Source: an uncultured Mollicutes bacterium (GTDB lineage: Bacteria; Bacillota_I; Bacilli_A; Acholeplasmatales; Anaeroplasmataceae). From it: a stretch of DNA of 33,292 nucleotides. The position numbers and the translations under genes are program-made. The stretch covers positions 1 to 33,292 of the forward strand of contig CAMWKG010000020.1 of the NCBI GenBank assembly GCA_947174785.1, given 5' to 3'. The notes below the pieces were generated by a model. That model saw only the letters and a program-made list of their open reading frames with translations. It was not told the DNA's origin and did no database searches. Shown piece after piece: positions 1-33,292 of this stretch (position 1 is the first letter of the stretch; each line of letters starts with the position of its first letter).

Positions 1-2
1 AT

Positions 3-737
3 CCAATAGAAAAAATAAAAGATTTATTACTACAATTATTAGATAGCATTTTTATATATTATCCTACAGAAGAGTGTGCAATATCAAAAGATAAACTTGA
101 AAAAGAAGCTGACAAACTATATGCAAAATTTAAACAATATGCAAAAGTTCCGTTTAGAGATGCAACCATTAAAAATATGGCTTTAGATTGTCCAGAATTA
201 GATGGGCTAGATAATATAATTGATCAAACATCTAAATCAACATTAAAAGAAAAGATTAAAGAAATTTTAAGAGAAGATTCCTCATTTTTAAATGATAGAG
301 ATATAATTGACTTTGATTTTTCTTCTGCTCATCAATTAACAACGAAATATGATGATTTTATAGGCTTGAATATGCATGAGCGCACGTATAATCAAACGAT
401 TGAAGACAAGATAATTGAACAATTTATTAATAATGAAGAATTTGCTATTTCTCTATTTGTTCGTTATTTGAGATTTGGTGGGAGAAAATATTTATATCGA
501 TTAATGCACCCATCTTTTCATTCAATAAGATTTAAATATGACCATGAGAAATTTTACTTTCAAAAATTCATTTATTTAATTGATATTTTATATCCTGAAT
601 TTAGGGAAGAATACTTATCTATTTATGAAATGATTAAAACATTATCAGTTTTACCTACTTTGCAACATAAATTTGACTTGATCTCAAATTTAGAAGGAGA
701 TATTGTTAAACCTTGGTTAGGTCTATATAAGGATTAA
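3..737 (+). CDS. Unknown protein, C-terminal part (5' end outside window)
   Basis: The frame is open from the left edge (codon at 3) to TAA at 735-737. The first in-window ATG (177) is an internal Met without a Shine-Dalgarno, so at least 244 residues of a longer protein are present. The product is charged, rich in Lys, Glu, Ile, Phe and Tyr, and predicted mostly helical, with no signal peptide or membrane segment in the visible part. I recognise no family or catalytic motif. It lies 279 bases upstream of a TIR-domain gene in the same direction and shares its AT-rich composition, so it may belong to the same defence locus; that is inference from position only. Confidence 0.75.
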   Translation, partial: PIEKIKDLLLQLLDSIFIYYPTEECAISKDKLEKEADKLYAKFKQYAKVPFRDATIKNMALDCPELDGLDNIIDQTSKSTLKEKIKEILREDSSFLNDRDIIDFDFSSAHQLTTKYDDFIGLNMHERTYNQTIEDKIIEQFINNEEFAISLFVRYLRFGGRKYLYRLMHPSFHSIRFKYDHEKFYFQKFIYLIDILYPEFREEYLSIYEMIKTLSVLPTLQHKFDLISNLEGDIVKPWLGLYKD

Positions 738-1016
738 CAATTGATTTTAAAATGATTATTATATGTTACTATAAAGTTAAATAGAAAAAGATAATTTTAA
801 TAATGTTTATAGAGCATAAATATGAAAAAATTTATAAAAAATCTTTACTATAGATTTAAGAGATGATATTAATGAGCAATTGAAACGAATTGAACATAAT
901 GCATGACAACGGAAGTATCTATTTCTTGTATTAAAGTAAGATTTTGTAACGAAACAACAAGGTAAAATAACATGATAAGGAAAAAAAAGAGTATATTTTA
1001 ATAAGAGGTATTCATT

Positions 1017-2096
1017 ATGGGAATGGATAAAAAAAATTATGAAGTGTTTATATGCTATCGAGGAAGTGTACCGGATGCGGTCAGCATTGGAGGACAAATT
1101 CATACACTTCTAACATATCAAAAAAATATATCTTGCTTTTTTGCTCCATATTCTATTGCAAAAGGTGAGGATTTTAAAAAAATTGTACCTTATGTTATGG
1201 AGCAAGTTAAAGTAGTTGTATTGCTTTTAACACCTCATTTTTTTGAAAATTGTTTTTTGGAAGATGATATTGTTTATTTTGAGTTTAAAGAGGCTTTGAG
1301 TAGACAAAATATCAAATTTATGACTATTGTTTTTCCAGGATTCAATTATTTTAATATGGAAATTAAAAAGTTATTTTATGAAGAAGAAATTGAACGTTTC
1401 AAGCACATAAATGCGATGGAATATTTCACACCATATTCTTTTGATTTTAATAAATTAATGGATACAATATGTTCTTTAAAAGGTGATTATGTCGACACTG
1501 ATAAAATCAATAGATCATTGATGAAAGTTATTAATCGTGCTTTGGGTGAAAGCTCAGACATTAAACTTAGTAAACGTACATTTACAGTTCATAAGACAAA
1601 TCCTGCAGCTCAGGAATCAAGATTAGTTGAAGGGGATATGTTTGAAATTATGACGAATTCGCTTACATATGACCTTGATTTGGATAGTATCAAAATGATT
1701 GCTAAAAGCCTATCAATGAATGTCAAATACTATTATTATTTAGAAAAAAACAAATACACGTTAAATTTTTTAGGGAAATTTATTAATGGGATATATTATT
1801 CTTTATCTGACAGTTTTAGTCATGAAAAAATTTTAGATTTTATTTATAAAAACTTACACATGTATTGGTTACCCGAGAACACATATCCTTATAGTTTTAC
1901 GTTAATAAATCGTCCTAAAGCTTATAATATAGATCACTGCAGTTTATATTTTATTAAAAAGGAAGATGAATATTATTTATATGAAATTTTATTAGATAAG
2001 GCACAAGATTTGGTAGATGAATTACGTAATGTTTTTTTTCAGTTTAGATTAAATATGCCAAATATAAATCTGCTTAATTATTTAAGCAGAGGATAA
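1017..2096 (+). CDS. TIR-domain protein with unknown C-terminal domain
   Basis: A protein of 359 residues. Residues 8-150 form a TIR domain: it opens with YEVFICYRG (8-16), the typical first strand and box 1, and has a second strand-helix unit around 38-75. Glu89 in VYFEFKEAL sits where the catalytic glutamate of NAD-cleaving TIRs lies. Residues about 165-359 form a separate domain with a Tyr-rich stretch near 235-250 that I cannot name. Known bacterial TIRs are usually NADases or cyclic ADP-ribose synthases in abortive-infection defence; that this one is active is inference. The start is supported by TAAGAGGT 8 bases upstream of ATG 1017. A second TIR gene follows after 163 bases, so the two may be partners or independent effectors. 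The composition is as AT-rich as its neighbours. Confidence 0.8.
   Translation: MGMDKKNYEVFICYRGSVPDAVSIGGQIHTLLTYQKNISCFFAPYSIAKGEDFKKIVPYVMEQVKVVVLLLTPHFFENCFLEDDIVYFEFKEALSRQNIKFMTIVFPGFNYFNMEIKKLFYEEEIERFKHINAMEYFTPYSFDFNKLMDTICSLKGDYVDTDKINRSLMKVINRALGESSDIKLSKRTFTVHKTNPAAQESRLVEGDMFEIMTNSLTYDLDLDSIKMIAKSLSMNVKYYYYLEKNKYTLNFLGKFINGIYYSLSDSFSHEKILDFIYKNLHMYWLPENTYPYSFTLINRPKAYNIDHCSLYFIKKEDEYYLYEILLDKAQDLVDELRNVFFQFRLNMPNINLLNYLSRG
2069..2090 (+). terminator. Hairpin at the end of the TIR gene, possible weak terminator
   Basis: A perfect 9-bp stem (TCTGCTTAA / TTAAGCAGA, loop TTAT) covers the last codons and ends just before the TAA stop. The following sequence is T-rich but has no uninterrupted U run, so it may be a weak terminator or an mRNA 3'-end stabiliser. 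Confidence 0.35.
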
Positions 2097-2259
2097 TTTT
2101 ATTAAGATGCGTTATTTTTTGTGTTTAATTTAAACATTAATAATTATTAAATTATAAAAATTATTTTTGTGTATCTTAGATTAGTATGCTTAAAATTAGT
2201 GAGTTAATTTTTGCTAAAGAAGAAGTATAGTCGCAGTAAATTTTTTTAGGGAGAGACGT

Positions 2260-5200
2260 ATGAGCAGAGATGATATTAGACATGCAGATGTCTTTATTAG
2301 TTGGACTAGTAAAGATGAAAGATTAAAAAATAAAATATATAAATATTTGAAAAAGAAAAGATTAAACGTGTTAGAATCTGATCGTGGTCTTTGCATAGGC
2401 GATTTTGAAGTATGGAGCAAAGAGGCAGTACCAAAAGTTCATGTTTTTTTAATCCTGGCTTCAGAAGCTGCCTTCAGCAGCACATATGTACCAGTTGAAC
2501 TTCAAGTGGCTTTATTTATGCCTGATGCTGCAAATCGAATATTGCCTATAGTTAAAGATTTAAATGCTAGTTTATACAATAAATGTTTTGCCAATTCATC
2601 TTCAAAGGAAGAAAGGTCTTTATGCTTAGCTGATGAAAATAAGAATCAATCTTTAAAAGAGAAGCACGTTAGTGCAGTTATTAGTGAAGGATGGAAGCTT
2701 AATAAAAGTAAACTCAATGAAATTTATGAAAAAGTAACAAGATTATTAGTAAATAGGTTGGCATTTATTTATAAAAAAGAATTAAAAGAAAAAATTTATA
2801 TGGATATTTCCCCCTTATTGAATGAGACCCAAAGAAAGAATTTCAAATATGAAGATATATATGTCCCTAGAACTTTAATTCGTTCTAATATAGATAATCA
2901 AGTTTCTAAAGAAGTTTACTCTTTTGAAGATATTTTAGATGCAACTAATATTAGTTACATCTATGGAGAAGGAGGGTGTGGTAAAACTGAATTCTTGAAG
3001 TATTTTACGAGAAGTATAGATGATGAAAGAATAATTATAATACTGAAATGTTCAGAAGTTTCTACTGCACTTCAAGAATTAAAAACGCAGTCGAAATCAA
3101 GTATTGTTTTTAAAAAATTATTTGATAAGTTTAAAAGTACTTGCAATCAGCCTATCTATTGTTCAGAAGAAGATTTTAAATCAATACTTATTAATCATCA
3201 GTTTGTTTTAGTGTTTGATGGTCTAGATGAAATAGTTACAGAAGAATTGACTAAAAAGTTTATTGATGCAGTAAAAGAATATTATGAGCATGCCTATGCT
3301 CATAGTGAAAAGCCTCCAAAACTAATATTTACTGGCCGTAGAGAAACAGATTCTAATAAGCTTAGCTTTTTTCATAAAGGACATCAAATGTCAATTGAAT
3401 GTTTGAGACTTGAAAAATTTAATGATGATAATATTAAACAATTAATAAACAATTTATTTTTAAAATTATCTGTTCCTGAAAAAGGAAATCAATTTTATTT
3501 GGCTATAAGTGATATTGATAAAGAATTAAAATCAAATCCTCTTTTGCTTACTCAATTGGCTTTAGTTTACAAAGAAAAAGAAGTTGTGCCTAAAACGATT
3601 CTAGAAATTTTTGATAATGTTATAGACGTATTATTTAAAAATGATGAGTTAAATAAACAATTGTCCCTAGATAATAAGTATTCTGATATGACTGATTCTC
3701 AAAAACTCAAATATTGGTTGAAAAAATTTGCAATGGAACGCTATATTTCTCTCTCTGACGGAGAAGACTTATCTGAAGAAAAAATATTTAAAATAATATT
3801 TGAAAAAACTGAAAAGTTTGAAGAAACAGAAATAGATTCTCGAACCACTTATTTGGTTGAATTTTTAAAAAATCGCTCTATATTAATTGAAAATAAGTTT
3901 TTTCATAAATCGTTATTAGAATATTTTACTGCAGTTGGTTTTTTTGAAACTATGTATAAGGGTGGGACAATAAATAGCGAAAACTTGCAGAAACTTTTTA
4001 CCCATTATAATGATAGTTATTGGGATTCGGTTTTAGAAATGTTTTTCATAAAAGCTGACAATGAGCTATCTAAAGAGAAAATGAAGTTATTGTTAAAAAT
4101 TATTTTAAAAAATGAGAATATTATTGACTATACCCTTATATTTAATTCTTGTCAAAAGCAATTAAGACATAAATTAGATATTGAATGCTTATTAGTTAAA
4201 GATATTTTAATTAAATCTACAACAGGTGTATTTCCGCCATATGGACCATTATGTTATTATGTTCCAGAATATAATACATTTGAAAGTTGTATTTTTGCAT
4301 TAAATGAAAAAGAACTAAAAGGAAATGCCAAAGCACTAGCTTTAGTTAGAGATGTCTGCTTTATCTATGGATTATATAATAATATCAAAGAAATGACAAA
4401 TGCTGTTGATGGAAAAGTGTTATTTGATGCTGCAGAAAAAGATTTAAGTGGTGTAAGAAAAGCTCTCTGTGAAATTTTTTATTTAGGTGATACAAGTTAT
4501 AAGGGTGGAGAGGATATATATCCACGTTGTTTTAATGTATTAGAAACCAAACTTTTAAGGGACAGAGGATATGGAATACTAGGTAGAATGATCATTCCGT
4601 TTGAAGATGAGCTTGGATTATTTAAACATAAGCAATATAATGAAATGAATGGAGAGTATGTAGGTTTAATCTCATGTCCCAATGATAGAATTGAAGTTGA
4701 AATCAAATTGAATGTTCCTTATCGATGTAGAAAACTAACTTGTATTGCATTTACACCAACCGAGGAAAAAGATTTTGAGATTTATAGATTTTATCGAGGA
4801 TCAATAAAACAACTCTATTTGGATGAATTCTGTTGCAATGCAGATTGGCTATATCCTTTATTTAATACAACTAGATTTATAATTGTTAAAGAAACAGGAA
4901 TTAGTTATTTTAATAATAAAATATCCATTTCAGAAGGAGTAACAATTGTAGAATCTAAAGAATTTATTTCATTCTGTAAATTAGAAGAAGTAAAACTCCC
5001 ATCAAGTTTACAAACTATAGGGAATAGTGCTTTTGCGAATTGTAAGAATTTAAAGAAATTAGAAATATCAGAGGGAGTAACAGTGATAGAGCCAAAAGCT
5101 TTTGCTGGATGCATTAGTCTGGAAAAAGTAAAACTTCCAACAAGTTTACAAACTATAGGGAATAGTGCTTTTGCGAATTGTAAGAATTTAAAAAAAATAG

Positions 5201-6168
5201 AAATACCAGAAGGGGTAACAATTATAGAGTATGATACTTTTGCTGGATGCATTAGTCTGGAAAAAGTAAAACTTCCAACAAGTTTACAAATAATTGAATC
5301 TTATGCTTTTTCTAATTGTGAAAATATAATCGATATTGAAATAAACAAATGTATCATAATAAAAATTAATGCATTTAATGGTTGTAAAAAAATAGAATCA
5401 CTCCTTTCAAATAGGAATATTATATTATCTGGTGGCAAAAAGATAAAGGACCTTAGAATTAGAAGAGGGGAAGGGATTCCTTTAAGTAATAGTGTATTTA
5501 TACCATCTGCCAGAATTTCAGTTTTTAAAAAAGTTCAAATACCAGAAGGAATAAAAAACATAAAATATAATATGTATAGTGGATTTAGGAATCTGCAAGA
5601 AATCAAGTTACCTTTAAGTTTACAGACTATAGAAAGTAATGCATTTATGATGTGTGAAGACTTAATCAGGATAGAGATACCGGAAGGAGTAACAATTATA
5701 GGACCTGGTGCTTTTTCCGGCTGTAAAAGTTTGGAAGAAGTAAAACTTCCGTCAAGTTTGCAGGAAATTGAACTAGCTACTTTTGAAAATTGCACAAATT
5801 TAAAAAAAATAGTGATACCAGAAGGAGTAACAATTATAGGACCATATGCTTTTGCCGGCTGTAAAAGTCTGGAAGAAGTAAAACTTCCATCAAGTTTGCA
5901 AACTATAGGAGACAATGCATTTGAAAATTGCGAAAATTTAGAAAAACTGGAAATTTCCCCAAAAGTTATAAGTATCGGAGAATTCGCTTTTTATAATTGT
6001 ATAAGAATGAAAGAATTGTTAAGTGGGAATACAGTATTATTTATTAATCAAAAAGCCTTTTATAATTGTATTAATTTACAAAAAATAAAAATAAGTTCTA
6101 ATTTTAGAAGAGATATAGAAAGAATATTTGGTGATATTGATTATAGCATAATAGAATGGATAGATTAG
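2260..6168 (+). CDS. TIR-NACHT-LRR protein (bacterial NLR-like immune receptor)
   Basis: A protein of 1302 residues in three parts. Residues 9-140 are a TIR domain: ADVFISWTSKDE starts the fold and Glu80 in YVPVELQVAL is the likely NADase glutamate. Residues about 205-480 are a STAND/NACHT NTPase with Walker A GEGGCGKT (236-243), Walker B LVFDGLDE (317-324, Asp320/Asp323/Glu324) and a TGRRE sensor strand at 358-362. A helical region follows to about 880. Residues about 887-1290 are BspA/LRR_5-type leucine-rich repeats, about 23 residues each, with LPSSLQTIG and AF-NC signatures. Known bacterial NACHT proteins sense phage and trigger an effector; here the LRRs would sense, NACHT would oligomerise and TIR would degrade NAD+ (inference). 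The start has AGGGAG 6 bases upstream. A strong terminator follows. No membrane segment is seen. Near-identical DNA repeats in the LRR part indicate recent expansion. Confidence 0.88.
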   Translation: MSRDDIRHADVFISWTSKDERLKNKIYKYLKKKRLNVLESDRGLCIGDFEVWSKEAVPKVHVFLILASEAAFSSTYVPVELQVALFMPDAANRILPIVKDLNASLYNKCFANSSSKEERSLCLADENKNQSLKEKHVSAVISEGWKLNKSKLNEIYEKVTRLLVNRLAFIYKKELKEKIYMDISPLLNETQRKNFKYEDIYVPRTLIRSNIDNQVSKEVYSFEDILDATNISYIYGEGGCGKTEFLKYFTRSIDDERIIIILKCSEVSTALQELKTQSKSSIVFKKLFDKFKSTCNQPIYCSEEDFKSILINHQFVLVFDGLDEIVTEELTKKFIDAVKEYYEHAYAHSEKPPKLIFTGRRETDSNKLSFFHKGHQMSIECLRLEKFNDDNIKQLINNLFLKLSVPEKGNQFYLAISDIDKELKSNPLLLTQLALVYKEKEVVPKTILEIFDNVIDVLFKNDELNKQLSLDNKYSDMTDSQKLKYWLKKFAMERYISLSDGEDLSEEKIFKIIFEKTEKFEETEIDSRTTYLVEFLKNRSILIENKFFHKSLLEYFTAVGFFETMYKGGTINSENLQKLFTHYNDSYWDSVLEMFFIKADNELSKEKMKLLLKIILKNENIIDYTLIFNSCQKQLRHKLDIECLLVKDILIKSTTGVFPPYGPLCYYVPEYNTFESCIFALNEKELKGNAKALALVRDVCFIYGLYNNIKEMTNAVDGKVLFDAAEKDLSGVRKALCEIFYLGDTSYKGGEDIYPRCFNVLETKLLRDRGYGILGRMIIPFEDELGLFKHKQYNEMNGEYVGLISCPNDRIEVEIKLNVPYRCRKLTCIAFTPTEEKDFEIYRFYRGSIKQLYLDEFCCNADWLYPLFNTTRFIIVKETGISYFNNKISISEGVTIVESKEFISFCKLEEVKLPSSLQTIGNSAFANCKNLKKLEISEGVTVIEPKAFAGCISLEKVKLPTSLQTIGNSAFANCKNLKKIEIPEGVTIIEYDTFAGCISLEKVKLPTSLQIIESYAFSNCENIIDIEINKCIIIKINAFNGCKKIESLLSNRNIILSGGKKIKDLRIRRGEGIPLSNSVFIPSARISVFKKVQIPEGIKNIKYNMYSGFRNLQEIKLPLSLQTIESNAFMMCEDLIRIEIPEGVTIIGPGAFSGCKSLEEVKLPSSLQEIELATFENCTNLKKIVIPEGVTIIGPYAFAGCKSLEEVKLPSSLQTIGDNAFENCENLEKLEISPKVISIGEFAFYNCIRMKELLSGNTVLFINQKAFYNCINLQKIKISSNFRRDIERIFGDIDYSIIEWID
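5005..5300 (+). repeat. 138-bp tandem near-identical units inside the LRR coding region
   Basis: Sequence at 5005-5054 recurs at 5143-5192, and sequence at 5101-5150 recurs at 5239-5288, both offset by exactly 138 bp (two 23-residue LRRs). A second pair with the same 138-bp offset begins at 5683 and 5821. The phase is kept, so the repeats add whole LRR pairs without changing the frame. Confidence 0.85.
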
Positions 6169-6186
6169 GCTGCATTGGTAATGTTG

Positions 6187-6225
6187 TTCAGTTGTCCACA
6201 AATCGTGGACAACTGAATTTTTTTT
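6187..6225 (+). terminator. Strong intrinsic terminator of the TIR-NACHT-LRR gene
   Basis: A perfect 13-bp stem (6187-6199 with 6205-6217, loop AAATC) is followed by eight T residues (6218-6225). It lies 19 bases after the stop codon at 6168. The complementary strand ends the stem with AA only, so it mainly serves the plus strand. Confidence 0.93.
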
Positions 6226-6262
6226 ATAATATAGGAAATTTATGAATTAATAAAATAAATAG

Positions 6263-7288
6263 CTATCTTGCGATAGCCATTTCCACATCTAATATATCAT
6301 CATCTAATGCTTCTGTATAGTCTTGATAAGAATCAGAATAAAAGTATTGAAGATGCTTTGTTAGTTTTTCTGGAGAAACTATTATTGCTTCTCCGCCAAA
6401 TCTTTTAAAATAATATTCTATTTGATAGTGTGAACAAGTAAAAGTATATATGTTATCTTGAATAGAGTCTGGAATTGGCCGATATAAGTATATTTTCTTA
6501 AACATACGTAATCCTTTTTCAGTAAATTTTACCTTTACAGGTTCCTCATTTGGAGAATAGATAGGATATTGTATTCCACATTGAATTTGTTTATCAAATA
6601 GTGCTTTAGTTTCTTTGGATATAGTACTAGTTGCATTTAATATTTCTATAGATTTAATTTTTGATAATCTAAGGGTACAAGAGAATCCGTTTTTAGATTC
6701 AAAAAGCAAATAATTATATAATTCATCTGATGAGGCTTTTATAGTGTATATAGAAGCCTCTTTTATTTCATTTCCATTTTTCAAAATGATATAAACTTTT
6801 CTTTTTTCTTTTATAGCAGTTTGTATTTTAGTGTAAACAGGTTTACAAATGATTTGCTCTCTTTGAGATTGTGGAAATTTAGCATAGGATTCAAATAATC
6901 TTCTGTAATAGGAGGAAATAGTAGAAGCAGATAATAAATAATTATTTATATATTGTATAGCATCGGCTGTAACCTTAGTAGGCTTTATGTTGATGATTGT
7001 TGTTGAGGTAGACATTGTGTCTAATTCTTTACTTGCAAGATACTTTACGATTTCATTTGTTAGTTCTTGTTCATTTGAAGTATTATAGGAGGATATAATT
7101 TTTTTTATATCCTTTTTTGTTGTTTCTTCAATAGAACTGAAACGTTTATAGTAATTTAGTATTAATGTATTGAAAAATAAATTTCTATTGATTTCTCCTG
7201 TGCCTTTGTGAAAAATAAATTTAGCACAGTCATTTTCAAGCTTGGTTAATACATTTTTAGATATCGTTATTTTAATTTTTTCTTCCAT
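6263..7288 (-). CDS. Ribbon-helix-helix/WYL-domain transcriptional regulator
   Basis: About 341 residues. The N-terminus (KIKITISKNVLTKLEND) resembles a ribbon-helix-helix DNA-binding segment. The middle is helical. Residues around 160-215 resemble a WYL-type ligand-sensing barrel (KRKVYIILKNGNEIKEA ... RLSKIKSIEIL). WYL regulators often control defence systems and mobile elements, sensing nucleic acid or nucleotide ligands. A GTG at 7297 is possible, but ATG 7288 is preferred because GAGGTG lies 6 bases upstream of it. The gene diverges from the ClpP/coupling-ATPase operon and converges on the TIR-NACHT-LRR gene, with the terminator at 6187-6225 between them. A promoter with a repeated GGGGTCA box lies just upstream, suggesting autoregulation and control of the divergent operon (inference). 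Confidence 0.72.
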   Translation of the reverse strand: MEEKIKITISKNVLTKLENDCAKFIFHKGTGEINRNLFFNTLILNYYKRFSSIEETTKKDIKKIISSYNTSNEQELTNEIVKYLASKELDTMSTSTTIINIKPTKVTADAIQYINNYLLSASTISSYYRRLFESYAKFPQSQREQIICKPVYTKIQTAIKEKRKVYIILKNGNEIKEASIYTIKASSDELYNYLLFESKNGFSCTLRLSKIKSIEILNATSTISKETKALFDKQIQCGIQYPIYSPNEEPVKVKFTEKGLRMFKKIYLYRPIPDSIQDNIYTFTCSHYQIEYYFKRFGGEAIIVSPEKLTKHLQYFYSDSYQDYTEALDDDILDVEMAIAR

Positions 7289-7308
7289 TTTCCTCACCTC
7301 ATTTTTCT

Positions 7309-7337
7309 ATTGTACATAAAAAGGGGTCATAAATCAA
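7309..7337 (-). promoter_or_regulatory. Promoter of the WYL regulator gene
   Basis: On the minus strand TTGATT (7337-7332) and TACAAT (7314-7309) are separated by 17 bp, and the start codon follows about 20 bases later. One copy of the GGGGTCA-type direct repeat lies within the spacer. Confidence 0.6.
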
Positions 7338-7377
7338 GTGAAATGGGCAAAATTTTCTTTAGAGAAAAAAGGGGTCA
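7318..7377 (+). promoter_or_regulatory. Direct repeat AAAAAGGGGTCA, candidate operator
   Basis: The 12-bp sequence AAAAAGGGGTCA occurs at 7318-7329 and 7366-7377, 48 bp apart, in the divergent regulatory region. The first copy sits between the -35 and -10 of the regulator promoter. Ribbon-helix-helix proteins commonly bind direct repeats, so this is a plausible binding site for the adjacent WYL regulator. Confidence 0.5.
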
Positions 7378-7398
7378 ACAATTAATTTACAGTGACAA

Positions 7399-7427
7399 CT
7401 GAATTTGATTTTTAGATAAAGTATAAT
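7399..7427 (+). promoter_or_regulatory. Probable promoter of the ClpP/coupling-ATPase operon
   Basis: A perfect -10 TATAAT at 7422-7427 is preceded at 17 bp by CTGAAT (7399-7404), a weak -35. This would give an ~85-base leader before ATG 7517. A weak -35 fits an operon that is normally repressed or needs activation. Confidence 0.45.
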
Positions 7428-7516
7428 AGAATTGTAAAAATTTGGTAATGAGTAATGGTGAGAAATATAATGATTATCTATCGGAAAATAATCTGAGGAT
7501 TTGAGGAGGAACGGGA

Positions 7517-8077
7517 ATGAAACCACAGGAAGAGTTTTCAGCACAGTATTCCTTAGCTAGGAATACAATTAATATTTTTGGGCCAATTGATGACCGTATG
7601 GCAGAGCTTGTTATTGCCGAGCTTCAGTATTTAGATGATAAAGGAGCAGAAGAGATTACTTTACAAATTAATTCTCCAGGAGGAAGTGTCTCTGCAGGTT
7701 TAGCTATCTATGATACGATGAATTTCATTAAGGCAAGAATTATCACAGTAGGTATTGGTATGGCAGCAAGTATGGGGGCTTTCCTACTTTCTGCAGGATC
7801 CAGAGGGTATCGTAGAGCTACAGAGAACTGTGAGATTTTAATTCATCAGCCTCTTGGTGGTGCAAGTGGACAAGCCAGTGATGTTATCATAGCTGCAAAA
7901 CACATAGAACGTATGAGAAAAAGATTAAATCAAATTTTATCTGAGAATACAGGTAGATCAATGAAAACCATTCAACGTGATACAGATCGTGATAATATCA
8001 TGACGGCCTATGAGGCATTAGAATATGGAATTATTGATGCTGTAATACCAAGCAAAAATAAAGCAAAGGAGAAATAA
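7517..8077 (+). CDS. ClpP-like serine protease, accessory short form
   Basis: A protein of 186 residues covering the ClpP fold: SPGGSVSAG oxyanion loop (53-61), catalytic Ser85 in GMAASMGAF, His110 in ILIHQPLGG, and the Asp motif RDTDRDN (154-160). All three catalytic positions are intact. Compared with housekeeping ClpP it lacks the usual N-terminal segment that forms the axial loop contacting ClpX/ClpA, so its partner may differ. It needs an unfoldase to degrade folded proteins; the next gene, 3 bases away, is a degenerate AAA+-like protein that could be that partner. The start has GAGGAGG 7 bases upstream. It is first in an operon with a conjugative coupling ATPase, so it is probably not the housekeeping clpP. 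Confidence 0.85.
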   Translation: MKPQEEFSAQYSLARNTINIFGPIDDRMAELVIAELQYLDDKGAEEITLQINSPGGSVSAGLAIYDTMNFIKARIITVGIGMAASMGAFLLSAGSRGYRRATENCEILIHQPLGGASGQASDVIIAAKHIERMRKRLNQILSENTGRSMKTIQRDTDRDNIMTAYEALEYGIIDAVIPSKNKAKEK

Positions 8078-8079
8078 AT

Positions 8080-9699
8080 ATGTATGATATATTAACAGAA
8101 ACCTTTCTATTTGAATACTTTTTATATAGCTCATTGCTTGGGAAATATTTTTCTTCAAGAGGTATCTTTGATTGCTTAAAGGAAATCTTTTGTTTAAAAG
8201 ATATAGAAGATTTATATGAGGCTATAGAAAGTGAAATAGTAAAGGATATTAAAACAGAAGAGGATTATAAAAGATATAGAAGAATAAAACAATACAATGA
8301 ATTGATAGGTCTGCCTAAGCTTCTAGAAGAAAAAGAAGAAACCCTTATTTCTTTAAAAGGAAAAGCAATGAGTACAGCAAATCAGTATGCTTTATTTGCA
8401 TCTAACGAAATGACAAAAACCTTGATTGAAAGAAACATTCATAAATATGCAAAACAGGGTAGCGTTATTGCTATGCGAATCTTGGGTACACTGGAATGTG
8501 CTGGTATCTTTGTTGAGGAGAATAAGCAAAGTGGACTTAAATATTTAGAAAAGGCTACACAATGGGGAGATACATTTGCAGCATTATCTCTTTTGAAGTA
8601 TGATGAGAGTAATAGAAAATCAACATTAGAAAAATTAAATGCATCCATACTAGATACACCTTATGCCTTTTTATCTAACCATCTTCAAAAAGAATATAAT
8701 CTAGAAGTCACTAAGGAAAATGAAGAAGTCTTATTGTTAAAGAAAACATTTGCTAGTGGAAAGTTAAAACAGGATGTGTATGAACCTTTATATGCTAGGT
8801 TGATTTTTGGTAGTACTTTAAGCATTAAAGATAAAGAGAAGATAGTATTTTCAGAAAATAAAGAAATTATCTCAGAAGCCTGCGACTTACCATTAAAGTT
8901 TAAGGATGAGGATATAAAAATTGATGAATCTATATTCTCATCTATGCCTATCCTAAGACCAGAAGAACAGCATAATCTTCTTGTAGGCTTAAGAAATAGT
9001 GACTTAAGAACAATCAAAACTTATAAGCCTTTAGGAGTATATAGTGATTCAGAGTATGCCTTAGACATTTATATAAAAAGCATAGTTAAAATGCTAGATC
9101 ATAATCATATTGAAAGAATTGATGTTTGTGATTTAAGAGGAATAGATTTTGAACCCACAAAGAACCATGCTTTTATCCGTAATGCAGAAGAAGGAAAAAA
9201 CAATATTTATCTACTAGTTTTGAAAGGAGAAATAGAGGACTCCATTTTAGAAAATATAAAGAATTTTTTAAAGAGTGATAAAAGAGAAAAATTTCATTTG
9301 AACTGTCCTGCAGTAAACTTGAATTTAAGCCAAATTCTACCTATCTGTATTTGCGATAAAGAGAATGCAGTGAAGTTAAAGAACTTTGTTGAATTCATTA
9401 AAATAGCTAATATCAAGTCTAGTGAAAAGATAGATGTTATACAGGATATGCTAGAAGAAAAAAGCAGATCCTATAGAATACTATCTACAACAATAGAAGA
9501 TAATGCCTTGCATGAGCTAAATGCTTTACCACTAGAGACTATAGACAAAGTATTAGATAAGGTACTAAAAGAATATAGAGTAAAGGATGAGAAGATTCAT
9601 TTAACCATGGAAATGCTTAAACCATTTGTAGAAGATAAAAAAGCAGTTGGCATAAAAAAGACTTATGGGTTTGGAGGAATAATCTATGAAAATCACTAA
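8080..9699 (+). CDS. Sel1-like repeat protein with degenerate AAA+-like C-terminal half
   Basis: A protein of 539 residues. Residues about 120-170 resemble Sel1/TPR-like helical repeats (YAKQGSVIAMRILGTLE, then ENKQSGLKYLEKATQWGD). From about 300 the order of segments resembles a Clp/Lon-type AAA+ module: a helix, then a strand-loop-helix at 317-337 (KPLGVYSDSEYALDIYIKS) where a Walker A would be but with no GKT, then NIYLLVLKGEIED where Walker B would be, then LPICICDKENA and a helical lid. Reading it as an inactive AAA+ is inference from layout. The gene follows the ClpP-like gene by 2 bases with AAAGGAG upstream and overlaps the next gene by 14 bases, so the three are co-translated. It may be an adaptor or pseudo-unfoldase for the ClpP-like protease. 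Confidence 0.6.
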   Translation: MYDILTETFLFEYFLYSSLLGKYFSSRGIFDCLKEIFCLKDIEDLYEAIESEIVKDIKTEEDYKRYRRIKQYNELIGLPKLLEEKEETLISLKGKAMSTANQYALFASNEMTKTLIERNIHKYAKQGSVIAMRILGTLECAGIFVEENKQSGLKYLEKATQWGDTFAALSLLKYDESNRKSTLEKLNASILDTPYAFLSNHLQKEYNLEVTKENEEVLLLKKTFASGKLKQDVYEPLYARLIFGSTLSIKDKEKIVFSENKEIISEACDLPLKFKDEDIKIDESIFSSMPILRPEEQHNLLVGLRNSDLRTIKTYKPLGVYSDSEYALDIYIKSIVKMLDHNHIERIDVCDLRGIDFEPTKNHAFIRNAEEGKNNIYLLVLKGEIEDSILENIKNFLKSDKREKFHLNCPAVNLNLSQILPICICDKENAVKLKNFVEFIKIANIKSSEKIDVIQDMLEEKSRSYRILSTTIEDNALHELNALPLETIDKVLDKVLKEYRVKDEKIHLTMEMLKPFVEDKKAVGIKKTYGFGGIIYENH

Positions 9700-11374
9700 T
9701 CGAATATTAACTGGATATGAAGATACAAAGCTTATGCATTATAAGGATTTACCTAGTACATTTCCAAACACGGTAAATTATGAGGATTTGCCAAATCAAG
9801 AAATGAGAGGTGTTCTTAAGGCAAATCGTTATGTTGATGGAAAACTTGTTCAAACCTATTCAGAGTTAGAAAACCATGTAGGAGTCATTGCTGCAACACG
9901 TCTTGGTAAGACCTCAGAGTATGTGATTCCTACCATTCTCTCCTTTGCTAAGCAGAAAACAAAAAAGAGAATGATTATCTCAGACCCTAAAGGAGAACTC
10001 TATAAAACCACGGCAGAAACATTACGTCAAGAAGGCTATAATGTAAAGCTATTTAATTTTAGAGATTATCAGCATTCTGAATATTGGAATCCACTTACTC
10101 CAATCTATCGCTTATATCAAAAAGCTTATAGTATAGAAGATGAGGTTGGAATCGTGGATACAGACCATGGTGTAAGAAATATTTTCCGTGGTATTATTTA
10201 TGAAAGCCAAGAGGAATTAGATGAAGCTATCGATAGAGCACAATCTATATTAATGGAGGAGGTAGGAAATGAAATCGATAAGATTGCTATGATTACAATT
10301 TCTACAGTCAATGGAAGAGACCCATACTGGGAGGATTCTGCTCGTATTCTTCTTACTGCGCTTATATGGGCAATGCTAGAGGATAGTCACCCAGAGGAAG
10401 GTGAAGAGGCTATTACAGAAGAAAAGTTTTCCTTTAGTACAGCTCTGACCATTATGGATAGTATGCGAGATGGGAATGGTAGTAATTATAATGATGATGG
10501 ATTTTTTACATCTAGAAAAGCCACCTCTAAAGCTTTGGCTCTAGCTAAAAACTGTATATTAGAAAATGCATCTACCACTAGAAAATGTATAATAAGCAGT
10601 TTCAACACTAAGATGTCTATTTATAAATCTAGTACGATTCGTTTGATTACTAGCTGTAATAGCTTTGAAATGAATGAACTGATAGATGAAGAAAAGCCTA
10701 TTGCCATTTTTATAGCCTATAAGGATGAACTTAAAGCGCATTATCAGGTAATTAGCTCCCTGGTCCAAAATGCTTATAGTTATTTAATTGAACATGCCAA
10801 TCAAAAGCCTTCTGGAAAGCTAGATGTTCCCTTTTATTTCATTCTTGATGAGTTTGGTAATTTTCCTAAAATTGTAGACTTTGAAACGGTAGTATCTGCG
10901 TGTGCAGGAAGAAACATTTGGTTTATTTTAATCCTACAATCTTATGCACAGCTGAATAATGTTTACGGACAGCATATTGCAGAAATTATTAGAGATAATT
11001 TAAATCTGCATGTGTTCATCGGAAGCAACAATCCTGAAACACTCAATGAATTTAGTAAGGAGTGTGGACAAGCAACACGTATTTCTCCGTTATGTGCCTT
11101 AAACGGAAATAAAGAAGAAATAGAAACCTATCAAATTGAAACGATACCTTTAATGCCTAAAAGTATTTTAGCTGGTTTAAAGGTGGGGGAATGTATCGTA
11201 ACAGAGGCAAACTGCGGGTATGTTTTGTATTCTAAATTAGAAAGATATTTCCAATGTGCAGAATTTAACCAACTTCCTCTAGCCGATGATAAAAAGTATA
11301 TTACTGCTATTAATCCATTAGACCGTAAATATGCTTATGTTCGTAAGCCTAAGAATAACGATTGGGATTTTTAA
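9686..11374 (+). CDS. VirD4/TraG-type coupling ATPase
   Basis: A protein of 562 residues. Walker A is AATRLGKT (69-76), matching the VirD4-style A-x-T-R-x-G-K pattern. SDPKGELY (about 97-104) is the conserved strand after it, and Walker B ILDEFGNFP starts at 386. The closing IILQSYAQL segment is typical of type IV coupling proteins, which dock the relaxosome and pump DNA into a type IV secretion channel. Unlike most VirD4/TraG proteins there is no N-terminal membrane segment, so it must be recruited to the membrane or act in the cytoplasm. Its start overlaps the previous gene by 14 bases. No relaxase, VirB4 or channel gene is in this window, so it may belong to a satellite or decayed element. 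Confidence 0.85.
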   Translation: MKITNRILTGYEDTKLMHYKDLPSTFPNTVNYEDLPNQEMRGVLKANRYVDGKLVQTYSELENHVGVIAATRLGKTSEYVIPTILSFAKQKTKKRMIISDPKGELYKTTAETLRQEGYNVKLFNFRDYQHSEYWNPLTPIYRLYQKAYSIEDEVGIVDTDHGVRNIFRGIIYESQEELDEAIDRAQSILMEEVGNEIDKIAMITISTVNGRDPYWEDSARILLTALIWAMLEDSHPEEGEEAITEEKFSFSTALTIMDSMRDGNGSNYNDDGFFTSRKATSKALALAKNCILENASTTRKCIISSFNTKMSIYKSSTIRLITSCNSFEMNELIDEEKPIAIFIAYKDELKAHYQVISSLVQNAYSYLIEHANQKPSGKLDVPFYFILDEFGNFPKIVDFETVVSACAGRNIWFILILQSYAQLNNVYGQHIAEIIRDNLNLHVFIGSNNPETLNEFSKECGQATRISPLCALNGNKEEIETYQIETIPLMPKSILAGLKVGECIVTEANCGYVLYSKLERYFQCAEFNQLPLADDKKYITAINPLDRKYAYVRKPKNNDWDF

Positions 11375-11391
11375 AATGAAGGTGTAAAGTA

Positions 11392-12084
11392 ATGGGAAAG
11401 ATAGATCGATATATAAAACTGAAAAAAACTATTTCTATCCCAGAGGTTCAAAAGGAAAGTGGGCAAAACTATCGTTTGATACATGCATTATTTATAAAGC
11501 TTGTAGAACGTGGTCAGCTCAAGAAGTCTGATGAGTTATTCTATACATACATTAAAAGTGATGAGGATCCTTTAAACATTTATGCCTTGTGGCTGTGTAT
11601 AAAGGAAAAGCAATCTTCTTCTAAATTTCTTCAGCAAAAGCTTTTAATAGATGATTGTAAGGCAAAAGAAATTGAGTCATGGATGCTTAAAAATAAATAC
11701 AAAAAAGCAGGAATATTTTCTGAAGACTTAATATCAAAGGAAAAATTCTTAAGTATCTATGGGCCTCTAGATTGGGATAAAACAGATTTAAGTGCATTCG
11801 ATACATGGACAGTAGAAGATCCTGAAGATTTTAAGAAGATTATGAAGAAGGTGGAAACAAAGAACTCTCTATTTACCTTTGAGGAATATTATCAAGTTTT
11901 GGAAGGCTTAATTAAATCGAATACTACAGCAACAAAGAACGAGTTTATTCAGGTCATTGAAAAGCAATATCAAGAATATCAAAAAGATAAAAAAATGATG
12001 GCTATATTAGTGAAGCTGATGGAAGAAGTTGTATCTATGGATGAAACAAAATTTGCTATTTATAAATTCAGCATAGTATTTTAA
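11392..12084 (+). CDS. Tandem winged-helix protein, paralogue A
   Basis: A protein of 230 residues. Residues 12-45 (ISIPEVQKESGQNYRLIHAL...LVERGQL) form a winged-helix module resembling the FtsK-gamma DNA-reading domain, and residues 60-100 look like a second such module. The C-terminal half is helical and not recognised. It lies 17 bases after the coupling ATPase, with AAGGTG upstream, in the same operon. It is a paralogue of the next gene, with the same SIPE-QKE core. FtsK-type motors use such domains to read sequence orientation, so these proteins may target the coupling ATPase to DNA (inference). Confidence 0.6.
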   Translation: MGKIDRYIKLKKTISIPEVQKESGQNYRLIHALFIKLVERGQLKKSDELFYTYIKSDEDPLNIYALWLCIKEKQSSSKFLQQKLLIDDCKAKEIESWMLKNKYKKAGIFSEDLISKEKFLSIYGPLDWDKTDLSAFDTWTVEDPEDFKKIMKKVETKNSLFTFEEYYQVLEGLIKSNTTATKNEFIQVIEKQYQEYQKDKKMMAILVKLMEEVVSMDETKFAIYKFSIVF

Positions 12085-12101
12085 AAAGGAGGTAAGTTAT
12101 A

Positions 12102-12953
12102 ATGAATAAAATGGAAGTGGAAAAGTACATCATTAAAAATAAAGTGGTTTCTATTCCAGAAATTCAAAAGGAATTTCATTTAAGCTATAAAGAAGTTCAT
12201 AGCATAATTTTAAAATTTCTAGAGGAAGAAAAAATATTTTTAAAGGATGATTTGAATTATGCATATATAGAAAAAACAATTGAAATACCTCCTGTGTATA
12301 AACAAGTATTATGGGATTGTATTCAGAATGATTCTGTATCTCTTACACATATTCAAAGTGAATTCTCACTATCCATCCCTACAGCAAAGTCAATTATTAA
12401 CTGGATGACTGAAAATGATTTTATAGGACCACTTCCTTTTCAAGAGGTTCAAATGACAAAGGCTCAATTTATAGAGCGCTTTGGTCAGATGGAAGAGAAT
12501 AATTTAGAAGCAGATGAAGAAGAGGATATTGATTCTTTTTTTAAAACAAAACCAAAAGAATCTAAAAGTATTAGAGAAATATTGGAGTTTCAAAGGGAAA
12601 ATCTCAAAAAAAGAATGCAGGAATGTGAGAATAAATTAAATCAAAAACCTTTAGATAAAGTGAAGGAAGAGGAAGAAAATAACTTTGATATAACCAAATA
12701 TTGCGATATTTCTGAGATATTAAATGAGCCAGAAGAAAGCTTCGATAAAAGATATTACGATGCGGTGGGAAAAATCATATTAGTTGATAAGGAAATCACT
12801 CGACAAGAGTTTTTATCTATAGTAAAAAGAATTTTGGAATTCCCGTTTGGTCCTAATACTATGTTAGAGCCGCTCTATAAAAAAATATATGATAATATTT
12901 CTCAATTAACAGAAGAACAGTTTCAAGATTTAAAGAATGTTATATTGGATTAA
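12102..12953 (+). CDS. Tandem winged-helix protein, paralogue B
   Basis: A protein of 283 residues, paralogous to the preceding gene in its N-terminal half. Residues 12-48 (VVSIPEIQKEFHLSYKEVHS) and 65-105 (VSLTHIQSEFSLSIPTAKS) are two FtsK-gamma-like winged helices. An acidic linker at about 130-145 is followed by a coiled-coil stretch (about 150-185) and a helical C-terminal domain. The start has a strong AAGGAGG. It follows in the operon by 17 bases. Duplication of a two-winged-helix protein next to a DNA-pumping ATPase suggests a heteromeric DNA-recognition accessory, but the function is not established. Confidence 0.6.
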   Translation: MNKMEVEKYIIKNKVVSIPEIQKEFHLSYKEVHSIILKFLEEEKIFLKDDLNYAYIEKTIEIPPVYKQVLWDCIQNDSVSLTHIQSEFSLSIPTAKSIINWMTENDFIGPLPFQEVQMTKAQFIERFGQMEENNLEADEEEDIDSFFKTKPKESKSIREILEFQRENLKKRMQECENKLNQKPLDKVKEEEENNFDITKYCDISEILNEPEESFDKRYYDAVGKIILVDKEITRQEFLSIVKRILEFPFGPNTMLEPLYKKIYDNISQLTEEQFQDLKNVILD

Positions 12954-12966
12954 AAGGAGGAAAGTA

Positions 12967-13653
12967 ATGATATATATTACAGGAGATACACACGGTCAAA
13001 TTGATTTTGGTAAATTGTTATCTACTAAGCTAATGGATTTGACAGTTAATGATTATGTAATTATTTGTGGAGATTGTGGAGTCTTATTTTTTCCTGATGA
13101 AAAGGAAAAGATGATAGAGATGTATTCTTCTCTACCTTTTACAATCTTATTTGTTGATGGAAATCATGAGAACTTCGAATTACTTAAAGGTTATCCTATT
13201 GAACATTGGCATGGTGGAAAGGTACATAGACTTTCTGACACTTTAATTCATTTGATGAGAGGTCAGGTTTTCGAATTAGAAGGTTATACCTTTTTTACCT
13301 TTGGAGGTGGATTATCTATCGATAAGGCATTTAGAGAACCAGGGATTAGTTGGTGGTCAGAAGAGATGCCTACAGATGAAGAATTAGAAGAAGGATTAAA
13401 AAATTTGGCACAGCATGGTAATAAAGTTGATTTTGTATTAACACATGATTGCCCAACTTCTATAGAAAGTTTGGTAGGTCTTTATACATGGAAACAAATA
13501 AAGCATACCAAATCTAATGAAGTTTTAGAAAAATGTAAGGAGGGTTTAGCTTATACTCATTGGTATTTTGGTCACTATCATTTTGATAGAAGATTATCCG
13601 AAAAATTTACTTGTTTATATAAGAACATAATACGAATTTTACCTAAAAAATAG
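12967..13653 (+). CDS. Calcineurin-like metallophosphoesterase
   Basis: A protein of 228 residues from ATG 12967, which has AAGGAGG six bases upstream; an in-frame ATG at 12937 lies inside the previous gene and has no such site. Metal-binding motifs occur in order: YITGDTHGQ (Asp7, His9), IICGDCG, DGNHENFE, LTHDCP and FGHYHFD. Enzymes of this fold hydrolyse phosphomonoesters or diesters, including nucleotides and protein phosphates. The substrate here cannot be read from sequence. It is the last gene of the coupling-ATPase operon; small phosphoesterases of this kind are common passengers in mobile elements. No terminator is clear after it. Confidence 0.82.
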   Translation: MIYITGDTHGQIDFGKLLSTKLMDLTVNDYVIICGDCGVLFFPDEKEKMIEMYSSLPFTILFVDGNHENFELLKGYPIEHWHGGKVHRLSDTLIHLMRGQVFELEGYTFFTFGGGLSIDKAFREPGISWWSEEMPTDEELEEGLKNLAQHGNKVDFVLTHDCPTSIESLVGLYTWKQIKHTKSNEVLEKCKEGLAYTHWYFGHYHFDRRLSEKFTCLYKNIIRILPKK

Positions 13654-13689
13654 AAAGTGACAGGTTTTAAGACAAAGGCAAAAAGCGTA

Positions 13690-13718
13690 TTGACAATATA
13701 TTATATATGTAATATAGT
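13690..13718 (+). promoter_or_regulatory. Strong promoter of the small-gene array
   Basis: TTGACA (13690-13695) and TATAGT (13713-13718) are separated by 17 bp. Transcription would begin near 13725, about 160 bases upstream of the first small gene. It is the only clear plus-strand promoter I find for the three tandem genes. Confidence 0.8.
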
Positions 13719-13724
13719 AAAGGT

Positions 13725-13870
13725 GAGCTAGTAAAAGTCTATAAGTAAGAGCTCTACTTCTTATAGATGGCTTTCGACAATTGAATGTAGTAGAGTGGTT
13801 TTCCGTAATGGATAGCGTGATTGAAAATGATAAGTACAAATGTACTATCAAATTTGATCACGCTTTTTTG
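13725..13870 (+). promoter_or_regulatory. Structured leader with terminator before the first array gene (attenuator-like)
   Basis: The leader holds a hairpin (TCTATAAG 13738-13745 with CTTATAGA 13760-13767). A competing pairing is possible between CTCTACT (13752-13758) and AGTAGAG (13789-13795). A terminator-like hairpin follows (AGCGTGAT 13814-13821 with ATCACGCT 13857-13864, extended inward by AGTACA/TGTACT) and six T residues end it at 13869, 18 bases before the start codon. The order promoter, alternative pairings, terminator, gene is that of an attenuated transcript. I recognise no riboswitch class. The same stretch is also an open frame from 13745 to the TGA at 13889. Confidence 0.5.
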
Positions 13871-13887
13871 TTTGAAGGGGAGATAAA

Positions 13888-14373
13888 ATGAAAAAGAAAT
13901 ATTCCAAATATGTAAATCCAAAATCTAAAAGTTTAAACAGAATACCAGTAACTATAGGTTCAGTTATAGTAGCCTATTTATCTGACTATGAAAGATTATC
14001 TAAATATGTAGAGGATCACAAAAAAGATTCTATAGTCGTTCTTAAAGATATCAACAATGAACTAGGAGTAGTGTATATTCATGAATTAAAAAGTATTGAT
14101 GGTAAAGCCAGAGTAAAGAAGAAAGAAGCAGGCTTATGGGAGGAAATTGAAAAGAATGGACAAAAGGTATATGTGGATATCAATATAAGAACTATAGATG
14201 TTGAAGGTAAACCAATAACACAAGGACTCAAGTTCAAGAATACTGGTGTATTACTAGAATCAGAGCAGCTTGTAAAAGTGGAGAATCACTTGTACAAAAA
14301 CAAAAAAAGGAATCATAGCATACGAGAAATCGTTGCCAAAAATGAATCTATAAAAGAAAAAAAGACCAAATAA
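13888..14373 (+). CDS. Unknown basic protein, array copy 1
   Basis: A protein of 161 residues, strongly basic, with N-terminal KKKYSKYVNPKSK. A central part predicted to be beta-rich follows (IGSVIVAYLSDYERL; DSIVVLKDINNELGVVYIH; GLWEEIEKNGQKVYVD). The C-terminal tail is charged and helical. I recognise no family. A small beta-barrel RNA-binding or MazF-like fold is conceivable but unproven. It is paralogous to the next two genes. AGGGGAG lies 7 bases upstream of ATG 13888. It is reached from the promoter at 13690 through a terminator-containing leader, and a convergent small RNA gene ends within its last codons. It may be a toxin, an RNA-binding protein or an immunity factor; none can be chosen from sequence. 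Confidence 0.75.
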   Translation: MKKKYSKYVNPKSKSLNRIPVTIGSVIVAYLSDYERLSKYVEDHKKDSIVVLKDINNELGVVYIHELKSIDGKARVKKKEAGLWEEIEKNGQKVYVDINIRTIDVEGKPITQGLKFKNTGVLLESEQLVKVENHLYKNKKRNHSIREIVAKNESIKEKKTK

Positions 14374-14436
14374 ATGGTCTTAATGGGCTTAATTTTGACC
14401 CGTATGTCGGTCTTCCGATATCCTCCGCCCTAACGT
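14356..14436 (-). ncRNA. Small structured RNA A, convergent to array copy 1
   Basis: About 80 nt, initiated about 7 nt after the TAGAAT box and ended by an intrinsic terminator (AAGACCA / TGGTCTT, 14381-14362, then five U). The 5' GGGC (14430-14427) can pair with GCCC (14388-14385) just before the terminator. The centre carries CCGACAUACGG. It has no ATG and so no coding potential. The terminator overlaps the last codons and stop of copy 1, so the RNA is antisense to the end and 3' region of that mRNA. It shares its layout with RNAs B and C. Confidence 0.75.
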
Positions 14437-14442
14437 ACTTAA

Positions 14443-14471
14443 ATTCTAGCATGTAGAAAAATCAATGTCAA
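14443..14471 (-). promoter_or_regulatory. Consensus promoter of small RNA A
   Basis: On the minus strand TTGACA (14471-14466), a 17-bp spacer and TAGAAT (14448-14443). It lies within a 51-bp block (14431-14481) that is repeated exactly at 15059-15109. Confidence 0.85.
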
Positions 14472-14509
14472 TTCTAATTTTTTGAAACATTTAATATGAG
14501 GGAGAAAAA

Positions 14510-14998
14510 ATGAAAAAGAAATATTCTAAGTATGTAAATCCAAAATCTAAAAGGTTAAATAAAATACCAGTAACTATAGGTTCAGTTATAGTAGCCTATT
14601 TATCCAACTATGAAAGATTACCAAAGAATGCAGAGGATCACAAAAGAGAATCTATAGTAGTACTAAAAGATATCAACAATGAATTAGGAGTAGTGTATAT
14701 TCATGGATTAAAAAGTATTGATGGTAAAACCAGAGTAAAGAAGAAAGAGTCTGGATTATGGGAAGAGATTGAAAAGAACGGACAAAAGGTATATGTGGAC
14801 TTAGATATAAGGATTACTAATTCAGAAGGCAATCCAATTAAACAAGGAGCTAAGTTTCAAAATACGGGGATTATAATTTCTTTTAAAGAATTGAAGAAAG
14901 TGAATAACCATTTATATAACAAAAATGGTAGAAAAAATCATAGTATAAGGAAAAAAATATATCAAAATCAACAGATCAAAAATAAAAAGGAACAATAA
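14510..14998 (+). CDS. Unknown basic protein, array copy 2
   Basis: A protein of 162 residues. It differs from copy 3 at only about six of the first 100 positions and more from copy 1; the last ~60 residues differ much more between all copies. The unknown family and predicted beta-rich core are as in copy 1. GAGGGAG lies 6 bases upstream of ATG 14510. No plus-strand promoter is evident between copies 1 and 2, so read-through from 13690 is likely and would run against the convergent RNA A. Its own 3' end overlaps the terminator of RNA B, with the stop codon in the terminator loop. Confidence 0.75.
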   Translation: MKKKYSKYVNPKSKRLNKIPVTIGSVIVAYLSNYERLPKNAEDHKRESIVVLKDINNELGVVYIHGLKSIDGKTRVKKKESGLWEEIEKNGQKVYVDLDIRITNSEGNPIKQGAKFQNTGIIISFKELKKVNNHLYNKNGRKNHSIRKKIYQNQQIKNKKEQ

Positions 14999-15064
14999 TG
15001 TTCCCTTTGAGCTTTTATGACGCCGTATGTCGGTCTCCGTTTCATTTTCCTTATGCTCTAACGT
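14983..15064 (-). ncRNA. Small structured RNA B, convergent to array copy 2
   Basis: About 82 nt. The 5' GAGC (15058-15055) pairs with GCUC (15012-15009) at the positions where RNA A has GGGC/GCCC, a compensating change. The core is CCGACAUACGG, flanked by AUGA/UCAU which can close it. The terminator is GGAACA-UUAU-UGUUCC (15004-14989) followed by five U. An ATG with a short frame occurs inside, but it runs through the terminator and is absent from A and C, so it is taken as noncoding. Confidence 0.75.
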
Positions 15065-15070
15065 ACTTAA

Positions 15071-15099
15071 ATTCTAGCATGTAGAAAAATCAATGTCAA
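15071..15099 (-). promoter_or_regulatory. Consensus promoter of small RNA B
   Basis: On the minus strand TTGACA (15099-15094), a 17-bp spacer and TAGAAT (15076-15071), within the second exact copy of the 51-bp repeated block. Confidence 0.85.
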
Positions 15100-15137
15100 T
15101 TCTAATTTTCAAGAATATTTATTATGAGGGAGATAAA

Positions 15138-15632
15138 ATGAAAAAGAAATATTCTAGATATGTAAATCCAAAATCTAAAAGGTTAAATAAAATACCAGTA
15201 ACCATAGGCTCAGTTATTGTGGCTTATTTATCCGACTATGAAAGATTACCTAAATATGCAGATGACCACAAAAGAGAATCTATAGTAATGCTAAAAGATA
15301 TCAACAATGAATTAGGAGTAGTGTATATTCATGGTCTAAAAAGCATTGATGGTAAAACCAAAGTAAAGAAGAAAGAGTCTGGATTATGGGAAGAGATTGA
15401 AAAGAACGGACAAAAGGTATATGTGGACTTAGATATTAAGATTACTGATGCCGAAGGTAAACCAATCAAGCAAGGAGTTAAGTTTCAAAATACAGGAATA
15501 ATTTTGAATTCCAAAGAGATGAAAAAAGTAGAAAAGCATTTATTTGAAAATAAAGGAAGAGAAAAGCATAGTATTAGAAATATAATTAAGATAAATAGAG
15601 ACATTCAAGCAAAGAAAAAAAGCAAGGTCTAA
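15138..15632 (+). CDS. Unknown basic protein, array copy 3
   Basis: A protein of 164 residues from ATG 15138, which has GAGGGAG upstream and matches the start of the other copies (MKKKYS); a longer frame from 15093 would run through the RNA B promoter block and is not supported. Its first 100 residues are nearly identical to copy 2. The tail is distinct and ends in Lys-rich sequence. The function is unknown as for copies 1 and 2. RNA C ends within its last codons. Confidence 0.75.
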   Translation: MKKKYSRYVNPKSKRLNKIPVTIGSVIVAYLSDYERLPKYADDHKRESIVMLKDINNELGVVYIHGLKSIDGKTKVKKKESGLWEEIEKNGQKVYVDLDIKITDAEGKPIKQGVKFQNTGIILNSKEMKKVEKHLFENKGREKHSIRNIIKINRDIQAKKKSKV

Positions 15633-15691
15633 TAAGACATTGCTATTAATTGATTTTTCAACCGTATGTCGTTTCCACCAAATCTAGGACA
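15614..15691 (-). ncRNA. Small structured RNA C, convergent to array copy 3
   Basis: About 77 nt and the most diverged of the three. It keeps ACGACAUACGG. A GAUUU/AAAUC pair can enclose the core, and AUUAUUG near the 5' end can pair, with one bulge, with CAAUUAAU just before the terminator. The terminator is AGCAAUGUCU-UAUU-AGACCUUGCU (15644-15621, one mismatch) followed by a U run. It is antisense to the end of copy 3. Confidence 0.7.
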
Positions 15692-15697
15692 ATAATT

Positions 15698-15726
15698 ATT
15701 CTAGCATAGTGAATTTTTAATGTCAA
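15698..15726 (-). promoter_or_regulatory. Consensus promoter of small RNA C
   Basis: On the minus strand TTGACA (15726-15721), a 17-bp spacer and TAGAAT (15703-15698). The hexamers are kept although the spacer has changed from copies A and B, indicating selection on the promoter. Confidence 0.85.
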
Positions 15727-15760
15727 TTCTAATTTTTAAATTTAAAACGTTTGATTTTTT

Positions 15761-16303
15761 TCATATTTTAAATTCTTTTTGATATGCAAGTGTTTCTAAT
15801 TTTTTAGTATTCAGTATATTAAAAAGTTTATTGTGCTTTGATATGATTTCTTTAGACTCAAGATATTTCAATACCTCTGATAAACTATTTTTATTTATAT
15901 GTAGATAGAAGGATAAATCACTTATAGACAATGTAATATAAAAACTTTCAGTTTTATTATTTAAATATTCAAAATATAAATATCTTGAAAGTTTTGTAAT
16001 AGGATCATTTAATAGAAGTAGCTCAGTTTGATTTTTCTTTTCTTGAATCATTTTAGATAATATGGGGAAATAGTTCATATCAATATCACACTTATCTATC
16101 CATTCTCCAGCAACTAAATCTAATGCATAATATTCATCTAGAGTATAAGGGTTGTAAAAAATTTGGTCTAAGAATAAATAATCCTTTGGGCCATAGGTTT
16201 CTGTTTTTCTTTTGTTAGTAATATGTCCCTTAGTTATTTTGAATATTTGATTGATATATGCATTTTTCGTTATGATGATTTCATTTCTTAAGTATGTCTT
16301 CAT
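15761..16303 (-). CDS. Crp/Fnr-family transcriptional regulator, short form
   Basis: A protein of 180 residues with a reduced N-terminal cyclic-nucleotide-binding-like domain and a C-terminal Crp-type helix-turn-helix (DPITKLSRYLYFEYL, then LSISDLSFYLHINKNSLSEVL, the recognition helix). No FNR-type cysteine set is visible, so the signal is unknown. It lies directly downstream of the activase genes but a terminator sits between, ending three bases before its ATG. No Shine-Dalgarno is seen upstream, so it may be translated poorly, be leaderless, or start elsewhere. Regulation of the neighbouring activase genes is a reasonable guess. Confidence 0.7.
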   Translation of the reverse strand: MKTYLRNEIIITKNAYINQIFKITKGHITNKRKTETYGPKDYLFLDQIFYNPYTLDEYYALDLVAGEWIDKCDIDMNYFPILSKMIQEKKNQTELLLLNDPITKLSRYLYFEYLNNKTESFYITLSISDLSFYLHINKNSLSEVLKYLESKEIISKHNKLFNILNTKKLETLAYQKEFKI

Positions 16304-16305
16304 AT

Positions 16306-16337
16306 AAAAAAACTAAGCTGTTTATTTTACAGCTTAG
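16306..16337 (-). terminator. Intrinsic terminator of the activase operon
   Basis: On the minus strand CTAAGCTGT (16337-16329) pairs perfectly with ACAGCTTAG (16321-16313), followed by seven U (16312-16306). The upper stem contains the last codons and stop of the upstream gene. Confidence 0.88.
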
Positions 16338-17601
16338 CATCCTCGTTTTCTTCAATTTTTTCTCTAGCAATCGCTAGCATAAGTTTAATTCTGTTTTCTT
16401 GGTTTACCTTAGTAGCAGAAGGGTCATAGTCGATGGCTACGATGTTTGCGTCAGGATGAAGAGATTTAATCTTCTTCATAACACCTTTACCGCAAATATG
16501 GTTTGGTAAACATCCAAATGGTTGTGTACAAATGATATTGTCATAGCCTATTTCTACAAGCTCCATCATTTCAGCTGTTAGAAGCCAACCTTCACCCATC
16601 TTTGTTCCATGAGAAAGAATACCTTCAGATAAATCCTTTGTATGAGAGAAATATTTCATTGGCGTGAACTTAGTCTTTTTCATACTATTGATCATAAGTT
16701 TTTCTCTACGTCTTAAGTACCAAATAATAAATTTGGAGCCTAGTTTCTTTACTTTTCCGTGTCCATAGAATTCACTATCGTAAATAGAATTATATAGACA
16801 GTAGAGGATAAATCCATAAAGACCTGGAACCATAACCTCAGCATGCTCACTTACTAAGAAATCTTCTAGATGATTATTTCCTAAGGCTGCGTATTTCACA
16901 TAGATTTCACCAACAACACCAACCTTTGGTATGGCATGAGTCAAATCTAAGGATAATACATTAAAGCTTTTGGCAATAGCATTTAAATTCTTTTTTAAGG
17001 CTCTATAGGAAACACCCTTTTTCTTGCTAAATTGTTCTCCTATTTTTTCAACCCAGCTTAAGGCAAGTTCTTTTGCAGAACCAGCTTTAGTTTCATAAGA
17101 ACGAGTCTTATTAAACAGATACATAATTTCATCACCATAGGTCATTGCTGCTGCAATCTTTTTAATTAAAGAATAAGTAAGCTTTAAGCCACTATCCTTT
17201 TCTAGATTAGAAGCATTTAAAGAAACTACAGGAATAAAACCATAGCCTGCTTTATCTAATGCCTTTCTTAAAAGATGGATATAGTTTGAAGCTCTGCAGC
17301 CACCCCCTGTTTGGGTAATAAGAAGAACCAACTTATCATGATCTGTTCTATGATTTAAATTGTCAATAAATTGTCCGATAACAAGTAATGCGGGATAGCA
17401 GGTATCGTTATGCACGTACTTTAATCCTTCTGTGACAACATCTGGTCCTTCATTTCTCATAATCTCTACATTATACCCTGAAACAAGAAGCGCTTTTTCA
17501 AATAAAGCCATATGAAAAGGTAACATAGAAGGAATTAAAATGGTATGAGTTTTACGCATAGAAGCGACAAATCTTGGATATTCTTTAACTTCAGATTCCA
17601 T
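16327..17601 (-). CDS. 2-hydroxyacyl-CoA dehydratase-related protein, C-terminal subunit
   Basis: A protein of 424 residues matching the C-terminal part of the large (~1400-residue) 2-hydroxyacyl-CoA dehydratase/activase proteins of Firmicutes. It has conserved HNDTCYPALLVIGQF, TQTGGGCRASNY and TQPFGCLPNHICGKG segments whose cysteines could bind an iron-sulfur cluster. Here it is a separate polypeptide: its ATG overlaps the TAA of the upstream gene (TAATG) and a strong AAAGGAGG precedes it, so the two halves are co-translated. The physiological substrate of this large family is not established; a redox or radical-dehydratase activation role is family knowledge. An intrinsic terminator overlaps its end. 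Confidence 0.8.
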   Translation of the reverse strand: MESEVKEYPRFVASMRKTHTILIPSMLPFHMALFEKALLVSGYNVEIMRNEGPDVVTEGLKYVHNDTCYPALLVIGQFIDNLNHRTDHDKLVLLITQTGGGCRASNYIHLLRKALDKAGYGFIPVVSLNASNLEKDSGLKLTYSLIKKIAAAMTYGDEIMYLFNKTRSYETKAGSAKELALSWVEKIGEQFSKKKGVSYRALKKNLNAIAKSFNVLSLDLTHAIPKVGVVGEIYVKYAALGNNHLEDFLVSEHAEVMVPGLYGFILYCLYNSIYDSEFYGHGKVKKLGSKFIIWYLRRREKLMINSMKKTKFTPMKYFSHTKDLSEGILSHGTKMGEGWLLTAEMMELVEIGYDNIICTQPFGCLPNHICGKGVMKKIKSLHPDANIVAIDYDPSATKVNQENRIKLMLAIAREKIEENEDAKL

Positions 17602-20507
17602 TAGTTTTCCTCCTTTTGCTTTAGAGCTGCAAATAAGCTTCTTAAACGAATCTTAACTGCCCCTAAATTTGTGATTTCATCAATTTTAATTTGTGTGTAG
17701 ATTTTATTATGGTTTTCTAATATGGTTTTACACTCATCAGTTGTTACGGCATCTAGTCCGCACCCAAAGCTTACCAATTGAACTAAATTCATATCCTTTT
17801 GAGTTGTACAATATTTAGCAGCAGCGTAAAGTCTTGCATGGTAGGTCCACTGATTTAATACGCCAACCTTGAACTTTGGAACTAAATGAGAAATGGATTC
17901 TTCAGTTACAACTGCTACATCAAAGCCGTTAATTAATTTATCAATGCCATGATTTACCTGAGGGTCCACATGGTAAGGACGTCCTGCAAGAACGATAATC
18001 TGTTGATGATTAGCTCTAGCGCTTGCAATGATTTGATCTGCTTGTTTTCTTAAATCAGCTAAATATGCATCATATTCATCATAGGCATAAGAAGAAGCTT
18101 TATGAATTTCTTTTTTAGAAATATCGTAGTCTTTTAGATGCTCTCTCATTTTTTGTTCAAAAATATCTTTATCATGAATTCCAATAAACGGATGAATGAA
18201 TTTTATATCCTGAACATCCTTTACATTATTTTCAATAGTTTGTGGATAATAAGCAACAATAGGGCAATTAAAATGATTGTCTCCTTTTTTCTCATCAATA
18301 TTATAGCTCATACATGGATAGAAGATAGTATCAAAATCGTCTTGTTGTAATTTGGCAATATGCCCATGAACAAGCTTTGCAGGATAACACACAGTATCAG
18401 AAGGTATAGTATGTTGACCTAATGTATAAAGCTTTTCATTAGAAAAACCACTATTATAAACTTCAAAGCCTAAATGAGTAAAGAAGGTGTACCAGAATGG
18501 CCAAAGCTCATACATATTTAAAACGAGTGGAATTCCGAGCTTTCCTCTTTTACCAGGTACAGGCTTATAGCTCATCAGCTTTTGACGAATATATTCATAT
18601 AAATTTGAGTTATTATTTGTTATCTTTTTCGCTAGTGGCTTTTCACAGCGGTTTCCACTGATAAATTTATTTTGGTTACTGCCAAAGGTATTTAAAGAAA
18701 GAAGACAATTATTATTGCAACCTTTACAAGTGAAATTTTGAACCTTATGAAGAAAGCCTTTTAATTCTTCTTTAGTAATTGTAGTTGAATGTTCTAACTT
18801 TAAGGACTTTGCATAAAGGGCAGCACCATAAGCTCCCATAAGACCAGAAATATTAGGACAAACTACATTTAAATTTAATTCTTTTTCAAAGGCTCTTAAT
18901 ACAGCCTCATTGTGGAAGGTTCCACCTTGAACGACAATATTTTTTCCTAGCTGTGCACTTGTTGTTGCACGAATAACTTTATATAAAGCATTTTTAACAA
19001 CAGAAATAGATAATCCTGCTGAAATGTTTTCAATGGTGGCTCCATCCTTCTGTGCTTGTTTTACAGAAGAGTTCATAAACACGGTACATCTTGAGCCTAA
19101 ATCTACAGGCTTATCTGCCATTAATCCTAGCTTAGCGAAATCTTCAATCTTATAGCCTAATGCATTTGCGAAGGTTTGTAAAAAGGATCCACATCCAGAA
19201 GAACAAGCTTCATTTAAAAAAATGTTTGCGATGGCGTTGTTTTCAATTTTGAAGCATTTAATATCTTGACCGCCAATATCAATAATAAAATCTACATCCG
19301 GTTTAAATTTGGCTGCAGCACGGAAGTGTGCCATTGTTTCTACAAGACCAGCATCTAAATTAAAAGCATTTTTAGCAAGCTCTTCACCATAACCAGTAGA
19401 AGCACTACCAGCAATATTTAGGTTAGGATATTTATTATATAATTCAGTAAATATAGTTTGAATAACCTCAACAGGATTACCTTTATTAGGCTGATATTTT
19501 TCAAAACGAATCTGTTCATCTTCATCTATCAAAACAAATTTTAACGTAGTAGAACCACTATCAATACCTAAGTAAAGCTTTCCAGTATATCCATCTAGAG
19601 GAAGACTGTCAATATGCGCTTTAGCGTGACGATCTCTGAATTCTTTTAATTCCGTATCATTTGCAAATAAAGGCTGATTGTATGCATAAGTAGCAAGATT
19701 GATATAGGTTTGTAAATCCTTTAGTTTTTCCTTAATTTGAATCTTTTCTTTTGCACAAAGAGCCGCACCTATTGCAACATAATATAAAGAATTTTCAGGG
19801 CAGATGCCTTGAACATTTAGAGCAGAATCAAAGCTGGCCTTTAGTTCGGACAAGAAGGTTAATGGGCCTCCTAAATATGCAACATTACCTTTGATTTCTC
19901 TACCTTGAGCAAGACCACCAATCGTTTGATTGACTACAGCATTAAAGATAGAAGCCGCAATATCTGATTTGGATGCTCCTTGGTTTAATAAAGGCTGAAT
20001 ATCTGATTTAGCAAATACACCACAACGAGAAGCAATTGCATAAAGCTTTTGATGGTTTAAGGCTAAACCGTTGATTTCTGTAATATCAACATTTAAGAGG
20101 GTTGCCATTTGGTCGATGAAAGCCCCAGTACCTCCAGCACAAGAACCATTCATACGGACCTCCATTCCGTCTGTAAGGAATAGAATCTTGGCATCCTCAC
20201 CACCTAGTTCAATGATACAATCCGTTCCTGGAATTAGAGTGTTAGCAGCTATACGAGTGGCATATACTTCTTGTACAAAAGGAATTCCTACTCCTTCAGC
20301 AAGTCCCATGCCTGCAGAACCAGAGATAGCCAAATAGCAATCTTCCTCAATCCATTTCAAATCAATGAGTTCTTGAAGCTTTGCAATAATATTGTCTTTT
20401 ATATGAGAATAATGACGTTTATAGTCAGAATATAAGATTTGGTTATTTTCGTCTAATACAACGCATTTGATTGTTGTTGAGCCGACATCAAGTCCAATTT
20501 TTTTCAT
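17601..20507 (-). CDS. Acyl-CoA dehydratase activase, double ASKHA domain (BcrAD/HgdC type)
   Basis: A protein of 968 residues from ATG 20507, chosen because GGAGG lies 8 bases upstream and the promoter -35 (20565-20570) overlaps the longer frame. Two ASKHA ATPase domains occur in tandem: the first starts KKIGLDVGSTTIK, with NGSCAGGTGAF and SRCGVFAKSDIQ; the second starts YLGIDSGSTTLKF, with EACSSGCGSF and GSRCTVFMNSS. The Cys in each pair are the cluster ligands that in HgdC-type activases hold a [4Fe-4S] cluster at the dimer interface; here both sites are in one chain. A DUF2229-like region follows (LVLNMYELWPFWYTFF) with a Cys-rich CKGCNNNC linker. It probably uses ATP to deliver low-potential electrons. 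Translationally coupled to the next gene. Confidence 0.85.
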   Translation of the reverse strand: MKKIGLDVGSTTIKCVVLDENNQILYSDYKRHYSHIKDNIIAKLQELIDLKWIEEDCYLAISGSAGMGLAEGVGIPFVQEVYATRIAANTLIPGTDCIIELGGEDAKILFLTDGMEVRMNGSCAGGTGAFIDQMATLLNVDITEINGLALNHQKLYAIASRCGVFAKSDIQPLLNQGASKSDIAASIFNAVVNQTIGGLAQGREIKGNVAYLGGPLTFLSELKASFDSALNVQGICPENSLYYVAIGAALCAKEKIQIKEKLKDLQTYINLATYAYNQPLFANDTELKEFRDRHAKAHIDSLPLDGYTGKLYLGIDSGSTTLKFVLIDEDEQIRFEKYQPNKGNPVEVIQTIFTELYNKYPNLNIAGSASTGYGEELAKNAFNLDAGLVETMAHFRAAAKFKPDVDFIIDIGGQDIKCFKIENNAIANIFLNEACSSGCGSFLQTFANALGYKIEDFAKLGLMADKPVDLGSRCTVFMNSSVKQAQKDGATIENISAGLSISVVKNALYKVIRATTSAQLGKNIVVQGGTFHNEAVLRAFEKELNLNVVCPNISGLMGAYGAALYAKSLKLEHSTTITKEELKGFLHKVQNFTCKGCNNNCLLSLNTFGSNQNKFISGNRCEKPLAKKITNNNSNLYEYIRQKLMSYKPVPGKRGKLGIPLVLNMYELWPFWYTFFTHLGFEVYNSGFSNEKLYTLGQHTIPSDTVCYPAKLVHGHIAKLQQDDFDTIFYPCMSYNIDEKKGDNHFNCPIVAYYPQTIENNVKDVQDIKFIHPFIGIHDKDIFEQKMREHLKDYDISKKEIHKASSYAYDEYDAYLADLRKQADQIIASARANHQQIIVLAGRPYHVDPQVNHGIDKLINGFDVAVVTEESISHLVPKFKVGVLNQWTYHARLYAAAKYCTTQKDMNLVQLVSFGCGLDAVTTDECKTILENHNKIYTQIKIDEITNLGAVKIRLRSLFAALKQKEEN

Positions 20508-20541
20508 AAGGAACCTCCAGACTTTTCTTCGTACAAATTTT

Positions 20542-20570
20542 ATTATATTATAAATAATATAACAAGTCAA
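20542..20570 (-). promoter_or_regulatory. Promoter of the activase operon
   Basis: On the minus strand TTGACT (20570-20565), a 17-bp spacer and TATAAT (20547-20542). Transcription would start near 20535, giving a leader of about 28 bases before ATG 20507. Confidence 0.85.
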
Positions 20571-20716
20571 TTAAAGAAGAGTAGAAAAAGTCTCCACTTC
20601 TAGAACAGGTTTTCAAAAAAATGCATTAAAACTTTTGTTCTTTGCAGTTTTTTTGAAATTTCGATTTTGAAAATGTATTTTTTATAAAAATTACGCTTTC
20701 ATTATGTGATTTGTTC

Positions 20717-20745
20717 TTGATACAATTGCAAATTTACGATATAAT
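20717..20745 (+). promoter_or_regulatory. Promoter of the lipoprotein gene
   Basis: TTGATA (20717-20722), a 17-bp spacer and TATAAT (20740-20745), 45 bases before ATG 20791. Confidence 0.85.
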
Positions 20746-20790
20746 ATTTAAGAAGTGCAAAATTTTTTAGTATGTAAAGGATTTGATGAT

Positions 20791-22374
20791 ATGAAACGAT
20801 TAATTGCATTATGTTCAACCCTATGCTTAGGACTTCTTATAATTTTGACAAGCTGTAATAAGAAAAACAATTTACCTAGCATTGAAGGGTCTTTAGATAT
20901 TAAAATCTTTAAAACAGATTTAAGTGTAACAGCTAAATTTACAGATAGTGAAGAGCATGACTTGTATAATGATAATGTGAAGGCTTATGTTACAGTGAGT
21001 AGCACAGGAGAAGAAGCAAAAGAAATCTCCAGAAAAGATGTTACTATAACAAAACCTGCAACTGCAGAGACAAGCCTTAGTGGAAATAAGCTTGATTTTT
21101 CAAATTTAACTTCTGATACGCTTTATTCTGTAAAGCTAATTATTTCTTCTAAAGGAAATCAAAAGACTTTAGCCACTAAGGAGGTAACTACCTTAAGTAC
21201 AGGTGAAAGTGAAGATGATCCAATTTTAGTTGATAGCCTAGAAATGTTAGTTGGAATGAATAAGACCAAGGATGCATATTACAAGCTTACTACGGATATA
21301 GATTGTGGGGGATCTATTTCTTCAATCTTTAATTCTAGTAGTTCATTTGCAGGAAACTTTGATGGCGATGGTCACAAAATATACAATTTAAAATTTGATA
21401 GTAATCAGTATACTGGATTATTTGGACATATGGTTGGAGCAACCGTTAAGAATTTAACAATAGAAAATCCAACATATTCAGCAAGCCGTGGTAACACATA
21501 TTTGGGAGCTTTAGCTGGATATGCTAAGCATTGTATCATTTCAAATGTCACTGTAGTAAATCCTGATTTTTCCCACTCTGGACAATCAACAACCTATGGA
21601 TATATTGGAGGACTTGTTGGACAGGCAGAAAATTCTACAATAGAGAATTGTGCAGTTTTAGATTTGAAGCTAGATATTAAAGATGCAAGATTAAAAATGT
21701 ATGTTGGTGGTTTTGTAGGTGAAAATAAGAATTCTAAGATAACAGATTGTTATGTAACTGGAGATGTATCTGCAAATATCGCCTATACTTCTAATGAAAA
21801 TGGTTGTTTATTTTTAGGAGGCTTTAGTGGAGTTAATGACTCAACTTTAGGAATCCTAAACTGCTATGCAAAGGTAAATGTCAAGGTAACAGAACCAACT
21901 AGTGTATCTAACGAAGGTAGAAAAACATTTAGACTATGTGTAGGTGGATTTAATGGTGGAAATATCCATTATGCTTCTAGATTTGATAATTGTGCAAGTA
22001 TTGGAGATTTAGATATAGCAGTAATGTATGCTTGGTTTGCATATGTAGGTGGTTTTGCTGGATTTACAGATAACCAAAATATTTCTCTTTATGATAATTG
22101 TGTATATGTACCAGGTGAAAAGGGAATTGTTGCTAGTTTTGCTAAATTAGCAGATAATGCAGCTGAAGATGAAAAGATTGATCAAAAGGCATACATTTCT
22201 TTAGCAATTGGTATTATTGGTACTAAAAATACTGACACCATTCATGCGTTTGCTTATAGTGAAAAAATTGAAATAACAAATGAGCATGAGAATTTGACTC
22301 ATACACCTTATCGTATAAGTCAAGATTTAACAACATTTAGTCAAACTATTCGTGATGTTATTTTAAAGCCATAA
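20791..22374 (+). CDS. Surface lipoprotein with GLUG repeats
   Basis: A protein of 527 residues from ATG 20791 (AAAGG 10 bases upstream; the frame opens earlier but would include the -10 region). The N-terminus MKRLIALCSTLCLGLL...LTSC is a lipoprotein signal with lipobox L-T-S-C, so the product should be lipid-anchored outside the membrane. Residues about 25-140 look like a beta-sandwich/fibronectin-like domain. From about 190 GLUG-type motifs recur: TGLFGHMVGATVKNL, YIGGLVGQAENSTI, YVGGFVGENKNSKI, FLGGFSGVNDS, CVGGFNGGN, YVGGFAGFTD, each followed by a Cys-containing or Val-rich strand, which predicts a beta-helix. Such proteins are usually adhesins or matrix-binding surface proteins. It is a single-gene transcript with its own promoter and terminator. 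Confidence 0.85.
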   Translation: MKRLIALCSTLCLGLLIILTSCNKKNNLPSIEGSLDIKIFKTDLSVTAKFTDSEEHDLYNDNVKAYVTVSSTGEEAKEISRKDVTITKPATAETSLSGNKLDFSNLTSDTLYSVKLIISSKGNQKTLATKEVTTLSTGESEDDPILVDSLEMLVGMNKTKDAYYKLTTDIDCGGSISSIFNSSSSFAGNFDGDGHKIYNLKFDSNQYTGLFGHMVGATVKNLTIENPTYSASRGNTYLGALAGYAKHCIISNVTVVNPDFSHSGQSTTYGYIGGLVGQAENSTIENCAVLDLKLDIKDARLKMYVGGFVGENKNSKITDCYVTGDVSANIAYTSNENGCLFLGGFSGVNDSTLGILNCYAKVNVKVTEPTSVSNEGRKTFRLCVGGFNGGNIHYASRFDNCASIGDLDIAVMYAWFAYVGGFAGFTDNQNISLYDNCVYVPGEKGIVASFAKLADNAAEDEKIDQKAYISLAIGIIGTKNTDTIHAFAYSEKIEITNEHENLTHTPYRISQDLTTFSQTIRDVILKP

Positions 22375-22376
22375 TT

Positions 22377-22396
22377 GGAGCAGGTGCTCCTTTTTA
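22377..22396 (+). terminator. Short intrinsic terminator of the lipoprotein gene
   Basis: GGAGC-AGGT-GCTCC (22377-22390) followed by five T, starting two bases after the stop codon. The cysS start lies 24 bases beyond it. Confidence 0.7.
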
Positions 22397-22419
22397 TGCT
22401 AGATATAGGAGATGAAAAA

Positions 22420-23748
22420 ATGGGACTGAAGATATATAATTCTTTGTCAAATCAGTTAGAAGAATTTGTACCAATCCATCCAGGAAAAGTGAATATGTAT
22501 GTCTGCGGTCCGACTGTGTATAACCATATACATATAGGCAATGCACGACCAGTAGTCTTTTATGATATGATGAAGAATTATCTTACATATTTAGGCTATG
22601 AAGTACAATATGCTTCAAATATTACAGATGTTGATGATAAAATCATTAATCAAGCTATTGCTGAAAATAAAACAGAAAAAGAAGTTGCTAGCTTTTATGA
22701 GAAATGTTATTTCGAAGCAGTAGAAAAGCTAGGAAGTGCAAAACCCGATTTTATTCCCCATGCAACCGAATATATTGATGAGATGATATCCTTTATAGAA
22801 GAATTAATAAAAGAAGGATATGCTTATGAGGTAGACGGAGATGTATTCTTCCGTGTCAAAAAAATAGCAAATTACGGATGCTTATCCAATCAAGTGAGTG
22901 AGGACTTAGAACAGGGAGCCAGAATTTCCATAAATGAAAAGAAAGAAAATCCTCTAGATTTCTCCTTGTGGAAAAAGACAGAGGTGGGTATTAAATGGAA
23001 ATCTCCGTTTGGAGAGGGACGCCCAGGATGGCATACTGAATGTGTTGTGATGAATCACAAGCTATTTGGAAATCAAATTGATATTCATGGTGGTGGCATG
23101 GACTTAAAATTTCCACATCATGAAAATGAAATTGCTCAGAATGAAGCTTTATACCACAATTCTTTAGCAAAATACTGGATGCATGTAGGAAGATTAGAAT
23201 TTGAAGGACAAAAAATGTCTAAATCTTTACATAACGTTATTTATGTGAAGGATTTGGAGAATAATAAAAATGGAATGATTATGCGTATGGTTCTTGTATT
23301 TACGCCATATCGTAATAATTTCTCTTATTCTCAGGATATATTTGAGCAATATGAAAAAGTATTTGATAAATGGCAGCGTGCATATAAGCAAGGACTTTAT
23401 GAAATTCAGTTAGCTCAAAGTAAAGATGATTCTTTAGATGCATCAGATATGAAAGAATTTGAAGACTATATGAATCAGGATTTTAATGTACAAAATGTTA
23501 TGATGCTGATAGAAAGAATTACGAAGGAGTTAAATGTTTCTATTCGTAGTAAAAATACAGAATTAACTTCTAGAAAGTGGAATACCTTGCATAAGATTTT
23601 ACATATTCTAGGAATTAATTTATTTGTTAACCCAATGAATCCAACCCAGTTAGAAACGTATAATAAATGGAATGAAGCAAGACAAAATAAGGATTTTGAA
23701 TCAGCTGATACTTACCGTAAGCAACTTGTGGATTGGGGTATCCTATAA
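22420..23748 (+). CDS. cysS: Cysteinyl-tRNA synthetase
   Basis: A protein of 442 residues, slightly shorter than the usual ~465. The start at ATG 22420 has AGGAG 8 bases upstream; the frame opens earlier but that part includes the preceding terminator. Class I synthetase signatures: the zinc-binding CGPTVYNHIHIGNARP (Cys29, HIGN 38-41), GWHTECVVMN and HHENEIAQNEA for the other zinc ligands, and KMSKS in GQKMSKSLHN. The enzyme charges tRNA-Cys in the cytoplasm. Its TAA overlaps the ATG of mrnC (TAATG), the same pairing as in other Bacillota. No T-box is visible upstream. Confidence 0.97.
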   Translation: MGLKIYNSLSNQLEEFVPIHPGKVNMYVCGPTVYNHIHIGNARPVVFYDMMKNYLTYLGYEVQYASNITDVDDKIINQAIAENKTEKEVASFYEKCYFEAVEKLGSAKPDFIPHATEYIDEMISFIEELIKEGYAYEVDGDVFFRVKKIANYGCLSNQVSEDLEQGARISINEKKENPLDFSLWKKTEVGIKWKSPFGEGRPGWHTECVVMNHKLFGNQIDIHGGGMDLKFPHHENEIAQNEALYHNSLAKYWMHVGRLEFEGQKMSKSLHNVIYVKDLENNKNGMIMRMVLVFTPYRNNFSYSQDIFEQYEKVFDKWQRAYKQGLYEIQLAQSKDDSLDASDMKEFEDYMNQDFNVQNVMMLIERITKELNVSIRSKNTELTSRKWNTLHKILHILGINLFVNPMNPTQLETYNKWNEARQNKDFESADTYRKQLVDWGIL

Positions 23749-24125
23749 TGGAGGCTAATTTATATAATGGATTAACCTTAGCTTATATTGGTGATGCAAT
23801 TTATGAAATATATGTTAGGAAATATGCATTATCTTTAGGATTTACAAAGGTTAATGAGTTACATAAAAAAGTAACCTGTTATACAAATGCTTTAGCCCAA
23901 GCGAAGGTAATCCATCATTGTTTGGAACAAAATATTTTAACAGATACAGAGCTTAGCATATTCAAACGTGGAAGAAATTCGCATATTCATACCAAACGGA
24001 AAAATGTGGATTTGGCAAACTACCTAGATGCAACAGGGTTTGAAGCATTGTTAGGATATCTGTATTTGAAAAATGATACATTACGTTTAGAGGAGTTAAT
24101 TGATATTTCTCTAAAAATGAATTAG
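23748..24125 (+). CDS. mrnC: Mini-ribonuclease III
   Basis: A protein of 125 residues, close to the usual size, comprising only the RNase III catalytic domain without a dsRNA-binding domain. The signature LAYIGDAIYEIYVRKY contains the metal-binding Asp, and GRNSHIHTKRKNVD with ATGFEALLGYLYL gives the second acidic motif (Glu in FEALLGYLY). It processes the ends of 23S rRNA precursor. The start overlaps the cysS stop, favouring translational coupling; an upstream in-frame ATG at 23733 lies inside cysS. The next gene begins 10 bases later. Confidence 0.92.
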   Translation: MEANLYNGLTLAYIGDAIYEIYVRKYALSLGFTKVNELHKKVTCYTNALAQAKVIHHCLEQNILTDTELSIFKRGRNSHIHTKRKNVDLANYLDATGFEALLGYLYLKNDTLRLEELIDISLKMN

Positions 24126-24135
24126 GAGGTAGACC

Positions 24136-27100
24136 ATGGCAACTTTTGATGACAAGAGCATTTTCAGTAGACGTGAGGTTAAAGAGAAACCAAAGCCTAA
24201 GAAAGAAGAAACTGAAGAAATAGAAGATGAAGAAATTCTTGGCGAAGAAGTTCAAGAGGAAAATGAAGAGCAAGAGGATTCTTTAGAGACAATTGCAGAT
24301 GGAGTATATCCGAAAGAAGCAAAGGTCATTGGAGAAGAACTGATTGAAAGTGAAACTGTTCGAAAAGCACGTGAAAAACGTGAGAAAAAAGAAAAAAGAA
24401 TTGCTGAAAAACAACATGCTAAGATGGTAAAAAAACATCGTAAAGCGTTAAAAAAGAATCCAGAAAATATCAAAAGATATGACACAGATATGAATCAAGG
24501 TTTACCAGATGAGGTTGTTGAAAAGCGTATTTTGGATAACTTGGTCAATGCTACTAAGAAAGGTTCAACAAAGTCTAGAAAAAAGATCGTATTTTCTAAT
24601 ATCTTTACTTTCTTTAATATCTTGACTCTTTCTATAGCAATTTGGCTAATGACAGTACAGGCATGGACAGACTTAGTATTTTTAGTTATTGTTACAGCCA
24701 ATACGGTTATCGGTATTTACCAAGAGTTGAAAGCTAAAAATACAATTGATAAATTATCTTTATTATCTGCCCCTAGCGCTGTTGTAATCCGTAATGGTTC
24801 TAAGCAAGAAATTAGTGTTAGTGAGGTTGTTCTAGATGATTTACTTGTTTTAGAATCAGGAAATCAAATTTGTGCAGATAGTATTGTTGTAAGTGGAACA
24901 GTCGAAGTAAACGAATCCTTATTAACTGGTGAAAGTAACGCTATTATTAAAAAGGCAGGAGATTTACTATTTTCTGGTTCCTTTGTGGTTTCAGGAAATT
25001 GTCGTGCACGTGTTGATAAGGTAGGTAAGGATAATTATATTGAAAAGCTTTCTGATCAGGCAAAGCTTTATCGAAAACCAAATTCTGATTTGTTGAAATC
25101 TTTGAAATGGATTATCCGCGGTATGACACCAATGATTATTGTGACAGGTATAACTCTATTCCTATTACAATATTTTAATCCAAGCATAGCTTATGTAACA
25201 GCAGTTAGAAAAACTGCAGGTGCTATCATTGGTATGATTCCTTCAGGATTATGGTTGTTAACCTCTATTGCATTATTCGTAGGTGTTATTAAGCTATCTC
25301 AAAAGAATGTATTAGTTCAAGAGCTATACTGTATTGAGATGCTTGCAAGAATTAATGTGTTGTGCTTGGATAAGACAGGTACAATTACAGATGGCACAAT
25401 GAGTGTAAAAAATGTTATTGACTATAATAGTTTCTTTGGATTGACAACGAATAATATTGTTTCTGCAATGCTGAATGCATTAAACGAAAGCAATTTAACT
25501 GCAGTTGCCTTACAAAAGGAATTTGGCTTGAATAAGCGTATTAAACATACAGAAACAATTCCTTTTAGTTCTCAAAGAAAATTTAATGCAGTTACCTTTG
25601 ATAAAATGGGTACCTTTGCATTAGGTGCACCAGAGTATGTTTTAAAGGATCAATTTGGTCAGGTTCAAAAGGAAGTACAAAAAAATGCAGGAATGGGATA
25701 TCGTGTATTATGTTTAGCTCATTTTAATGGTACAATTCAAGATAATAAATTACCAAATACTGCTGCAGAGGTTGTATCCTTAATTTTAATTGAAGATAAC
25801 ATTAGACCTGATGCAATTAAAACAATTAACTATTTTAAAGAAAGTGGAGTATCTGTTCGTGTAATTTCTGGTGATGATCCAATCACTGTTTCTAAGATAT
25901 CTGAACGTGCAGGAATAGAAAATGCAAATGAATATATATCCTTAGAGGGGTTGTCTGATGCTGAGGTTGAACGTGCTGCATTAAAGTATACTGTATTTGG
26001 ACGTGTTTCTCCTTCTCAAAAGAAGCTTTTAGTTACAACATTAAAAAATGATGGTAAAAAGGTAGCTATGACTGGTGATGGTGTTAACGATATCCTAGCC
26101 TTAAGAGAAGCAGATTGTTCTATTGCGATTGCCTCAGGTAGTGAAGCTGCTCGTAATGTAAGTCACTTAGTTCTACTTGATTCTAACTTTGATTCTATGC
26201 CTAAGGTAGTATCTGAGGGTAGAAGAGTTATAAATAATGTAACCAATGTTGCATCTTTATTCTTAACCAAAACAATCTTCTCCTTATTGCTTGCTATACA
26301 AGCAATGATTAATGGTGGTGCATACCCAATTTCTACTAACCAATTAATTATGATTGATTTGTTTGCAATTGGTATACCTTCTTTCTTCCTAGCACTTGAA
26401 GCAAATAATAAAGAGGTAGATGGTAACTTCCTGGCGAATATCTTAAAAGGTGCATTGCCAGGAGCCCTAACGATTATGATTATATCGTTATTGATTTTTG
26501 GTTTGTCTGGCAATTTGGACTTAGATACAATTTCAATTCAAACGATTATAGGTATAGCAGCAACACATACCTGCTTAATGGTTCTATTTAAAGTATGTAA
26601 ACCATTTAATACCTTAAGAAGAACATTATGTACGTGCTGTTATGGTGCCTTCTTAATTATCGCCTTCTTGCTACCACAATTCTTAGAGTTTAGACCTTTA
26701 GTTGGATTCTCACATTATTACAATTCTTCTATAAAGGAAGATGTTTATACATCCTTCCCTGGAATTAGTAGAAGTAGTGCGAATACATATGTGTTTAATG
26801 GAAAATACCTAGATGGATTTATAAAGAATGCAAATGAACCTAATATAAGTATTGCCTGCGTACAAAAAGGAAATAAATTTTATTACACTTTGAATGGTAT
26901 TATTGCTTATAAAGAAGATGAAGAAACTAAAGAAGTCTTATATAGCGAAGAGGTAGTCATTCCTAAAATTTCCTTCCTATCCAATGGAAATATTGTCTTA
27001 GGTGGTAGTCGTATTTTCTATCAATATCAGGCCCCTGCTTCTACTTATATCGAAAATATAGATATTATGTATGAAAAAGGAATGGAAGAGAAATTTGATT

Positions 27101-28020
27101 TAGATGCCGATGGATATCTATTATATGATGGTAAGTATGTAATGCGTACTTTAACTGAAACTGATAGCTATTATAATTTTTCAAATAAGTATGGTGCAAA
27201 TCGTAAAAAGGATGTTAAGGTACGATTGATGCCAACTATCGAGATAGTAAATGATGAACTAACAGTTATTCCTAGAAATTCTAATAGAAATTCTACAGAT
27301 GTTGATACAAATAAAACATATAGAACAAACTTAACCTCTAGAGATAAGATAGAGCTTAAGATTGATGTTACAACAAAGGAATTATTAGTTAATGGAAAGA
27401 AATTAGCTCCAATCTTAGCTGATGGTTCTCAATCTGCAAATACATATAAAGTGGAATTGCCAACGATATCCTTTGATAAAGAAGGGTATGTGAACATTAA
27501 TGGTATTGATACGACTATTCCTGTATCTAATTTTGATGTTCAAGATATATTTGAAGAGTATAAGGATATATCTGTGAACGTTGTTCCTTATGATGCATCT
27601 TATTATATTACAAATAGTTCAACAACATCCATTCCTACAAATGGATATAATACATATGTTCGTTTATCTAACCCAAGTATTTGTCCAGATATCACTACTG
27701 CAGGAGCAGGAAATTGTGTAATTGATGGCTATTATACATCTTTCAAATATAATACTTCAGCATTTAAAACTGCACCTACATTAAAGGTAGATGGAGACTA
27801 CAATTTAGTTATTGGGGGAGTTACTACAGATTATCGTGTTTCTTCAGAAAGTATTTCAACGACTACTGGTGGTATTGTTAAGGAATTAACAATTCATGCA
27901 AAAATATTCTTATTAATGTTATGTTTACTTTCTATTCCACTAATGCGTTTATTACAAGCTATCGTGCCTTGGATTAAGCGACAGATTGCATTTGTGCAAA
28001 AGATATTATCTAAATTCTAA
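24136..28020 (+). CDS. Cation-translocating P-type ATPase with large exoplasmic domain
   Basis: A protein of 1294 residues; relatives of this CtpE-like group are usually near 800. AGGAGG precedes the ATG. Residues 1-140 are a charged Glu/Lys-rich cytoplasmic extension. Membrane pair 1-2 at about 150-200; actuator domain with TGES near 264; pair 3-4 with PSGLWLLTS near 373; phosphorylation motif DKTGT at about 412; SGDD near 580; GDGVND near 648; then five more membrane segments to about 856. After the ninth segment a beta-rich stretch of roughly 390 residues follows, then a last membrane segment (about 1255-1275). By topology that stretch lies outside the cell. Substrate unknown; calcium or another divalent cation is plausible from the CtpE likeness. 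It sits between mrnC and rlmB, which are neighbours in many Bacillota. Confidence 0.85.
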   Translation: MATFDDKSIFSRREVKEKPKPKKEETEEIEDEEILGEEVQEENEEQEDSLETIADGVYPKEAKVIGEELIESETVRKAREKREKKEKRIAEKQHAKMVKKHRKALKKNPENIKRYDTDMNQGLPDEVVEKRILDNLVNATKKGSTKSRKKIVFSNIFTFFNILTLSIAIWLMTVQAWTDLVFLVIVTANTVIGIYQELKAKNTIDKLSLLSAPSAVVIRNGSKQEISVSEVVLDDLLVLESGNQICADSIVVSGTVEVNESLLTGESNAIIKKAGDLLFSGSFVVSGNCRARVDKVGKDNYIEKLSDQAKLYRKPNSDLLKSLKWIIRGMTPMIIVTGITLFLLQYFNPSIAYVTAVRKTAGAIIGMIPSGLWLLTSIALFVGVIKLSQKNVLVQELYCIEMLARINVLCLDKTGTITDGTMSVKNVIDYNSFFGLTTNNIVSAMLNALNESNLTAVALQKEFGLNKRIKHTETIPFSSQRKFNAVTFDKMGTFALGAPEYVLKDQFGQVQKEVQKNAGMGYRVLCLAHFNGTIQDNKLPNTAAEVVSLILIEDNIRPDAIKTINYFKESGVSVRVISGDDPITVSKISERAGIENANEYISLEGLSDAEVERAALKYTVFGRVSPSQKKLLVTTLKNDGKKVAMTGDGVNDILALREADCSIAIASGSEAARNVSHLVLLDSNFDSMPKVVSEGRRVINNVTNVASLFLTKTIFSLLLAIQAMINGGAYPISTNQLIMIDLFAIGIPSFFLALEANNKEVDGNFLANILKGALPGALTIMIISLLIFGLSGNLDLDTISIQTIIGIAATHTCLMVLFKVCKPFNTLRRTLCTCCYGAFLIIAFLLPQFLEFRPLVGFSHYYNSSIKEDVYTSFPGISRSSANTYVFNGKYLDGFIKNANEPNISIACVQKGNKFYYTLNGIIAYKEDEETKEVLYSEEVVIPKISFLSNGNIVLGGSRIFYQYQAPASTYIENIDIMYEKGMEEKFDLDADGYLLYDGKYVMRTLTETDSYYNFSNKYGANRKKDVKVRLMPTIEIVNDELTVIPRNSNRNSTDVDTNKTYRTNLTSRDKIELKIDVTTKELLVNGKKLAPILADGSQSANTYKVELPTISFDKEGYVNINGIDTTIPVSNFDVQDIFEEYKDISVNVVPYDASYYITNSSTTSIPTNGYNTYVRLSNPSICPDITTAGAGNCVIDGYYTSFKYNTSAFKTAPTLKVDGDYNLVIGGVTTDYRVSSESISTTTGGIVKELTIHAKIFLLMLCLLSIPLMRLLQAIVPWIKRQIAFVQKILSKF

Positions 28021-28062
28021 TGTATGATTTTGTCAAATCTTGCGCATATTATTAAGGGTGAT

Positions 28063-28221
28063 ATGATGCAAGACGATTTTGATGAAATCAAACATGAGAG
28101 AAAACCAAGTTATTTTCTTCAACGTTGTGTCAAGGTAGAAGAGTTCTATGATTATGAATTCGGAACTGAATTCTTCGTTAATGCTCCCGTTGATATAAAT
28201 GACTTATATAATCAAAATTAA
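28063..28221 (+). CDS. Small acidic hypothetical protein
   Basis: A protein of 52 residues from ATG 28063 (or 51 from 28066), with AAGGGTG just upstream; a longer frame from 28024 has no ribosome site. It is acidic and aromatic (FLQRCVKVEEFYDYEFGTEFF), with no membrane segment and no recognised domain. It follows the ATPase gene by 42 bases and is closed by a terminator, so it is the last gene of that transcript. Confidence 0.55.
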   Translation: MMQDDFDEIKHERKPSYFLQRCVKVEEFYDYEFGTEFFVNAPVDINDLYNQN

Positions 28222-28228
28222 AATAAAA

Positions 28229-28266
28229 ACCTCTATGCTTAAAGTTGCATAGAGGTATTTTATTTT
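28229..28266 (+). terminator. Intrinsic terminator after the ATPase transcript
   Basis: ACCTCTATGC (28229-28238) pairs perfectly with GCATAGAGGT (28247-28256), followed by ATTTTATTTT. Confidence 0.85.
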
Positions 28267-28277
28267 GCTCGATTATT

Positions 28278-28286
28278 TGGTATAAT
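28278..28286 (+). promoter_or_regulatory. Extended -10 promoter of rlmB
   Basis: TGGTATAAT gives a TGn-extended perfect -10 (28281-28286), about 29 bases before ATG 28315; no good -35 is present, as expected for extended -10 promoters. Confidence 0.65.
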
Positions 28287-28314
28287 ACTTTATAACGAAG
28301 CAAATGGTGATAGG

Positions 28315-29019
28315 ATGATTAAAATATATGGTAAAAACTGTATTCGTGAAGCGATACGTGCGAATGGAGAACTTCAAGAGGTATTTATCCAGGATGAAAT
28401 TTCAAAAAAGGATACAGCTTTTTTAGAATTATTAAAAGACAAAAAAATAAAATATAACCTTGTACCTAAACAGAAGATGGATACTATATTTGGGACAGGA
28501 CATCAGGGATATGGTGCTTATCATAAGGATTATACAATTTATGGGGAAGATATTATAGATTATATTACGCAAAGTCCAAAGAGGGTTTTACTTTTAGATG
28601 GCATTATGGATCCACATAATTTAGGAGCTATTTTAAGAAGTGTTGATGCCTTTGGATATGATGCAGTTGTTTTGCCTAAAAATAGAAGCTGTTCTATCAC
28701 AGAAACTGTAGCTCATGTTTCTACTGGAGCGATTGAGCATGTTAAAATAGCGTATGTAAACAGCTTATCTGCTTTTGTAGAACGACTAAAGAAGGCAGAC
28801 TATTGGATTTGTGGTACAGATGCTAAAGGGAATACTGATGTAGCTGAAGTAGATTTGAGTTTGAATCTTGCTGTGATTATTGGTTCAGAGGGATTTGGTA
28901 TGAGTAGAACTCTTGTAAAACAGACAGACTATTTAATTTCTATTCCTATGGTTGGTCATGTCAACAGTCTCAATGCATCCGTTAGTACAGGGATTATTTT
29001 ATATGCTTTAAAAAGATAA
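28315..29019 (+). CDS. rlmB: 23S rRNA 2'-O-methyltransferase, TrmH family
   Basis: A protein of 234 residues with an N-terminal substrate-binding domain (1-75) and a SPOUT methyltransferase domain. The three TrmH motifs are present: DGIMDPHNLGAILRS (motif 1), VIIGSEGFGMSR (motif 2) and IPMVGHVNSLNASVS (motif 3), which form the knotted SAM site. The likely target is the ribose of G2251 in 23S rRNA. The position after cysS/mrnC and before a sigH-like gene matches the yacO/rlmB locus of Bacilli. Confidence 0.9.
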   Translation: MIKIYGKNCIREAIRANGELQEVFIQDEISKKDTAFLELLKDKKIKYNLVPKQKMDTIFGTGHQGYGAYHKDYTIYGEDIIDYITQSPKRVLLLDGIMDPHNLGAILRSVDAFGYDAVVLPKNRSCSITETVAHVSTGAIEHVKIAYVNSLSAFVERLKKADYWICGTDAKGNTDVAEVDLSLNLAVIIGSEGFGMSRTLVKQTDYLISIPMVGHVNSLNASVSTGIILYALKR

Positions 29020-29025
29020 TAAGGA

Positions 29026-29574
29026 ATGTATCAACAAGCAAATGATAATGAGTTAATTTATTTAATTAAGGAAGGAAACTCTTTGGCCTATCAAGTTTTA
29101 TACAAGAAGTATGAGCATTTGATATATAAGATTTATAAGGCAAGCATAGAGTCTAGAGGAGTTATGCTTGCAGACTTTATGCAAGAGAGTTTTATGTGTT
29201 TAGAACGAGCAATTCATACGTATCAAGAGAAATATAGGTGTTCGTTTTATTCCTATTTCTTTCTGCTTTTACGCAGAAACAATTCAAAGCTTTTTAGAAC
29301 AGATAGTTTAAAATTGAAGGAAAGCTATACAGAATATAAGAAGGAAGGCTTTTTTGATTCAATGCAAACTAAATTTTCAACTCTTGAAATTGTGATTCGT
29401 GAGTTAAAGCTTGACAATGATTTAGATAAAGATATATTTTATTTATGTATTCTAAATGCAGTTAAGGTTACCCAAATTGCTCAAAAGCATGGTTTAAATT
29501 ATGGTATTGTTTATAATCAATATAAAATAATCAAACAGAAAGTTGAAAAAATATTGACTAATGTTAAGGTTTGA
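29026..29574 (+). CDS. Sigma-70-family factor, SigH-like
   Basis: A protein of 182 residues with a region-2-like N-terminus (NSLAYQVLYKKYEHLIYKI...MLADFMQESFMCLERAIHTY) and a region-4-like helix-turn-helix (VTQIAQKHGLNYGIVYNQYK). The position rlmB-(here)-rpmG-secE-nusG is that of sigH in Bacillus and Clostridium, so it is probably the SigH orthologue although its sequence is diverged. SigH serves stationary-phase, competence or sporulation regulons; which of these applies here is unknown. AAGG lies only one base before ATG 29026, an unusually short spacing that could limit translation. Confidence 0.75.
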   Translation: MYQQANDNELIYLIKEGNSLAYQVLYKKYEHLIYKIYKASIESRGVMLADFMQESFMCLERAIHTYQEKYRCSFYSYFFLLLRRNNSKLFRTDSLKLKESYTEYKKEGFFDSMQTKFSTLEIVIRELKLDNDLDKDIFYLCILNAVKVTQIAQKHGLNYGIVYNQYKIIKQKVEKILTNVKV

Positions 29575-29588
29575 TATAAAATATTATC

Positions 29589-29608
29589 AAGCCTTAAAAG
29601 GTTTTTTT
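29589..29608 (+). terminator. Terminator between the sigma factor and rpmG
   Basis: AAGCCT-TAAA-AGGTTT (29589-29604, one G-U pair) ends in a seven-T run (29602-29608), 15 bases after the stop of the sigma gene. Confidence 0.65.
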
Positions 29609-29634
29609 ATTTTGACGTTTGGAGGGATTAAGAC

Positions 29635-29784
29635 TTGCGTACAAAGGTTATACTTGTTTGCGAGGAATGTTTGTCAAGAAATTATACAACAACGAAGAAC
29701 CCTCAAAAAACAACAGAAAGAATTGAAGTAAAAAAATTTTGTAAAACTTGCAATAAGCATACAATACATAAGGAAACAAAATAA
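29635..29784 (+). CDS. rpmG: Ribosomal protein L33 (bL33), TTG start
   Basis: A protein of 49 residues starting at TTG 29635, with GGAGGG 8 bases upstream; there is no in-frame ATG nearby. The sequence begins [16 protein letters not shown] and ends HTIHKETK, typical of L33. Both zinc pairs are present (CEEC and CKTC), so this is the zinc-binding (C+) form. It precedes secE by 12 bases, the standard rpmG-secE-nusG arrangement. Confidence 0.95.
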
Positions 29785-29796
29785 GGAGAAAAAGAT

Positions 29797-30207
29797 ATGG
29801 CAGTTAAAGAAAAAACACAAGATAAGCCATCACGTATTTGGCAATATCTTAAGGAAACACACAAATGGGAAAACTATGTATTTTTAATTTTCTCAGTACT
29901 AGTTTTGGTATTAGGATGTCTAATACTAACAAATGCCTTGAGCGTTAGACAGGATTTCTGGTTAATTGGAAAGCATCCTAAGGCTTTTGGTGGTGTACTA
30001 GTTGGACTTGCTGGTGTATTTACGATTTATGGATTATATCCATTTTTCAAGCCTGCATTCCCAGAAATTAAGAAAGTAACTTGGTTAACCTTAGGAAAAT
30101 GGATTGGAAATTCAATTCGTGTATTATTGTTCTTAGTAATTTTTGCATTATTATTCTTCTTATATGATGCATTTATCACAGAAATTCTTGCAAGAATTTT
30201 CAAGTAG
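29797..30207 (+). CDS. secE: Preprotein translocase subunit SecE
   Basis: A protein of 136 residues, about twice the usual Gram-positive SecE. The conserved amphipathic hinge and core are FPEIKKVTWLTLGK (about 89-102) followed by a membrane helix. Two further membrane helices precede it (about 28-50 and 62-83), giving the three-helix form known from Proteobacteria. It stabilises SecY in the translocon. AAGGAG precedes the ATG. Confidence 0.92.
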   Translation: MAVKEKTQDKPSRIWQYLKETHKWENYVFLIFSVLVLVLGCLILTNALSVRQDFWLIGKHPKAFGGVLVGLAGVFTIYGLYPFFKPAFPEIKKVTWLTLGKWIGNSIRVLLFLVIFALLFFLYDAFITEILARIFK

Positions 30208-30217
30208 GAGCTAGAAT

Positions 30218-30763
30218 ATGAGAAGATGGTATATTGTAGGAACCTATTCTGGCTATGAAAACGCAGTTAAGCAGGACTTAGAAAAGCGTAAGGAAACCAT
30301 GAACATGCAAGATAAAATTTATCAAGTTATGGTTCCTGAGGAGACTGTAGAAGTAACAGATAAAAAGGGTAAGAAAAAACAAAAGGTAACTAAGCTATTC
30401 CCTGGATATGTTTTCGTTGAAATGGAAGTTGAAGGCGAAATGGATGAAAAGGCTTGGTTTATGATTCGTAACACACCAAAGGTAACAGGATTTTTAGGTT
30501 CTAGTGGTGGTGGTACAAAACCAGTTCCAGTACCAGTAGATGAAATGAATCGTATCTTAATTTCTTTAGGTATGGTTGAAAAATCAGTTATGGACTTCAA
30601 GGTTGGCGATCATATTGAAATCGTATCAGGTCCATTTGAAGGTAGAACTTTTGATATTGCTTCTGTAAATTTAGATGCAGAGGAAGTAATTGTATTGGTA
30701 GAAATGTTTGGTGGAAGATCAACTCAGATGACTTTCAGCTTCAAACAAATTCGCAAAATCTAA
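30218..30763 (+). CDS. nusG: Transcription termination/antitermination factor NusG
   Basis: A protein of 181 residues. The NGN domain (WYIVGTYSGYENAVKQ ... KLFPGYVFVEME ... WFMIRNTPKVTGFLG) is followed by a KOW domain (KVGDHIEIVSGPFEGRTFDI). It binds RNA polymerase and links it to the ribosome or to Rho. It follows secE by 10 bases with TAGGAG upstream. Confidence 0.96.
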   Translation: MRRWYIVGTYSGYENAVKQDLEKRKETMNMQDKIYQVMVPEETVEVTDKKGKKKQKVTKLFPGYVFVEMEVEGEMDEKAWFMIRNTPKVTGFLGSSGGGTKPVPVPVDEMNRILISLGMVEKSVMDFKVGDHIEIVSGPFEGRTFDIASVNLDAEEVIVLVEMFGGRSTQMTFSFKQIRKI

Positions 30764-30773
30764 CAAATAAATC

Positions 30774-30802
30774 TTGAATTATAGACTTTTATATGTTAGA
30801 AT
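30774..30802 (+). promoter_or_regulatory. Promoter of rpmE
   Basis: TTGAAT (30774-30779), a 17-bp spacer ending in TGT, and TAGAAT (30797-30802), 51 bases before ATG 30854. Confidence 0.8.
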
Positions 30803-30853
30803 AATTTGGAAACTTTCTATGATAGTAAATCATGGCGGAAGGAGTGTATTAGC

Positions 30854-31063
30854 ATGAAACAAGGAATCCATCCAGAATATAAGACAGTAAAGGTAACATG
30901 TACTACTTGTGGTAGTGTATTCGAATCAGGATCTGTATTAGGTGAGATTCGTGTTGATACTTGTTCAAATTGTCATCCATTCTATACTGGTAAGCAGGCA
31001 TTTACTCAGGCAGATGGTCGTGTTGAAAAGTTCAACAAACGTTACGGCGTTAAGAATAACTAA
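30854..31063 (+). CDS. rpmE: Ribosomal protein L31 (bL31), zinc form
   Basis: A protein of 69 residues. The start at ATG 30854 has GAAGGAG upstream; the frame opens earlier at 30806 but only four bases after the -10 box. [33 protein letters not shown] and RVEKFNKRY are the L31 signatures; the CTTC/CSNC cysteines bind zinc. Monocistronic between a promoter and a terminator. Confidence 0.96.
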
Positions 31064-31072
31064 TGAAAATAT

Positions 31073-31092
31073 AGCCCTATGGGGCTTTTTTT
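31073..31092 (+). terminator. Terminator of rpmE
   Basis: AGCCC-TATG-GGGCT (31073-31086) followed by a seven-T run. Confidence 0.88.
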
Positions 31093-31115
31093 CTGGAAAA
31101 AAGAGGTAAAGGTAT

Positions 31116-31694
31116 ATGCAGTATCATTTAAATAAGCCAGGCTGGATAGAGGTTGTATGTGGACCAATGTTTGCTGGTAAAACAGAAGAATTAATCCGTC
31201 GCGTGAAGCGTATGGATTTTGCAAAAAAGAAATATTTGATTTTCAAGCCAACGATTGATAATCGTTATGCAATTACAGAGGTAGTATCTCATAATATGCG
31301 TAAGGTAAAAGCAATCAATATTTCCTCTTCATCTGAAATAAAGAAGCATTTAACAGATGATGTAGAAGCAGTGCTAATTGATGAGGTGCAATTTTTTGAC
31401 CCTGAAGTTGTCGAGGTTTGTAGGGATTTAGCAAATCAAGGCTTAAGAGTCATTTGTACAGGTCTAGATTGTGATTTTAGAGGGAATCCTTTTCCTATTG
31501 TTGCAAGTTTACTTGCGATGGCAGAAAGCATTACTAAGCTTACAGCAATCTGCGTATGCTGTGGAAGTGAAGCAACTATGACACAGCGTATCATTAACGG
31601 TAATCCTGCAAAGTATAGTGATCCTACAATTTTGGTTGGAGAAAAGGAATCCTATGAGCCTAGATGCAGGAAATGTCATGTGATAAGAAAATGA
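31116..31694 (+). CDS. tdk: Thymidine kinase
   Basis: A protein of 192 residues, type II thymidine kinase. P-loop GPMFAGKT lies near residue 16, the Walker B DEVQFFD near 90 supplies the catalytic acid, and GLDCDFRGNPF is the conserved strand. The zinc site is CVCC near 148 with CRKC near the C-terminus. It salvages thymidine to dTMP. AGAGGT lies upstream. Its TGA overlaps the tadA ATG (ATGA). Confidence 0.95.
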   Translation: MQYHLNKPGWIEVVCGPMFAGKTEELIRRVKRMDFAKKKYLIFKPTIDNRYAITEVVSHNMRKVKAINISSSSEIKKHLTDDVEAVLIDEVQFFDPEVVEVCRDLANQGLRVICTGLDCDFRGNPFPIVASLLAMAESITKLTAICVCCGSEATMTQRIINGNPAKYSDPTILVGEKESYEPRCRKCHVIRK

Positions 31695-32143
31695 CACATG
31701 AAGATTATATGAAAGAGGCTTTAAAGGAAGCAAAAAAGGCATATTTAAAAAATGAAACTCCTATTGGTGCAGTTGCAGTATTTGAAGACAAAATCATTGC
31801 AAGAGCGCATAATCTAAGAGAAACTAAGCAGGATTCAACAATGCATGCTGAATTACAGGTCATTCAAAAGGCTTGTAAGAAGCTTGGAATATGGCGTTTA
31901 GAGGATGTCAGTATTTATGTGACTCTAGAGCCTTGTGTAATGTGTGCAGGAGCAATGATTCAGGCAAGAGTAAAAAACGTCTTTTATGGTGCTAAAAATG
32001 ACCGTTTTGGAGCTCATCAGGGAGCAATTCATTTATTTGATGTATCTTTTAATCATCAAGTCAATATAAAAGGTGGAATATTAGAAGAAGAATGTTCAAG
32101 TTTAATCTCTTCCTTTTTTAAAGAGCTTCGATTAAAGTCTTGA
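31691..32143 (+). CDS. tadA: tRNA adenosine-34 deaminase
   Basis: A protein of 150 residues from ATG 31691, which overlaps the tdk stop as ATGA; earlier in-frame ATGs at 31664 and 31673 would lie inside tdk and add an atypical extension. MTHEDYMKEALKEAKKA is the usual TadA N-terminus. The zinc/catalytic motifs are HAELQVI (His and catalytic Glu) and PCVMCAGAM (two Cys). It converts A34 to inosine in tRNA-Arg. Close relatives are guanine or cytosine deaminases, but length and motifs favour TadA. Confidence 0.92.
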   Translation: MTHEDYMKEALKEAKKAYLKNETPIGAVAVFEDKIIARAHNLRETKQDSTMHAELQVIQKACKKLGIWRLEDVSIYVTLEPCVMCAGAMIQARVKNVFYGAKNDRFGAHQGAIHLFDVSFNHQVNIKGGILEEECSSLISSFFKELRLKS

Positions 32144-32165
32144 AATTAAAGAATTGTTGTGGTAT

Positions 32166-32171
32166 TATAAT
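32166..32171 (+). promoter_or_regulatory. -10 box of the SRP RNA promoter
   Basis: TATAAT just upstream of the SRP RNA. A TTGAAA at 32140-32145 is 20 bp away, longer than ideal. Confidence 0.5.
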
Positions 32172-32173
32172 GT

Positions 32174-32264
32174 AGTCCTTAATCAATTATGTACGGTGAA
32201 CCAGGTCAGGACCGGAAGGTAGCAGCCTTAAGCTAGTAGGTAATGTGGTTAAGGCGTTTTTTTT
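32174..32264 (+). ncRNA. ffs: Signal recognition particle RNA, small 4.5S-type
   Basis: The conserved domain IV apical hairpin is present: GGTGAACCAGGTCAGGACC, then GGAAGGTAGCAGCC. The ends pair (CCTTAATC at 32177-32184 with GGTTAAGG at 32247-32254) and an eight-T run follows at 32257-32264. At about 85 nt it is the short form without an Alu domain, unlike the ~270-nt Bacillus scRNA. It binds Ffh for co-translational membrane targeting. Exact ends are approximate. Confidence 0.95.
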
Positions 32265-32286
32265 CTAATTTATTATAAAGCATAAA

Positions 32287-32314
32287 AAAAGGACTATTTA
32301 ATGATAGTCCTTTT
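32287..32314 (-). terminator. Terminator of the aminopeptidase gene
   Basis: A 10-bp stem (32287-32296 with 32305-32314) is followed on the minus strand by a U run. It lies between the SRP RNA and the convergent aminopeptidase gene and could also stop plus-strand transcription. Confidence 0.8.
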
Positions 32315-32319
32315 ATCAA

Positions 32320-33291
32320 TTATATCTCTTTTGTGTAGTTCTTTAACCATTCCTGTTCCTCTTCTTCAAGATAAGGACTGATTAATTTATATACTTTTTT
32401 ATGATATTGATTCAACCAATTTTTCTCATCTTGATTTAAGAGATTGACATCTATTGCATCTAAATCAATAGGAGCGTAGGTAATGGTCTCAAAGCCTAAA
32501 AACTCACCGAAATCACTCTTACCTTTTGGAACACATACCATTTCATTTTCAATACGGATACCATATTTATTTTCTAGATAAATTCCAGGCTCATTTGTTG
32601 TAATCATACCTGGTACAAATTCTGCTGAATCATTTCGTTCAGGTACAATCTGCCATCTAAAACCATTAGGAGCTTCATGAACAGAAAGAAGAAAGCCTAC
32701 ACCATGACCTGTTCCACATTTGTAATCAATCAATTGTTTCCAAATAGGACCACGTGCCAATATATCAAGATTTATTCCTTTTACTCCTTTTAAGAAAATG
32801 GCTTCAGACAATGCAATGACTGATTTTAAAACTGTTGTAAAATGTAGCTTTTGCATATCGGTAAGCTCACCTAGGGCTAAGGTTCTCGTGATATCTGTTG
32901 TTCCATCTAAATAGTGTCCACCAGAATCAACTAAAAGAAAATCGTTTGGTTCTAGAGTATAATTAGATTCTGTAGTTGCAGAATAGTGCATCATAGCACC
33001 ATGATCCTTATACGCACAAATCGTGTCAAAGGAGATATCGACAAAGCTTTCCTGAGCCTGTCTTAGCTTTTGAAGATGGGCTTGAACACTAAGCTCACTT
33101 AAGGAGGAATCCTCTTGGATATTTGTTTTTACGAAATACATCCATTTGGTAAATGCTACTCCATCTTTTATGTGTGCATGAATTGTATTTTCAATCTCAA
33201 CTTCATTTTTAATTGCTTTCAGTAAAAGAGAAGGATCAGGTTTATTTAGTAAAGTATTTTTATCATTTAATATAGAATAAAGAGAATAGTT
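32320..33291 (-). CDS. Xaa-Pro aminopeptidase (M24), 5' end outside window
   Basis: The frame is open from the stop at 32320 to the right edge, so at least 323 C-terminal residues are present; the Met at 33141 is internal, since KNEVEIENTIHAHIKDGVA continues upstream as in complete family members. Metal ligands of the pita-bread fold are present: VDSGGHYLDGTTDITRT (two Asp), GTGHGVGF (His), TNEPGIY (Glu) and IENEMV (Glu). The long form with WLNQYHKKVY...EEEQEWL at the C-terminus matches eukaryotic-type aminopeptidase P of about 590 residues. It removes N-terminal residues next to proline. Confidence 0.92.
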   Translation of the reverse strand, partial: NYSLYSILNDKNTLLNKPDPSLLLKAIKNEVEIENTIHAHIKDGVAFTKWMYFVKTNIQEDSSLSELSVQAHLQKLRQAQESFVDISFDTICAYKDHGAMMHYSATTESNYTLEPNDFLLVDSGGHYLDGTTDITRTLALGELTDMQKLHFTTVLKSVIALSEAIFLKGVKGINLDILARGPIWKQLIDYKCGTGHGVGFLLSVHEAPNGFRWQIVPERNDSAEFVPGMITTNEPGIYLENKYGIRIENEMVCVPKGKSDFGEFLGFETITYAPIDLDAIDVNLLNQDEKNWLNQYHKKVYKLISPYLEEEEQEWLKNYTKEI

Positions 33292-33292
33292 T

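Follow-up and report, generated by a model that had tools for sequence, protein, structure and literature searches.

A P-type ATPase of the Anaeroplasmataceae with a hairpin-repeat domain between its ninth and tenth membrane helices

CtpE of Mycobacterium smegmatis is described, in the passages of the source cited here, as a 791-residue protein of P-type ATPase family 23 with the motif VPEGL in M4 (PMC5615198), and PEGL was reported for CtpE of M. tuberculosis too, according to the quoted part of PMC3573892. Other P-type ATPases are described together with accessory proteins. In the portions of the papers drawn on here, neuroplastin packs on M10 of PMCA2 and contacts the outside M7-M8 loop (PMC12488499), it is called obligatory for surface delivery (PMC12368035), and the beta subunit tunes Na,K-ATPase, of which M7-M10 move as a unit (PMC4742777). 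In the open-access literature, covered as titles and abstracts and including Anaeroplasma, extracytoplasmic-domain and M9/M10-loop topics, no P-type ATPase insert of the kind reported below was described.

The DNA analyzed here (the window) is a stretch of 33,292 nucleotides from an uncultured Mollicutes bacterium of the Anaeroplasmataceae (assembly GCA_947174785.1, contig CAMWKG010000020.1). It contains an unbroken open reading frame for a P-type ATPase of 1294 residues (Table 1). A variable, charged N-terminal tail (about residues 1-110) is followed by the core, in which the catalytic motifs TGES, DKTGT and GDGVND were located at residues 264, 412 and 647, respectively. The Pfam domains E1-E2_ATPase and Hydrolase and NCBIfam TIGR01494 were all matched above their cut-offs. 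An earlier inspection of the letters alone, hereafter the sequence-only reading, had called the ATPase core complete, and the motifs, Pfam and NCBIfam agree with this. DKTGT, TGES, the GDGVND hinge and the E1-E2 ATPase domain place the protein in the P-type superfamily, and its topology, judged by hydropathy and an AlphaFold model, is that of type II pumps, with ten membrane helices and cytoplasmic loops after M2 and M4.

The hydropathy scan placed M1-M8 as well as the two last helices listed in Table 1. The AlphaFold pump model, which covers residues 103-1294 (34-row alignment; protein numbering equals model number plus 102), has ten membrane helices, with a pLDDT of 78.5 and a pTM of 0.53; at this pTM the placement of the inserted domain relative to the pump is uncertain. 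In model numbering, M9 (724-743) is followed by a strand-rich stretch (759-1146) and then by M10 (1151-1191), the arrangement that had been read from the letters. Compared with solved P-type pumps, the whole model matched Pma1 (Z 31.0, rmsd 5.9, 754 residues) and LMCA1 (Z 30.0, rmsd 6.1, 734 residues), both matches running from the N-terminal end to M10. For the structure alignments, L112 (without the ATPase core) was excluded from A4 and A5, and L113 (without the insert) from A5.

The insert between M9 and M10 is a beta-rich domain of about 395 residues, and the sequence-only reading had given its coordinates and size (about 390 residues) correctly. The same reading had put the domain outside the cell. 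Since the ATP-handling domains are inside, the M9-M10 loop is predicted to lie outside, and the net charges (+2 for the M8-M9 loop, +4 for the C-terminal tail and -11 for the domain) agree with this placement, as does the occurrence of the same units in amidase proteins and proteins with a lipoprotein signal. A cytoplasmic domain or C-terminal tail was ruled out, because M10 comes after the domain in both hydropathy and model. An assembly artefact was ruled out too, the same unbroken frame being present in many independent assemblies, including that of the isolate Anaeroplasma bactoclasticum ATCC 27112. Related pumps had been said to stop soon after these helices; this has to be reworded, as the relatives also have M10, but it usually follows M9 after only about 0-20 residues. 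The insertion is not universal among related pumps, and the sampled insert-free orthologues mostly have M10 close behind M9. The outside loops are short in these insert-free relatives, and at the M9-M10 loop the pump would accept an added outside function and still work.

Table 1. Features of the ATPase gene and its neighbours in the window
Feature	Position (nt)	Strand	Basis
cysS (presumed) and mini-RNase III gene, upstream neighbours	22375..24125	+	synteny; Ribonuclease_3
P-type ATPase, ten membrane helices	24136..28020	+	ORF, motifs, Pfam, NCBIfam, AlphaFold model
M9, about residues 829-853	26620..26694	+	hydropathy; model helix 724-743 = residues 826-845
Beta-repeat domain in the M9-M10 loop, predicted outside, about residues 856-1250	~26701..27885	+	hydropathy, insert-free orthologues, models, unit profile
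C-terminal two-hairpin unit (NCVIDGYYT ... NLVIGGVTTDY)	27664..27888, ends approximate	+	alignment, unit profile
M10, about residues 1254-1280, then positively charged cytoplasmic tail	27895..27975	+	hydropathy, AlphaFold model
SpoU-type methylase (rlmB-like), sigma-70 region 2 protein, SecE and NusG (presumed), downstream neighbours	28315..30763	+	synteny; Pfam for first three

Of the upstream pair, the gene next to that for mini-RNase III is presumably, from its sequence, cysS, and one downstream gene is presumably, on the same basis, that of NusG. The genes for CysS, mini-RNase III, the ATPase and the rlmB-like protein adjoin in loci with and without the insert (insert-free: L113, and L131, L128 and L133 of other families). 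Insert-free orthologues of the same order (L113 and L070 of genus g7; L131, L128, L133) share the neighbours, the helix motifs and about 59-61% core identity with the window pump and differ in having no M9-M10 insert. The best explanation, as far as gene order and sequence can tell, is that the domain was gained in place in a housekeeping P-type ATPase. An upstream GLUG lipoprotein, considered as an insert-specific partner, was ruled out, as it is found near the locus in insert-free relatives too. In comparisons of the window with three close relatives, dN/dS was 0.116-0.125 for the domain versus 0.013-0.027 for the core; purifying selection acts on the domain 4-10 times less strongly than on the core.

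The distribution of the domain was analyzed in a genome collection whose labels are used here as genus and family codes (g1, f1 etc.). The whole domain, that is, an end-to-end profile match, was found in 47 of the 55 genomes of the window's family f1, a count of genomes related to each other and not of independent events; the type strain A. bactoclasticum ATCC 27112 is among the carriers. The other eight comprise (i) G111 with a partial match, (ii) G015 with a match at a contig edge, (iii) G016 (g7) with a match to M10 only, (iv) G107, whose match lies in an ABC transporter and was rejected as spurious, and (v) G002, G024, G014 and G030 with no domain match, the gene of G024 being cut by the contig end. 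The pump of genus g7, 901 residues long, is complete and has no insert. Among 26 family members the domain is 299-503 residues long. Two further candidates were rejected as insert carriers: G066, which has a long open frame and no insert, and G103 (L072), which owes its length to an extension after M10. Sorting by length, after repeated C-terminal parts had been removed, gave 47 short proteins (including paralogues L002-L004) and 47 long ones (including L072). The domain matches bear the names Anaeroplasmataceae or Acholeplasmatales, and some are named Erysipelotrichaceae, Bacillales, Mollicutes or uncultured bacterium. When 395 genomes of the class were searched with the domain profile, f1 alone gave end-to-end matches, in 18 of its 20 genomes included. 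Nine order-level matches were confined to the M10 end, and families f7 and f19 contributed five partial ones.

The recurring strand-turn units noticed in the sequence-only reading were borne out, the two quoted examples being GYVNINGIDTTI at residue 1117 and GDYNLVIGGVTTDYRV at residue 1220. The domain is built of tandem "GxYxIxGxxT" hairpin units, and the 26-member family alignment contains repeated "YVIDGxxT", "LxINGxxTDY" and "xLGGYxT" segments. Its best conserved part is the C-terminal two-hairpin unit, from which a profile was made (75 residues, 22 members). This unit profile matched the N-terminal remainder of the relatives' domains with E-values down to 8.6e-14 (best value on shuffled sequences, with 20 shuffles per target, 0.56). 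The match to the window's own N-terminal part was weak (E 0.049), and the case for internal repeats therefore rests on the relatives. A regular expression for the units, composed after inspection of the sequences, gave six overlapping matches in the window domain (shuffle mean 0.26; 0 of 500 shuffles as high). Altogether, the row holds roughly 8-10 short beta-hairpins of the kind "G-x-[YW]-x-[IL]-[DN]-G-x-x-T".

The AlphaFold model of the domain (33 rows, pLDDT 79.7, pTM 0.70) consists of a succession of short strand groups. The top Foldseek matches were propellers, the best with an E-value of 3e-3 and with TM-scores of about 0.1; against the PDB no domain match fell under E 0.001. VIA returned none at Z >= 5, its best having Z 2.9 and an rmsd of 3.1 over 56 residues, and BFVD gave a single match (E 4.3e-4, TM about 0.09); none of these matches was taken as a relationship. 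The PDB profile matches, to a designed propeller at E 0.0018 and to antifreeze proteins at E 0.012, were weak. Hairpins arranged in a row thus seem likelier than a closed propeller. The window domain contains no Pfam family and had no substantial match in Pfam, NCBIfam or PHROG.

Hairpin units of this kind ("GxWxIDGxDT") also occur in secreted amidase-like proteins and lipoproteins of related bacteria, which share the short unit with the pump and differ from it in being soluble or lipid-anchored. In genus g4, lipobox-bearing proteins carry "HTPVITIGENGNWYIDGVDT", and in the window's own genus a 12,480-residue open frame, a giant surface-type protein, carries units of this kind. As such units serve outside the cell in the same bacteria, their addition to a pump would most simply provide an outside grip. 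We therefore propose, with a probability of roughly 45%, that the domain acts as an extracellular arm by which the pump is bound or anchored to something on the cell surface or farther out. An outward hairpin-repeat domain would have been gained in place in the M9-M10 loop, and the arm might grip, for example, a glycan of the surface or a further surface protein with such repeats; a partner, as considered in the sequence-only reading, may be what it binds. It would take no part in ion coordination and would not hold peptidoglycan, and the pump core would work as it does in the insert-free orthologues.

A domain that changes fast, varies in length and is made of a common surface repeat could also be mere decoration, kept because it masks the pump (e.g., from phage, antibodies or proteases) and having no specific ligand. 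A dN/dS of about 0.12 and near-universal retention in the family argue for a specific constraint, and we regard such shielding as unlikely.

The sequence-only reading had labelled the pump CtpE-like and had suggested that the domain binds the transported ion. For the comparison of ion sites, SERCA equivalences were taken from the alignment with LMCA1, with Glu309, Asp800 and Asn796 as what we take to be the SERCA numbering of the M4 and M6 sites. At the M4 position of the calcium-pump Glu, the 55 aligned proteins have Ser (35), Ala (19) or Leu (1) and in no case Glu, while the M5 Lys is invariant (55/55). In M6, the position equivalent to Asn796 is Asp in 28, Glu in 26 and Asn in one of the aligned proteins, and at the Asp800 equivalent 54 of the 55 have a hydrophobic residue (Ile, Val or Leu). 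The window pump has Ser370 and Ile745 where Glu309 (M4) and Asp800 (M6) would be expected in a SERCA-type (P2A) pump, and with such residues in M4 and M6 it would be unsafe to take calcium as the substrate. Its M4 motif is MIPSGL and lacks the VPEGL of CtpE; because of this difference the pump was not filed as CtpE, and the label, which is at odds with a Ser in the window and Glu in 0/55, is not secured.

Ion capture, in which the domain would hold the transported cation outside, could appeal to the net charge of -11 and to the 50 acidic residues of the domain. Few of its invariant or near-invariant columns are acidic, however. A transport role is disfavoured because insert-free orthologues exist, which keep the same helix motifs, and because the domain varies in length and evolves fast in sequence, and we consider capture of the ion very improbable.

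Binding to the cell wall had also been suggested. A mix of genomes with and without peptidoglycan genes in this family was already known, such genes being present in 40-60% of Anaeroplasmataceae genomes according to the part of PMC10868615 cited here. Among the 55 f1 genomes, a transpeptidase (PF00905) was detected in 21 and FtsW/RodA (PF01098) in 20. The 47 genomes with the full domain include 18 with a transpeptidase and 29 without a detectable one, 16 of the latter having a completeness of 90% or more; peptidoglycan therefore cannot be the general ligand, and cell-wall binding is not supported as a general role. No transpeptidase was detected in genera g2, g4 and g5 or in G025 (taken as A. 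bactoclasticum), and in g7 the wall genes are present and the domain is absent. A domain that holds the pump to the wall by binding peptidoglycan would suit the window's own genus, which has transpeptidases and FtsW/RodA, and the similar units within amidase-like proteins. Set against the 29 domain-bearing genomes, the walled g7 and a carrier in family f19 that lacks a transpeptidase (G252; the three g141 carriers of f19 have two each), it retains only a slight probability. Because wall genes, and in the orthologues the domain, are each present in some members of the family and absent from others, the role of the ectodomain can be tested by natural comparison.

Inserts at the same site were found in other families by a search with the pump core, which 80 of 149 class genomes matched at 1e-120; the domain profile A3 had not reported the f19 ATPase inserts. 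G252 of f19 has a 1184-residue frame with an insert between M9 and M10, and in this genome and three g141 genomes of the same family the inserts comprise 262-272 residues with "GYWxINGxxTxIKA" units. These are four of the 25 f19 genomes with a pump match (28 searched); most of the others are of normal length and a few are fragments. In f9, one genome (G204) carries two units in the same loop, within an insert of 88 residues. Inserts elsewhere, above all short ones, may have been missed, because loci were taken for the best 30 matches only. The partial f19 matches of the profile include amidase-like secreted proteins with an "ISxDGYYVLNGxxT" hairpin, and the f19 inserts gave carbohydrate-module matches, all below cut-off. 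The f19 insert L159 scored 28.9 bits against DUF4988 (PF16378; cut-off 30), a family with no match to the window domain and represented in the open-access literature by one unrelated paper only. Neither L159 nor the window domain had a match pointing to a phage or plasmid origin.

The f1 and f19 insert profiles matched with a probability of 94.8 (E 5e-8, calculated for a single comparison), and the f19 and f9 profiles with 80.5 (E 1.3e-5); f1 and f19 inserts could owe their likeness to convergence, the hairpin motif being simple. On a core tree of 55 hand-picked rows of those collected, built by a quick method with SH-aLRT support only, three changes are required for the insert, each of them imposed by branches with good support. 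Three separate gains are the simplest reading, with repeated loss as the alternative. Retention in nearly the whole family, and a seemingly parallel rise at this loop in two more families, mark M9-M10 as what seems to be a preferred place for the addition of an outside arm.

The main rival to an arm that grips the surface is a role like that of an accessory subunit. The domain, which connects M9 and M10, would be a built-in regulatory or chaperone ectodomain that, as a cap or brace on M7-M10, adjusts the cycle of the pump, its stability or its delivery to the membrane, an in-chain analogue of the Na,K-ATPase beta subunit or of PMCA neuroplastin; the contacts of neuroplastin, its part in surface delivery and the tuning by the beta subunit described above speak for it. 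Insert-free orthologues are nevertheless found in the same family and order, and a domain that evolves fast and varies in length is not what a tight interface would lead one to expect. In the cited portions of the sources, moreover, Na,K-ATPase tuning maps to the transmembrane part of the beta subunit (PMC4742777), and PMCA2 transport is independent of neuroplastin (PMC12488499). We therefore hold this role to be doubtful. Equally speculative is a wider proposal by analogy, that a mobile cassette of surface repeats was acquired at least three times, with M9-M10 as the hot spot of insertion. The result would be single-chain pumps, each with an accessory ectodomain of its own that corresponds in cis, in bacteria, to the beta subunit or neuroplastin and controls pump location or cycling.

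Compared by description only, CtpE of M. smegmatis resembles the window pump as a bacterial P-type ATPase with ten predicted helices and differs from it in its 791 residues and VPEGL motif, and the cited passages of the source mention no large M9-M10 domain (PMC5615198). The complexes of PMCA with neuroplastin and of Na,K-ATPase with its beta subunit, as characterized in the portions of the sources used, share with it an outside ectodomain at the C-terminal helices of a P-type ATPase. There, the ectodomains belong to separate subunits with Ig or beta-subunit folds, whereas in the window pump a single chain carries hairpin repeats.

The GLUG-motif lipoprotein gene lies upstream of cysS at most loci of the family, and relatives whose ATPase lacks the insert likewise carry such a gene near the ATPase locus. 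The first ~15 kb of the window look like a mobile element. The TIR_2 domain of the protein encoded near the window start is N-terminal, and BspA-type LRR_5 repeats are also present.

Features of the window outside the ATPase gene
Feature	Position	Strand	Basis or remark
TIR_2 and BspA-type LRR_5 protein, 1302 residues	2260-6165	+	domain matches
Type IV coupling protein	9686-11371		downstream of TIR_2/LRR_5 protein
BcrAD_BadFG / DUF2229 CoA-enzyme-activase type proteins	16327-20570	-	domain matches
GLUG-motif lipoprotein	20755-22374	+	domain match

In one small-genome relative (locus L072, genome G103, genus g23), an extension of ~250 residues after the last membrane helix, M10, was noted in place of the M9-M10 insert; it ends with a further hydrophobic stretch. 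A 12,480-residue open frame was found in the window's genus (genome G005, contig 4, about 58000-76000; loci L176 and L197). In the 1,215 residues viewed there are stretches resembling LRRs, along with GxWxIxGxxT units of the kind that makes up the ATPase insert.

Some Anaeroplasmataceae genomes (family f1) carry transpeptidases and FtsW/RodA, while relatives have neither, and this mix of genomes with and without wall genes agrees with PMC10868615.
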